Source: Adineta ricciae
Taxonomy: Eukaryota > Rotifera > Eurotatoria > Adinetida > Adinetidae
Assembly (NCBI GenBank): GCA_905250025.1
Contig: CAJNOJ010000281.1
Span: forward strand, 66,985 to 130,984
DNA: 64,000 bases
Direction: 5' to 3'
Shown: positions 1 through 64,000 of the stretch, piece by piece
Layout of the letters: every line of letters starts with the position of its first letter
Numbering within the stretch: position 1 is the stretch's first letter
The notes under the pieces: model-generated
Told to the model about the DNA's origin: nothing
Seen by the model: only the letters and a program-made list of their open reading frames with translations
The model's database searches: none
Position numbers and translations under genes: made by a program

Positions 1-931
1 CTCTTCTTTAATCGACTTCATCTTTTAGGTTGTGTCGTACAAGCCAAAGTGATATCGATCTCTTCGACTGGTGTAATGGTTCATGATTATGATCATAAGC
101 TATTTCATTTTGATTATCTAGTTGTTGCTACTCGTACGCGTTTCCGAGCACTTTCACGTTACAAATCTATGCAAGAATAGATCGAATAGGCTCATCAAGT
201 TCTTGTCATTGGTAAAGGTTCTGTTGGTGTCGAACTTTGTGATGAAATTGCAACCGTTTGTCCAGAAAAGGAAATTACTCTTGTACATAGTGGCTTCACT
301 TTACTTCAATCGAATGTATTCAAAGAAGATTTGTACATTAATCTTCGGCATCAAATCGCGAAAATAGATGTTAAAATCTTATTAGAAAACAATCTATAAC
401 AGCTGATCTAACATTTATTTGTATACTAGAACACAAACGAATAATAAGAGTTTGATGGCAAGCGATTTAGCAAATAAGATTGATCCTCAAAATGATCGGC
501 TCAAAATTAACAATTATTTACAAGTCGAAGAATATACAAATATTTTTGCTGTTGGTGATATCCCCAACAAGGAAGATAAAATGGCATATTTTGCTGGAAA
601 TCAAGCGGAATATGTCATATCTTTAATTCGAATTATCGAAGAAAAAAAGCTCCATTCTAAACAATATCAAGCTAGTCAATATCCGAGTATGCTTGTGACA
701 GTCGGAAGAAAGAGTGGAGTAAGTCAATTACTAACGGAAGGCGGATTTATTATTGGTTTGTAAAAACTAGTTTTATATTATTCACAAATCTCAAAGTGTC
801 GTTTTCTTTTTCATGTAGGAGACGCATTGGCAAAGTTTTTAAAATCAAAAGAATTTATGAAAGCATCCACACGATCGATGTCGAATTATAAAACTCAATC
901 ATCAGATGAAGTTCACCAAAGGAATACATGA
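1..931 (+). pseudogene. FSP1/AIFM2-like FAD oxidoreductase, 5' incomplete and decayed
   Basis: The family uses FAD and NAD(P)H to reduce quinones. Reading resumes after an acceptor AG at 27-28 and gives a stretch ending in FDYLVVAT, then a nucleotide-binding motif (VLVIGKGSVGVEL, about 210-250), then a frame with the FAD-binding VGDI motif (from 419). A clean 63-nt GT-AG intron (756-818) leads to a last exon ending at 931 with LAKFLKSKEF, which matches the C-terminal end of FSP1. The 5' part lies outside the window. Two in-frame TAG codons sit just before the nucleotide-binding motif (about 176-190) and a frame change occurs near 400-420, so I call it a pseudogene. Sequence errors or an unrecognised intron are possible alternatives. 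Confidence 0.72.
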
Positions 932-2053
932 AATCGACGGGTGTGGTGAATAGTTGAAGAGTTCAACTATTCGGCTATAAGACTTGAATCATTGAATGCA
1001 AATTTTGAGTTTGACATTAGTATTCTTTCGCATGAAAACTGTGCTATAACAAGTTTTGTGCTCAATTAATTATTCAGGAGAGAGAGAGAGAGTTACGCCG
1101 TTCATCCACGACGAGCATTATTTTCATAATTTATTATGAAAGTTTTCAATTGGTCTCTGCGGCAATAGAAAATTCTATATTATTTGAATATGTTATGACG
1201 TAAATGAAAAAATAATAAGTTGAAAATAAGATTATAACGAGTATACGACAATACAATGTGAATTATTTCATCGATCGAAAACGTTTGTCAATACTAAGAA
1301 TGGATACATAACTTGATTCTCTATTCATCAAATACCTTGAAAAGAATTCAACAACTGAACTGAAGTCTCTGCTCTGAAAACCATCAATCCTGATGCAGAA
1401 TTCTACTCCCGTATGCCTTACTCGTCACAAAATCTATCCATTTTGCACTAGAATCTCTCTATTATATGAAAATCAGTGTTATTTTTACGAGACAATTATT
1501 TTTTAATCCGTAAGTTGATGAAATAGTTACGAATTGTTTTTGTTCATACACAGTTTTGTCGAGCAAAATAGTCATATGTATTCCGCAGCCATTTAAAACT
1601 TCCTTTTCTACTTTCATACTATCCAATTACAACTAAAAGCAGTATATGCGGTTCGATTTCATACAGGAAATTGATTAAATAAATTAAAAATTATTGACAG
1701 TGGATAGATTGGAAAGAATTTTTTGAAATATACTTCAAGTCACCCTAATAGTCGTGTTTCCATTCCACAACATGTTTGGAAAGACATATAGTAGCAATAG
1801 GTAATTGAGATATAGCTCAATCATCCGGCGGAAGTTCACTTGTAGAAACCCGTATGAAACAGAGAATAAAAGAACTTCACAGAAATGTTACTAATCTTTT
1901 TTTGTACAATGCAAAGAAGAGCGAAGAAAAGACATTCACACCATCGTGTATAGTAAATATGTGAATCGAATAAAATTTTGTGACGAGAGTTTTTGTCAAA
2001 GAAAACTGATCGAATAGACAAACTCTTATGTCTTGTCTCATGTACTTGTTTCT
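932..2053. other. Intergenic, no gene recognised
   Basis: AT-rich spacer between the dead oxidoreductase and the first GPCR. It holds a short GA microsatellite around 1078-1093. Small open frames near 1836-2102 show no recognisable protein. I see no RNA gene or element here. Confidence 0.5.
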
Positions 2054-3038
2054 TTAAATTGTTCGCTGTTGTACTGAAAGAACTCGATTGGTTCGTCGCC
2101 AAAAATATATTCGATTTCGAATTTCTCGACGAAATCGTTGCGATGAAATTAAGAAAACATAAAAACTTCCCTGAAAAAAAAAAAGAATTAAAAATATAAA
2201 CATTGATCGAATAAGTAGAACATCAACATACACCGTAATAAACATTAGTGAACAAAGTAGTAATTGTTGATGCAAACGTTTCTTTGACTATTTGATCGGT
2301 ATTTTTGACAAATTGTGATGAAGCCACCAGATATGCATTGTAAATACCATAAGGAGAAATGCTTATAGCAATGAGAATAATTTGAATTAAAGTCATTTTA
2401 ACAACCTGAAGATCTACTTGTCGTTCAGCAAGAATTCTTCTCGAATGAATATTACGATAAGTTAAATATCCAAATGCTGTGGTAAATGCAATTAAGACAA
2501 AACTATTGTAAGTGAGAACATAAATTGATATATAAGTAGTATATCCATTATTAGTAACCATGCAAATATTAGTTGAAGATGTAATATTACCAAATATTAG
2601 TCCAGGAATACCGTGTAGAAGCCAAATAAGTATAAGAATGAAAATGATTCTATGTGCTCGTTTGATATGACTCCATTGACGAAGACGAACATTGCTTGAT
2701 GTTATGAAGAATTGATCGATTGCAGTTAAATATGAACATGTAAATGACATAAGAACAAAAATACTAGAACAATACAAACGTATTTTACACCACACAAGCG
2801 ATGTACGAGTTAAATCTATTTGGTGGCCACTCATAATAATTCGAGATATGGATACTGTTGTTAAATATAAGATATTATCAATTGAAGCAATGAGAAAATA
2901 AAATGTACAAAATGTTCGATAATAAGTACGGACACTTGAAAATATCCATATGTTAAGACTATTACCAATTATACCGATTATTACAACAAACCATCGGAAG
3001 TATATTGTTATCTGTTGACCAATATACGGTAAGGACAT
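2054..3038 (-). CDS. Rhodopsin-like (class A) G protein-coupled receptor, two exons
   Basis: Exon 1 is 3038-2232 and exon 2 is 2170-2054, giving 307 aa. The intron (2231-2171, 61 nt) has the donor GTATGT and a pyrimidine-rich CAG acceptor; the splice joins TNVYYG to GSFYVFLISSQRFRR, the usual TM7-to-tail junction of bdelloid orphan receptors. Seven hydrophobic segments are visible. TM1 carries GNSLNIWIF (the GN motif) and the Cys before TM3 is present (WCKIRLYC). The DRY box is replaced by IDQ after TM3, and the TM7 NPxxY motif is not standard. Ligand unknown; a peptide receptor is a reasonable guess only. The gene points toward the dead oxidoreductase. Confidence 0.85.
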
Positions 3039-3670
3039 TGCTGTTGAATAACACGATATATCTAATAAAAGTGTTGTTTGGAAAGAAAAGGGAGTTTTAT
3101 GTCGAAGTAATTTGTAAATGAATGATTCAGGCGAACTGAAAAGAGAGTGTATTAATGTTTCAAGGGAAGAAAAAAATCATTTATTTATATCTTATAGAGC
3201 TAGAGAAGTTAATAAAAATTTAATCATCGAAAGGATAGGAGAAACAAAGATTATGAGCTTTTACGTTGAATACTCAATAAATAAGGTTCGTCAAGGTTGA
3301 CTTGCATTATCTTCGACAGAATTAACAACTGAAGATACAATAACCTCTATACGCATTTAACATAAAAAATATCGAAACGTGACCCTAGAATTGACCTCTT
3401 GAGAATAATGATCTCCATTTATCTTACAGATTTAAAAGTGAACATCAAGGTTGTTCCTATTTATGTGATGTATGCTATGGATGACTATTATGACCCTGTT
3501 CAATGATCATATTATAGTTACGAATGAAACGATATTAAAACGATCTAGGGGTGAGGGTGTGAAGATCTTTGACAGTAGACATAGAATTACAAGCAATGCT
3601 TGAAATTTTATTTGTTCGAAGAAAAAAGAAATAAAATTAAAACATTAATTTAGTTTTTCTTCGACTGAGA
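3039..3670. other. Intergenic, nothing recognised
   Basis: Spacer between the GPCR and the ubiquitin-like fragment. A 60-codon open frame at 3118-3300 on the plus strand has no recognisable motif and I do not call it. Confidence 0.45.
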
Positions 3671-3883
3671 TCAAAGTTCCATTAAACCACAATGTATGAT
3701 GTTGACTGTACTTCCTTCTTGAATATTATAATCACTCACTTTTTGCTCATAACAAAGCTGTTGACCAACATTGATCAATCTGTGATGCCAACAATCGATT
3801 CCTCTCTTTTCTTCGATCTTTAACGTAATACTCTCCAAACTTTGCGATGGTTCAAACATCGAATGTGTCGTTCGTTTTCCACC
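3671..3883 (-). pseudogene. Ubiquitin-fold domain, partial
   Basis: The minus-strand frame from about 3883 to the stop at 3671 matches the ubiquitin fold from the TGK turn to the last strand: GKRTTHSMFEPSQSLESI, then KIEEKRGI, HHRLINVGQQL and VSDYNIQEGSTVNII. The first beta strand is missing upstream, where an in-frame stop occurs about 5 codons before the homology, and the C-terminal di-glycine is absent (it ends GLMEL), so it cannot be conjugated like ubiquitin. It could be the last exon of a ubiquitin-like-domain gene whose first exon I cannot find, or a dead copy. The first methionine is at 3859. Confidence 0.6.
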
Positions 3884-4531
3884 TTTTTATGTTGACTAAT
3901 GATCCATTTAAGTCATTTTATCACATCAGATCTTCAGTATTGACGAGAAGGATGAAAATGGCGCACATGCTCGAGAGTTTTCTAACTTTTGTGTTTATCT
4001 TAGATGAAAAATACTAAAAAAAAGTGATCGCTTTCTTGATTTTAATATTTGTTCGATATGGAAGAATAAATGAGTTTGAGATGACGATGAAATGTGAATG
4101 AGTGCGGATATTCGATGAATCTTTTTATTCAATTATATCGCAATCCCAAAACAAAGAATGAAAGGATTATATTACACTCAACTGACGTCAGTCGGATTTT
4201 AGTTTATTGTCATCATCATCATCAGCAAACATATTTGCCATAATTGAATTTCAGTTTCAATTAATCGTATTAGTCATTTCAAATTCCTTCGTAAAGCGAC
4301 GTAAACCTAGTTGCCCATATTTCATCATGTTGTCAATCTTAAAACCAACGATTGTGACTAATAGCACTAACATATTCAATAAATCCCGTATTGATTCATG
4401 TAAATCAATATTCGATCAAATTTTCCTGATTACTGTTATCAATGTATTTAAATAGCTGCAACAAATAGATTATTTCCATCAGTCTTTGATTTGAATACTA
4501 AAGAAAAACGAGAATATTCTGTTTCCTAACA
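3884..4531. other. Intergenic, nothing recognised
   Basis: AT-rich spacer. The plus-strand open frame 4207-4455 begins with a serine run from a CAT-repeat and looks like chance. Confidence 0.4.
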
Positions 4532-4975
4532 ATGATGTTTAAAAATCTGCTGCTTTTGACATGTGTTACTATTATGATACAAGGGACAAGACAATATCAA
4601 CATGATGGTCAACGCTCATTAATTGCGAATAGTATGCCACGTCTTCCAGTCAGTGGTTACCGTGTAGACGGTACCAAGGTTTATTTTAATGGGCAAATAG
4701 TTACCGGTCTATCTGTGTTATCATTCAAAGACCTGGGCTTTGGTTATGCGCAAGACAGTATTAACGTTTTTTTCATGGGGAAAAAAATGGCGGGTACATT
4801 TAGCACATCATTTTATGTGTTAGGTGATCAATATGCCAAGAATTCTATAGATGTGTTCTATGCTGGAAAGAAAATACAAGGTGCGTTAAATTCATCTTTT
4901 CAAGTATTGGGCAATGGTTATGCGAAAGATTCATTGAATACTTATTATTTGGGAGAAAAGGTACGCAACGGTTAA
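4532..4975 (+). CDS. Secreted DKNYY-repeat protein
   Basis: 147 aa. The N-terminus MMFKNLLLLTCVTIMIQG is a clear signal peptide, so the product should be secreted. The rest is made of about four repeats of 25-27 residues with the pattern 'G-x-GYAxDSxNVYYxGKKI-x-G-x-SFxVL' (for example YAKNSIDVFYAGKKIQG and YAKDSLNTYYLGEKV), which is the DKNYY repeat family. That family is known mainly from bacteria; function is undefined. The stop at 4973-4975 directly follows a good donor (GAAAAG|GTACGC). Splicing to AAG at about 5007 would add a basic tail of some 36 residues ending near 5113, so the 3' end is uncertain. No introns are needed in the repeat part. Bacterial origin is inference from family distribution. 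Confidence 0.78.
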   Translation: MMFKNLLLLTCVTIMIQGTRQYQHDGQRSLIANSMPRLPVSGYRVDGTKVYFNGQIVTGLSVLSFKDLGFGYAQDSINVFFMGKKMAGTFSTSFYVLGDQYAKNSIDVFYAGKKIQGALNSSFQVLGNGYAKDSLNTYYLGEKVRNG

Positions 4976-5366
4976 ATTTCAAACGAATAAAAACATAAAA
5001 TACAGAAGCAGGTTGTTGGCCTTCGCCACAGAAAAAGAGAAGTCTTGAAAGCGAAAGCTCAGATGGTATATTTACATTCTCATAAGCAGAGGCGAAATCG
5101 TGATATCATATAGTTAAACTCATTCTTATACAAACTTAACTGAATTCTGAATCTCTATGTCGATAAATCAATGAAAAGCTTCATTCGGAATCGCGATTGT
5201 AATCGAATACCTTCAAATATATGGATGTTGCTCGCTATGAACATTTAACTACTACTTTTGAATCCTCATTTTCTTCTATAATAGAGTTTTTCCAGTTTTA
5301 TTATGAAAGACGTGATGCGAGTATGCAGAAACATATCGGTCGTTTATTCCATATACAGAAAATACA

Positions 5367-5507
5367 ATGCAGATTGCACTCGAAGATTTGTCCAATGAAA
5401 TATTCATTGAATGTTTGCAGTATTTTAATGCACATGATATTTATCAATCATTTTCAAACGACCCCATGATAACTTTTGCTCTACTACTCGAGGACTATTT
5501 ACCTTGA
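5367..5507 (+). pseudogene. F-box domain stub
   Basis: A 46-codon frame starts with MQIALEDLSNEIFIECLQYF and continues NAHDIYQSFSN, the first two helices of an F-box (Skp1-binding motif of SCF ubiquitin ligases). It matches the start of the F-box gene at 31834, but stops after about 46 codons without the leucine-rich part. It may be a fragment or a first exon whose continuation is lost. Confidence 0.6.
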
Positions 5508-6542
5508 AAGTTTCAAAATTTTCGTCCGACCGATCTCGAGATCGGTCAGAAATTGGTGGATGGAAGGTCTCCTTAAGTAAACGAGCAATCGATATAATAA
5601 ATACGAATGATAATCAGAATAATCAGCCAAGCGATAGCGGATAGAACTTCATGACAACAATTGAAACAACACCATCGTTCAATATACACACGAAAAGCGA
5701 TTTTCATCTACTAAACAAGACCTCCATAAAACTATACTGATCTTTTCGAAAATACTCCCGCAATTTAGTACGTAAAAACCTGACGAAGAAATTCTTTAAA
5801 CAAAAGTCATATAGAAATAATTCCTAACTTCCGCAAGTCTCGGGAAAAATATTAATTTTTCATGACCTAGAAAGACTTGGAAGCCCTGTACCGACTACGA
5901 CTAACGAGAATAACAAAATCGTCTTAACTTCGACGAAGTATTAAACCCATCATCATATTGGCTATTCTTCCGAATCAAACATGTTCCTAGTTCCTGCATT
6001 CGTGTTCCCGTCTTTTTCGAAAACACACAAAATAAAATGATATAATACCAAACCGAAACATCCACAGCAGTCAAAAGTAATAAAATAAGATCTGCTAACT
6101 CTTTTCCATAATTTTAGTTAGTCTGAACAAAATACGTATAAGGCTCAGCATAAACGACAGTATTGGCAGCTGACTCACATCTCTGTCAAATGATTCTACT
6201 CTTATAAGATGAAAAGTCTTGTAATATTGTAAATTTCATTTTTATTTGTATTTTTCATTGAAAATGAAATGGATAAGCCATTTGTAAATCGTCTTAACCG
6301 ATGTGAAACTAGAGATATGGCAGCTGACTCGCAATCATCCTTAAGACTATTCTCCTGAGTAATCAGTACTTTTTGACACGAGTCTGATTGTAGTAGAGTG
6401 AATAGAAATCATAATCTATCGCCGAAGCTACTCCATATTGGATAGTGTATAAACGGAGTGTCGTAATAGACAGAAAACTCTGCAGACATTTTATCCGAAT
6501 AAATAATATTGTCCAATCGTTTGCGTGACCGTGTAGTGGGAA
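5508..6542. other. Intergenic, nothing recognised
   Basis: About 1 kb of AT-rich spacer. A short phrase (GGCAGCTGACTC) occurs twice, near 6164 and 6319, but the surrounding similarity is weak. No coding signal seen. Confidence 0.4.
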
Positions 6543-8159
6543 CTATTCATAAATTTCATCAATTCTATTGATCGACAGGAAAACTGCCAGCTCTACTGCT
6601 ATTGTTATATTTGAAATAAACCTAACGGGTGATTTTCTTTCTTCAATTAAGATGGAAGTATTTGCTGGTTGCCACCTGCGTATAACATTTGGAGGTGCAT
6701 TTGTATCTCCGCCAATGATAACCATATCGAATCCATCGGGTGATGATTCTTCTCTTTCAACAAAAGCGGCTAGCGCTCTTTGCTCTTCTCTTTGCTGTCG
6801 GTTCGATCGACTGTGATGGAGTGACACATAGAGAAGATCTTCATTGGTTGCGAGATTGTGTAGTCGTATGGGAATGCATTTTGCTGTTCGCAGTGTAGCC
6901 ACATCATCGTATCTCCTAAAAATCAGCAAGAACTATTATCCACTCTGAAAGTTAAAATAAGCAGGTATTATTGTTGCGACTATGAGTAGAATCCAGCAAA
7001 AAAGTTTGTGTGTCTATTTTTTCGTGAAGGTCAGAATAATAGGGTGTGGAAAAACACATGACCACAAAATCTTCTAATAATGTTACCAAGGATGTTTTGC
7101 AGGTCAGGGAATCCGATGACACCATTGGCTTTTCAATATCTCCTCATTACTTACTATGATGTTAATTACATGAAAAGATTTGTCTGCTTCTGAATGATTC
7201 TATGGCAACAACAGACAGATCATCTGTCACAGATGATTCATAGCATGAAAAGGTGGGTGAGTTATGGATTAGCAGTGGCGAGCCACAAGTGGCGGACCAT
7301 AAGAGAGACGCTGACGACAGGGGAGTAGTGGCAGGTATTGGTGGATGTCACAAATATGTTCGCATTGAATCGCGAAATACTTGGTGTGCCCAATCTTGAG
7401 TCACTGAACATCGAACATAATGTATGAAATGGAAAAACCACCATTTTGACCAAACTATGGAAGAACTGCCTAAAGGAGTGTGTCTGTATAGTTTTTTTCT
7501 GAAAGCACGCCAGGTGTGATCAGTCCAGAAGAGCGTTACTTGTCTATACAATTTTCCACCTGTATTTTGCAGTTTTATCTTTTGACCGTACTGCCGGACT
7601 CCTAAGACCTATTGTTTGAGATATAAGGCGACTCTTTTCAAAGATTGCTCAAAGATTTTAAAAAGAAGTACTCTAAAACATCAAACAGCAAACGTTTCGC
7701 CAGATCCAATTTATACTGCTGAAAAACCTCATAAAATGTCTAGTTTATAGAGCTGTAAACCACAGACAGGAAGATATTCAAACAGGAACGGATCGTCTTG
7801 ATTACTATAGGAATGGGTAGCAGTTTCTATTGACAATAAAAGGACGATAGGCTAAAACGGTCGTACCTGTTTTCAGTAAAGCAATCAGCTCTATAACCGA
7901 GAAGCATATAATCGCGACCAGTGCCTGTACCTATATCGTTCATCACCATATTATAGCGTTGTCCTGTAACAGCCATTAATTGATTCATAAACCTATTGCC
8001 GGCTGGACATTCGGAAATAGTAAACGTTGTTGGATATTCCATTCTTTCCAAATCATTAGCAATTTGATTTGCTTTTGGCACTGATCCTCCACCTAGGCCA
8101 TTGACTTCTTTGCTCGCATCAGCATTGACGATAGTCGTCGAAATATCGTACTCGATCAT
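6543..8159 (-). CDS. Endonuclease/exonuclease/phosphatase (EEP) domain protein, split by a 951-nt intron
   Basis: Exon 1 (8159-7867) encodes an N-terminal half with ECPAGNRFMNQL and GTGRDYMLLGYRAD. Exon 2 (6915 down to about 6625 or 6543) starts RYDDVATLRTAKCIPIRLHN and contains VIIGGDTNAP, the EEP catalytic G-D-x-N signature, preceded by a LHHSRSNRQQREEQ segment like the family's His-containing strand. The donor is AACAG|GTACGA and the acceptor TTTTTAG|GAGATAC; the frame is kept (phase 2). EEP enzymes cleave phosphodiester or phosphate bonds in nucleic acids, inositides or lipids; the substrate here is unknown. The conserved C-terminal histidine strand is not seen, so a further exon or loss is likely. 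The intron is about 15 times longer than most introns here. Confidence 0.65.
6916..7866 (-). other. Long intron of the EEP gene with unexplained open frames
   Basis: 951 nt, while most introns in this window are 50-65 nt. It has two overlapping minus-strand open frames (7453-7262 and 7551-7348) of 60-70 codons, which I cannot assign, and a perfect hairpin sequence at 7219-7237. An old insertion is possible. Confidence 0.45.
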
Positions 8160-8838
8160 TTTAAGCTTGTTAGATACAGCTGATCAGCGTCGTCTAGAAA
8201 TATATGTTTCTTTTTACGTCATGTAAAGAATAACACGTGTGGTGAAGCACTGATAATAAACGTGAGCGAATAGCTAGCAGCTATTTATGGAGAAACATAC
8301 AGTGGGAAATACTTTTGACAAACAAAAAACAGGATTGGTTTACATATTAGCGGTAACAAAAACGACGAGGACGGGCGTGAATGTGGGTGTTGCTAAGAGC
8401 AAGAATGTGAGTAAAATACAATATCCACCTGTATTCACATTCCCAGCCTCACTCTCAAAACTTCAAGATGCGCTCGTATTAAAAGGGCAAAATTTCATGT
8501 GAGCATCATAATTAACGACAATTTTTTTGCCGTTTTCTAGGCAGGTTTGGTGTTCAAGCTGGTTTCACGTTTAGGCGTTTTCATTCACTGTAAGAGTTGC
8601 GACTCGTAACGGATGAAAAGGAGAAGAAGAATAAGTAAATGGAACTGAATGAATTTATTTGAAATAACTTAGCGGTATAAATACTACACCGAATAAAGAC
8701 ATGGATGACGAAAGAAGATGATGACATGAACAAGGAAAGATGATGAAATGTACGAGCTATACGTGATCATATGGTAACAGACCAGATAACAGCTGTCGAA
8801 CATATGCGACGCATAGAACGTATGAAGAACGAAAGGAA
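8160..8838. other. Intergenic, nothing recognised
   Basis: Spacer between the EEP gene and the left end of the hAT element, purine-rich towards the element. No coding signal accepted (open frame 8287-8502 has no recognisable features). Confidence 0.4.
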
Positions 8839-8866
8839 AGAGGATGACAGATGCTGGTATGTTAGC
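8839..8866 (+). repeat. Left terminal inverted repeat of the hAT element
   Basis: AGAGGATGACA followed by GATGCTGGTATGTTAG; inverted partner at 12064-12092. Confidence 0.75.
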
Positions 8867-9163
8867 GGCATTTTTTAGAAAGGAGGAATATGGAGGATTT
8901 TCAAAGGAAATTTTTGTAGGATTTCGTATGAAAAAGTAGGGAAAAGGAAGAAAAGGAGGAATTTCATTGTGTCGTGAGACAGGAGTTCTTTACAAGTTAA
9001 ACTCATTAACATTCCGAAGGCACTTAAGTAAATACTTAACACAATTTCGACAATGTTTATTTATAAATATGATAAACGAGAGAAATAGAAAAGCAACTTC
9101 TATACTTATAGCAAAATCATAGTATATGTGAAACATCACACATGCTTATCACAAAAAACAATC

Positions 9164-11922
9164 TTATTTGACAAACTTGGTTGCATTCTCTTCTAACAAT
9201 ACTTGTTCGGCAGCCAATTTACGTTTCTTGTTTGACTGTTCACGATCAGCATGAGCTCGCTTTTGCTGAATCATTGAAATATCTTTCATGATCTGTGACA
9301 TATCTTCATCAATAATTTTCATCTTTTCAGTTCCAATCTTGTTTAATGCATAGGCAGCTTGTATGTCAGTAAAATCTCTTTTTCTTAACGAATTTCCAAT
9401 ACGTTGATTTCCTTCTTCCAACAACAATTGAGCTGTTTTTTGTTCAGTTTGAAGTTTTTTATATTTTGACATGAGTTCGTTCTCTTGTTCCAAAAGCTTT
9501 TTTTTCTCAATCTCTGTCTTTTCTCGTTGTTTGTTCACTTGTTCTTGAGCTGCAACAATTGTTTTGTTTTTCAACAACTCGTCTTTATATGAAGCTGCTG
9601 ATTTTTGAACTGCACGAAGCATTTCAATATTAATTGGCACCTGAAAAAAGACTTTTAGTTTCAATGAGCAATTCTCATTATTATTATAACTTCATATTAC
9701 CTTGTGCACTGATCCATTACCTGAGAACGATTTTGCGTCATAAGTGGCACGAAGGCCGTTAATTGATTTTTCTGATAAGAGAGTGCGATCTTCAGTAAGA
9801 ATATTTCCATTTATACTGAATCCTCGTTCTACATCGGCATTACCGTGTGATATTATTAGGATATTCTTGATGAGTTTGGATAGTGTTGGATATTTTGAAC
9901 ATCCATTGTGTCGAACAATTGACAGAATTTTGTCCCAATAAAAGTCAATTTCGTGATATTCAATATGTTCTTTTCCATCAACATCATTATATTTACGTTT
10001 AACTACCCATGAATCATCAATTGTTTCGATCGAATACAATAGCCACTCATCACTTAAAAGATCAATTTCATTTACCGATAATAAACCTGGTATATATCGA
10101 CCTATACGAACAATGGCATCACAACCTTGTGGATCAGAACGATAAGAAACACCTAATATCTTCAGATCACGTAAAAACGAATTGTGCAAGGGAAGATTGG
10201 ATTTTAAATACAAAGCAATTGAATGGAAAATATTTCTAACATCTTGAAAAAAGGTTTCTTTTTCGTCTTTTGATAATAATGTCAATGATTTTCGAGTTTC
10301 TTCGCCTATACGAAAAGCAAATAGACAACATTACAAGTTTTTATTCTACTTACCGATTTTTATTTGTTTATCATTCAATTGTTTTTCGGCTAATTTGTAA
10401 TCAACTGACAATAATTCACCACCTTGTTTATTTCCAACATGTTCGATTGTTACGAATGATAATAAAACAACACGGTATAAATCAGATAATTCTTTATACA
10501 ACAAATGAATCATTGGCCCAGTTTTTTGAAATATAGTTAAAAACTTATCAAAAACCACACGACACAAGTACGAAATGAACAAGAAACGCGTTCTCGAAAT
10601 ATTTGACGATAAAAATAATTTGATAGAGTTATATTTTTTGTTTTCTTTTATTTGTGCTTGATTATTTCCAGGCAAATACACAAGAAAATATTCCTTTAGA
10701 ATTTCCCAATGAACTATTTGAAAAACAAACGTTTACTATTCGGTATAGTTTCGTTTAAAATTTACTCACTCAAGATTCGATCAACCACTTTACCAAGTAA
10801 TACCCATCGTGTACAAACAAAGTATAAAATCGTTTTCTGAATTGTTTCATCTAACTCATCAGCAATATTTGCAAAATCTTCTTTTCTTGCTGGTGAATGC
10901 CGAAACCAAGACCAAATATCGATACAAAAAGTGTGAATATGCCAACATGACTTTGTTGTACCTACAACAGAGTAATTGAATTTTGTAAATAAAATATTCT
11001 TTATTAACTTCTTACCTGCTTTAAAAGCGTTATGAACTACATGGATGTGACATGGGCCTATCTTTAATAATTCACCGCCAACTTTTTTCAATTCTTCATC
11101 GAGAAGCTTCTCGATAGTTTTATTTACATTAGGATTGTCTCGTCCGATCATCAATAAACGTTTAATATCAATTCCATCTGTTCGAAACGAATCAAGAATG
11201 CTGTCTCGAATAGTGTGAGCGGGTGCATGACCAAGTAAAACTGACTTATAATATCGAGTAACCACACATTGCTTCTGAACACTCCAATACTTCAACAGCA
11301 AATCCAATTGTTTACTGTTTTGATGATTCTTTTGCTCATCAAAACACAAAACAAACCGTTCACATTGTTTAATATCTTGAATAAGACCACGATGAAAAAA
11401 TGGCCCAAGACCATGTGAAATAACATATGATAATTTCACACGTTCCATTTTTATTTGTTGTGCAATGTTCGAATCTGGAAACATTTTCTTAAACAAATCG
11501 CTGGACCCATCACACGAGAGATAACTGTATCCATGACGAGCTGCATTCATCGCCCATAACGTTTCAGCACGTGTAACTTGATCTGAAAAACTAATGTTTT
11601 TTGTTGAAGGAGCAGCAGGTGTTGTCATTGAAACATTTGATGATGAACTTTGTTCTGAATGAATAAGATTCGATTCAGTTCGAATAGTAAATATATTATT
11701 TTCTTTTAATAATTTCAAATTATCTGAATGCTTTTTATTTTTCATGTGGCATTCAATAGACTGCCACCCTTTATTTCCACAGCATAAATCACCAGTTTTG
11801 CATAATGTACAGACGAATGTCGATTGTTGTCCACCTTGTTTTAGCCATCGTTTAACAGGAGTATTATCAAAGTCTAACTTTTCCAACCATGACGCATTGA
11901 ACTTTGTTTTATGGAGGGGCAT
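9164..11922 (-). CDS. hAT transposase, 846 aa, five exons
   Basis: Exons: 11922-11016, 10961-10770, 10713-10354, 10305-9701, 9640-9164. All four introns are short (48-60 nt) GT-AG introns and all phases fit. The N-terminus has a zinc-finger-like segment (CTLCKTG ... HMKNKKH, residues about 38-66). The RNase H-like core shows the first Asp in CFDEQ, the second in GRDNPNVNK, then CHIHVVHNAF (the hAT CxxH) and TRWVLLG. The C-terminal dimerisation region reads YPTLSKLIKNILIISHGNA then DVERGFSINGNILTEDR, giving the catalytic Glu. A lysine/glutamate-rich coiled coil (last 150 residues, ending with basic KKRKL) follows. There is no stop or frameshift, so the element may have moved recently. It would cut and paste its own DNA in the nucleus. 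Confidence 0.85.
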
Positions 11923-12063
11923 TTTCGTTCAAAAGCGCAGTTATCTGAAAGTATTTCGAAGTACACAAAGTTTAAAATTCGTTAACTCCATAACGATAGA
12001 GAATAAAAGGAGGAAAAGGAGGAGAAGGAGGGCGTATTTAGTAAAAAGGAGGAAATGGAGGAG

Positions 12064-12092
12064 CATTAACATACCAGCAGATGTCATCCTCT
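12064..12092 (-). repeat. Right terminal inverted repeat of the hAT element
   Basis: The reverse complement reads AGAGGATGACATCTGCTGG then TATGTTAATG, matching the left end with about three to four mismatches. Confidence 0.75.
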
Positions 12093-12854
12093 CACATTTA
12101 CAACCGGGAAGTACAATTGTGTGTACGACGCAACCGCTTTTTATAAAATTTACAAGAGTTTCTGAGCGCTTACACCCATCCTTCGACAAATTCTGTCTAT
12201 TTGGGTGCCATGTAGTATACTGCATCAATAGACCGTCAATTTAGTTATGCGGAGCAAATTTTTAATCAACAACATTTTACCTTAGATCTCACGATTGTAA
12301 ATAATATTCTTTCTCTTCGTTTATTACAGAAGTAAAGGCGTAAGATGCAATCAGTTTATTTTTCATATTTTAATCTTTATATCGAGTTGGATTCTGTTGT
12401 GCGTATCTGAAGATAATTTGTATAAGTTAGTTTTTTCTGATTTGTATCTATATTCTCAACAACCGAAACGATTTCCGTTTTTTCTAGTTCGTTTCGATAT
12501 TCGGTGTCACGGTAGTTAACGAAACCAAAAATTTTCTCACGTCACACGATTTGTCTCTCGTTTTTAGAGCGTTTTTGACATCTTAACTCCGGGGTTTTTA
12601 GTCTCGTGTCATTCAATTAAAAAAACAAACATAATAACGAAATAAAAAAAAAACTTCAGTAGATTAAATAGCAATGCTTTTCATCACGATTCAAATCACT
12701 AACATCGATTATGTAGAATTGACTTTATTGTCCAAGTCAACAGTATTGCTGCTCTACTAAAAGTTCCATTACGATTTATACTCAACTTCGAGATACTTTC
12801 TATCGTTCATTTCGTTTGAATACAATCTGTATAAGAAGGTGAGAACAAATGACT
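12093..12854. other. Intergenic, nothing recognised
   Basis: AT-rich spacer from the right end of the hAT element to the dead ART-TPR fragment. No coding signal seen. Confidence 0.4.
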
Positions 12855-13070
12855 TAACGCCGTCAAAAGTTTATCGAGTCGTTCAGAAGTTCAATGACCA
12901 AGAAGAAAATGAGTTTTCGTTAAATTTGAATGGAAATTAAGTAAAAATTTCTCCAAACTTTCTAAAGCTGAACCATAATTATGTTGAGTGACTGTTCATC
13001 AAAAGATGATCATTTCCTACTGAATGAAGTAAATATTCTAATACCTGTTGAGAGACACAGCGACCACAGT
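12855..13070 (-). pseudogene. ART-TPR fragment, copy A (partial duplicate)
   Basis: About 125 nt (12868-12990) are nearly identical to 16915-17037, with weaker similarity extending toward 13070. Read on the minus strand it encodes a TPR stretch (HNYGSALESLE, NLTKTHFLLGH) followed by the same TGA stop as copy B. Nothing else of the gene remains here. Confidence 0.75.
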
Positions 13071-13470
13071 AACCAGGCTTATAAACTATGTGGCAAGTCC
13101 GTTACTGATAGTCTATATTGTACATATATACTTTATCGGTATTGAAAAGTTAGTTAAACTACTGATTTCGATTTCTTTGTAGGTAAAAAGATGATACGTA
13201 TCAGACGTTGTTTTACATTAACTTACTTTTTTCATTTAATTGGATAAAATAAATTCATACCAATTGAAACTACTGTTACTTGAAAGTATAGATGACAAAA
13301 AGAACATCGGCACTTTCACTCACAGTATTTTTCTCTTTTCTGCCGTTTTTAATGCGTTCCTGCGTAATAATGTGAGAAAAACAAATAAATCACTTGTTTT
13401 TTTTCTTCAATCAAGAGTGGGTTTTTTGTATTACTCTTTTGAAAATTCTACACATAGAGAAGTAATTTTA

Positions 13471-14992
13471 ATGGATAATATGAATCTATCGGACGACTTT
13501 TTACGATGTCCAATAACATTGGAATTATTTAATGAGCCAGTCTCGGCACCAGATGGTCATACCTATGAGAAACACGCTATCGAACAATGGATTAGAAATC
13601 ATGGAAACAGTCCTATGACACGTCAACCAATTTCAATGAAAGATTTAATACCTAATCGCACCATCTTATCTGCAGTCAATAGTTTTGAAACAATACTACG
13701 TCAAAAGAATTTTCAATTTACATTAGATGTTGACATAAGAAAAAAGGGTAGACGACCATTATTTCAAGCAACTGGTAAAACAATCTATGGCGCAGAATGG
13801 TTAACAGCTAACGATCAACGACCTGAAATAGTTTTATTGAAAATAGATGGTGCTCGAGCAAGAAAAGAAGCATCATTTTATGTCAATTTAAGTCGTCATC
13901 CAAATATCATACGAACATTTGGTTTTGTCTATGATCCAAATATTCCTGATCAAGAAAATACAGTTATACTTTTACAAGAATATGCATCTGAAGGAAGTTT
14001 ATACGATTTGTTGCAAGATCGAAGAATTGTTCCCGATGAAAAAATACTTATTTACCTATTTTTGCAGATTATCGAAGGAATGATTTGTTTGGCATCGAAT
14101 AATGTTGTTCATGGTGATCTGGCATGTCGTAATGTTTTGATCTTTCGTTTTGATGAAAACGAACCAGAGAGAAATGTTGTGAAAATTACCGATTTCGGTC
14201 TGAGTCGGCATAATCAACTATATTCGAGAGCACCAGGTGCAGCAAGAACAACACTAGACATTTGTCCTGTTCGTTATGCAGCACCAGAAATACTTGCCTC
14301 ATTTAAAACATCAGTAAATTATACAGAAAAATCAGATATTTATTCCATGGGTGTATTAATGTGGGAAACATATTGTCGAGGTTCAGTACCATGGACAAAT
14401 ATTGAACGAGATGAAGATGTTATACAACGAGTAAGAAATGGAGAAATCTTGCCTCAACCATCCAATTGTACTCAACCTTATTGGTCAATCATTAAAGAAA
14501 CATGGGCTATATCACCAGAAGATCGTCCGACATTCAATGAATTGAAACATCGTCTCTTCAGGCAATATTACCGTGAAGGAGTAATCGATGTACCGAGGAA
14601 TATAAACACACAAAATTTTGCTCGATACACCGATGATTGCACTAAAATACCAAAACAAACAGCTCAATATCAACAAATAGAACGACCAGCAACAGTTACA
14701 CGACCGGGTAATCGAATCTTCATTTCTATATCTTTCGATGTGATTCATATTTATTTTACTCATAGATCGTCAACATCACTTGAATTGTCGTGGTCGTCTT
14801 TGTTCCACGTGTGGCAAATGTCGTGATTGGTATCTTAATTGTGGATCTCCTCGAAAGCGTAAGAGTGGATCTTGTAATGCCTATAAGATGGATATTCTTA
14901 CCGCTTGTCAACTTATGGTTGTTGGAATCACTACAGATATGCGTCCTTTACAGGATAAACATATGTGTCTTTGTATCGATAATAGAAGTTGA
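13471..14992 (+). CDS. U-box E3 ligase / protein kinase fusion, 487 aa
   Basis: Exons 13471-14707 and 14766-14992; the 58-nt intron runs from CCGG|GTAATC to CATAG|ATCG. I chose the ATG at 13471, just before the U-box; the frame is open from 13240, but that extension has no domain. Residues 5-75: U-box (LRCPITLELFNEPVSAPDGH, IEQWI, SPMTRQP), which binds E2 enzymes. Residues about 100-365: kinase with the beta3 Lys in VLLKI, catalytic loop VHGDLACRNVL near 213 (HGD, so not an RD kinase), DFG in ITDFGLSR near 240 and APE in YAAPEIL. The loop reads like a tyrosine or TKL kinase. After the splice comes a Cys cluster (CRGRLCSTCGKC). The likely role is signalling coupled to ubiquitination in the cytoplasm; no partner is visible nearby. 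Confidence 0.85.
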
Positions 14993-16020
14993 ATCTTGAA
15001 TAATAATAATTCTTCGGTTTGTTTTATCTGTTATTAGGGAACGAGAATATTTTCTTTCACGCTGATTAGGTTTTCATGATTCATATGAAAAGAAGAAATA
15101 CAGACGAAATGGACATACATCGTAATCGAATGATTTTCGTTAATCAGAGAATATTCTTTTTGTGAAGTTTCTGTTTATGTTATAAAGTAGGTGATAAATT
15201 TGAATGCTTCTGTTCGTTAGTATTTCTATTTTAAAATCTCGTATTTTTTAGTTTATGTCGATTTATTGTATTGAGTTGAGCTCGTTTCAGTAGTGCTTCC
15301 TACACTTGTTCGTCATAAAAACAAAAACCCAAAGTAGATCAAATCATTGAAAACCTTTTGTACTATTACCGCAAGCTCATGCTCATGAAAATCAAATGCA
15401 TCGACTAAAGCAACAAAATTTGAATGAAGCCAAGATTAAATACCACGTAAAATATGAGATTCACGTTCATAGATTTTTCAGCTATAAAAGATTTACAAAT
15501 GTCCGCAGTCAAACATCCTATATCTATCTCTAGTGTTTTGCATACATAAAGACATTTTTTTTGTTCTCAATCTTTGGTCTAAACTATTAGAACTATTGTG
15601 AATTTATAGATATATCTTGGTTATCTATAAGTTATTAAAAATTACGGACAATAATAAAAATAGAAAACCGAATAATTTCAAACTGATGAAAACAAAAGAT
15701 ATTCATAGTCTAAAATAATTACCACAGAAACTAACAGACGAGAACTATTCATTCAAAATAACGTTATTATTCTGTTATTTAGTTCCCATACTGCTTTAAT
15801 GGAATCAGTTTGTTTAGGGTCTCTTATATCCTGCCATGTAAACATCGATAAGTACGGAAAGTTGTATTGATGTGGTTCTATTTATTCTGTGAAATCACAC
15901 GAAGGGAAAATAACAAATAGCCAAGATTGTTGGTAGGATTTCGTTTATTATATAATCACCTACGCAAGAACAATATAAACAACACATTATTTGTCATAGG
16001 TGGGAAGTACGATAGATTCA
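14993..16020. other. Intergenic, nothing recognised
   Basis: About 1 kb of AT-rich spacer between the U-box kinase and the dead monooxygenase. No coding or RNA signal seen. Confidence 0.4.
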
Positions 16021-16685
16021 GTAGGCGGTGCAAAAACCTTTTTAGCCAGATTTCCTGCACCCATTCTCAAACCAAAACGTACGGCGCGCAGTACTGTATG
16101 AAACATAATGATTTCTCATTCAGTCTGTGGATTTGCAATCTACGGTGTTCTAGGAATCAAAGTTTGCGCTGGTACAATGAATGGGCGAAGAACACTTTCA
16201 TAGGAAGCAAATGCATCTTTATCATCTTTATGACCAAGCGATTTCTCCAGCAAGAATATAGGCTCCTACAATTTCAGTAGTTGTACCCATGCCAATCATT
16301 GGCGAAGGACAATAAGCAGCATCACCTACTAAGACAATTTGATTTGTGCAACTTCTTTTAGATAAAACACGAGGTGCTTCCCAGTCGGCATCTTGAAATA
16401 ACTTATATATTTCTGCCTTTTGTCTTTCTATGTCGAGTTTTCCTAGTCCATTTTCAGAAGTACAGGTTCCTAGATAAGCAGTTGTCTTTGCAGAGCTGAT
16501 TTGTACTCGATCCTTGACGACAGTTATATTATCTTCAAAGATCTATTCGACATCGGTATGAGTATGTTCATGAAGTATCGTAGCGAGCTCTCCTCGCATT
16601 ATCTCTATTTCGGAAACGAAACTTGGACCATACCCATTGCATTGAGAGGAAAGGCAGCTTTTGTATTATTTTTTCTAATATGATT
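16021..16685 (-). pseudogene. FAD-dependent monooxygenase, dead fragment
   Basis: On the minus strand the C-terminal half of a UbiH/PHBH-type FAD monooxygenase can be followed. It has ELATILHEHT in one frame, then DADWEAPRVLSKR, the FAD signature VLVGDAAYCPSPMIGMGTTT and VGAYILAGEIA, then after a frame change DAFASYESVLRPF and FHTVLRAVRF. At least one frameshift (near 16240) and several stops (including TAG and TGA in the last 120 nt) break it, and the N-terminal NAD/FAD domain is missing. Confidence 0.8.
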
Positions 16686-16789
16686 GACGTTGAAAATAAT
16701 AATACATAGTGAAAACTATACAATATGTGTTGTTAGTTGGTTATATTTCAACGAAGATTCTGAAAATGTAATTGAAGAGTATTAAGTAA

Positions 16790-17600
16790 CATTTACTCAT
16801 TTGTCTTCGAAATATTTTCTATGGCTTATATCATTTGACGATAGTTGATATCAGTAGGTGAGAACAACTTTTCCTGTATGGATAACGTCGATGTGTAATA
16901 ATTCATTGCCATCGATAGTTTATCGAGTCGTTCAGAAGTTCAATGACCAAGAAGAAAATGAGTTTTCGTTAAATTTGAATGGAAATTAAGTAAAAATGTC
17001 TCCAAACTTTCCAAAGCTGAACCATAATTATGTTGAGTATAATGAACTTTTCCTAGATTTTCATAAGTTCTAACTGTTTATCAAGATGATCATTTCCTAA
17101 TTCTAATGCTTGTTGAAAGATACTTGAAGCGAATTGAGAATCTTCTTTTTCTAAATGAACTTCACCGATGAAATTGTAAAATGTACCAATCGTACTCGTT
17201 TCGATTTGGTTCTCGACATGTTTCATTGCTTGTTCATACCAATTCAATGCTCGTTTATTTTCATATTTAGCATGAGTAATTTGTCCCAGATGAACTAATG
17301 TAAAGAATTGATCATTAGAATTCGAATGACGTAATTGTTCTCGATACAAATGTTCAGCTTGATCTAAATGAGCCATATCACGTAAAAATATAATAGAAAG
17401 AATCAAGATTAGATTGACTAGTAATTGAATTTCGAATCCATTTGAAGAAATCTTTTAATTGATGATCATGTTGTCTGCATAATTGAAGTTGGACAAACCA
17501 ATGTTGTTTTTCTTGACAGAATCGAACATTAACTAATCGAAAAACACATTCAGCCATGAATAAATCTTCTGCTTCTGTTTCAAATTGACTTTCAGTAAAT
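16790..17600 (-). pseudogene. ADP-ribosyltransferase/TPR gene remnant, copy B
   Basis: On the minus strand this begins in the C-terminal edge of an ART domain (AEDLFMAECVFRLVNV, then QHWFVQLQLCRQHDHQL), aligning with the same place in the intact gene at 51181 (EEELLLTIGSVFRIVDV). It continues into TPRs (AHLDQAEHLYREQLRHS, ALNWYEQAMKHVE, SSIFQQALELGNDHL). A frameshift occurs near 17070 and a TGA follows FLLGH near 16948. The ART start and catalytic Arg and Ser are gone. It lies directly downstream of an NHL gene on the same strand. Confidence 0.75.
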
Positions 17601-17630
17601 AAAATGAAAACAAAAAAATAATAAATAATT

Positions 17631-19270
17631 TCAATTGATAAGAATATTTTTTTGAATTCTTTTAAAGCCCGAATCAGCAATATATAAATCTCCATTGAAT
17701 TTATCCAGATAAATTCCTTCTGAATAAAATAAATATTCAGTTGTATTTGATCGTTCATCCATAGACCCTTCATATGGTTTTCCAATAATATCAACACCTG
17801 TTAATCCTGTGAATTGATTAACTAATTTAATTGTTTTATCTTGTGATATATAAATATTTCCATGACAATCACATTCAATTCCACTTGGACATATATCTCC
17901 ATTTTGCAGTATAATTTCACCTTTAGTTGAATTTTTTGACCAACGTTGAATTCTATTTCCATCAGCAACATATAAATCATTTGTAAAGTGATCAATAAAA
18001 ATACTTCGTGGATAAGATAATCGATTTACTTCTGAACTTGCTGTTCCATTTCCTGCAACAACTAAATAATCTTTATAATTTGGCGCCAACCATTTCACAA
18101 CTCGATGATTATTAAATTCAGAAATAAAAATATTTAAATTTTCATCTAAAGACATTCCGTACGAACTTGTTTTTTTGCCATTAATTAAAATTGTTGATTT
18201 ATTTAAATTTTCTACGAAATATTGAACACGATAATATCCTTGAGAATCTTGATCAAGAAAATATAAATTATCATTTTCTTGATTAATAAATAAACAACGT
18301 GGATAAATTATATTGAATTTTTCATCAAGAATGATTTGACCATGTTGTTTTTGTCCAAATAAATATTTTCTTATTTGATTATTATTTGTATCAGCAACAT
18401 AAATATTTCTTTTACTATCAAGATAAACAGATGTTGGCCCTCTAAGTTTATTTAATTGATCATTTGATGCATAAGGTACTCCAGCTACAATTTCTCCTTC
18501 TTGTCGATATTGTGGATTTAAACGACATGCCGATAAATTTACATTTTCTATAATTGAAAAATAAATTCAAAATTTCTTTTCAGAAATTCTAGGAAAACTT
18601 CTGATTTCATTGATGATTTATATGTAATGAAAAAAGTCTATGAGAGATGAACTATTCTTAAACGTCTGAAAATTCTAAATTTATCATTAAAAATCTTTTT
18701 CGATTTACACGATTTATAATCTCTTTTGAATTTTTATCTACCGGAATTACGATTGTATAAGTATGGACAACGGATTTTTCTTAGCAGGAAAACTATGAAT
18801 TTAGTTGAGTTGGTTCGTATATCTTTTAAAGAATTTTGAGAAAAAAAGTTTAAAACCCCCCTGTATTTTCTCTCATGGATGGTCTGATGAATAATCATAT
18901 TTTTGTCAATGACTCATCTATTTTTTGACGGATCGATTGTATCTTCGAATTCAACCGAAATATTGATAAGAATGAACTGTGTAGAAAATTTCACCTATTC
19001 ATTTTTGAGTACATTAGAAAAGCTAAAATCTTCACCTATAGTTGATGTTAAAGTAGAACTTTGTGATGCTGTTGGAAATGTCGAAGATTTTTGTTTATAT
19101 AAAAATATTGATATACCACTAATTAATAAAACAATAAAAAGAATAATTGCACAAATAATTAATTTTAATTTTAAATTTTCAAATCGAACGGTATTTTGTG
19201 AAATAGAATGTTCAATAATAGGTTCGTCATCACGTACAACATGTGGAATTTGTAGAGAAAAATTTGCCAT
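17631..19270 (-). CDS. Single-pass membrane protein with NHL beta-propeller (NHL gene 1)
   Basis: Exons 19270-19036 and 18547-17631 (383 aa), joined by a 488-nt intron (G|GTGAAG to TTATAG|AA) that keeps frame and yields TIENVNLSACRL. Exon 1 gives a short N-terminus, a membrane segment near residues 37-57 (LIICAIILFIVLLISGISIF) and a Ser/Thr-rich stalk. Exon 2 gives NHL repeats such as GPTSVYLDSKRNIYVADTNN, PRSIFIDHFTNDLYVADGN and GIYLDKFNGDLYIADS. The topology suggests a type II protein with the propeller outside; NHL propellers bind proteins or RNA, but the partner is unknown. Three more genes of the same plan lie within 10 kb. Confidence 0.8.
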
Positions 19271-19551
19271 AAACTGAAATATTAAATCAATGTGTGAAAT
19301 GAACGATATGATAAAGATAAAGTAACTGTCAAATCATGTCATTTTGCACAATATCATCGAAAAAATATCCATTAGTCACTATGATTTTCTCTCGAAAGTA
19401 ATGATCGGACGAAAAGGAAGTGAGTCATTGTCGAATGTTTCTTTTTCGTTATCCTAAATGGTCGCTTATTCAACATTGATTTACCATGAAAAGAAAATTA
19501 TTGAAGTGTATCGAATATTATCATTTTTTGATTTTAGAAAAAATATTTTCA

Positions 19552-22019
19552 ATGCAAGAAACTTCTGTTAAACGTTATCCTCTTGATTTATTCAATAATG
19601 AAGAAATTTGTAATCCATTAACATTAATATGGTTGGATAAAACATGTAATGATGATTTACTTGATCCATCATATGTTCGAACATTATTAAAAAAATCTCA
19701 TCAGAATTGTTTATTTTATAATGATATCAAAGTATTTATTGAACATATTCATAAACAATTGATATTTCAAAAAAGTACTCTTTTAATTGTATCAGGATCT
19801 TTTGCTGAAATTCTTTTAAATGATCATTCAATTCGAAGGAAAATTTCTTCGATGAGTATTTTTTNNNNNNNNNNNNNNNNNNNNNNNNNNNNNNNNNNNN
19901 NNNNNNNNNNNNNNNNNNNNNNNNNNNNNNNNNNNNNNNNNNNNNNNNNNNNNNNNNNNNNNNNATTATTTTTTGTAATGATATCAATAAATATTCGAAA
20001 TATTCGAAATCCAGTCATTTTATTGATATTTGTGTTGATTATAATTCATTAAAAGAATCTATTGAACGTATTTTCTTACCATTAACACATGATTTAGATG
20101 AGAATCGTCAATTTAATACAATTCGTTTTTTAAAAACAAAATCTTCTTATAATACAAATGCAGTTTATTCTTATATGTTATTTGTTGAAATATTAAAAGA
20201 AGTTCCACAAACAGATCAAGCTAAAGATTATATGTTAAATAAAATCAAAGATTGGAATCGTTTTAATCCAACACAACTTGAATATATTGAAACATTTCGA
20301 AATACTTATAAACCAAATCAAGCTATTAAATGGTATACAGAACAATCATTTATGTATATTTATGTTAATCGAGCATTTCGAACAGAAAATGTTTCAATGT
20401 GGTATTTATTTCGATTTTATATTAAAGATTTATGTGAACAAATTGAACAAGTTTATCACGAACAAAATAATAAAGAATGCTTAATACTTTATCGTGGTCA
20501 AGGTCATTTACCAAAACAAGAATTTGAAAATCTTTGTTCAAATATTGGTGGTCTTATATCAACAAATGGATTTTTATCATCAACAAAATCATTTCCTTTA
20601 GCTGAATTTTTTCTTGGAGGTGCTCATGATACCGAAACTTCTTGTGCAGTTATTTTTGAAATCACAGTTGATGCAAAGAATCTTAAAAGTACGATATTTG
20701 TTGATATTAGTCAACATTTACCAGAATTAGGCGAAGAAGAAATACTTTTTAATATTGGAACAATTTTTCAAATTGATTCTGTTGAACGTGAAGAAGATTT
20801 TTGGAGAATTAAAATTCATGCAACTGACGATGGATCAATGGAAATAAAAGATAAAATGGATTTAATGAAAAAAAAATTTAAAACAACAAATTTAAATCTT
20901 TTATTTGGTCGATTATTAATTGATATGGGTTTATTTGATAAAGCTCAATCATATTTTAATTTAATTCTACAAATTTTACCTGAAAAACATCAAGATTTAC
21001 CATTAATTAATGATCATTTAGGTGATCTTCAAATGCGTATTCCAAATTATAATAAAGCATTTAAACATTTTCAATTATCATTAAATTTGAAAGAAGAATT
21101 TTTTTCTAAGGATTGTACAAAAATGTGTATTACATATAATCATTTAGGAAATTATTATAAAGCTATTGAAGATACTTCAAAAGCTTTTTATTATTATGAA
21201 AAAACATTAAAATATGAAGATAATCTGATTAATATTGGAATAACAAAATTAAATCTTTCATCAATTTATCTAATGAAACGAGAATTTGAAAAAGCTGAAA
21301 AGATTTGTTTAGATGCACATGAAATCTTTCATAAATTAGAACCTCCTTCTTATGGAGAAATTCTTTTATGTCAAGGAATATTAGGTGATATTTCATTCGA
21401 AAGAAAAGGATATCAACAAGCAGAAAGTTTTTATCATGTTGCATTTGATATGGCAAAAAAATATTTCTCTTTTGGTGATTCTCGTTTGATTAATTGTATA
21501 AATGCATTAGCAAATTTTTATCAAAAACAAGGTAATACTTCTTATGCTTTATATTTTTGTTATCAACAATTAAATGAACATAAAAAATATTTATCAGATG
21601 AAAATCATCTCAATATTGCACAGATTTATATGAAAATTGCTGATTTATTAAATGATAAAAATTATTATAGAAGAGCTTTAAAAATATTTCAAAATAATTT
21701 ACGTAAAGATTATTTCTCAAATGCAAATTGTCTCTTAAAATTGGCTTCGTTTTATTCAAATGAACAATCTTTATATTGTTATATTAAAGCAAATAAATTA
21801 TATAAAAAAATTTATCCAAAAAATCATTCATCAATTATTAAAACACAAAAACAAATAGATGAACTTAAAAAAATGAATATTATTGAAAAATCTTTCGAAC
21901 AAGAACCAATTCTTATTGATTATTTAAATCAATTTATATTTAATAATAATTCTATTCATTTAAATAATCAATCTTCTTCTCTTCAAACATTGGACCATCA
22001 ATCCAATATAGAACTTTAA
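19552..22019 (+). CDS. ADP-ribosyltransferase/TPR protein, interrupted by an assembly gap
   Basis: The start chosen at 19552 (MQETSVKRYPLDLF) follows a possible acceptor (TTTTGATTTTAG); the frame is open from 19486. An N-terminal alpha/beta domain (LTLIWLDKT, LLIVSGSFAE) precedes 100 Ns (19865-19964). After the gap the frame reopens (frame of 19965) into an arginine-type ART domain with R-S-E features: LYRGQG, STNGFLSSTKS and ELGEEEILF. About eight TPRs follow to residue 800 or so (for example DKAQSYFNLIL, AFYYYEKTLKYED). Such enzymes would transfer ADP-ribose from NAD to protein side chains; the TPRs would bind the partner. The two sides of the gap are in different nominal frames because the gap length is a placeholder. 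Paralogue of the gene at 51181. Confidence 0.8.
19865..19964. other. Assembly gap of 100 N inside the ART-TPR gene
   Basis: Exactly 100 N. Both flanks contain TATTTTTT: the left contig ends with it and the right one has it from its third base. See findings. Confidence 0.95.
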
Positions 22020-22461
22020 AGATATCAACATGATAAACAAAGTTAATTCAACTTCTTCTGTTTATTTATCAAATAATAAACTTTTATCTTATTATCAATG
22101 ATTTCAATCATTATTTAGAACGAATATTTCTTCATAACAAAGACTCTTTTGAGAATATTTTTAACATTTAATATTACATAATAACGAAGTTTATAATATG
22201 GTGAAATGTTGGATGATGAATTCCAGACAGATTCAAAAAGATTCCAAAGTTTTATTAATTCAAAAAACACTCGTCGTGTCGACTTACTTTACCCTCGACT
22301 GTGGAAGACAGGTATTTTCTACATGTGTCAATAACGAAATAAATTGATCTAGCAACTTTATATATATACGAGGAAACGATTCAAATTTGTTTTCTAACCT
22401 AAACTCAATGTGATTATCTAATTCTTTCTACTAAACATATTTCTTTTATTAACATTTTTAG
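22020..22461. other. Intergenic, nothing recognised
   Basis: Spacer between the ART-TPR gene and NHL gene 2 on the same strand; it must carry the promoter of the latter. No sharp motif seen. Confidence 0.4.
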
Positions 22462-24153
22462 ATGAATGATAATATTGAACAAGATTTATCAAATACTAAT
22501 TCGACAAATGGTTATGTTCGTCTTTCAACTGATGATAATCAAATAAATCGAAACTATGTCATTTTAACTTACAAACAAATTTTAACTGTTGTTTCATGTG
22601 TATTAACAATAATTATTCTTTTATTGGTTACAATTGTGATCATCTTTGTCAAAACAAACAATCAAACTATTTATACAACATATAACACAACATCGGGAAC
22701 AACAATAACAACAACAGAAACATCAACAATAGAATTAACAACATCAACAAAAACAACAACTAAAATTTTATCAAAAATTGAAAGTTAGAAAGATTTTTTA
22801 AATTTAAATAGAATTCTAATATTCTTAATTAAGATATCTATTGAGTTTTATAAAAAATGAAAGAGGAATAATGTAAATAGATTTGACAAGAATCCAAATT
22901 CATTCGTCTATACTAAATTATTCATATTATCATTGACATCGTCTCGATTTTTGAGTATAGAATATGAACAGTTTTTTTTGATCTTCCAGACTATTTTCAT
23001 GATATGACATGTTAAAAACCAATTCAAACTCTCAATCTAATAACCTTGAGTTAATAAACAGTCGATATTTTCTATTTCAATTTTACATTAGTTTCTATTC
23101 TTATTGTTGTTCAATCTTTTTCGAATGTCATTAAAAGTATGAAAGTTTTCACTTTTCTTTTTTCATCACTTAGCATCAACAACGCAAAGTGTATTATCAT
23201 CATCTTGTCCCATTCCAATTACGAACGCTGAATGGAACCAAAAAAGTATTATTTTTGTAAATCCTCTTGCTCGGTGTCTTTTAAATGAAAATGGACTTTG
23301 TCGACCACAAGATTTATTTATTGATAATATGCATGATAATCTTTATGTTGTTGATACACAGAATAATCGTATACAAAAATATTCATTAACTGAACCATAT
23401 GATCCACAACAAGGTGCAGTTGGTCTAACTGTTGCTTCGAAAAATCTTATTGAACCTCAAAGTATATTTGTTGATAATGAAACAGAAGATATGTATATAT
23501 TAGATCATATAACTAAAATAACACAACGATCATTTGATTCAGGTTATCGTGTTCATTTATGGAAAAAAAATGATCAAACTGGAAGAATATTATTTAGTGA
23601 AGTAGTAGGTGAATATGGATTTGGAAAGAATCAAGCATCATACCTAACATTAGATAAAGAAATGAATATTTATGTTGGAACAAAATTTTATATAAAAAAA
23701 TGGTTATTTTCAAGTAATTATACTAAAAAAATGCACGTAGCAGGAAAGACTGGAGCAGAAGCAAGTGGCCCAAGTGATTTATGGGATCCGTATGCCTTTT
23801 ATGTTGATGACGATTTAACATTATACATTGCTGATTGGCAAAATAAACGAATTCAAAAATGGTTATTTAATGCAACTGAAGGTATTACTCTTGCAAGTAA
23901 TTTACTATATGTTTATGGATTAACAATGGGTTGTAATGGATATCTTTATTATACTGATGTTTATGATCACTCAATATTTCAATTAAATTTAAAGAATAAT
24001 GAGAAAACAAGAGTTATTGGTGATGGAAGTCAGAGGCCTCTAAAGAAAATGCTATTTGCAACGGTGATGAAATTTGATAAATTTGGAAATATTTTCGTCA
24101 TCGATAGTGATTCGGGATATCGAATACGGAAATTTTCGATTATACAAAAATAA
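22462..24153 (+). CDS. Single-pass membrane protein with NHL beta-propeller (NHL gene 2)
   Basis: Exons 22462-22783 and 23174-24153, 433 aa. The intron is 390 nt (A|GTTAGA to CACTTAG|CA) and the phase fits. Exon 1: about 37 polar residues, a membrane segment (ILTVVSCVLTIIILLLVTIV, near 40-63) and a Thr-rich stalk that should be heavily O-glycosylated. Exon 2: SCPIPITNAEWNQKSIIF leader, then NHL repeats (QDLFIDNMHDNLYVVDTQN, PQSIFVDNETEDMYILDH, FYVDDDLTLYIADWQNKRI, MKFDKFGNIFVID). Likely extracellular propeller on a type II anchor. The propeller exon is very close to that of NHL gene 3, while the anchor exon is not. Confidence 0.85.
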
Positions 24154-24340
24154 TTTATCATCTTCATTGTAAAACTCTTCTGTTTCTTTTTATCACTTTT
24201 CTAAAACTAACAAACAGAATCATTTTTAATATTTTCATTTCGTATTTTCTAAATTTGAGATAAAATGAATTTTCAATATTTAGTATAAATAACACTTCAA
24301 ATAATTAATCTTTTGTTTTTATTTTAATTTTATTTTTAAG

Positions 24341-26364
24341 ATGAGTGAATCATTTGATGCTCCACTTATTATTCCAGTTGATATTCCAAATGTTACCATT
24401 CATCTGAACTTGAATCAAAGAATTGAACAACATAGAAATTTAACAAAAGAGCAAATTTTAGTTCAAGTTTTATGTTTATTGCTGATAGTGGTTCTATTCA
24501 TTTTTGTAACCATTATTATTTTATTAAATATGGAAAACAAAATATCACCGAATAAATATCGAAAACACGAAGAAATAACAATGCAACCAATGTTTACAAG
24601 AAAAGGTTAGAAAAACTTTTTGAAAATTTTTAATTTATGGATGAGAATGACGATTTTAATAGAATTCGACATAGTGATGTAACTAGAAAGTGTCGAATGT
24701 ACGCTTTGGTCTAATTATATCGTTAATTCGAATTTATCTCTTTCACAATGATTCAATTCTATTGTCTATTTTTATCTGATTATGAATCTAATTATTACAT
24801 AATTTATGTTAGAAATATCGTCTTTGCTCTTTAACTTAGTATTTCTATAACAGTTTTTAATCATTTAGTGAAATGTGTTAATGAAGTTTTTCAGATAATA
24901 AATCATATTAATAATAACTTTGATAATATTCTTTCCAAACAAATCTATTACATTCGTTAATAGATTATAAATTATCTTTTATGACAATGGAAGTGTTTAG
25001 ATCTGCTCAGTTTCAATTGAAAACTTTTTCTGCCAAACATATTTTAATGAAAATAGAAGAAAGCAAAAATTTTAATGAAAATAAAAATAATCAGTTCGAT
25101 TTATTGATTGAGAACAGAGATATTTCTTAATAAGTAATTCATTTTTTTATCACTGGGAATATTTTCCATTAACATATCAATGGATCATTCAACAGAGTAT
25201 AGTATTAAGTCAGGACGATTCATCAGAAGTATTCGTCACAGACTAAGCTTTCAGATACTTTGTATTAATAGTGACATCAAGATGATTTAAATAATAATAG
25301 TAATACTTATAATATTAACAAAGAGTATTTTCAGATCTATTAATTACTTTCAAAGAATTTCTTTATATTATCTTTTTTTTTCTTTATTTAATTATTCAGT
25401 GTCAACAGATGAAACTTCGGTTCATTCTTTGTGTCATATTTCAAATATAAATGCCGACTGGAGTCAAGAAAGTCATATTTTTATAAATGTTAATGCTCGA
25501 TGTCTTGCACCAAATGAACATGCACTTTGTGGAGTAGAAGATTTATTTATTGATAACGTTCATGATAATCTTTATTTGGTTGATGTGTACAATAATCGTA
25601 TACAAAAATATTCATTAACTGAACCATATGATCCTTATCTAGGTGCAATTGGTATAATTGTTGCTTCGAAAGATCTTAACAAACCTCAAAGTATATTTGT
25701 TGATAGTGAAACAGAAGATATGTATATATTAGATCATATGACTGAAATAACACAACCATCATATGATTCAGGTTATCGTGTTCATTTATGGAAAAAAAAT
25801 GATCAAACTGGAAGAATATTATTCTACGAAATAGGTGAAGATGCAACGAATTATTATTCATATTTAACATTCGATAAAGAAATGAATATTTATGTTGGAA
25901 CAAGATTTCATATAAAAAAATGGTTATTTTCAAGTAATTATACTCAACAAGTGCTTGTAGCAGGAAAGACTGACGAATATATACATGGACGAAGTAGTTT
26001 GTATCTTCCACGTAATTTTTATGTTGATGACGATTTAACATTATACATTGCTGATTGGCAAAATAAAAGAATTCAAAAATGGTTATTTAATGCAACTGAA
26101 GGTATTACTTTAGTAAAGAATTTAACAAATGTTCATGGATTAACAATGGGTTGTAATGGACATATTTATTACACCGATATAAGTGATCAATCGGTTTTTG
26201 AATTAAATTTAAAGAATAATGAGAAAAGAACGATTATTGGTGATGAAAGTATCAATCGTGAGAAGTCGGAATTTTATCCAATGTTGATGAAATTTGATAA
26301 ATTTGGAAATATTTTTGTTTTTAATTTGCGCACTTCAATGGTTATGAAGTTTTCCCTTTTATAA
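24341..26364 (+). CDS. Single-pass membrane protein with NHL beta-propeller (NHL gene 3)
   Basis: Exons 24341-24605 and 25400-26364, 409 aa. The 794-nt intron runs from AAAAG|GTTAGA to TTATTCAG|TG, in phase. Exon 1 has a membrane segment (ILVQVLCLLLIVVLFIFVTI, about 40-63) and a short Lys-rich stalk. Exon 2 repeats the plan of NHL gene 2 (EDLFIDNVHDNLYLVDVYNN, PQSIFVDSETEDMYILDHM, NFYVDDDLTLYIADW). It starts only 187 nt after NHL gene 2, in tandem. The propeller parts are nearly identical over blocks (see findings). Confidence 0.85.
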
Positions 26365-27193
26365 TAATAATTTGTTGTGATTATGATTCATCTTGAATCA
26401 AAGAGAAAAATGAAAAAGAAAAATTTTGTTTTCATTGAATATATTTATCATTACAATGATCAAAAGCTGAGAGAATAGTCATAAATACCATTGCCGTAAT
26501 CCGAGATATATAGACGAATAATATCATTTATTATTTAAGAGTCAGAATTTAGATAAGATGAATGTATAAATATGCTAATTTCACTTTATCTACACACAAT
26601 CTCCTTTTACAACAAATCGTTGTCTAATTGTAAAATCTTGATCACAACAAATGAAATAAATAACTAATTTATGACCAAGTCTGCCGAATGAAAATTTAGA
26701 AGTCCGTCAAGAAAAACTGCTCTTCGTACATTATTTCAAGTATGCTCACCTATTGACAGAGAATTAGTACGATGTTACGCGAATATTTCTAAGCTTTAGA
26801 AAGAGAAAGGTCTCGCTCTGAACACATTCTGATAAACTATAAAGAAATCTATTAGCTCTCTGCACTGTCCACAATCATATTGAAACCTTATTTCAAATTT
26901 ATCACCACATATATTCTGAATCTCCAAAGACAAAATTCAGGATCTCTTATCAATACTAAACTATCAGCTGTTGACCTACGAGACAATAGTGCAATGTAGC
27001 AAGACACTTCCATTCTATGAATACTTAGCAATCGAGAATAAAAAGCTCTGTGTAGTTCAGAGCTACATAAAATTAGTAGATATTCAACTGATACTATGTG
27101 ATTTCCAAGCGACTCAGGCATTTATTGCCTTGAACTTGAACGAGCTTCCAAATAGTCTGTCAACATAATGATTTTGTTTATTGAAATGAAAAT
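26365..27193. other. Intergenic between convergent NHL genes 3 and 4
   Basis: AT-rich spacer. Small open frames (26888-27121 minus, 26971-27168 plus) overlap one another and show no recognisable protein. Confidence 0.4.
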
Positions 27194-28544
27194 TTAGTTC
27201 GATACAATGGAAAACTTAAAAACTTGATCAAGATCTATAAAATAAATATTTCCAAGTTTATCCATTTGTATCTTTTGTGGCGAATGAAATGAAGATCTTT
27301 CAAAATAATGTCCAAAACTAACAATCAATCTCGTTTGATTAGTCTCCATATTAAATTGAGATATAGTATATTTCTTTGTCTCAATAAAATAAAGATATCC
27401 ATTGCAATCCAATGTTATTCCCAAGCCAGTCGGTAAATCTCCTATTACTGTCGTACCTTCGCTTGCGTTAATTTTCCACTGTTGAATACGTTTATTTTTC
27501 CAGTCCGCTACATATAATGTGAAATCATCAGTGACGAAGAATGTAATTGGATCATATACGTCAGTCGAGTATGACGGTTTTATCGTGTGCATTCCAGCAA
27601 CAACAACTTTTTCTGTATAATTTGTCGATACTAACCATTTCATAATGAAAAATCTTGTTCCAACATATATATTCATATCTTTATCCAATGTTAAATGATG
27701 ATAAAAGTATCCAAAGTCAATTTCACCTCTTCTACTAAATAAAATTCTACCAATACTTTCATTTTTCTTCCATAAATGAACCCGAAAGGAACAATCCCTT
27801 GATGAATTAACACGTGGATTTCGATCCAAATCCAAAATATACATGTCTTCTGTACGAATATCAACAAATATAGATTGAGGTAAAATAAGTCCTTCACTAG
27901 CAACAGTAATTCCAGTTGCACCCATTTTCGAATTATATGTTTCATTTAAGAAATATTTTTGTATTCGATTATTATCAACATCAGCAACATAGAAAGTATT
28001 ATGAACATCATCAATAAATATATCTCTTGGATTACATAAACTATGTTCAGTTAGACGACATTGATCAAGTGGATTAATAAATATAATGCCTGATTGATTC
28101 CATGTTGCATTTATAGATGGAATAGAACAAGATTTTGGTGATAAAGTAAATGTTGATTTGTTTGCTAAAACATAAAATTAAAATAATTATTTATGAGAAA
28201 ACAACGATCTTACTTGTTCTTGTTGTTCTACTTGTTCTCTCATAGTTTGTTGGCGATTGATTTATCGTTGTCACTCTTTCGGTTGTAATTTGTATTGCAG
28301 ATGTCTGTGTGCCATTGTACGATAGAAGATTTTGATTTTTGTTTATGAGAAATAATTTGATAGAAGTTATTAATAAAAGTATTGATAATAATAGAATTAT
28401 AGAACCAATTAGAATTCGTTTTTTTGTTAGAATAGAATATACGGATCGAATTAGAAAATTATTGTTCGAAAAAAAGGAGAAAAACGAAGTGTTTGGACCA
28501 GATAAAAATATTTCGGAATCTTCGTCATCACTCGAATCTGTCAT
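27194..28544 (-). CDS. Single-pass membrane protein with NHL beta-propeller (NHL gene 4)
   Basis: Exons 28544-28214 and 28164-27194, 433 aa; the 49-nt intron (A|GTAAGATC to TTTTAG|CA) is in phase. The acidic N-terminus (MTDSSDDEDSEIF) is followed by a membrane segment (ILIGSIILLLSILLLITSI, about 46-66) and a Thr/Arg-rich stalk. The propeller starts SCSIPSINATWNQSG and includes RDIFIDDVHNTFYVADVDNN, PQSIFVDIRTEDMYILD and TFFVTDDFTLYVADWKNKRI. It is more divergent than the gene 2 / gene 3 pair. Convergent with gene 3. Confidence 0.85.
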
Positions 28545-30546
28545 CTAAAAAATCATGGAAAAACAAAAATTATCAAAATATTTCAAATCAAACAAAATTT
28601 TCTCTAAACTATTGTCTTCTCCTTTGATCGTTTTTGTTGATTTTATCCAACATTTTGTACTTGATAAATATTTCATTTTTCTTTATAAAATTCCATAAGA
28701 TATTTTTGTTCAAGAACTATAACATTATTGTCTACAATGAAAGTTATGAAACTTGTGTGTTTTTCAGGTTGCAATCACAACCACCGGACATTGATTGTGT
28801 TTAATAAAATATCGCTTTATTATGTTGGTATATATCGAATTTATTTTGAAAATTTCAAATGAATTGTTTCTTCACGGTGTTGAAAATATTTTGATCAATA
28901 ACAACACGATATTTGTCAGTTTGTTTAACTTTACTAAATAATTCCGATGTTGAAATTGATCTCTATACTGTGTGGACGATAAGATGTAGTTTTGTTATTT
29001 AGTTTCGAAGGAGATGTTTTCGTTTTAAATGATCACAAAATGAACTGAGAATATTATTTATCCTCACCTTTTTTTCATCTAACCACGTTAATGTAAATAT
29101 CATCGATTGGATGACGATGTGAAAGAGAAAAACAAACAGCATTTTGGTAAATGAGTTTTTAATCTACTACTCAAATCAAAGGAAGTAGATGTGATGTTTT
29201 CGCTACACTTGAATAAATCACCTTGAAAAAATCTCATTTAATAGTATTCAATCGAACGCTTATAAAATTTGTGGAAATTAACATTTTGTCGACGGATAAA
29301 TATGGACGAAATGAAAAATTTTTATAATTACTTATTAATCGCTGGATTTAAGTAGAACTTTGAATGATCTGTAATGTTGATAGTAAAGAAAGAGAATTAG
29401 AATATGGAAATATGAACCTATATTTTCTCAAATGATTTCATCAGAAAGAAAAGCACATTCTATTTGTCATATTTTATACTAAAGTAAATCAATTATAAAT
29501 AATTCCAATTTTATTCATATGGAAATTGAAATAATATACAATTAACTTTCGTCATTGCGATACACTTGACATCGACTCCGTAACAAAAAAAACTATTTTT
29601 CTGTGTCAATCGTAATACAAACTAGTCTAGTATCTTTGCAGGAAGGAATAATTCAAATTTTGTTCAAGTTTAAACTATGACTTTCGAAACAAAATCCGAT
29701 TTAACGATTGCTATGTATTCCCTAAAAACGTCACTGAAAGACGCGCCATATAGGGAGCTCAATGGTATCTCACAATACGCGATTTGTAGACCTATAGATG
29801 GCTCTAAAACATGTCTTATCACAAGCGATAGATACCATGAAAATATTCGATAATATGTGTTTGATCTTTAATCAAGTGCCAACAAAGAAACAAACAAACA
29901 ATTTCTTTTCGTACGACCCTCTTTATATAGTCGAGGGAACAAAGAAGTAACATCTTTCAAACATATATAAGTTTACTATGAGAATGATTATTCCAGTATT
30001 TTTTTAAAATAAATTATCTAACGTTTAATTTGATTAATATTGGTTCAATTCATCCATATCACATCGATTTAAATCAAGTTTTTGCTAATTTATTAAGAAG
30101 AAATTGATTGACAAATCAAATTCTATCGGTCATAATGATTTAAAATTGCATCAATATGCCGATTGAGACGTTTACATACATAAAGTATAATATAAAGCGT
30201 TGATAAAGATTAAATCTCTTTACTTCCTTCGTGATTATTATTTGATCAATCATCTATATATACAAAGTGATGACGATAGAATTAAAATACTATGGTGAAA
30301 TTCACACGCGTTCTTTCAATAGAAATAATAGTTGACAATTACATTGAGATTAATTAACATCGGTGTACAGAAAAGTCATTGATCGATAAAAGATGAATTA
30401 ACAATTTGATTTTGAAGAAATTAAATTTTTTTCCTAATCTTATTTATGATTTTTATTCCAAATAGCGCTGTGAAGCTTTTTATTTGTATATTTTATAGAA
30501 ATTTAAAAAAGAGAATATGATATTATTATGATGATTTACTATTATT
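28545..30546. other. 2-kb intergenic region, nothing recognised
   Basis: AT-rich spacer. I found no coding signal, RNA gene or element ends. Confidence 0.4.
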
Positions 30547-31404
30547 TTATAAATGATAAAAACGCATTTCAGAAGTAAAACTAGGTAAATGTAAAGCTTG
30601 AACAACGAGACATTTTTCTTTGACGAATAATGATATTGATTGAAAACGTCTGTCAAATTTGATTGTTTGTTTAATTTTTGCATGTGAAGTCATTAAAAAT
30701 AATTCTTCTCCAAGAAATGAATGTAATAAATATTCATTATTTGGCAAAGGTTGAATACAATAGAAACCCAAATCAAGGTTTAATCTATGCAATACTTTCA
30801 AATCAGTTGGATTTCGTAGTTGTACTTGATTTTGTTTACCTTTAATAGCAACTGCTAAATATGAACCATCATTGTTAAATTTAAGATCAACAATAGTTCC
30901 TTCTGTTTAACGGTCACAAGTTAATGGTGAATCAAATCTTTCGAGTAATTTTCCATTCGGTTGTTCTATTGAATATATTTCAATTACTTGACCATTGATA
31001 CAAACAGCCAATGTCTGATCAAAACATGTTCCATACGAAACATCTTCATTGAATTTCATGATTTCAACGAGTCTTTGCTTTTCCAATGAATAAAGAATTC
31101 GAAAGGTAAAAATGAGAAATTGATTCAAATGGGATGACCAACAAACGTCACGTGGAGCAAAATCTCGATCGATAGTTAACAATTCTTTTCCTTGAACATC
31201 AATTAAAGTTAATTTACCTTCAGGAAAGCATATCAGATATCGTCCATTATTAGCCATATCAACTGGTTCATGTTCTATTTGAACAATCTTTCGAGGTTTC
31301 TCTTTTAATTTGTTTAAGTTAAGTGTGAATTCTTCTTGAACAATTGATTTACAGTTTGTTGATGGAAAATTATCAACATTTTCAACGGATACTTTTTCAG
31401 CCAT
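30547..31404 (-). pseudogene. Beta-propeller (WD40-like) protein split by one in-frame stop
   Basis: The frame from ATG 31404 runs 165 codons (MAEKVSVENVDNF ...), meets TAA at 30909-30907, and continues in the same frame without another stop to 30547. Together the span is 286 codons. The two parts show short beta-strand repeats (GRYLICFPEGKLTLIDVQG, DVCWSSHLNQFLIF, IVDLKFNNDGSYLAVAI, VQLRNPTDL) as in bdelloid propeller proteins of unknown role, and the similarity pattern runs through the stop. Either a fresh nonsense mutation, an allele, a sequencing error or readthrough. No other damage is seen. Confidence 0.65.
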
Positions 31405-31833
31405 TTTACTGATTGATGTGATGAAAACGAAATAGTAAAGAATATCTGTTTCTTTCTTCTTATTCCAAAAATCTTTTATAGACCGCTGGGCAATTGATAA
31501 AGAAAAGAGAGAAGAACGATGTCGTTGTTGGTTGTTAATTTACATAAGTTGGAGAGTAGATAAGATCGAGAAAAAAGCGGAACTGTTTTCATTTATCATA
31601 TAGTGTAAATAATGATTCATAATATTTTGTTTATTATGAAAATTTCGGAGAAAGAAGATCTTTTTCGGAGAAGTAGATATATACCGGGTGTGTTACACTT
31701 GAATTTTTTTCTTCTATTCTTATCATTATTTTCCTGACTTTTGAAAAACACTTTAAGTCTTATCTGAAGAGTTTAAAAACAAGTGTTTTAAATTGTCGTA
31801 ATTCTCTTTTATTTGTTGCATCAAGATAGAAAG
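31405..31833. other. Divergent promoter region, nothing sharp
   Basis: 429 nt between the divergent propeller gene and F-box gene; likely contains both promoters. No motif recognised. Confidence 0.4.
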
Positions 31834-33756
31834 ATGTTGGAATTATTACCCGATGAGTTGCTACTACTCATTTTCTGTTATCTACATAAATTCGATGTAA
31901 TTTACACATTCACAAATCTTAATTCACGATTTCAACAAATAATCGCGTCCTTCTTGTTCAACGTAAACTTCACACAACAGTATAAACCTTCATATAAAAA
32001 ATTTCAATGGTTCTGCGATAACGTTGTTCCGCTACATGAAAATTCTATTCATTCACTAAAACTCGAAGAAAGTCATCAACTATTGGCACTTCGTACCTAT
32101 ATTAGTGACAAACATGAAACAAGTGAGAATGAATAGTCACTGTCATATATGATTTTGATTTTTAATGTGTATTTTCTAGATCCATCACAACCTGTTCTTC
32201 ATCAATTGAATCATCTAAAGTCTCTCGTACTAGAAATGGAAGGAGGTTATGATATTCATCATGAAAATGAATTAAATAATTTTCTTCTCGAAGCTCTGAA
32301 AATCTCATCGTTAACCGAACTATCAGTGTCATTAGATTTACAAAATACCGATTTGGTCGGAACTCATACTAATCGAATAGCTAAGATATTTGAATCGATG
32401 GCTTTATCTACATCGAATAAAATAACAAATCTTACTTTAATCTATCCACGTGGTTTACTCAGACTTGATTCTACCTATCAAATTTGTAGTATTAAACAAT
32501 TATCTGTCAAAATATACTTTGCAAAAATGTTAATAGAATTATTCAATGCAACACCAAATCTTCAGGAATTGAATTTATCAATTGTAATGTTTGACGATAC
32601 AGAACCTTTGAAATCCATTAAATTACCGGAAAAGTTAGAAAAATTACACATAGAAGGTGGAACTTACGATTACCGCACATATTCACATGAACAACCAACT
32701 TTTGAAATGATAAAAGGACTTTTAGACGTATTCAAATATCAACTACGATCGCTCGCATTGATTGTAAACAATGCTGATGAAAACTTTGCCAATTATAATA
32801 AATTTCAAAGTCTTATATGTAACTTCACTTGTCTGTGTAGATTTGAATATCATATTCGTACGAATTGCCGACCTAATAGTCTCTTTCCAAACATTGAACA
32901 ACTGCCTGATCTTAGTTTTTCAATATTTACCATTCCACGATTACGACAGTTTGATAAAACATCATTACGAATAACATATGTAGCAGAGTTTAACTCAGAT
33001 CTCAGTATACAAGAACTATATAATTGCCAACTACTTAGTATTTATAGTGAAAACTGTGACAGTTCGGTATTGGGTGCGTTGAAAAAAGGAGTAAGTATTA
33101 CAAAATATTGTGCTATGAAATTTTGTCTCGCGTTCTGTAACCAACTTGAAGGATGTCGATATATATACTCTACTCTTAGATATCCACACTTTCATTCGTA
33201 TTTCTTTTTAAAGAGCAATGCAAAACTTGTCAACTTGAAGAAACTTTCATTAACATCTACAAACAAAACATTGTCTATTGGCTTTGGTCGATTATTATTG
33301 AAGATCATAGGTTTTTCACCAGGTTTGACCGATTTATTAGTCGGTTCCGGAACAACTAATGTAAGTAATCTAATTAAACAATTGCAGAAAATTATTCCAC
33401 AAAAAGAAGGAAAACAATTTCTATGTTTCGAAATGTTTGTGGATATGAAGAGCAAAAAATGGGATTTTTCTCTTGAATTATCGAAAATGTTACCAAATTT
33501 GAAAACAATCGGGATTAGTGGTGAACAACGATCGATCGATAACTGCTTCTCATCATTGATCGAGTTTGTTGAAGATCTACAAACTCATTTCAAGGAATTA
33601 GTTCGTCTAACAATAAAAACATATGCCGGTAATCATCGTTCATTTCAACGTTATGAAAATGATTTGAAAATATTGAGTAAACAAACAAAGAATCCGATAT
33701 ATTACTCAAGCAAAGATCAAGGTATGGCTAATTATTTTTTTGATATTTGGTTATAA
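31834..33756 (+). CDS. F-box / leucine-rich-repeat-like protein, 621 aa
   Basis: Exons 31834-32122 and 32180-33756; the 57-nt intron (ACAA|GTGAGA to TTTCTAG|AT) is in phase. The ATG at 31834 begins MLELLPDELLLLIFCYLHKF, then DVIYTFTNLNSRFQQII, a typical F-box that would bind Skp1 in an SCF ubiquitin ligase. The rest has regularly spaced leucine segments (LTELSVSLDLQ, NLQELNLSIVMF, KLEKLHIEGG, LKKLSLTS) consistent with degenerate LRRs for substrate binding. The substrate is unknown. Bdelloids carry many such genes; the stub at 5367 is a relative. Confidence 0.85.
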
Positions 33757-34366
33757 ATTTCTAAAATGATTTTTTAAATAAATATCAATATTCAAAATTC
33801 TTCGCTAACTCGAGTGAATTTCTGGATATCCTACATAATTTGTAACATAATATTAGAACAAATGTTCTTTGTTTTATAAAGATTACTCAAGAATATGAAA
33901 TGGTTATAATTAATTTACTTTTCTTCTTTTTTATCTCACGTTCGACTGAGAATAAATAGATGAGATAACAAACATTTTTCTTTACACATATTAATTGAAT
34001 TGCGATAATTGTTTGTTAAAACAATGTACAAGTACGATTAGGTTTAGTTTAAGAAAGAATGATCTTTTATAGTCAAGAAAATTCTGACTAACAGAAGATA
34101 CTAAATTATGAAATCAAACTTTGATCTCAGTTGTTTTTCATCTATTCTTTCTTGTAAGAACACAAAATTGCGAATAAAATGAAAGATCAACAGAGTTCTT
34201 TACATCCATCCTTTTGTAAAGCTATAAGGACATAAAAAACTAAAGCACATTCAGAAAGAAAAAACATAGTCTTTAATTGATATTTTATTGTGTACAATTT
34301 TGACAATTTACGTTAGAGCAACTACCATTTACTCACAAATAAATCATAGCCTGATATTGCACTGTG
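33757..34366. other. Intergenic between convergent genes, nothing recognised
   Basis: About 600 nt of AT-rich spacer holding the 3' ends of the F-box gene and the second GPCR. Confidence 0.4.
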
Positions 34367-35395
34367 TTAATTATTGTTTTTGTTCAATGGTAATCTTGTG
34401 TGTATCATTTTTGGTGTTTTATGAAGGAGAAAAAGAGGTGCAACAGCACGATGACGTCGATGAAAATGACATATTTGTACTTTTTGTCGAAGTTCTGGCA
34501 AAGTAGTAAGACAAACAAATGGTAAGAAGCAATAGAGTAAATACATCATATTGGAGAGATATGTATAACCAACACTCTCCATCGATACAAAACCAATTAA
34601 ATATTCTGAGTTAATTGGAATTGTAGTAATCATATAGAGACATGATATTGACAAAAGCTGTATAGTCATTTTTCGAATTTTAGACCATCGTAATCGTTGA
34701 TGAGAGCGATATTTTCGCCAAAGAACACGAAATAAGAGAGAAATACTACATAAAACGATAAGAATAGTTGTTACTATTGAGTTAGTAATTGTATCATATT
34801 GTGCAAGATTAAAATCATTGTATGCACAAGCAGAACCACAAAGAACTGATGCACAATCGAATACGTTTTCACATGGATATCCAAAAATTAAATAGGACGA
34901 ATAAATGCAACAATAAACAATACAAAGTGTTAGAGGAATGTAATGAACTATTAGACGTTTTTTGAAAGTATTCAATAGATTTCGATGAAATATCAAAATA
35001 TGACGTTCAATCGATGCCCATGTCATTAACCACATACCCAAAGTATAACAAAGATTATCTATCCACATCCAATATAAACATAATGAATGATTACATGGCC
35101 AAACTGAATTAATACGTAAATAATGAAGAAAAACAGAAATATCACCAATTAATGTGATAAAACTTAATAGAAGAATCAATATAAATACATGCATATCAAT
35201 TGCTTTTCGAATTGTTGATCTTTTCCAAATATGATAAAATAAAAATAAATAACAAGGAATAGAAATCAATTGAAATAATTGAAGAATTATATATTGAATA
35301 TTATTCGCAATTAAGATATCTTCTATCGAATCAATAGCATTGTTATTAGTTACCATTGGTTCTCCTGTCGCATTTTGTTCGTCGTTGGAATTCAT
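34367..35395 (-). CDS. Rhodopsin-like (class A) G protein-coupled receptor, single exon
   Basis: 342 aa from MNSNDEQNATGE; the frame extends upstream to 35437, but the internal Met gives a normal N-terminus with a glycosylation site (NAT). Seven hydrophobic segments: IILQLFQLISIPCYLFLFYHI (TM1), MHVFILILLLSFITLIGDIS, a TM3 ending in WASIERHILIFH (ERH in place of DRY), TM4 LCIVYCCIYSSYLIF, TM5 TTILIVLCSISLLF, TM6 TIQLLSISCLYMITTIPI, TM7 MMYLLYCFLPFVCL. An extracellular Cys-rich loop 2 follows TM4. The tail is basic. Ligand unknown. The family looks like the bdelloid/lophotrochozoan orphan receptors; not close to the 2054-3038 receptor. Confidence 0.85.
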   Translation of the reverse strand: MNSNDEQNATGEPMVTNNNAIDSIEDILIANNIQYIILQLFQLISIPCYLFLFYHIWKRSTIRKAIDMHVFILILLLSFITLIGDISVFLHYLRINSVWPCNHSLCLYWMWIDNLCYTLGMWLMTWASIERHILIFHRNLLNTFKKRLIVHYIPLTLCIVYCCIYSSYLIFGYPCENVFDCASVLCGSACAYNDFNLAQYDTITNSIVTTILIVLCSISLLFRVLWRKYRSHQRLRWSKIRKMTIQLLSISCLYMITTIPINSEYLIGFVSMESVGYTYLSNMMYLLYCFLPFVCLTTLPELRQKVQICHFHRRHRAVAPLFLLHKTPKMIHTRLPLNKNNN

Positions 35396-37334
35396 TGTGT
35401 TCTTACAGATTTTCAAATGGAATCGAGAACCGAACAAAATCTTAATTATCTTATTTGTTGTTAATCGGATGACAAAGATGAAAATACTTTCAATCTAAAT
35501 AATTACAAGATATTTTGAAATTTCACAGAAGATTTTTTTCCTTTCTCGTTATGAGGGAGTGATCCTTTGTCAGTAATATCTATAGAAATCGATTACATAT
35601 TCTGTATCGTTCATTTTTATATACTTGATTATTATACTTCTACTGCTTTTTCGTAAGGTTTAACTCAACTTCTTTAATGAAAATTTTCTCAAAAGGTTTA
35701 TGAAACTGGAAAAAGCTATTAGTCATTTTTAAAATGTTTACTTGCTTTTTTACTTTTCTATTATTATATTATAACAAAATAAAAAAAAGATAATTACACA
35801 GTTACTATAGACTAAATAAAATATCAAAGCGTAAGAAAAGCAAGATCTATTTGTGCAGACAAGAATCTACAACAAACAGAGGAAAGATCATCGACTAAGT
35901 CGAACTATGCGACTAATATTTATTAAATGCAAAAACCTAACGCAAACTAAATTTATCAAATAGAACTTTTGCAAAAGATGTTTCTTTTTCTCATAGGACG
36001 TAAATCCTACAACAAAAATGAGTCTTCTGTCTACATTATCTACCAACAGAATGATAAGAATTCATAGGATTAACTGATTATATTCACAAGAAAAAAAAAG
36101 TGCTCAGATTAATTTGAATCAAAGAATTTTCTTCTCTTCTCTCAGTAGATCAGAAAAAGATAAAAATCTATTCATCTTTCATAATACATAAGAGATATAA
36201 AAAACACCGTGTATCTACGTGAAAATTCGAATTTAAACTTTGATTTCAACAAAAAAAAACGTACTTCCTTATCTTTCACAATACTTTGATAATGAACACT
36301 CTATTATGTGGAAAAAAACCAATTTAATTATTCACTTGAGAGAACAAATATGTTCTACACGATTCTGTGTTTTGATACTCTTTAGAGAAAAAAAATATAG
36401 TTTCATATTCATGTTGAGAGTTGGTATTTTTGTTCTGAATATTGACAGTATAATCCAGTACACTAATCCTGAAAAGAGTCTTTACAATTATGTCAATCAT
36501 CAATCAATAGTTCTTCCATTTTTTTTAATAATTCAATTGTGAAAGACAAAGATTTGAAGTAGAGACAAACGAATTTCAATTTTTTTTATCCCTTTTTTTT
36601 CGACATGACTCTCTTTTCAGTCGAAGGAGTAAGAAGAAAAAAATGTAGTCATGGAGCGATATACGGGGGGTTCAGTGGAAACATTGATAACCGTATATCT
36701 TCGGACCACGGAATGTTATAATTTGCAACATCGATTTATATTAGATTTGGTTTGATATGGTGCAATTACAAAAAATATGAGAAAGCGTCAAATATATTTG
36801 ACAGAACGGAAAAAAAAACAACTTATCCTTGGCAGTGCGAGTTAGAAAATGGATGAAGAAAATGCTTTACAGGTAAACTACAGCATAAGATCTATACGGA
36901 GACTTCAGATCTTATCCAAAAGTCACGTGTGCTGTAAAAAAAAGTGTATCAGATTCAAGAGAGAGAAATATCAATAATTTTTCAATAACTTCGGAGTCAC
37001 TTGTCCAATTAGTCTCATCTTCGAATTCCAACAAAATCCTGATGTAACGATAGCACCATAACTCCCAATGAGAATCTAAAATAGAATGTACAGGTACACT
37101 GCATTTTTAACACACTATGTTTACGAAGGTGTAAAAGCGCGAAAATTAAGTATTTACAAAATACAGACTGTTATCAAAGCAATATTTTAGTTTATTTCTC
37201 ATTTAGATGATGATGATCAGCGAGGATTTAAAATATGCAAAAACTAAATTTTTCCTGGGTATCATACAAAAAACACTAACTGACGTTTTCATTCATCAAC
37301 ATTATGAGTGAATGCTATTATACAAATATGTATC

Positions 37335-37730
37335 GTGATGAAAATCGATTTGTGGTAGTTAATTGTTCAAGCACACCCTCATCCACACCCACCCACACCC
37401 CACACCCGTACCCTGATGGATCGTTTTGATCTTTTCAAATTAATTTTGATTTTCTCTTGCAATTATGCAGATCTTCTTCTACTGTCTGAATATTTATCAT
37501 TTAACGGTGATGAAAATCGATTAGTGGTAGTTTTGTTTCAAACCCACCGTGCTTTATAACAGGGTATTTCGCTTGGAATTGATTAATTTACATTATTTTG
37601 TTTTTGAAATAATGTTTTTTGATCTTGTCTAAGTTTTTTACCATTTGAGAATGAACTCTAACAGGTTCGAAATCGATCATGGTAGTTATATCCCACACAT
37701 TCACCCTCTTTTCAAACACATTTGAAAAAG
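37335..37730. repeat. Three diverged direct repeats of about 165 nt spacing
   Basis: GATGAAAATCGAT, GTGGTAGTT and a following run containing CACCC or CCCAC recur at about 37338, 37510 and 37668. The last copy is the weakest. Confidence 0.5.
37372..37413 (-). repeat. Telomere-like G-rich tract (TGTGGG-type)
   Basis: The minus strand reads runs such as GGTGTGGGGTGTGGGTGGG. TGTGGG is the telomeric repeat reported for bdelloid rotifers. Imperfect and short, so it may also be a chance C-rich microsatellite. Confidence 0.45.
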
Positions 37731-38116
37731 AATAGTTTTGCAGAGAAACTTCTCATTTTATGAAACAAAAATATCAACGTAAATATGTGTCTTATATTTT
37801 TGCCTTATCATTTTTTTATCAAAGAACGTTGAAAGTTTGCAGCTTCTGTTCTTGGAAAAAAACAAGCTTTATTCATGATGAGATTCATCATAAGTTGATG
37901 ATAGCGCACAAAAATATTGCGATGTTTTAGTTTTCAGTACGTTTGTTTCAATTTTAGATCAAATATTTTTTTGTGATTTTCATCGTATTCGATACATATT
38001 GATGACGATGTTCCGACTGAACTGAACTATTTACTGATTTCTTGTGAGCATTAATTCTACGAAGCAAAAGCTTCAGAAAACGTAAAAACATTTCATACTT
38101 GTAGGTATCGAATCTA

Positions 38117-41100
38117 ATGGCACAACCGAGCACTAACAAGATTCAGGCAGCTCTCTTAGCTAAATTAGAAGAATCACGTCAACAGTATCCTGGCGATGAT
38201 TCACAAGCAATTTATATTTTACCTGATGTTTATAATAATGATGATGGACGAATTGAACAATGTTTACAAGAAGAAAAGAAAACTCACGCAGGCGAACGCA
38301 CCGTACTTATTCCCTATTTTTTGGAGAATTTCTATTGGACGGCACTTTTGATCGAGTTTCAATCGAACGGACAGATCGAACGAGCCGAATTCATCGATCC
38401 AAAGAATGAGATTGATCACGTAGCACATCGATTACAAACGGAATTTACTAAAGTTTATCCAGATAAAATTTTACAAATAAAAACTTCGCCAACAACAAAC
38501 AGCAATTCGACGTCAATTGTGGATGTTTTACTTATAGCTGCAAATATTCGGCTTCCAATAGACATAAATCATCAAAAAGAAGGTAATGAATATGAACTTG
38601 CAGAATTGAAAGAAAAATTAGAAAAGGATTTGAAAAGTTACAGTTTGCAGAATGTTGATGAACTACAGACTGAAATAGAAGATACAAAAGCACGAATAGA
38701 GAAATTTCGAGGAAAGCGTAGAAACACAGATGCTCAGAATGAAGTCGAATTTTTAAGTAAACTTCAAAAACTGCAACAACTAGCAGATCAGATAGATAGA
38801 TGGGTCTCGAATACTTCCATATCTTCCGAGAATCACACATTGAAGCTTCAGAAATTGCAAGAAAACTTAAATCGTGGTTTGATCAAGTTCAATCTTCAGA
38901 ATGCAAGCGAATTGCCAGAAGAAATACGCGACACCGAAGAACGAATTCGGCAGTTTCAGAAACGAAATCGAAAAGAAGATGTGCAGAAAGAACTGATCAT
39001 GTTACATGAATTGCAAGAGCTACAAAAGTTTTCCGAAGAAATGCGTAGTCTAACATTTGTTTCCTCTGTATCAACTATTCAACCCTCTCAACCAGTAGTT
39101 TCATCGATTACTGAAAACACGATAATACATAAGGAACAAACGAGAAGTTTATATTCTGAAGATCTACGCCGCGACACATCTATAATGCCATTTTGTGCAG
39201 AAAAACTCATCATGGAGCTTTTAATCTATTACGAGGAAAGATTATCAGAAAATTGTGCGTCTGTACAAGAGGAAAATTTAGAAACTTCTCCGCGACAAAC
39301 CCTACGGGATCAAATTAAGAAAGAAGAATTACTTACAGTAGAAATCCAAACTATTCTTCAAAATATCGAGATCCACCAATCGAGCAACAACCCTCAATTA
39401 GTCATTCACCACTTGAACATACTTTTAAAGAAAATTCGACCATTAAATGTTCGAGAAATCCGAAGACTTGTCAGCGAAGCAGAAAAGACGGCCGAATTAA
39501 TTAAAGATCAGGATATTGTTTTATTGATAGGCGATACCGGCTCAGGAAAATCGACCACGATTCAATTCCTTGCTGGTTGTAAGATGATACAGACTAAAGC
39601 TGAAGTCGCCCCTGGCAAATTTCTTGACCATATTACTATGGATGGAGTTCCGACAAATCCCCAACTGAAGAAGATTCGAAGTAGTGCATCACATAAATCC
39701 GAAACGCGTTATATCGCACCTGTTACAGTACAGTTGAAAGATGTTTTGGGTCCACATGAGACTGGAGTGATTACTCTATGCGATGCGCCAGGTTTTGGCG
39801 ATACAGCCGGCCCAGAAGTTGATATCGCAAATTTTCTCGGAGTTGTCGAAGCTCTGAAAGGCGCGAAAAGTGTTAAATTACTTGTTGTAACAAGCTATAA
39901 AGGTTTAGGTGATCGTGGACAAGGTATTCAGAAACTAGCACGTATTTTAATCAATATGATACTTCAAATAGAAGATAAACTTCGTAGTATATGCTATGTC
40001 TTTACAAAATATCCTGAAATAAACATCAATACATTGTTAACAGATATTAAAAAATGTACTGTAGACACCGAAAATTCAAGTGTCCGATCCGATAGTGCCT
40101 TTGCAGCTGTTTTAACAGATATGATAGAAAAAACTGAAAAACATGCTTTTAATATTCACCCTGTTCATGACAATCCAAAAGAATTATTAAGAAAATTAAT
40201 ACATATGAAAGGTATTCAATATCCCGAAGAAGTTTTTTGCTTCTCTATGAGTGAAGAAACACGAACTAATATTGACAAACATGTACAGAGAGATCGACTT
40301 GGTGTAAATTATGCAATAAAACACAAAGATATTCAGCTTCTATTGTACTATCTAAACGATTTAAAGATGTTAAAAGATTTAATCAAGAAATATGATGCTC
40401 CAGAAACTTATGACCAATCGGTACGTTTGATCAGTGAAACGATTAGTCACTATTGCACAGAAGAAAAAGAGAAATTTCGTCGTATTTTGATTAGTCGTGA
40501 TGGCTTAAGAGAAGATGACATTCGAGAGTATCACATTTGTATTGAATACCTTAGAGAAATTCAAATCCTAAAAGAACATTTAGGATCATCATTATTATCA
40601 CCAGAAGTCTTAATGCAATTCATAAGTGTTCACCTTGAAGAAAGAAGACATCTTTTAGAAAATGAAGATTTAGACAGTTCATTAATTGAAATCTATTTGA
40701 ATAATTTTCGTTTGTTGAAAACTTTATTTGACGAACTCGAAATTGATTATCATAATCGATGTAAAGAATTCGAAAAACGCTTTGATGAACTTGTCGAATC
40801 TGCACGTGAGCCTATTCTATCAAATGATTTCAAACGCGTTGTAGAACTCTTTACTAAAATCTCGAAAGCTGTTCAAAGTCTTAAAAATCATTTAAATCAA
40901 CGAATCGTCGAAACATATCATCAAATTGTTGAATTGTTTTTGCGTCATCTGAACAATTTTTCAACTCAAACAGATCTAATTTTAGTTAAAATTCGATTAA
41001 CTCAGGAGGATGTTGACGTTCTTAGCACATTTATGGAAATCTTGAGATCAGCGAAAGAAAGTTATGCACTTCGAGAATTTGTTTCGATATATCTAACATC

Positions 41101-44100
41101 GTTTGAAAGAGACAGTAATGATTTAAATGCGATCTATGATGAATTTCTCGGGAAAATTCGAAAATATTTTGAGGAAATTATCATTCGAATTGACAAATTC
41201 TTGGAAACAAATGATGAGCACTTTTTAGAAGAGACACAGAAATTAATTGAAGATATGAATCTTATTCGTTCAATTCCCGAACTTGAATCAATCACCGCTA
41301 ATGCATATTATCGTACTGTTGAAAAAATACGCAGTTATGTGGATCAAACCGAAAGAAATATCGAGCAATTACTGAGTAACATCGATCACCAATCAGAAAA
41401 TATGAATTCTAAACAACTTGTACGATCAATAACACGTTTAAAGAATACACAATGGGTTAACAGTATTAGTCCTGGTACATATAATTCAATAATGAAACGT
41501 CTTACCGAAGAATTAGTAGAACATAGTTCACAATTAGAAGGCTGTTTGAGAAAACTCGATTTAACTTTAAAATGCCCGGAAAATGTCTCGAAAGCAGAAG
41601 AAATCATCGAGAAAAATTTGTCTCTAAGCATTTTAGAACAACATTTTCCTGAAATTGAAGTTTATCGTAGAAATATTTGCGAATATTTTCTCCAATGTGT
41701 ACGAGTAGTTTTTGATCATATTGAAAGAGATTTGAATTTCGTCAACAATAAAGATTATCGACAAGATCAAAACTTCAAGCAAATCAAAGAATCACAGAAG
41801 CCTTTGGATCCACTCTCGGCCGATTTTGATGAAGACGAATCGAAAGAATTAGAAATTGTCAAATCGAGGAAACAAGAAGCGACCGATCAATTAAGAGATT
41901 TACATTTACATCTTGAAACGTATGATAAAATCGTACCGAGTAAAACAAGAACGAAATTTCTAGGTCTTTTTAAGACATCAAATGAGAAAAAAAGTATTCC
42001 AGAACTTGAATTTTTCAAATCGATCGGTTTTGAAAATATCGAAAGTTTAAAAGGAAAAATTACGAAACTTCAAAATGAACTTCGAAAACTCGATGAAAAA
42101 GAAACTATTTTACATAAGTCTCTAACGTCTCTCCGTTCGAGTTTATCATCATCGTTCACTGAACATGAAAAAAACTTTCCACTGTACAAATTTAATGATC
42201 GATTGCGTTTATCTCTACTGAATAATGCATTACTGTATGTGAAATCTTGTGAACAAATTCGCTCCGATTATGTCAAAGAACTCGTCGTGAGGATCAATCA
42301 AATCTTGGTGAATTATTTACGTGAATATAATTGTGAACTCGACGAGAAAACCAAAGAAAGTTTTGAGGAAACGATTCGTATGAATGACGTTTATGAAGAA
42401 AATTATTCTCGATATTCTCAAAGTTTAGAAATCAATCTAGATGAGTTATCTTCTCTTGAAAAATTGCCAAATATTTTTCAATATCTCGATGGCAAACAGA
42501 AAATTCAACATTGGCAACAAACATTTATCAATTATTATCGCCTGATCAAGAATCAACTTGAAGATTACAAAATTTCCGATAAAAATAAACAATTAAGACA
42601 ACAATTACTTATCGTACAAACATTAAGTTGTGTCGATCGTTTTTGTGGAAGAGAATTCGAAAGTAATGGATACGGAGTTTTATATCGACAATATCATGTC
42701 GATTTAGTTAAAGATTGTAGAGAATCTTATAAAGTTGTATTAGAATACATCGAAACAGGGGATTATGCAAATGTTGATTTACAGTTATCTCATATTGATG
42801 ATAAACTTATGAATTCAAAAGATTTTGATCAAATTAAACATAATTTACAGTACTCCTTAAGTAAATTAATGAATGAGATTGAAATTCTGACGGGTACTTT
42901 AGATGAGAAAATTGAACGAGAAGGAAATAAATTCGAGAAAATCCAAGAAATCAAAGCCAATCTTGATAAAATTCGTCACATTTTAAAGAAACATGATATT
43001 ATGAAATTAATCGATAAAGAAATTGAAATTCGCTTGAAAAATTTAGAACATAATAATAATAAGATTCTCTCAGCAATTTTCTTAATCTATCTCGAATCGA
43101 TCGAAGCTTATATAGAGGCGGAATGTTTTATTGAAGCTGAACAAAGTATGGAATTATTCAATCGAATACTACGTGACTTAAATGGCTATTACAAATCCGA
43201 TGAAATTTTCCAAAAATCGAAAGAATTAAATGTGCGATTACAAAACATTGTTGCCGAAATCTTAAGTCAAAACGACTTTACAGAAATTCACAATTATTCA
43301 ATCAATCCACCGAAACATATTCTTGCTAAATTAGAAATTGTCGCTTCAAAATGTGGCAAAAAATATCACAAAGCTTACACTTCGATGTTAGACAAACTTG
43401 CCAAACATTGGACTTCTGCTATGAAAAACGCACGTGCTCTATGTCTAGACGACCGAATTGCAAAAATACATTCATTCAAATATGCATTACAATTTCTACC
43501 TGACGGTTTACAAAATTCATTTCAATCACAGATCGATGACTTGATTGCAGAGAGTACCAATGAAGAAAATCGTTATAAACAAGAACTACAAACATGCATT
43601 TCGAATACAGATAGAAGTGTACGTAGTATTCTTAAAATGCGAGAATTGATTGAAAAATTGTGTAAACAAAAATTGAATGAACTCCTCAATCAACTATGTG
43701 AACATTGTCTAAGTCATGTTCATATGGATCGAATCGATGTCGAAAATTATCTAGAAAAACAAGATATTCGACGTGCTTGCGAATCGATTGAGAAGATTTA
43801 TGAATACAAAGAACATCTCGGTGTTTATATTCTTGAAATCGAAGGCATCTCTCTCAAAGTTCGACACTTGTTAATCCGTACGTTTTTAAATTCTTGTGAA
43901 ATTCTAGCGAATGTTGATTCCATTGAACAAACCGAAAAAGTTGCAAAAGCATTTTCTGATATTCTCCTGTATCTTGATTTCTCGACATTCAATCTTAAAA
44001 TCGAAGTCTTATTTGCAGAAGAGACTTTAATTACTGCTCGAGAAGATTTTGAGAAAATGTTGGAATATTTTCATAGAAATTCGAAAACATTTTCGATCGC

Positions 44101-47100
44101 ACTTCATGATCTGAATATGAATGACTTGCATAAAGCGATGTTTATTGCGAAGAAGTGGGATTTAGTTTTAATGCAAATTGTCACTTGCCGATCGAAACAT
44201 CACTTAATCGAGAATTTCTCGAAAAACATGAAAACAAGTCTTTCGTATACAAATATGATTTGCGAATTGGAAAAATTAGTTCAAAATTTCATTTTTCAAG
44301 TCAATGTTGAATTCATTAACGATGATACAAAGAAATTTGAAGTCAAACGTGATGAATTATTTAACCATATGAAAAAAGCCTTGAATACATTAAAATTAAT
44401 CGATTCGAAATTTCGAGATATGGTACCATTGACATTTGACATTGAAAGATTAGAAGAAAGTCTGCAGATAAAAGTCAACATGTTGATTACTCAACTTTTA
44501 AACACAACATCGAAAGATGAACTTTCGACAAAACATTCCAATGACTTTCGAATCTACTACACTCATCTTGTCTCACTTGATAAACACTTCAATATTTGCG
44601 AAAATCGTATTCGACATGCGTTAGACTCTGTTGAGGAGAAAATTTTCGAACAAGTTTGTTCGCTCCGAAAACAGATAACATCAAGGGATGTTTCGATTGA
44701 AGAAATTTCGAAAATCTTAATCGAAATGAAATTGTATGCAGAAAATCTACCGATGTTTAATATGAAAATCAATGCTGAAATCGATGAAGCTTTGAAAATC
44801 TATAAAGATAAGCAAGGAATGTTAGGTATCGTGAAAATGGTTGTAGAATTGGAAAAATCTGATACAGGAACGAGATTGATGAGTGAACATTCTTGTTTAA
44901 CGGGAGAAGATTGGAAAAGACGACGTGACAAAATGCAAAATCAAGATGACATTGAATATATTTTAAATCGATTAACTGGAGATGAAATTTCCGTAGATGT
45001 TTTACGTTCGCGTTATAAAACTTTTAGAAAAATCTATGATGAATTAATATCTACTAATTTAAAAATATTAGATTCAGGTTCAAGTAAGGATATCGATATA
45101 TCAAAGTTAGTTACACAAATTAAATATATTATTGGAACAGTAACTCATACACCGAAGTCGATTACATGGGATCGAGCTTTGGCACAAGAAATACCCGAAC
45201 TTTTAGCATATATTTTCGCGATTTGGACTTTACAAAATACTGAGCATTATAATGCAATGCGCGGCATTGAATTATCACAATCTTATTTATTGATTCCACA
45301 CGTCGGACAAGTGATTGCTATTTTTCGTCTTCTAGGAATCGGATATGACACACGTGGAACAAGTTTCAGTTTAGATTTCGCATCAAAGGGGAAAACTGCG
45401 AATGATTTGGTTAATAATCTAGTCGAAATAGGAACAGGCGAAGGGAAATCTGTTGTTTTAGCCATAACTTCATGTATTTTTGCTTTGATTGGAATCGATG
45501 TGAATTGTTCATGTTATAGTGAAGTTTTAAGTAATCGAGATAAGAATGATTTTCGATTGGTATTTCGAGCACTTGGAATAGAAGATCGCATTCAATATGG
45601 CACATTTAATAAATTATGTGAACAATTTTTAAATGAACAATGTAATATACGAGAAAAAGTTCATGATTTGATTGTAAAAAATCAAAATGTATTGGCAAAA
45701 GTTGATACAAGAGAACGTCTACGTCCGAAAGTATTGCTAATTGATGAAGTTGATGTATTTCTAAGTGATCGTTTTTACGGCGGAATGTATACACCTTCAA
45801 TAGTTTTAAAAGATCCGTCAATAAAGGGCTTATTAGATTCAATTTGGAAACATAAGGATGAATTAAGAACATTGAATAGTGTAAAAGCTCTAACACCGTA
45901 TAGAAATTGTGCTACTCGATATAGTAATTGGATTTTTCTTTTCGATGAAGCAATCAAAGATATGTTAGTTGCTTTACAATCATATCAATTTTCAACGTAT
46001 ATCGTACGAGATGATAAGATTAGTTATGTTGAAGGTGAATCAGTTGTCGATAATGTCATTCGCGGTTATGATACAGTCTGGGCATATTATCATGAAAATG
46101 AAAAAGGAAAAATTAGTCATAGCAGTCTGAAAATGAACGTAGGGATTATTGTTAATTGTGGGACATTTTCTTATGCTGAAATGCCTCACGATTTTGCTTA
46201 TATTGCAGGTGTTACAGGTACTTTGAAAACACTTGCTAAATCAGAAAAACGTGTATTAGAAAATGTATATCATATACACAAAAATACGTATACGCCGTCA
46301 GTTTTTGGAAAGAATAATCGTGTTTATGAATCGACGAGTGATGTACATGTAGTGGAAGAATCCGAGTATTTTAAGAGAATCCGTCTAGAAATTGATACCA
46401 TTTGTGGAGCTGATCGTGCCATTCTCGTATTTTTTGAATCGGAAGACAAATTAATGGCATTTTGGAATTCTCCGGAGTTATCTTCAATAAAAAGAGATGT
46501 AGAAACTATAACGGAAAAGAGTTCTGTTCGAGAAAGAGACTTCGGTATCAGAAAAGCATCAACTGTTGGCAAAGTGACTTTATTTACACGAACATTTGGA
46601 CGAGGAACAGATTTTATATGTCATGATCCGAAACTTTTAACCAATGGAGGTATTCATGTACTTCAAACATTTTTCTCCCGAGAATTATCCGAAGAATATC
46701 AAATCATTGGAAGAGGTGCGCGACATGGTGATCGAGGTTCATATCGAATGATTTTATTAGATAAAGATTTAGAATGGGTTCTTGGTTCGACTTGGAAGAC
46801 AGAACTTTCGAAAATTTCCAACTTGAAACTTTATGAGACTATTAATAATGCTCGGCATTTAATTTATGAAAGTGCATGTAGTGCAAAGGATTTCGGTCTA
46901 GATCAATGCAAATGTGATCATCAAGCTTCAAAAGATTTCATGAATGCACTATGTAAAGGAAGTATTAAATCGATCAAAACATTCTTAACTGAACATAATA
47001 AAGGCGCAAACATTGCTAGAGAGTTATCACGAACAGTTGTACTCATGGATGCCACAGGTTCGATGTCTGGCTTATTGTCGGCTGCTAAAGAAACGGTTTG

Positions 47101-47746
47101 CACAATGTTTGAACGGGCTTCAACGATTTTAAAAGAGAAAGACTTACCTACTGATGTATTTCAAATGCAATTTGTAGTTTATAGAGATTATGATTGTAGA
47201 GAAGACGGAATTCTTCAGAGTTCGTCTTGGGAAACGAAGCCTCAAAATTTGAGAAATTTTATGGCAGGAATTACCGCGAAGGGTGGAGGTGACTTTGAAG
47301 AAGCGATCGAAATTGGATTATGGCATGCTGTTCAAGAAGGCGATACTATAGAGTCAATTGCGCAAGTTATTCTGATAGGTGATGCCCCTGCAAAAGAGAG
47401 AGAAGCAATTGAAAGAGATCGAGATGAGAGTGGCGGAGAATATTATTGGATGAACACAAAATTCAAAGAGCCAACTCATTTTAGTATCGAGTTAGACAAG
47501 TTAAAAGAGAAAAATATTCCAGTTCATGCTTTTTATCTTGTCGATGCCGCACGAGAAAATTTTGAAAGAATTGCACGAGAGAGTAAAGGGCGCTGTCAAC
47601 AGCTAAATATCCATTCTCCGAAGGGCGCTGAGTTACTGACGGATTTTGTAACAGAAGAAGTTCTTAGAAAAGCAGCTGGAAGTCAAGGAGATGCTGCAGT
47701 TGAATTGTATCGAAAGAAATATGTGAAAAAAACGTTTTTATCTTAA
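38117..47746 (+). CDS. Giant GTPase / helical / SecA-like ATPase / VWA protein, 3,209 aa
   Basis: One uninterrupted frame of 9.6 kb. Domains: residues 1-135, a domain with IPYFLENFYWTALLIEF ... FIDP, weakly like a CE-clan (Ulp1-type) peptidase but without a clear catalytic Cys; 150-330 coiled coil; about 460-720 large GTPase with P-loop GDTGSGKST (472), DAPGFGDT (556) and TKYP (about 630); 720-2370 long alpha-helical region; about 2370-2900 SecA-like motor with IPHVGQVIAIFRLLG (Q motif), GTGEGKS (2437), LIDEVDVFL (2541), IAGVTGTL, GRGTDF and QIIGRGARHGDRGSY; 2970-3180 VWA domain with MIDAS DATGSM, GITAKGGGDFEEA and LIGDAP. No signal peptide or TM. It is probably a cytosolic NTP-driven machine. 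The function is unknown; SecA itself is a bacterial/plastid translocase not expected in animals. Confidence 0.85.
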   Translation: MAQPSTNKIQAALLAKLEESRQQYPGDDSQAIYILPDVYNNDDGRIEQCLQEEKKTHAGERTVLIPYFLENFYWTALLIEFQSNGQIERAEFIDPKNEIDHVAHRLQTEFTKVYPDKILQIKTSPTTNSNSTSIVDVLLIAANIRLPIDINHQKEGNEYELAELKEKLEKDLKSYSLQNVDELQTEIEDTKARIEKFRGKRRNTDAQNEVEFLSKLQKLQQLADQIDRWVSNTSISSENHTLKLQKLQENLNRGLIKFNLQNASELPEEIRDTEERIRQFQKRNRKEDVQKELIMLHELQELQKFSEEMRSLTFVSSVSTIQPSQPVVSSITENTIIHKEQTRSLYSEDLRRDTSIMPFCAEKLIMELLIYYEERLSENCASVQEENLETSPRQTLRDQIKKEELLTVEIQTILQNIEIHQSSNNPQLVIHHLNILLKKIRPLNVREIRRLVSEAEKTAELIKDQDIVLLIGDTGSGKSTTIQFLAGCKMIQTKAEVAPGKFLDHITMDGVPTNPQLKKIRSSASHKSETRYIAPVTVQLKDVLGPHETGVITLCDAPGFGDTAGPEVDIANFLGVVEALKGAKSVKLLVVTSYKGLGDRGQGIQKLARILINMILQIEDKLRSICYVFTKYPEININTLLTDIKKCTVDTENSSVRSDSAFAAVLTDMIEKTEKHAFNIHPVHDNPKELLRKLIHMKGIQYPEEVFCFSMSEETRTNIDKHVQRDRLGVNYAIKHKDIQLLLYYLNDLKMLKDLIKKYDAPETYDQSVRLISETISHYCTEEKEKFRRILISRDGLREDDIREYHICIEYLREIQILKEHLGSSLLSPEVLMQFISVHLEERRHLLENEDLDSSLIEIYLNNFRLLKTLFDELEIDYHNRCKEFEKRFDELVESAREPILSNDFKRVVELFTKISKAVQSLKNHLNQRIVETYHQIVELFLRHLNNFSTQTDLILVKIRLTQEDVDVLSTFMEILRSAKESYALREFVSIYLTSFERDSNDLNAIYDEFLGKIRKYFEEIIIRIDKFLETNDEHFLEETQKLIEDMNLIRSIPELESITANAYYRTVEKIRSYVDQTERNIEQLLSNIDHQSENMNSKQLVRSITRLKNTQWVNSISPGTYNSIMKRLTEELVEHSSQLEGCLRKLDLTLKCPENVSKAEEIIEKNLSLSILEQHFPEIEVYRRNICEYFLQCVRVVFDHIERDLNFVNNKDYRQDQNFKQIKESQKPLDPLSADFDEDESKELEIVKSRKQEATDQLRDLHLHLETYDKIVPSKTRTKFLGLFKTSNEKKSIPELEFFKSIGFENIESLKGKITKLQNELRKLDEKETILHKSLTSLRSSLSSSFTEHEKNFPLYKFNDRLRLSLLNNALLYVKSCEQIRSDYVKELVVRINQILVNYLREYNCELDEKTKESFEETIRMNDVYEENYSRYSQSLEINLDELSSLEKLPNIFQYLDGKQKIQHWQQTFINYYRLIKNQLEDYKISDKNKQLRQQLLIVQTLSCVDRFCGREFESNGYGVLYRQYHVDLVKDCRESYKVVLEYIETGDYANVDLQLSHIDDKLMNSKDFDQIKHNLQYSLSKLMNEIEILTGTLDEKIEREGNKFEKIQEIKANLDKIRHILKKHDIMKLIDKEIEIRLKNLEHNNNKILSAIFLIYLESIEAYIEAECFIEAEQSMELFNRILRDLNGYYKSDEIFQKSKELNVRLQNIVAEILSQNDFTEIHNYSINPPKHILAKLEIVASKCGKKYHKAYTSMLDKLAKHWTSAMKNARALCLDDRIAKIHSFKYALQFLPDGLQNSFQSQIDDLIAESTNEENRYKQELQTCISNTDRSVRSILKMRELIEKLCKQKLNELLNQLCEHCLSHVHMDRIDVENYLEKQDIRRACESIEKIYEYKEHLGVYILEIEGISLKVRHLLIRTFLNSCEILANVDSIEQTEKVAKAFSDILLYLDFSTFNLKIEVLFAEETLITAREDFEKMLEYFHRNSKTFSIALHDLNMNDLHKAMFIAKKWDLVLMQIVTCRSKHHLIENFSKNMKTSLSYTNMICELEKLVQNFIFQVNVEFINDDTKKFEVKRDELFNHMKKALNTLKLIDSKFRDMVPLTFDIERLEESLQIKVNMLITQLLNTTSKDELSTKHSNDFRIYYTHLVSLDKHFNICENRIRHALDSVEEKIFEQVCSLRKQITSRDVSIEEISKILIEMKLYAENLPMFNMKINAEIDEALKIYKDKQGMLGIVKMVVELEKSDTGTRLMSEHSCLTGEDWKRRRDKMQNQDDIEYILNRLTGDEISVDVLRSRYKTFRKIYDELISTNLKILDSGSSKDIDISKLVTQIKYIIGTVTHTPKSITWDRALAQEIPELLAYIFAIWTLQNTEHYNAMRGIELSQSYLLIPHVGQVIAIFRLLGIGYDTRGTSFSLDFASKGKTANDLVNNLVEIGTGEGKSVVLAITSCIFALIGIDVNCSCYSEVLSNRDKNDFRLVFRALGIEDRIQYGTFNKLCEQFLNEQCNIREKVHDLIVKNQNVLAKVDTRERLRPKVLLIDEVDVFLSDRFYGGMYTPSIVLKDPSIKGLLDSIWKHKDELRTLNSVKALTPYRNCATRYSNWIFLFDEAIKDMLVALQSYQFSTYIVRDDKISYVEGESVVDNVIRGYDTVWAYYHENEKGKISHSSLKMNVGIIVNCGTFSYAEMPHDFAYIAGVTGTLKTLAKSEKRVLENVYHIHKNTYTPSVFGKNNRVYESTSDVHVVEESEYFKRIRLEIDTICGADRAILVFFESEDKLMAFWNSPELSSIKRDVETITEKSSVRERDFGIRKASTVGKVTLFTRTFGRGTDFICHDPKLLTNGGIHVLQTFFSRELSEEYQIIGRGARHGDRGSYRMILLDKDLEWVLGSTWKTELSKISNLKLYETINNARHLIYESACSAKDFGLDQCKCDHQASKDFMNALCKGSIKSIKTFLTEHNKGANIARELSRTVVLMDATGSMSGLLSAAKETVCTMFERASTILKEKDLPTDVFQMQFVVYRDYDCREDGILQSSSWETKPQNLRNFMAGITAKGGGDFEEAIEIGLWHAVQEGDTIESIAQVILIGDAPAKEREAIERDRDESGGEYYWMNTKFKEPTHFSIELDKLKEKNIPVHAFYLVDAARENFERIARESKGRCQQLNIHSPKGAELLTDFVTEEVLRKAAGSQGDAAVELYRKKYVKKTFLS

Positions 47747-48670
47747 CGTTTTTCATTACTTTTCTCGCATCTATTTATCCTTTCCTTTGGATTTTTCACT
47801 ATGCGTTCGAAAATATCTCATACAGTCCATCACACATTCGCTAACGCTTTTCGGTCCTTGTATTCTCCAAAAATTATGTTAAATTTCGTGTTTTTTATAT
47901 GAATTTTTTTCTATTTTTCATTTCATTTTTTTATATTCCGGAACTTTATTTCAATAAAAAAAAACTCCTTTTTTATGTCTTATGAATAGGATGAGGGTCT
48001 GTGAATATGATTTTTACGCATACCATCACCCTTATAACCGATTTGATCCCATAAATCACGATCATCTTTCACGTAGTTGTTTCCTAATCGAAATGGACTT
48101 TCAATGAACAGATATGTTTCATTTCCATCCGTGTATTTTGGTTATGTTAAAGGTACACTCGACGGATCATTTGAATTTGCACTTTTGGCAAAGTTTGTCC
48201 GATAAGTAGCCATACCTTGTGATATATATATATCGATCAATGTCAGTAAAGCGTTCCCAAAACGATTGAAAAACATAAGCAACTTAATCACCATGACAAG
48301 CGTGATCAGGACAATCCAGTGAGTTGACTTTGTTATACGGATAACCGAATACATAAGAGTAGGATGCGCAGCTTTTCGAACAAAAAGACGAGTAGAACAA
48401 GTAAACATCCATTTTGTCATAATGCGAACGATATTTTGGTCGTTGATCACCTGAACTGAGTGGTGGATAATGTTCAACAATTTGTAGTGTTTTGTCTCCT
48501 GTTAGCAATCACGTATCGCTCTTCTCTTCCATTTTGAAAGAATGTTATTGCAGATAACATTCCCTTTTCGTTGGGGAGTCACTTACTCTTTCAACTTGAA
48601 TAAACATAGTTATTCTCGTTGAATCTCTCCTTTTCCTTGATGGTGGACTTGATTTGGATATAGAGAGCTC
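47747..48670. other. Intergenic, possible decayed coding remnants
   Basis: An AATAAA signal lies near 47952, about 200 nt after the giant gene's stop. Minus-strand frames between 48508 and 48000 (for example KMDVYLFYSSFCSKS and GNNYVKDDRDLWDQIGY) switch frame and look like an eroded protein gene that I cannot identify. Confidence 0.4.
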
Positions 48671-49547
48671 ACACCAACACTTATCCAATTACAAATTTTA
48701 CTACCAAATGATTTTTCTATCGCGCTTATCGTCGAAATGTGTCATTTACCGCGGGATGATCATCCTAAATTTCAATTAATACAAGGATTATTTCGTCATA
48801 CATTTTCGTCTGATAAACTCGTCTACATTTGGGGTACAAAAAATGAATTATTGCCTTTCGTTACATTCAACTTTTCACGAAATAAATTTACAAGATGAAT
48901 TTAAACTTTTTTGGACACAACATCATCCTCATTCTTCGTCGTCATCATGTATATGTGAACACTTTATTGGGAAATTATCGTCCGAACCATGGTCGCCCCA
49001 GGATTCCATCGTCTACGCTCTACACGAATATCTTTCAAAAACGCCACGCAACAACACTTTCAGTATTGGTCTTGATCCACAACTTTTTCATCACAGTGTG
49101 ATTGAACAACGTCCTCGTTCAGAGCTTGCTGCTTATGCTCTTTCTGATTGCTTATCAATGCAACGTCTTATTCTTCATATGAAAAATCAATACCATCTAT
49201 TTCCATCATTCATATCCACATCATCGTCAGCCGATATCCTAGAGTTGCATCCAACATCACCCCTCGATGCTTCTCTTTCGCCACCTCGTGCATCACTAAC
49301 ACCTGCAAACTCCGTTCCTATGCCTGATTCTATAGTTTCTTCACCATCTCGACATTCACCACCTCGTGAATGTGCTGATCTATCTGCTGCTGCTCGTCGT
49401 GTTATCCACAATTGCAGTTGCACTTTAAAACAACGTGCGCGATGCAATACATTTACTATTATTAAACGCAATATCGTTCTAGCAAGGAAATCTAAAACCT
49501 TTTCTAGTTCGGCACATTTGGCTAAAACCAAAAAAGGTTCACTATGA
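48671..49547 (+). pseudogene. 3'-5' exonuclease-like (DEDDy) retroelement ORF, frameshifted fragment
   Basis: The first frame (about 48671-48885) reads SIALIVEMCHLPRDDHPKF and DKLVYIWGTKNELLPFVTF. A frameshift near 48885 leads into the frame ending at 49547. That frame contains FKLFWTQHHPHS, a CICEHF cysteine pair, IGLDPQLFHHS and AAYALSDCLSMQRLILH, where Y-x3-D fits motif III of DEDDy exonucleases. The C-terminus is Pro/Ser-rich, then CTLKQRARCN. From memory, exonuclease-like ORFs of this kind accompany giant Penelope-like elements (Terminons) of bdelloids; no reverse transcriptase is present here. The N-terminal part and catalytic first Asp are not seen. Confidence 0.55.
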
Positions 49548-49832
49548 CCCGATTTTTGTTTTACAGAGTAGGAATGTTTGCATATTACGCAGATGAAAGA
49601 CCACTAAGAGAACGGTTTCTTCAGATTACACTACACTGTATTCCAGACCACTTTTAGCATCAGTTGGTAGAGCACATTAAGAAATGATCCTCAGAACAAG
49701 GTAAGACATGTCAGACAACAAAGCATTTGCTAACGTAACATGCGAATAGCCAACCGTATATCTCAGAAAAGGAATGAAAAAAAAGAAGAAAAAGCATTCT
49801 CTTCCATTCTTACATGCTGGAAAAAAACGTAG
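49548..49832. other. Short spacer with a tRNA-like A box
   Basis: Near 49650 the string TCAGTTGGTAGAGC resembles the D-arm of a tRNA, but no T-arm or acceptor pairing follows. Confidence 0.4.
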
Positions 49833-50040
49833 TACACTCCAATTTTTTGCAACGGGTAAGAAACAGATTCTCCGACAAAATGTTTGCTCATTTTGAAGTC
49901 CCTAGAAACCATTTATAACAAGTCCACATATATACGCTTTGATCAGAATTTTTCTTCTCTTTCAGAATGTAAGTTTGTTTTATTTCTTCAGTCCTTTTTT
50001 GGAAGTAAGAAAACGATCTTAAAGAATTCTTGAAAACATG
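49833..50040 (+). repeat. Left inverted arm
   Basis: Pairs with 50545-50750 with roughly 70-80% agreement by eye; includes GACAAAAT, TTTATAACAAGTCCACATAT and CTCTTTCAGAA. Confidence 0.75.
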
Positions 50041-50544
50041 GTTACGCGAAACTGCGTGCCTGATTGTAACTTAAAATGAGCATAATTGTGCGTTTCAGTC
50101 TGTTTTTAAATAATTTCATCTGCTCCATATTTGGGAATTTTCATGAAAATTTTGCGTTCATTTTGAATAAGAACTTAGGAAGAGCGTATCTATCGCTGAT
50201 CTAAAATGCTGAAGGAGTGTCTGGCAAACCCAAAAATTTATTGTGAATCGTAAATCATCATAAACTTCCTCATTTTCTTAGTGTCTTTTTACCATTATGA
50301 CGGTGGTTGACGCCTTCTCGGAAAATTCATTATCAAGATATATCATAGCTTTTGTAACTTTTTTTACAAAAATGAGTGTTTGCAAAACCCATATTATAAC
50401 GCGATATCGAAGGTTAAACATATATTTAAACAATACATTTTGTACAGAGTTCTCTACTCTATAAGCTCATGTAAAAACGGAGTTATTAGTCTTTAGTTTT
50501 TTGTAATGAATATACAAACGTGTGTAGAAAAATTTTGTCTAAAA

Positions 50545-50750
50545 CATGTTTTTAGGATTTCTCACTGATCGTTTCCCTACTCTCAAATAAAAAAACTGGA
50601 GAAATATAACAAACCTATGTTCTGAAAGAGAGGAAAAATTTTGATCAAAACGTGTATATGTGGACTTGTTATAAATAGTTTCTACTGACTTAAAAATGAA
50701 GAAAAATTTTGTCGAAAAACTTTTTCACTACCTGTTATAGTGTTCAGTGT
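50545..50750 (-). repeat. Right inverted arm
   Basis: Reverse complement of 49833-50040. Confidence 0.75.
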
Positions 50751-51180
50751 CATAATAAATAAATAATTCTTCGAGGATAAATTCAATACGAGATAAACAA
50801 TCCGGTGACCATTAGTTAACACAGAAAATACGCAAGACACGGTAACGCTATTTCTTTTTTTCTTGAAATTAGATTTAAAGAAAACAGAATCGGATAAATG
50901 AGTGACACAAAGAGACAAGACGTAATTTTATTTATCAGTACACAACTGAGTCACAGAGTGCACAAATGAAATCAGCTGAAAACTGATTTTTAACTATATT
51001 TCACATAAAATCATACGTCTAATGTTAAAGCAGATTCTCGTAAGTAAATTCTAAACTATTGTAATTTGCAAACGTCCCTATCTCATCATGTACTTTACTT
51101 TTCTTTACACATTCTTCTGCTCTAGGTTCATTTTTTTGCATATTTTGATTGCTGTTCTTCGCGCTGTTGTGCTCAATAAT
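50751..51180. other. Intergenic, upstream of ART-TPR gene
   Basis: The frame is open from 51088 into the ART-TPR gene, with a hydrophobic stretch, but I regard this as 5' leader. No sharp promoter seen. Confidence 0.4.
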
Positions 51181-54100
51181 ATGGATTCTACTGCACATTC
51201 ATCACATGAACATATTCGAGAAACTAATTATATTCATACCTCAAATCCTGCGAAATATGAAAATATAGAAGATATTAATGTTATTTGGCTAGACTCACGT
51301 TTAAATGTTTCGTTGGATTGTTTGGACACAGAAAGACGTTTACGGCGCATGATTGATCGTCTATTGACATTTAATTCCTGTGACGCTTTTCTGAAATACA
51401 TTGATACCGAAACACAAGAACGGATATTCTTTATTGTTTCAGGTAGCGATGGCGAATTCATCGTGCCACGTATCCATTCTTTATCAAAAATCTCATCGAT
51501 CTATATTTTCTGCGGTGATATAGTTAAACATGAACAATGGTCAAAAGATTTCACGAAAATCCATGGTATTTTCAATACAAAAGATGCTCTATTCAAGAGA
51601 GTTACGTCAGACATGACGTTGTACTTGACAAATTTATTGTCATTTAGCATACTCGGAAAACAGGACATCTATCAAAAATCATTATACAGTTTATCATCTG
51701 AAGGTGCACGTTCCATGTGGTTTCAATTACTTATCGAAGTTTTGGTATCTATGGAACATTCGGATGAAGCTAAAAGTGATTTATTGGAAATAAGTCGACA
51801 ACAATACAAAGATGATCAAGCAGAAAATAAAAAAATAGATGAGTTTGATCGAACATATACACCGGAACATGTCGTATGGTGGTATACAACAGACAGCTTT
51901 CTATATCGGCTATTAAACAAAGCTTTACGAATAGAAAATATTGATATCATTTATAAATTTCGTTTGTTTCTGACTGATCTAGATAATCAGATAAAACGAT
52001 TGTACAAGGAACAATCATCACTTCTACAATCAAAAGAAACATTTTATCGCGGTCAGAAAATACCACAAATCGAACTTAGAAATTTACAGGAAAATATTGG
52101 TAGTTATGTGGCAATGAACACATTTACGTCAGTATCACAATCACGTGAGATCGCATTAATCTATGCAGGCAATGGCGAAGACCGACCTGAACTAGAGTCT
52201 GTAATTTTTCAAATAGAAATCAACGAACGTTTATCACCATGTTGTAATATCCGAGACTTTAGTCAATTTTCAAATGAAGAAGAACTTTTATTAACAATCG
52301 GTAGCGTTTTCCGTATAGTAGACGTGAAACCTTCTGGTGATCAATGGATAATTTATTTAACTCTCGATAAATCTGACAATCAGAAAATGGAAGGACTAAA
52401 GAACTTTTTAAGACAAGATCTTTTCCATGAAACTGCATTAATTAACATCGCAAAAATTCTATTTCGAATGTCTGACTACAATCGAGCTGAACAGTATTGT
52501 ATTAGAGCGGAAAAAGAACTTTCTTCTGATAACAATGATCGAGTTGGTCTCTACCAACTTCTTGGCGAGATTTATCAAAATGGAATGGGAGATTATAATA
52601 AAGCTAAAGAAATGTACGATAATGCTCTCTCGTTTAGTGATAATGTGTCACAGTTTGTGAAGATCTTTGGCAATATGGGATTACTTCAAATACAGATGGG
52701 AAGTTATGATATGGCTTTGACGACTCTTAATCAGGCAGAGCGACTGTCTCGCAAATATAATTTATCCAATTCTTCTGCTATTAACACATTAGCTAATATT
52801 TGTACCAATATTGGAATTACTTATCGTCATAAATTAAACTTTATAAAGTCATTACAGTATTATAGGCACGCTTTAGACCTGAAGTTACAAATAGTACCAG
52901 AATTAGATCCCTCACTTGCTGCTCTTTATAGTAATATTGGCAATTTAAGTTGTATTACATGTGACTATGAAGCGTCGTTAAAAGCATATGAAAACGCTTT
53001 GAAGATCCAACTACAGTGTTTACCGGAAAAACATAAAGATCTGGCCACAGTATACAATAACATCGCTCTCGTATATGTGACTACTGAACGATATTCACAA
53101 GCCTTAGAGAATTTTAAAAAATCTTTAAATATGTTTGAAGCATTGTTAGACGCAGATCATCCGGCGATAGCCACTCTATATCATAATATTGGTGACACTT
53201 ATCAGCGATGGAAACAATACGATATAGCTGTGATTAATCTAGAAAAAGCACTGCAACTGCGTATTCAGAAGTTATTACCGACACATAAACATATTGCTGA
53301 ATCATATGAATCTCTCGGATGGGTATACTATTACCTTTCAAATTATGAAAAAGCATTGGATTTTTGTGAGAAGGCATTGAAAATCGAACCAAATAGTCCC
53401 AGTGTTTACAACTGTATGGGAATAATCTTTAATTTACAATGTAATTACAGTGGAGCGCTATCAACGCTTCAAAAAAGTATTGATTTATATGAAAAGTTTC
53501 CAGCCGAGCGTACCATGGCGCTTGCGAAGATCCGTACAACTATTGGCAACATCTTATCGATTCAAAAAAAATTTGACGATGCACTTAAACATTATAACAA
53601 AGCAATTGAAACTTATCATTCTGGAAAATTATCAAATAGCTCCGATTTTATATATATATACAGTGCACGAGGAGCGTTTTTCAGCCTCACGGGAGAATAT
53701 GATAAAGCTCTTGCCGATTTGACAATGGCTTTCGACATGGTAAAAAACTCTAAAGTAAATTATATGCTATCGGAGATTCTAATACATATGGGTAACCTGC
53801 ATCTCAAACAAAATCATTTTGCTGAAGCACTGAGCTGTATTAAAGATGCTGAGAAGAATGAATCGTCATTATCTGTGCAGGAGCATTCTATAAAAGGCGA
53901 AATACTTCGTCTATTAGCCCATGTATCGCATAAACAAGTACAGTATGACAATGCTTTAAAATATTATAGAAATGCGTTGGAAATATTCTCTCAAGCTGTT
54001 CCTCCTAATAGGCTAACTATTGCCTATATCCACGTGGAGTTAGGTTGCATATATGAACAAAAATGTCTGTATGACGAATCATTAAATGCTTTTCAAGAAG

Positions 54101-54207
54101 CATTGCATTTATTCACGATGTTATTTACCTCTACTCATTCAGCTATTTTATATGTAAATGATAAAATTACTCATATTAACGCAATCCGACAAAGAAACGA
54201 CATATAA
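51181..54207 (+). CDS. ADP-ribosyltransferase/TPR protein, intact, 1,008 aa
   Basis: The start is chosen at ATG 51181 (MDSTAHSSHEHIRE), by analogy with the paralogue at 19552; the open frame begins at 51088 and the extra 31 residues are hydrophobic, so a signal-anchor form cannot be excluded. Residues 30-200: alpha/beta domain (NVIWLDSRL, FFIVSGSDGEF, ISSIYIFCGDI) of unknown role. Residues about 230-400: ART domain with FYRGQK (R), FTSVSQS (S) and SNEEELLL (ExE), the arginine-specific R-S-E set. From about 415 onward: some 14 TPRs of the kinesin-light-chain type (SLAALYSNIGNLSCITCDYE, IATLYHNIGDTYQRWKQYD). It likely mono-ADP-ribosylates protein targets in the cytosol. Single exon, no defects. 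Confidence 0.88.
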   Translation: MDSTAHSSHEHIRETNYIHTSNPAKYENIEDINVIWLDSRLNVSLDCLDTERRLRRMIDRLLTFNSCDAFLKYIDTETQERIFFIVSGSDGEFIVPRIHSLSKISSIYIFCGDIVKHEQWSKDFTKIHGIFNTKDALFKRVTSDMTLYLTNLLSFSILGKQDIYQKSLYSLSSEGARSMWFQLLIEVLVSMEHSDEAKSDLLEISRQQYKDDQAENKKIDEFDRTYTPEHVVWWYTTDSFLYRLLNKALRIENIDIIYKFRLFLTDLDNQIKRLYKEQSSLLQSKETFYRGQKIPQIELRNLQENIGSYVAMNTFTSVSQSREIALIYAGNGEDRPELESVIFQIEINERLSPCCNIRDFSQFSNEEELLLTIGSVFRIVDVKPSGDQWIIYLTLDKSDNQKMEGLKNFLRQDLFHETALINIAKILFRMSDYNRAEQYCIRAEKELSSDNNDRVGLYQLLGEIYQNGMGDYNKAKEMYDNALSFSDNVSQFVKIFGNMGLLQIQMGSYDMALTTLNQAERLSRKYNLSNSSAINTLANICTNIGITYRHKLNFIKSLQYYRHALDLKLQIVPELDPSLAALYSNIGNLSCITCDYEASLKAYENALKIQLQCLPEKHKDLATVYNNIALVYVTTERYSQALENFKKSLNMFEALLDADHPAIATLYHNIGDTYQRWKQYDIAVINLEKALQLRIQKLLPTHKHIAESYESLGWVYYYLSNYEKALDFCEKALKIEPNSPSVYNCMGIIFNLQCNYSGALSTLQKSIDLYEKFPAERTMALAKIRTTIGNILSIQKKFDDALKHYNKAIETYHSGKLSNSSDFIYIYSARGAFFSLTGEYDKALADLTMAFDMVKNSKVNYMLSEILIHMGNLHLKQNHFAEALSCIKDAEKNESSLSVQEHSIKGEILRLLAHVSHKQVQYDNALKYYRNALEIFSQAVPPNRLTIAYIHVELGCIYEQKCLYDESLNAFQEALHLFTMLFTSTHSAILYVNDKITHINAIRQRNDI

Positions 54208-54851
54208 CTTTTAATACGTTCAAGCTAACGTTAGATAATCAACCCCATTCAACACTAATTGACTATTGTGTACTTGTTTATATATATCGACACGGCCATG
54301 TGTTAAAAAAAGTTCACTTTTTCAACTTGAAGAATATATAATTCCTCGATAATATGAGAAATTTTGCTGAAATTTTTATTGAGTTCTCACCAGTCATAGT
54401 GGAGCTGTTAAGAAAATATCATTCGTTGTGGAATTTCGCAAGGTGTACAAAGTTTTAAGGGTGTATCAGTTATAAGCAATTTTCTAGAAAAGTAGTCGTC
54501 TCACAAAGGAACGTTCTACACAAACGTTGCACAGTTTTTCACAAGCACTTACGACGTAAATCAGCCAGTAAAACAAACAAAAAACGAAACGACAAAATAT
54601 GTATATTAATAAGAGAGAACTTAAAACTGCGACGACTTAAATAGTCCCCGAATCAACGGGGAAAATAGTGATTTCTAGATGAGAAATCAGTACTTCATAT
54701 AAAGCATAAATGAAATGGCTGAGAAACAGTTGAAAAAGTTAGAAATTATTAAAACGGAGTGAAATCAATGAAAAGTATATGAGATCAGGGAAAGCATTGA
54801 TTTGCATATCAAGAATGAAATCTGGATTTCTGTTGATTTCCTACAGATTTC
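54208..54851. other. Intergenic, nothing recognised
   Basis: AT-rich spacer up to the left end of the foldback element. Confidence 0.4.
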
Positions 54852-55494
54852 ACGTAGGATATCTTAGAATAGGATTCGAGTTTTTCTTGAATGGATTCGC
54901 CTAGTGGCGGGACCAAACGGGACCAACATCGGACCAAGATGCAGCTCGACGAGCGCTATCGAATGGTGTATTTACTTTCTCCAAAAGACCCTTCCTTCTA
55001 GTGAAAAAGTCGAAAAAACTAGTAAAAATTAGGTAAAAAATGGTAAAAATTTAGTAAAATCTGAATGGATTCGCCTACCAATGGGACCAAGCAGTCAAAC
55101 TTTCAAGATCAATAGATCTCGACGAGCTCTATCGAATGAACACCTTTTCAGCCTGATTCGGAAAAATATTACTAGTAAAAACCCTAAATACATCAGTTTT
55201 CACTAGTAATTCTCACTAAAACCTGTATGGATTCGCTTGTAGATCGGACCAAATAGTGAAACTGTCACGATCGATAGAGTTGATCAAGCTCTATCGATTG
55301 ACTACCTTGAATACTATATTTGAATATACTATAGTGGTAGAAGTCACTAAATAGTAACCCCTTACTAATGATTTTACTATATCCAACAAATATTGACTCA
55401 GAGTTCAGACCAGTGTAGATCAATGTTAGACTGAGATAGAACTCGATGAGATCTACCGATTAAGTACCATGGGTGCTATATTGGAGTAAGTTAG
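54852..55494 (+). repeat. Left arm of foldback element
   Basis: Inverted copy at 56898-57527. Internal units start with ATGGATTCGC at 54891, 55065 and 55227, each followed by a GGACCAA phrase and a CTCTATCGA-like phrase. Confidence 0.85.
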
Positions 55495-55716
55495 AATAGT
55501 AAAGGTTACTATTTAATGAGTTTTTTACTAGCGAGGCCTTTGAATGACTTTTTTAATGCAGTGAAAGATAAGATTGTGAAACGCTGTGGCGTGTTTGATA
55601 CAGTAAAAACCTTTTCGGCTTCAGTTGTATGCATGGTGTGCCCAAAGTGGGTCACAACTCTTATCGTGTATGTTTCAAAATTCATTATATTCGCAACCAT
55701 GTGTAGCTATATCTAC

Positions 55717-55877
55717 CAGAGACCGACGGTATGCGGTACCAACACCGTACCGTCTTGTCCCGGTACGGTACGATATAGGAAAAAATAGAAGTAAGGCGGT
55801 ACGGTAAGGTATGGAGTTAAAGAAGACGGTACGTGATACGAGACGGTATTAAAATTTTGCAATACCGTCGGTCTCTG
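55717..55877. mobile_element. 161-bp hAT-type MITE with perfect 8-bp target duplication
   Basis: The ends are CAGAGACCGACGGTAT and its exact reverse complement. The flanks are ATATCTAC on both sides (55709-55716 and 55878-55885), an 8-bp duplication as made by hAT transposases. The inside is rich in GGTACGGTA-like motifs. Non-coding. Confidence 0.93.
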
Positions 55878-55879
55878 AT

Positions 55880-56720
55880 ATCTACATTATTTTTACGAAT
55901 GCCATCTCACATAACGACAAAGTTCTTAGTTTACCGTTTAACTCCACTACCTATTGTGTCTAAGGGAAATAAATATATTTATTCGAACCTTCCGAAAATA
56001 GTTGGAATTAATCCATTAGAACAATCGTTAATTACATGGAATGATGAAAGTGATACCAAACAGTGTATATTCTCGTCTATCCTTAAATGTGAAAAAAAGC
56101 CTATCTCCATCTCAATATCTAAATCATTATGTCTATCTCAACTATTGGACAATAAATAACTACCCACCAATATGTGCAAAATTACCAGATCACAACATAT
56201 TGATCAAGATGTGATTCATATTGACAGCGGTATTTGGTTATTTTTAAATGTTCATAAATCTGAATATTGTCAAGTTTCTTCAACATCAAAAGAATTTACT
56301 GAACCATTGTCAATATCAGAAGCAGCGCTGATAAATCTGTCATGTAATAGGACAATCACTTGCGCGAATGTCGAATTATCATCATCATCATGTACACAAC
56401 GTCATACGACTATTTTAAAATCAAATATGATATCCAAGTTTCGGCATCTATCCAATGTGGCCGTATCATTAAGAAACATGACCGACACAGTAATATCATC
56501 TTATCAGAAACAATCACAACAGTCTATTGACGAATTATCAACAATTTTTGCCTCAAAGCAATTATTAACAATTCACGATATAATATTATATATTATAGTT
56601 CTATTAGTAAGTATTATCTGCTCTGTACTTTTGTATATATGAAGATATTTTCTAAACAAAGTACGTGGACCTGTACGTCGTTTGAACACTATTCTAGATG
56701 ACGTTTTCACTGTATAATTG
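55880..56720 (+). pseudogene. Env-like membrane glycoprotein fragment, broken
   Basis: Two open segments (to 56159, then 56172-56642) are separated by a stop and a frame change. Visible features: several N-glycosylation sites (NLS, NRT, NMT), many cysteines and a C-terminal membrane anchor (ILYIIVLLVSIICSVLLYI). This layout resembles Env proteins of retrovirus-like LTR elements of invertebrates. The N-terminal part is missing or shortened, and a MITE has inserted just upstream at 55717. No gag, pol or LTRs are nearby. Not a working protein; described only. Confidence 0.5.
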
Positions 56721-56897
56721 TATACATTTAGTTTTTCTTTACTTGATTCTTCTCTAATAAATGTTGATATTCAGTATTCATGTTTTGTTATGGAATATTA
56801 TTAATAAATAGAAACCTTTCTTCAAAAATCAGCGCATATACCTTATTTTCCTACTATTATTATCTTAAACATATTCACAAAACCCTTTGTGGTTTAT

Positions 56898-57527
56898 AAC
56901 TTACCCCAATATAGCACCCATGGTACTTAATCGGTAGATCTCATCGAGTTCTATCTCAGTCTAACATCGATCTACATTGGTCTGAACTCTGAGTCAATAT
57001 TTTTTGGATATAGTAAAATCATTAGTAAGGAGTTACTATTTAGTGATTTTTACCACTATGGTATATTCGAATATAGTATTCAAGGTAGTCAATCGATAGA
57101 GCTTGATCAACTCTATCGATCGTGACAGTTTCACTATGTGGTCCGATCTACAAGCGAATCCATACAGGTTTTAGTGAGAATTACTAGTGAAAACTGGTGT
57201 ATTTAGCGTTTTTACTAGTAAGATTTATCCGAATCAGACTAAAAAGGTGTTCATTCGATAGAGCTCGTCGGGATCTATTGATCTTGATAGTTTGACTGCT
57301 TGGTCCCATTGGTAGGCGAATCCATTCAGGTTTTACTAAATTTTTACCATTTTTTATCTAATTTTTACTAGTTTTTTCGACTTTTTCACTAGAAGGAAGG
57401 GTCTTTTGGAGAAAGTAAATACACCATTCGATAGAGCTGGTCGAGCTGCATCTTGGTCCCGTTTGGTCCCGTCACCCGGCGAATCCATTCAAGAAAAACT
57501 CGAATCCTATTCTAAGATATCCTACGT
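56898..57527 (-). repeat. Right arm of foldback element
   Basis: Reverse complement of 54852-55494 with scattered substitutions (for example GTCACCCGGC against GCCTAGTGGC near the outer end). Confidence 0.85.
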
Positions 57528-57778
57528 ATGTATTGTTCTCATCTGAAGGAGGAAGTCAGTTGACATTGAAATAAAGTAAACGGAAGAAGCAAAGCTAAAT
57601 AAACCGTTACAATAAGAATAAGAAAAACCTTTTCAATTAACTTATCTTTGTCAGTATCATAGAATTTCATTTCATCGGTATAATATTGACGTTAATTTCT
57701 ATTTATTTGACAAACATAGATGCATGAAGGTATAATAAGTTTAACAGTAACAACAACAAAAGCAGAAAGCAAAAAAAA

Positions 57779-60700
57779 TTAAATATTATATGATAGAAAT
57801 CTCGATCGAAATCGAACGATTTGTTGTTGAATTGCACTTTGAAATATTTTTCTATAACTATCTGATGGTAGTACAAATATAGGAAAAGTTAATATTGGTG
57901 GTATAAATGAAATATAATAACCAATAATATAAAACCATGGATTGCGTGGTGTTTTCATACAACCATTAAGAAATGAAAATATTAAACGAGGTGATCCTAA
58001 TAAAACTAATATTAATGGTGAAACTAAAACATGCTTATGTCGTTTTAGTTGTTCTTTGAAATGTTGATTATACGATTTATCTTGTTGAATATTCGATCGA
58101 TTACGAGCTACTAAAATAATAATTGAAAAAGCAGATAATATATTTATTATTAATGGACCAAGAAAATGTATGAAGGTAAGAAAATAATTATAATTATCAA
58201 CCATTGATGGATATCGAACAAAACACCAAATTCTTTGTTCATCTTCATCTGTATCATAAAGTAATGTTCGATAATATGATTCATGAAAATATGAAATTAA
58301 TATTAAACAAATAAGAAAAGGAATGATCCACTTTGCTATTTGTTTACTTTTGATTTTATTAAATCTTGTTCCACTCATTGTATTTATCGCTCTTTCAATA
58401 GCAACACAAGCGATAATCCATTCATTTGATGCTAAAAATGATTTTAAAAGTATATCAATCAATTTACAAGCAATTAAAGATTCATTTTGATTCGAATGCA
58501 TTTGTGATAATAATAAACTAAGAAATTTAATTCCCAACATAATTATCATAAAAAATGCAATAATTGATGATGAGAAAAGGTAATAGCCACAGCCAACTTC
58601 TCGAGGATTTTTCATATGAAATGTTAATATTGATAAAATAACATCAATTAAACCTATAATTAATATAAGTAATGTTATAGTAAAAGTCATTTGTATAATT
58701 GGTGGTTGATTAGAAAATGGAATATTTGGTTTAATATAGTAACCAATTATCGGATCAAGTGAAAGAAGATTTCCTTTCGTTGACATTTGACATTTTCCAC
58801 CATAAAAGCAATGTTGACAAGCACAAATTGATTGTGTTGGACATGTTTGATTATTTTGAAAACATCGTCCATCATTTTCACAATTATTTTCTCCTTGACA
58901 AGTTTGATCTAATGTATGATTAAATTCAACACAATTAGCAAAACGATCAACATCACATGTACAAATTAATGTTTCATCATAAAAGCACATTAAATGTAAA
59001 TATTCTCGACATACAAATGGATAATATTTTGGATATTCAATGGTACCATACTCATACATTGATGAATTTATATAGGATTTAACATACGGACAATATTGTT
59101 TGGATGTAATTTGTCCAGAGATATTTTCAGACGAAATAAATTTTTCACGAATAATTCCTAAATAATAACTTTGATTTAATAATTGAAGATAAACTAAATG
59201 AAATTCTTTTGAAATATAAAATTTTATTGTATCACTATCAATTGGAATTTTCTTCATTATAGTTGTTTGTTCATGTTTTGAATGTCGAAACATTGTTATT
59301 ATATGAAGAAATACAAATGATGAACTTTTAATAATTGTTTTATCTAATTGCAAAGTAATATGAGGACTTGAAGATTCACAATGTTTTCCAAAATATTGTT
59401 CATTACAATGACAGAAATAACCTTGTAAATCAATTCGATCATCTGTTGGAATACATAAACCTCGCTTTTCACATGGATTATTATCTTTTGAACAAATCGA
59501 ACGTTTTAAATAACATTTTGATCCAAATCGATTTAAAGGACAAATACAAATATTAGGCGAATGACAATATGAATCATTCGAACATAAACATTCATAAGTT
59601 TCATTACAAAATCGACCAGAATATCCTTTCTCACATAAGCAATAAGGTTTTGACTGATTATTTGTGTAGTGAAGACATTGACCATGTTCACCACATGATA
59701 ATCGACATTCTTTGATAATTTGTTCTTTCGGAATAATTAATCGTCTTGATATTCGATTAACAGGTAGAAATTGAAATGGAATTGATAGATACCAACTTGT
59801 CCAATGAGTAAGGGTTAATTTATTAAATAGATCAATACGAATTGAATATTTATTTAAGAAAGATTTTGGACGTTGTGGATATAAAAGATAAAGATTAAAT
59901 TTAGTTCGACAATCTCGAAGTGGCGTAAAAAGAATTTCTTCATGTTGATCAAGAATTTCATCTTGTTCATTGATTAACATAAGAATTACTTGAAAACTAG
60001 CACTAACCAATGTTACTCGTGATAAAATAAATTGAAGTGTAAGACTTATTCGCTGACTTTGCCATTGACATTGTGATCCAAAATAACTTGGTGGACAAAG
60101 ACATGTTTTCGTATAATTTTGTCCAGTAAAGATAAGAATACCTCGATTACAAAACCATGTTTGTGAGATATTGAGATATGTCTGGGATGTCTTTTGTTTA
60201 TTTCTTCTTGAATTAGATTTTTGAGATATTGATAAAGAATTAACTAATGGATAATAACCTAATCTTAAAGGACTTGCAAATGGTTCTTTACGATCTTGAT
60301 ATATGTCCATCTTCAAATAACACAATGCATTTTCTATTAAGGGTAATCGAACAGGAAGTCCAAAATCAAGACTTTGATATCGTTCTCTTTTATCACAAAG
60401 ACATACATGATCTTTATCTATTGTTGATATTCTTCTGTCAGACAGACAAACATTCTTTTCGTGAAGACATTTTGCATTCTTCCATAAATAAAAGATTGTT
60501 TCATTAATATTTGTTTCATTATAAATAAAATAAATTGATTCACTACTAAATCCATAACAATATTCATTTCTATGAACAGCCATTTGACTCATCGATAAAC
60601 AAATTGTTAAATTTAATTGATTATTTCGACATTCATGTTGATTTATCAAACAATTTGTATAAGAACAATTTAATTCATCAATACCATTTGGACAATCCCA

Positions 60701-62483
60701 AATTTGATCACAAAGAACATATGGATTGTAACATGGCCAGAACTGGCATTGATAAGAATCTTTGTAATTGTAGGAATACAATCTCTGTGCTGCATTACCA
60801 AGACAAAAATGTGAATAAGGTGTAGTCTTATTAAAATCACCTTCGTAATAAATCTCTTCATCTTTTCTATCAGAACAATCGCGAAAACCATTACCAATGG
60901 CAACTGGTGATAAACATTTCTCATATTCCTTGAAACACTGAAATCGACGAGAATCATTTAATGAACAAGATAGAAATTCTTCGTCTTCATTGAAATAACA
61001 ATCTTGATGACCATCTTGAACACGGTGATATGAAATACATTTTAATGATTTATTACAATGAAACTCATTTGAACTGTTACATGATAAATCAATACCTTTA
61101 GTTAAACATTGAACAGCAATCTTTTTCAAATGATATATTAGATTATCTAAATTATATATTGAACTATGTTCTTTTATAATCGATATATCAGTACAAGTTA
61201 AGTTATTAATCATGGTAATATTCATTATTATATTTGTTAATATCGGACATTTTTTAACGTTAAAACATAATAAAACAGGTTGAATGTAACTTTCAGATTT
61301 ATTAACTGAATGATTAGTAAAATAGATAAATTGAAAACCAGACATAATTGGTTTTTCAGGAAAAGCTAACCATTGAGATGAACATTTATCTTTAAAAGAT
61401 TCACAAATTTCAATTGGTCCACCAACTAATTAAATGATATAGAAAGAAATAGAAATATAATATAAAAACATTATACTTGCTTGTATTAAAATCGGAATGA
61501 ATTTGACAATCAAATGTATTTCGACAATTTTCATCTTCAATATAATTAAGTGATTTGAATAATTGTTCATATATTTGTTTATTTCGATTATTTCGACAAA
61601 GACTTCGAATATCGATTCCATATGCATAATTATTATATTGACCATCTCCACATATAAATTTTTGAGGATATCGTGCAGTTCGTTCTTCACATCGAAATAT
61701 TGGAAAACTAACACAATCCGTATTATATTGAGTTGGTAAACCAAGACCTGGATTTTGGAAAACATCACGTTCATCACTTCCATCTAAACAATCAGTATTA
61801 GTTGGACCTTCTAATACAAATTCTAAAGGAATACATTGACCATTATGACAACGATATTCATTTTCATTACATTCATTAGATTCTAATTCTTCACAAAATT
61901 TTTCATCTTCACCATTTGGACAATCAAATTTCTGATCACAAATCTCTCTCCAATCTAAACAAAATGGCCATAATTCTTGATTACAATTGTCAATGAAACG
62001 ATAACATGTTCCATTAGTTAATAATGTATCTGAATTATAACGTCCTTCAAAAGTTTTATAAACAATTTCATTAAAAGTCATTGAATGATCGCATGGAAAT
62101 GTATATTGGCATTCTTTACCAAACCATCCTGATGAACAATTTAATATCATACTTTCATTTTTATTCATTTCATATTCTTCTGCAATATCAATTGGTATTG
62201 ACCAATTTAATAAATCGTTTCCATTTATATTCAATTCTTTTGGATTAATTTTTACATCTTTCGAATATTCTTCCTCAATTTCATAATCTGGTCGTCGACA
62301 GTACGGAATTAAATAATAATTACGAATGTAAGGTACTTTTGCCCCCCATTCTTCATCCATATCCCAAACAGTATAGAAACAATCATAAGATAAACGATTT
62401 TCATCATTTGTATGATACATTATATAATGAGAATCGATAAGATAATAGAAATTTAGAAATATGAATACATGTACAAAATACAT
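57779..62483 (-). CDS. LDLa/EGF-repeat seven-transmembrane receptor, 1,549 aa, with a GC-AG intron
   Basis: Exons 62483-61481 and 61425-57779. The 55-nt intron begins GCAAGT and ends TTTAATTAG; only this GC donor keeps the frame (ACA A|TT GGT GGA). It starts with a signal peptide (MYFVHVFIFLNFYYL). LDL-receptor class A modules are visible (CDQKFDCPNGEDEKF, CHNGQCIPLEF ... DCLDGSDE, and more in exon 2 such as CDQIWDCPNGIDEL). EGF-like modules follow (CLCPPSYFGSQC, CEKGYSGRFC, CPLNRFGSKC, CHCNEQYFGKHC). Residues about 1246-1530 hold seven membrane segments, with WIIACVAIERAINTM after TM3 (an ERA motif) and FYIIGYYISFIPPILTF near TM7. A large ectodomain receptor at the plasma membrane; ligand unknown. 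Confidence 0.88.
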
Positions 62484-62958
62484 TGTTAGAAAATGGCAAT
62501 CTTCATACTTTTTTTCTTATATAGATTTTAGTAATTATAAAACATATTTTATGAAGAAAATAAAAGCGGATATATGAGCAGATGTTTATGTAATTAAATC
62601 ACATTTCCTGATTATAATGTAGAACATGTTGAGTTTTATCAAAATCACAGAATTCAAACATTTGTTATTCACTTTTCAAGTTTTTACTTCTTTTCAAAGA
62701 AAACGTGACTTTCATGACATGGTTCAATAAATTTTAGTTTAGATAGTTGGGAATGATTTTAAACATAAGCAACGCTCGTCGGGTGATCGGTGTGAAGCTA
62801 GCACCACGAAACTAAGGATTTTCTGAAAATGAATTCCCGTTGATAGAACCTACTCTATTCGATGCAGAATTTAATTCTGAATCGCATGGTGACATTTTAA
62901 TTCATGGGAAAACGTTCGGTATGGAGCTCACCTTGATTCTTATTTTTTCGCATATATA
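62484..62958. other. Intergenic, nothing recognised
   Basis: Spacer between the receptor's start and the pogo-like element. No coding signal accepted. Confidence 0.4.
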
Positions 62959-64000
62959 CAGTGAAACCTCTCTATAGTGGACACCATTTGGACTGAAGCA
63001 AAGTGTTCACTATACAGAGGTGTCCGCTTTATAGAGGTGTAGCTGTTTTGCAAAATCAATATACATATATGAATGAAATCGATGTACTTCTGTATTACTA
63101 CATAACTTTTCAAGAAAAAACGATAAATTAGAGCATTTATTACTATGTTTTATTGTTTCATTGAGAATAAGCGTAAGCGCTAACAAGAAAAGATAAATAA
63201 ATAAATATAAAAACTCAACAAGAAGAGAAATAATCTTTAATAGAACTTTGTTTAATTGCTTTTGAATCGAGGTATACATCAATTAATTGTGATTCCAGTT
63301 CGTATAAAGCATTGTGCAACTGAGGCTGTTCGTGTATTGCATAAAGATGAATTGTTTTCACCATTCCTAAGATTTCCGCTATATTGGGTGACTTTTTAGT
63401 AACACTTGTTTCGTCTTCTTCTTGTTCGTTCTCATCTCCTTGAGAAATTTCAATCAGCTCCTTCAAATGTACGTCGTCATCCCATTCATTGAAAGCAGGA
63501 ATCGATGAATCAATATCAACAAATTCAGCAGCTGTTAGCTGTTGACCACCAATTCGAACATGAGCTAGCAAAGCTTCAAGCTGTTCAAGTGAATCACCAT
63601 GATTGACTAGTTGCACATTTGTTTGATCAGCAATATCAATATCAATATCGATTGTTGATAAAGACGTTAGTGACGAATCAATAAAACCAGCAGCTCGAAA
63701 TCCACCTTGAATTGTGACATTCGTTACTGCTTTCCATGCTAAATCGATCCATTTAATTGCCTCTAAAACACTAATAGAAACTTGATCGATAGTTAGAGCG
63801 GTAGTACATTGAGAAATGATATGTCTGGCTAATTTTTGTCGGTAATAACATTTGAATGATTTTATAACACATCGATCTAACGGTTGACATTTGGAAGTAG
63901 TGTTTGGTGGAAAAAAGACTAATTTGATATTAGAAAAAGTTTCATCAACCATATGGCAAGGTGCATTGTCCAAAAATAGAATAATCTTACGAGCATTTCT
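62959..64000 (-). mobile_element. pogo/Tigger-like DNA transposon, runs off the window
   Basis: The end begins CAGTGAAACCTCTCTATAGT, preceded by TA (62957-62958), the usual target of this superfamily. The subterminal part (62975-63045) repeats the motif in both orientations (CACTATACAGAGG, CTTTATAGAGG). The transposase gene lies inside, pointing toward this end. The other terminus is beyond 64000. Confidence 0.82.
63215..64000 (-). CDS. DDE transposase of pogo/Tigger type, C-terminal part
   Basis: The frame is open from the window edge to the stop at 63215 (262 codons). It holds the second catalytic Asp in ILFLDNAPCH, then FFPPNTTSKCQPLDRCVIKSF, the hallmark of Tigger/jerky transposases, followed by KCYYRQKLARHI. 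The C-terminus is acidic. No stop or frameshift in the visible part, so it may be functional. The N-terminal HTH DNA-binding domain and first Asp are outside the window. Confidence 0.85.
   Translation of the reverse strand, partial: RNARKIILFLDNAPCHMVDETFSNIKLVFFPPNTTSKCQPLDRCVIKSFKCYYRQKLARHIISQCTTALTIDQVSISVLEAIKWIDLAWKAVTNVTIQGGFRAAGFIDSSLTSLSTIDIDIDIADQTNVQLVNHGDSLEQLEALLAHVRIGGQQLTAAEFVDIDSSIPAFNEWDDDVHLKELIEISQGDENEQEEDETSVTKKSPNIAEILGMVKTIHLYAIHEQPQLHNALYELESQLIDVYLDSKAIKQSSIKDYFSSC

What the first reader, a model, noticed from the sequence alone, without database searches (positions are those of the whole stretch)
38117..47746. Single-exon giant protein joining a large GTPase, a SecA-like ATPase and a VWA domain
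Seen: intact P-loop and DAPGFGDT of a GTPase, 1,600 residues of helix, then a SecA-type motor with Q motif, GTGEGKS, DEVD, TGT, GRGTD and QxxGRGxRxGD, then a VWA with MIDAS, in one 9.6-kb intronless frame. Known: SecA is the bacterial/plastid preprotein motor; animals have no plastid. Very large GTPases in vertebrates are interferon-induced. Inference: a horizontally acquired or composite NTP-driven machine, perhaps for defence or for extracting or threading polypeptides, with VWA as the target sensor.
Basis: partly seen in the sequence, partly recalled or inferred. Interest (0 to 1): 0.88.

Follow-up and report, generated by a model that had tools for sequence, protein, structure and literature searches.

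The report
Giant GTPase–SecA–VWA protein in rotifers
A 3,209-residue protein of a bdelloid rotifer joins an apparently dead ubiquitin-protease domain, a GTPase, a SecA-type motor and a VWA domain, and belongs to a giant protein family found in some animals, protists and bacteria whose function is not yet known.

Summary
One open frame (38117-47746, +, 3,209 aa) encodes a GTPase, a long middle part, a SecA-type motor and a MIDAS-type VWA. The motor is SecA-type: the first 36 of the 50 Foldseek rows shown are all SecA (E 1.4e-17 to 1.8e-9). It is no chance fusion: Rotaria socialis has a 56%-identical end-to-end relative, and GTPase-SecA-VWA recurs in Hydra, Tetrahymena, Brachionus and gammaproteobacterial MAGs. 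Catalytic residues of ATPase, GTPase and MIDAS are near-invariant. The genome is Adineta ricciae by matching proteins and contig lengths. A few relatives carry U-box, GBP plus Jacalin, ankyrin or SAM modules, which hints at ubiquitin and immunity, but such labels are rare. I favour a ubiquitin-aimed, GTPase-positioned protein-pulling machine; this is inferred. Transfer between bacteria and eukaryotes is likely, its direction unresolved.

The parts
38117..47746 (+). whole open frame, 3,209 aa, one exon as far as DNA shows (P0001)
   Evidence: 56% identity with P0002 of Rotaria socialis, residues 7-3209
38135..38545 (+). ULP/OtDUB-like (CE-clan) domain, residues 7-143; triad positions read Tyr73-Asp94-Ser129, so probably not a protease
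38591..39076 (+). two helical repeats of about 76 residues (159-236 and 237-320)
   Evidence: self-alignment 37% identity, E 3e-15; helices in the model; extra overlapping alignments in relatives
39404..40276 (+). TRAFAC-type GTPase, residues about 430-720
40277..44983 (+). long middle part, residues 721-2289, helical where modelled
   Evidence: 721-800 and 2060-2290 mainly helical; 801-2059 not modelled
44984..46966 (+). SecA-type motor, residues about 2290-2950: two RecA-like halves, alpha/beta insertion (about 2550-2695) at the place of the SecA clamp, one 46-residue helix (2902-2947)
47021..47692 (+). VWA domain with MIDAS, residues about 2969-3192

Best explanation
The gene encodes a dual-NTPase protein-handling machine. 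Shown: an intact chain of ULP-like fold, helical repeats, GTPase, helical arm, SecA-type motor and VWA, with conserved NTPase and MIDAS residues and a mostly Cys-to-Ser active site in the ULP-like fold. Inferred, in order: the inactive ULP-like domain holds ubiquitin (or a ubiquitin-like tag) without cutting it, as laboratory Cys-to-Ser mutants of such proteases do (recalled); the GTPase assembles or positions the machine on a marked target or membrane; the SecA motor then pulls on an unfolded stretch of the target; the VWA docks a partner or target by its metal site. The likely role is cell-autonomous defence or ubiquitin-linked quality control. Without room for SecA's full C-terminal part it is probably not a SecY export motor.
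For: Fold and motif evidence. End-to-end conservation. ULP-like domain in 44 of the 120 listed homologues, the query included; 29 of the 44 have an organism name and all 29 are Rotaria or Adineta. Ser rather than mixed residues at the nucleophile: 41 of 46 rows, 3 Ala, 2 Cys; no row has His, Asp and Cys together. Other modules in relatives picked because of their precomputed labels: U-box (P0082, P0096 by scan; P0087 by label), GBP plus Jacalin (P0135), ankyrin (P0164), SAM (one of 14). In the sister family of SecA-like giants, labels show OTU in 1 (P0194) and C48 in 3 (P0244, P0261, P0280) of 120 listed. Expansion: 53 of the 120 listed homologues are named Rotaria (30) or Adineta (23).
Against: No expression, binding or activity data for this gene. 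The ULP-like domain is in only 1 of the 44 further proteins (P0129) found from a bacterial member, so ubiquitin binding cannot be the core function of the whole family. The window copy also lost the His (Tyr73) and may not bind. The other ubiquitin or immune-type labels are few among the 164 listed family members: U-box 3, GBP plus Jacalin 1, ankyrin 1, SAM 1. The Death-domain label of P0026 is weak: no single stretch passes on its own and the best lies in the helical-repeat region; the NB-ARC match of P0164 is under its cut-off. Of 14 relatives with long N-termini and no ULP hit, one showed an interaction domain (SAM). The clamp was not confirmed: 5k9t (SecA with its clamp, recalled) aligns over 393 residues and motor-only 3bxz over 392. 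G4 reads TKYP, not [NT]KxD. No immune gene neighbourhood was recognised in the window.
Confidence: 0.35

Rival explanations
1. Exchange with bacteria that live in protists and invertebrates: the architecture arose or circulates as a host-acting effector, and rotifers domesticated copies (or bacteria took them from hosts).
For: Full GTPase-SecA-VWA chains in two gammaproteobacterial MAGs (L029, L033), GTPase-SecA in an Actinomycetota-labelled (L030) and a chlamydial MAG (L031, contig-limited); 4 of 5 of these genomes also carry a normal SecA at 400-444 bits, so this is an extra gene. P0082, named a gammaproteobacterial MAG protein, has a U-box. Passages of papers: SecA-like domains in Amoebophilus effectors (PMC3482391), phage WO with more similarity to invertebrates than to bacteria (PMC5062602), Legionella fallonii lfa2470 in a list of eukaryotic-type proteins (PMC4256840).
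Against: Bacterial rows do not form one basal group; they sit in at least three places and the root is unresolved. Eukaryotic members include Hydra, Tetrahymena, Arcella, Reticulomyxa and Hexamita. The papers concern SecA-like domains in general. That the MAG organisms live inside hosts, or secrete the protein, was not tested.
Confidence: 0.35
2. A nucleotide-driven signalling switch: the SecA motor works as a sensor or scaffold that changes shape, without moving polypeptide.
For: Full SecA C-terminal part absent (94 residues between motif VI and VWA); GTPase plus VWA fit assembly roles; ankyrin, SAM, GBP and lectin modules in single relatives.
Against: All motor motifs, including both motif VI arginines, are near-invariant, and an insertion is kept where SecA has its clamp.
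Confidence: 0.22
3. A nucleic-acid helicase of superfamily 2 mistaken for SecA.
For: Weak Pfam Helicase_C, DEAD or AAA matches in some relatives; helicase and DUF3638 rows in the viral structure library.
Against: First 36 Foldseek and first 28 VIA rows all SecA; PDB sequence searches rank SecA first; SecA-type GTGEGKS, DEVD and GRGTD.
Confidence: 0.04

Closest known systems
SecA / SecA2 preprotein translocase ATPase
   Same: Fold of both motor halves, motif set, insertion between DEVD and TGT, a long helix after motif VI
   Different: 15-22% identity in the structural alignments; about 94 residues between motif VI and VWA where the PDB SecA chains (first five rows) run 239-302 residues further; fused to GTPase and VWA; 4 of 5 bacterial genomes with a member hold a separate normal SecA
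SecA-like domains in phage WO of Wolbachia (PMC5062602), Amoebophilus effectors (PMC3482391), actinobacterial giant toxins (PMC8195603) and Legionella fallonii lfa2470 (PMC4256840); passages only
   Same: SecA-like domain outside the export motor, in phage WO and Amoebophilus beside ubiquitin-type domains
   Different: No GTPase-helical-SecA-VWA chain in the passages seen; which SecA-like family they hold was not tested
Second SecA-like giant family of the same genome (C31, C97, C323, C165, C275, C11, C212)
   Same: Giant SecA-bearing proteins in bdelloids, Tetrahymena, records named as arthropods, and Rickettsiales; OTU or C48 labels in 4 of 120 listed
   Different: No GTPase, VWA or ULP match in these proteins with the profiles built here; SecA closer to true SecA (up to 144.8 bits)
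OtDUB / ULP family (CE clan)
   Same: Fold of residues 7-143; His and Asp positions kept in 35 and 32 of 46 rows
   Different: Nucleophile Ser in 41 of 46 rows
IRG, GBP, Mx, GIMAP and Toc34 GTPases
   Same: Fold of residues 430-720, P-loop and DxPGxxDT; one relative carries a GBP domain instead (P0135)
   Different: No Pfam GTPase family reaches its cut-off in P0001; G4 reads TKYP
DUF3638 giant proteins of large viruses
   Same: Structural match of the SecA part (Hokovirus, Foldseek E 6.5e-8)
   Different: No DUF3638 match in P0001 up to E 1

Membership tests
SecA-type motor (ATPase fold) | Motifs GEGK[ST], DEVD, TGT, GRGTD and QxxGRxxRxGDxG | tested here: met
   Walker A Lys 164/164; DEVD D, E and last D 164/164; motif V GRG 161, 164 and 164 of 164; motif VI arginines 162 and 163 of 163
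SecA-type motor (ATPase fold) | Fold closer to SecA than to other superfamily 2 ATPases | tested here: met
   first 36 Foldseek rows and first 28 VIA rows of the 50 shown in each are all SecA
SecA-type motor (ATPase fold) | Preprotein cross-linking (clamp) domain inserted between motif II and TGT | tested here: inconclusive
   about 146-residue alpha/beta insertion at the right place; PF01043 not found in P0001, weak or over cut-off only in the sister family; 5k9t and 3bxz align over equal lengths
Preprotein translocase SecA proper | Complete scaffold, wing and two-helix-finger region after motif VI | tested here: not met
   about 94 residues between motif VI (ends 2874) and VWA (from 2969), one 46-residue helix in it; PDB SecA chains run 239-302 residues past the matched end (first five rows)
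Preprotein translocase SecA proper | Works with SecYEG in export | not testable with these tools
   no functional data
ULP/OtDUB cysteine protease (CE clan) | Fold | tested here: met
ULP/OtDUB cysteine protease (CE clan) | His-Asp-Cys triad | tested here: not met
   Ser 41, Ala 3, Cys 2 of 46 rows (two rows repeat others); 0 of 46 have all three; window copy Tyr-Asp-Ser
TRAFAC GTPase | G1 and G3 motifs and fold | tested here: met
TRAFAC GTPase | G4 [NT]KxD | tested here: not met
   window reads TKYP; of 132 rows Thr 113, Lys 106, Tyr 72 or Phe 37, Pro 85
Immunity-related large GTPase (IRG/GBP/VLIG) | Specific relationship rather than general GTPase fold | tested here: inconclusive
   Foldseek favours IRG, Mx and GBP at high rmsd, VIA favours GIMAP and Era; VLIG not tested on its own
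VWA with MIDAS | DxTxS metal-site motif and fold | tested here: met
   Asp 146, Thr 148, Ser 149 of 151 rows; third-motif Asp 147; fold. The second-motif Thr was not assigned

The most novel reading that the evidence does not exclude
Animals, ciliates, amoebae and some bacteria share an apparently undescribed class of giant protein-extraction machines in which a GTPase-controlled SecA motor, aimed in bdelloids by a naturally occurring Cys-to-Ser ubiquitin trap, pulls tagged proteins off invaders or organelles: SecA-type polypeptide translocation at work in the cytosol of animals.
Probability: 0.22. Interest if true: 0.93.

Novelty: new variant of a known kind. Interest (0 to 1): 0.77.

Why it matters
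SecA is taught as a bacterial and plastid export motor. Here its fold, with catalytic residues intact, sits in a giant animal protein beside a second NTPase and a disabled ubiquitin-protease fold, and the same chain is found in protists and in two bacterial genomes that also keep an ordinary SecA. If it threads polypeptides, eukaryotes have a polypeptide-pulling motor besides AAA+ unfoldases; if it is immune, it links bacterial and animal proteins of conflict through one family. It is testable: the ULP-like domain and the motor-VWA part are short enough to express.

Tried and rejected
Rejected: ordinary helicase (the list also holds SRP54 and coiled-coil rows below SecA); chance open frame; assembly fusion of neighbouring genes (end-to-end relatives; three long single frames in one genome); a viral gene (139 stretches matched a pattern in viral contigs, none encoded a relative, 1 scan; the 50 BFVD rows shown are mainly VWA, DUF3638 and helicase proteins); a known anti-phage defence protein (PADLOC: nothing for P0001 or P0106, a marginal mad8 match, E 0.0067, for P0082). 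NCBIfam gave only SecA2 and ABC-type matches far under cut-off. No Rfam or tRNA gene in the window. No IRG, GBP or Mx row is among the 50 VIA rows shown for the GTPase model. Direction of transfer could not be decided: the gammaproteobacterial rows L029/L033 fall in the 32-row group with Hydra, Tetrahymena and the second bdelloid group, beside the window's 23-row group; long branches, quick method, SH-aLRT only. One search used 58 of 125 rows (thinned at 72% identity); one search used these, 44 later proteins, one Hydra protein and four outgroup rows (107).

Literature: ten library searches, of which I saw listings only, and of large result sets only the first 8 to 20 rows: on this family in rotifers or other eukaryotes, 77, 78, 81 and 83 on SecA-like proteins in symbionts, OtDUB/SecA or the Pfam name, 82 on bdelloid immunity. 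None of the listings or passages seen describes the GTPase-SecA-VWA chain. The four one search hits look from their titles like word matches such as Secale. Seen as passages: PMC8195603, PMC3482391, PMC5062602, PMC1800911 (ordinary SecA only), PMC4256840, PMC5037449 (a Daphnia transcript labelled SecA DEAD-like), PMC11521996 (ordinary SecA only). The library is open-access, so prior description elsewhere is not excluded.

Full report
What is there. The frame 38117-47746 (+) reads 3,209 residues without a stop; the stop-free run is 3,213 codons against a maximum of 166 in 200 mononucleotide shuffles of the + strand. Start and end are homologous to those of a Rotaria socialis protein: residues 7-3209 align to 15-3292 at 56% identity. 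GC is 33% against 31% for the window, and GC3 of 25% lies within the range of three neighbouring frames (7-28%), so composition does not mark it as recent foreign DNA. The eight most hydrophobic 19-residue windows (mean 1.69-2.14) start at 2391-2448, inside the SecA motor, where they are probably core; a membrane anchor was not otherwise tested.

Where it is. The genome (G000, 130 Mb) is Adineta ricciae: paralogue L035 is 100% identical over 3,212 residues to P0030, named Adineta ricciae, whose longest contig has the same length as C137 (273,565); P0165, P0201, P0222 and P0270 of A. ricciae repeat the lengths of C31, C11, C165 and C323. The genome holds the C-terminal SecA-VWA module over its full length at four places (C281 = window, C137, C364, C373); C451 matches the SecA part only, and C389 holds a VWA piece with two TGA. 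C137 and C373 show single frames of over 3,000 residues with ULP-like, GTPase, SecA and VWA matches (the C137 locus ends inside the VWA); C364 runs into the contig end; the C373 match contains one TGA.

Are the sites alive? Over the 164 listed family members (169 profile rows) the Walker A Lys is 164/164 and DEVD D/E/D 164/164; motif VI arginines are 162 and 163 of 163. GTPase (132 rows): G1 Lys 122/122, SETR Thr 126/126, G3 Asp 128/128. MIDAS: Asp 146, Thr 148 and Ser 149 of 151 rows. Rows were found with profiles of this family. Such conservation over sequences down to about 30% identity suggests that these sites work.

How wide is it? The first homologue search found 288 proteins, 120 listed: 30 named Rotaria, 23 Adineta, 1 Brachionus, 2 Hydra, 4 Tetrahymena, 1 gammaproteobacterial MAG and 1 EukProt transcript; for the other 58, the query included, no organism is given. 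With profiles built here, 120 of 120 carry SecA, 99 GTPase, 113 VWA and 44 the ULP-like domain; many are fragments, so absences are soft, and profiles built from these proteins find them easily. All 29 ULP carriers with an organism name are Rotaria or Adineta. A second search from bacterial L033 gave 77 proteins, 44 of them new, adding Arcella, Reticulomyxa and Hexamita; 1 of the 44 (P0129) has the ULP-like domain. In bacterial genomes one scan gave 5 loci: L029 and L033 carry GTPase, SecA and VWA; L030 GTPase and SecA without VWA; L031 GTPase and SecA, cut by its contig ends; L032 SecA from the contig edge to a stop, no VWA. Four of the five genomes also hold a normal SecA. By eye, neighbours of L032 and L033 look like ordinary bacterial chromosome genes (recognised from memory, not searched).

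Origin. Two quick trees (58 and 107 rows) place bacterial rows in at least three separate positions (L030-L032; L029/L033; P0082 beside P0096), and bdelloid rows in two groups apart from Brachionus. That pattern suggests several transfers or much loss. The root and the L029/L033 position change between the trees, so donor and recipient are not decided.

What it probably does. The motor is SecA-type, a fold whose characterised members move polypeptide (recalled). Only about 94 residues separate motif VI from the VWA, too few for SecA's whole wing and two-helix finger, so SecY-coupled export is unlikely. Some relatives' N-termini point to ubiquitin or immunity: U-box (P0082, P0096 by scan; P0087 by label), GBP plus Jacalin in P0135 (which has no match to the usual GTPase profile), ankyrin in P0164 and SAM in one of 14 scanned. 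Against this, such labels are few among the 164 listed members, the examples were picked for their labels, the Death match of P0026 rests on no single stretch and lies in the helical repeats, and the NB-ARC match of P0164 is under its cut-off. In bdelloids a protease fold whose nucleophile is Ser in most copies looks kept for binding. I therefore favour a ubiquitin-aimed, GTPase-positioned protein extractor in defence or quality control (0.35), level with exchange with host-associated bacteria (0.35, compatible with it in part) and ahead of a pure signalling switch (0.22).

What is known. Deposited names reach 'SecA family profile domain-containing protein', 'predicted GTPase' or 'Helicase-related protein'. 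Papers seen in passages note SecA-like domains in Amoebophilus effectors, giant actinobacterial toxins, phage WO, with more similarity to invertebrates than to bacteria, and one Legionella protein. None of the passages describes GTPase-SecA-VWA. I rate it a new variant of a known kind: known folds in an apparently undescribed and widespread assembly.

Noticed in passing
G000 contigs C31, C97 (two close together), C323 (two), C165, C275, C11, C212, C505; L009-L028: A second family of giant SecA-bearing frames without GTPase, VWA or ULP matches; 1,125 homologues (120 listed) in bdelloids, Tetrahymena, arthropod-named records and Rickettsiales, a few labelled OTU, C48, ankyrin or TPR. The distal C323 copy is broken into several frames. 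A separate small frame near the C11 gene matches the VWA profile (26.6 bits).
   Followed up: partly
P0135 (protein without organism name, 2,649 aa): Jacalin lectin and a GBP GTPase domain in front of SecA and VWA, with no match to the usual GTPase profile.
   Followed up: partly
P0026 (protein without organism name, 3,286 aa): A Death-domain match (40.4 bits whole-protein, no single stretch passing) whose best stretch, 169-218, lies in the helical-repeat region: perhaps repeats adding up, perhaps a sign that the repeats are Death-like.
   Followed up: partly
window 38591-39076 and relatives: The N-terminal helical repeat seems to vary in copy number among relatives, as shown by overlapping repeated alignments.
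   Followed up: no
G000:C373:26349-27596 and C389:57313-57954: Partial or decayed further copies: N-terminal pieces in a 450-aa frame, and a VWA piece with two TGA.
   Followed up: no
window 19486-20052: An open frame containing a run of masked or unread bases (X in translation).
   Followed up: no
window 20175-22019 and 51088-54207: Two long frames that look by eye like TPR proteins with an ADP-ribosyltransferase-like front half; not searched.
   Followed up: no
window 9692-11922 (-) and 63215-64000 (-): Frames that look by eye like pieces of hAT-type and Tigger-type transposases; not searched.
   Followed up: no
viral structure library, model of residues 2060-3209: DUF3638 proteins of giant viruses, and one viral protein named ubiquitinyl hydrolase 1, match the SecA part by fold, hinting at another giant SecA-like family tied to ubiquitin.
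   Followed up: no
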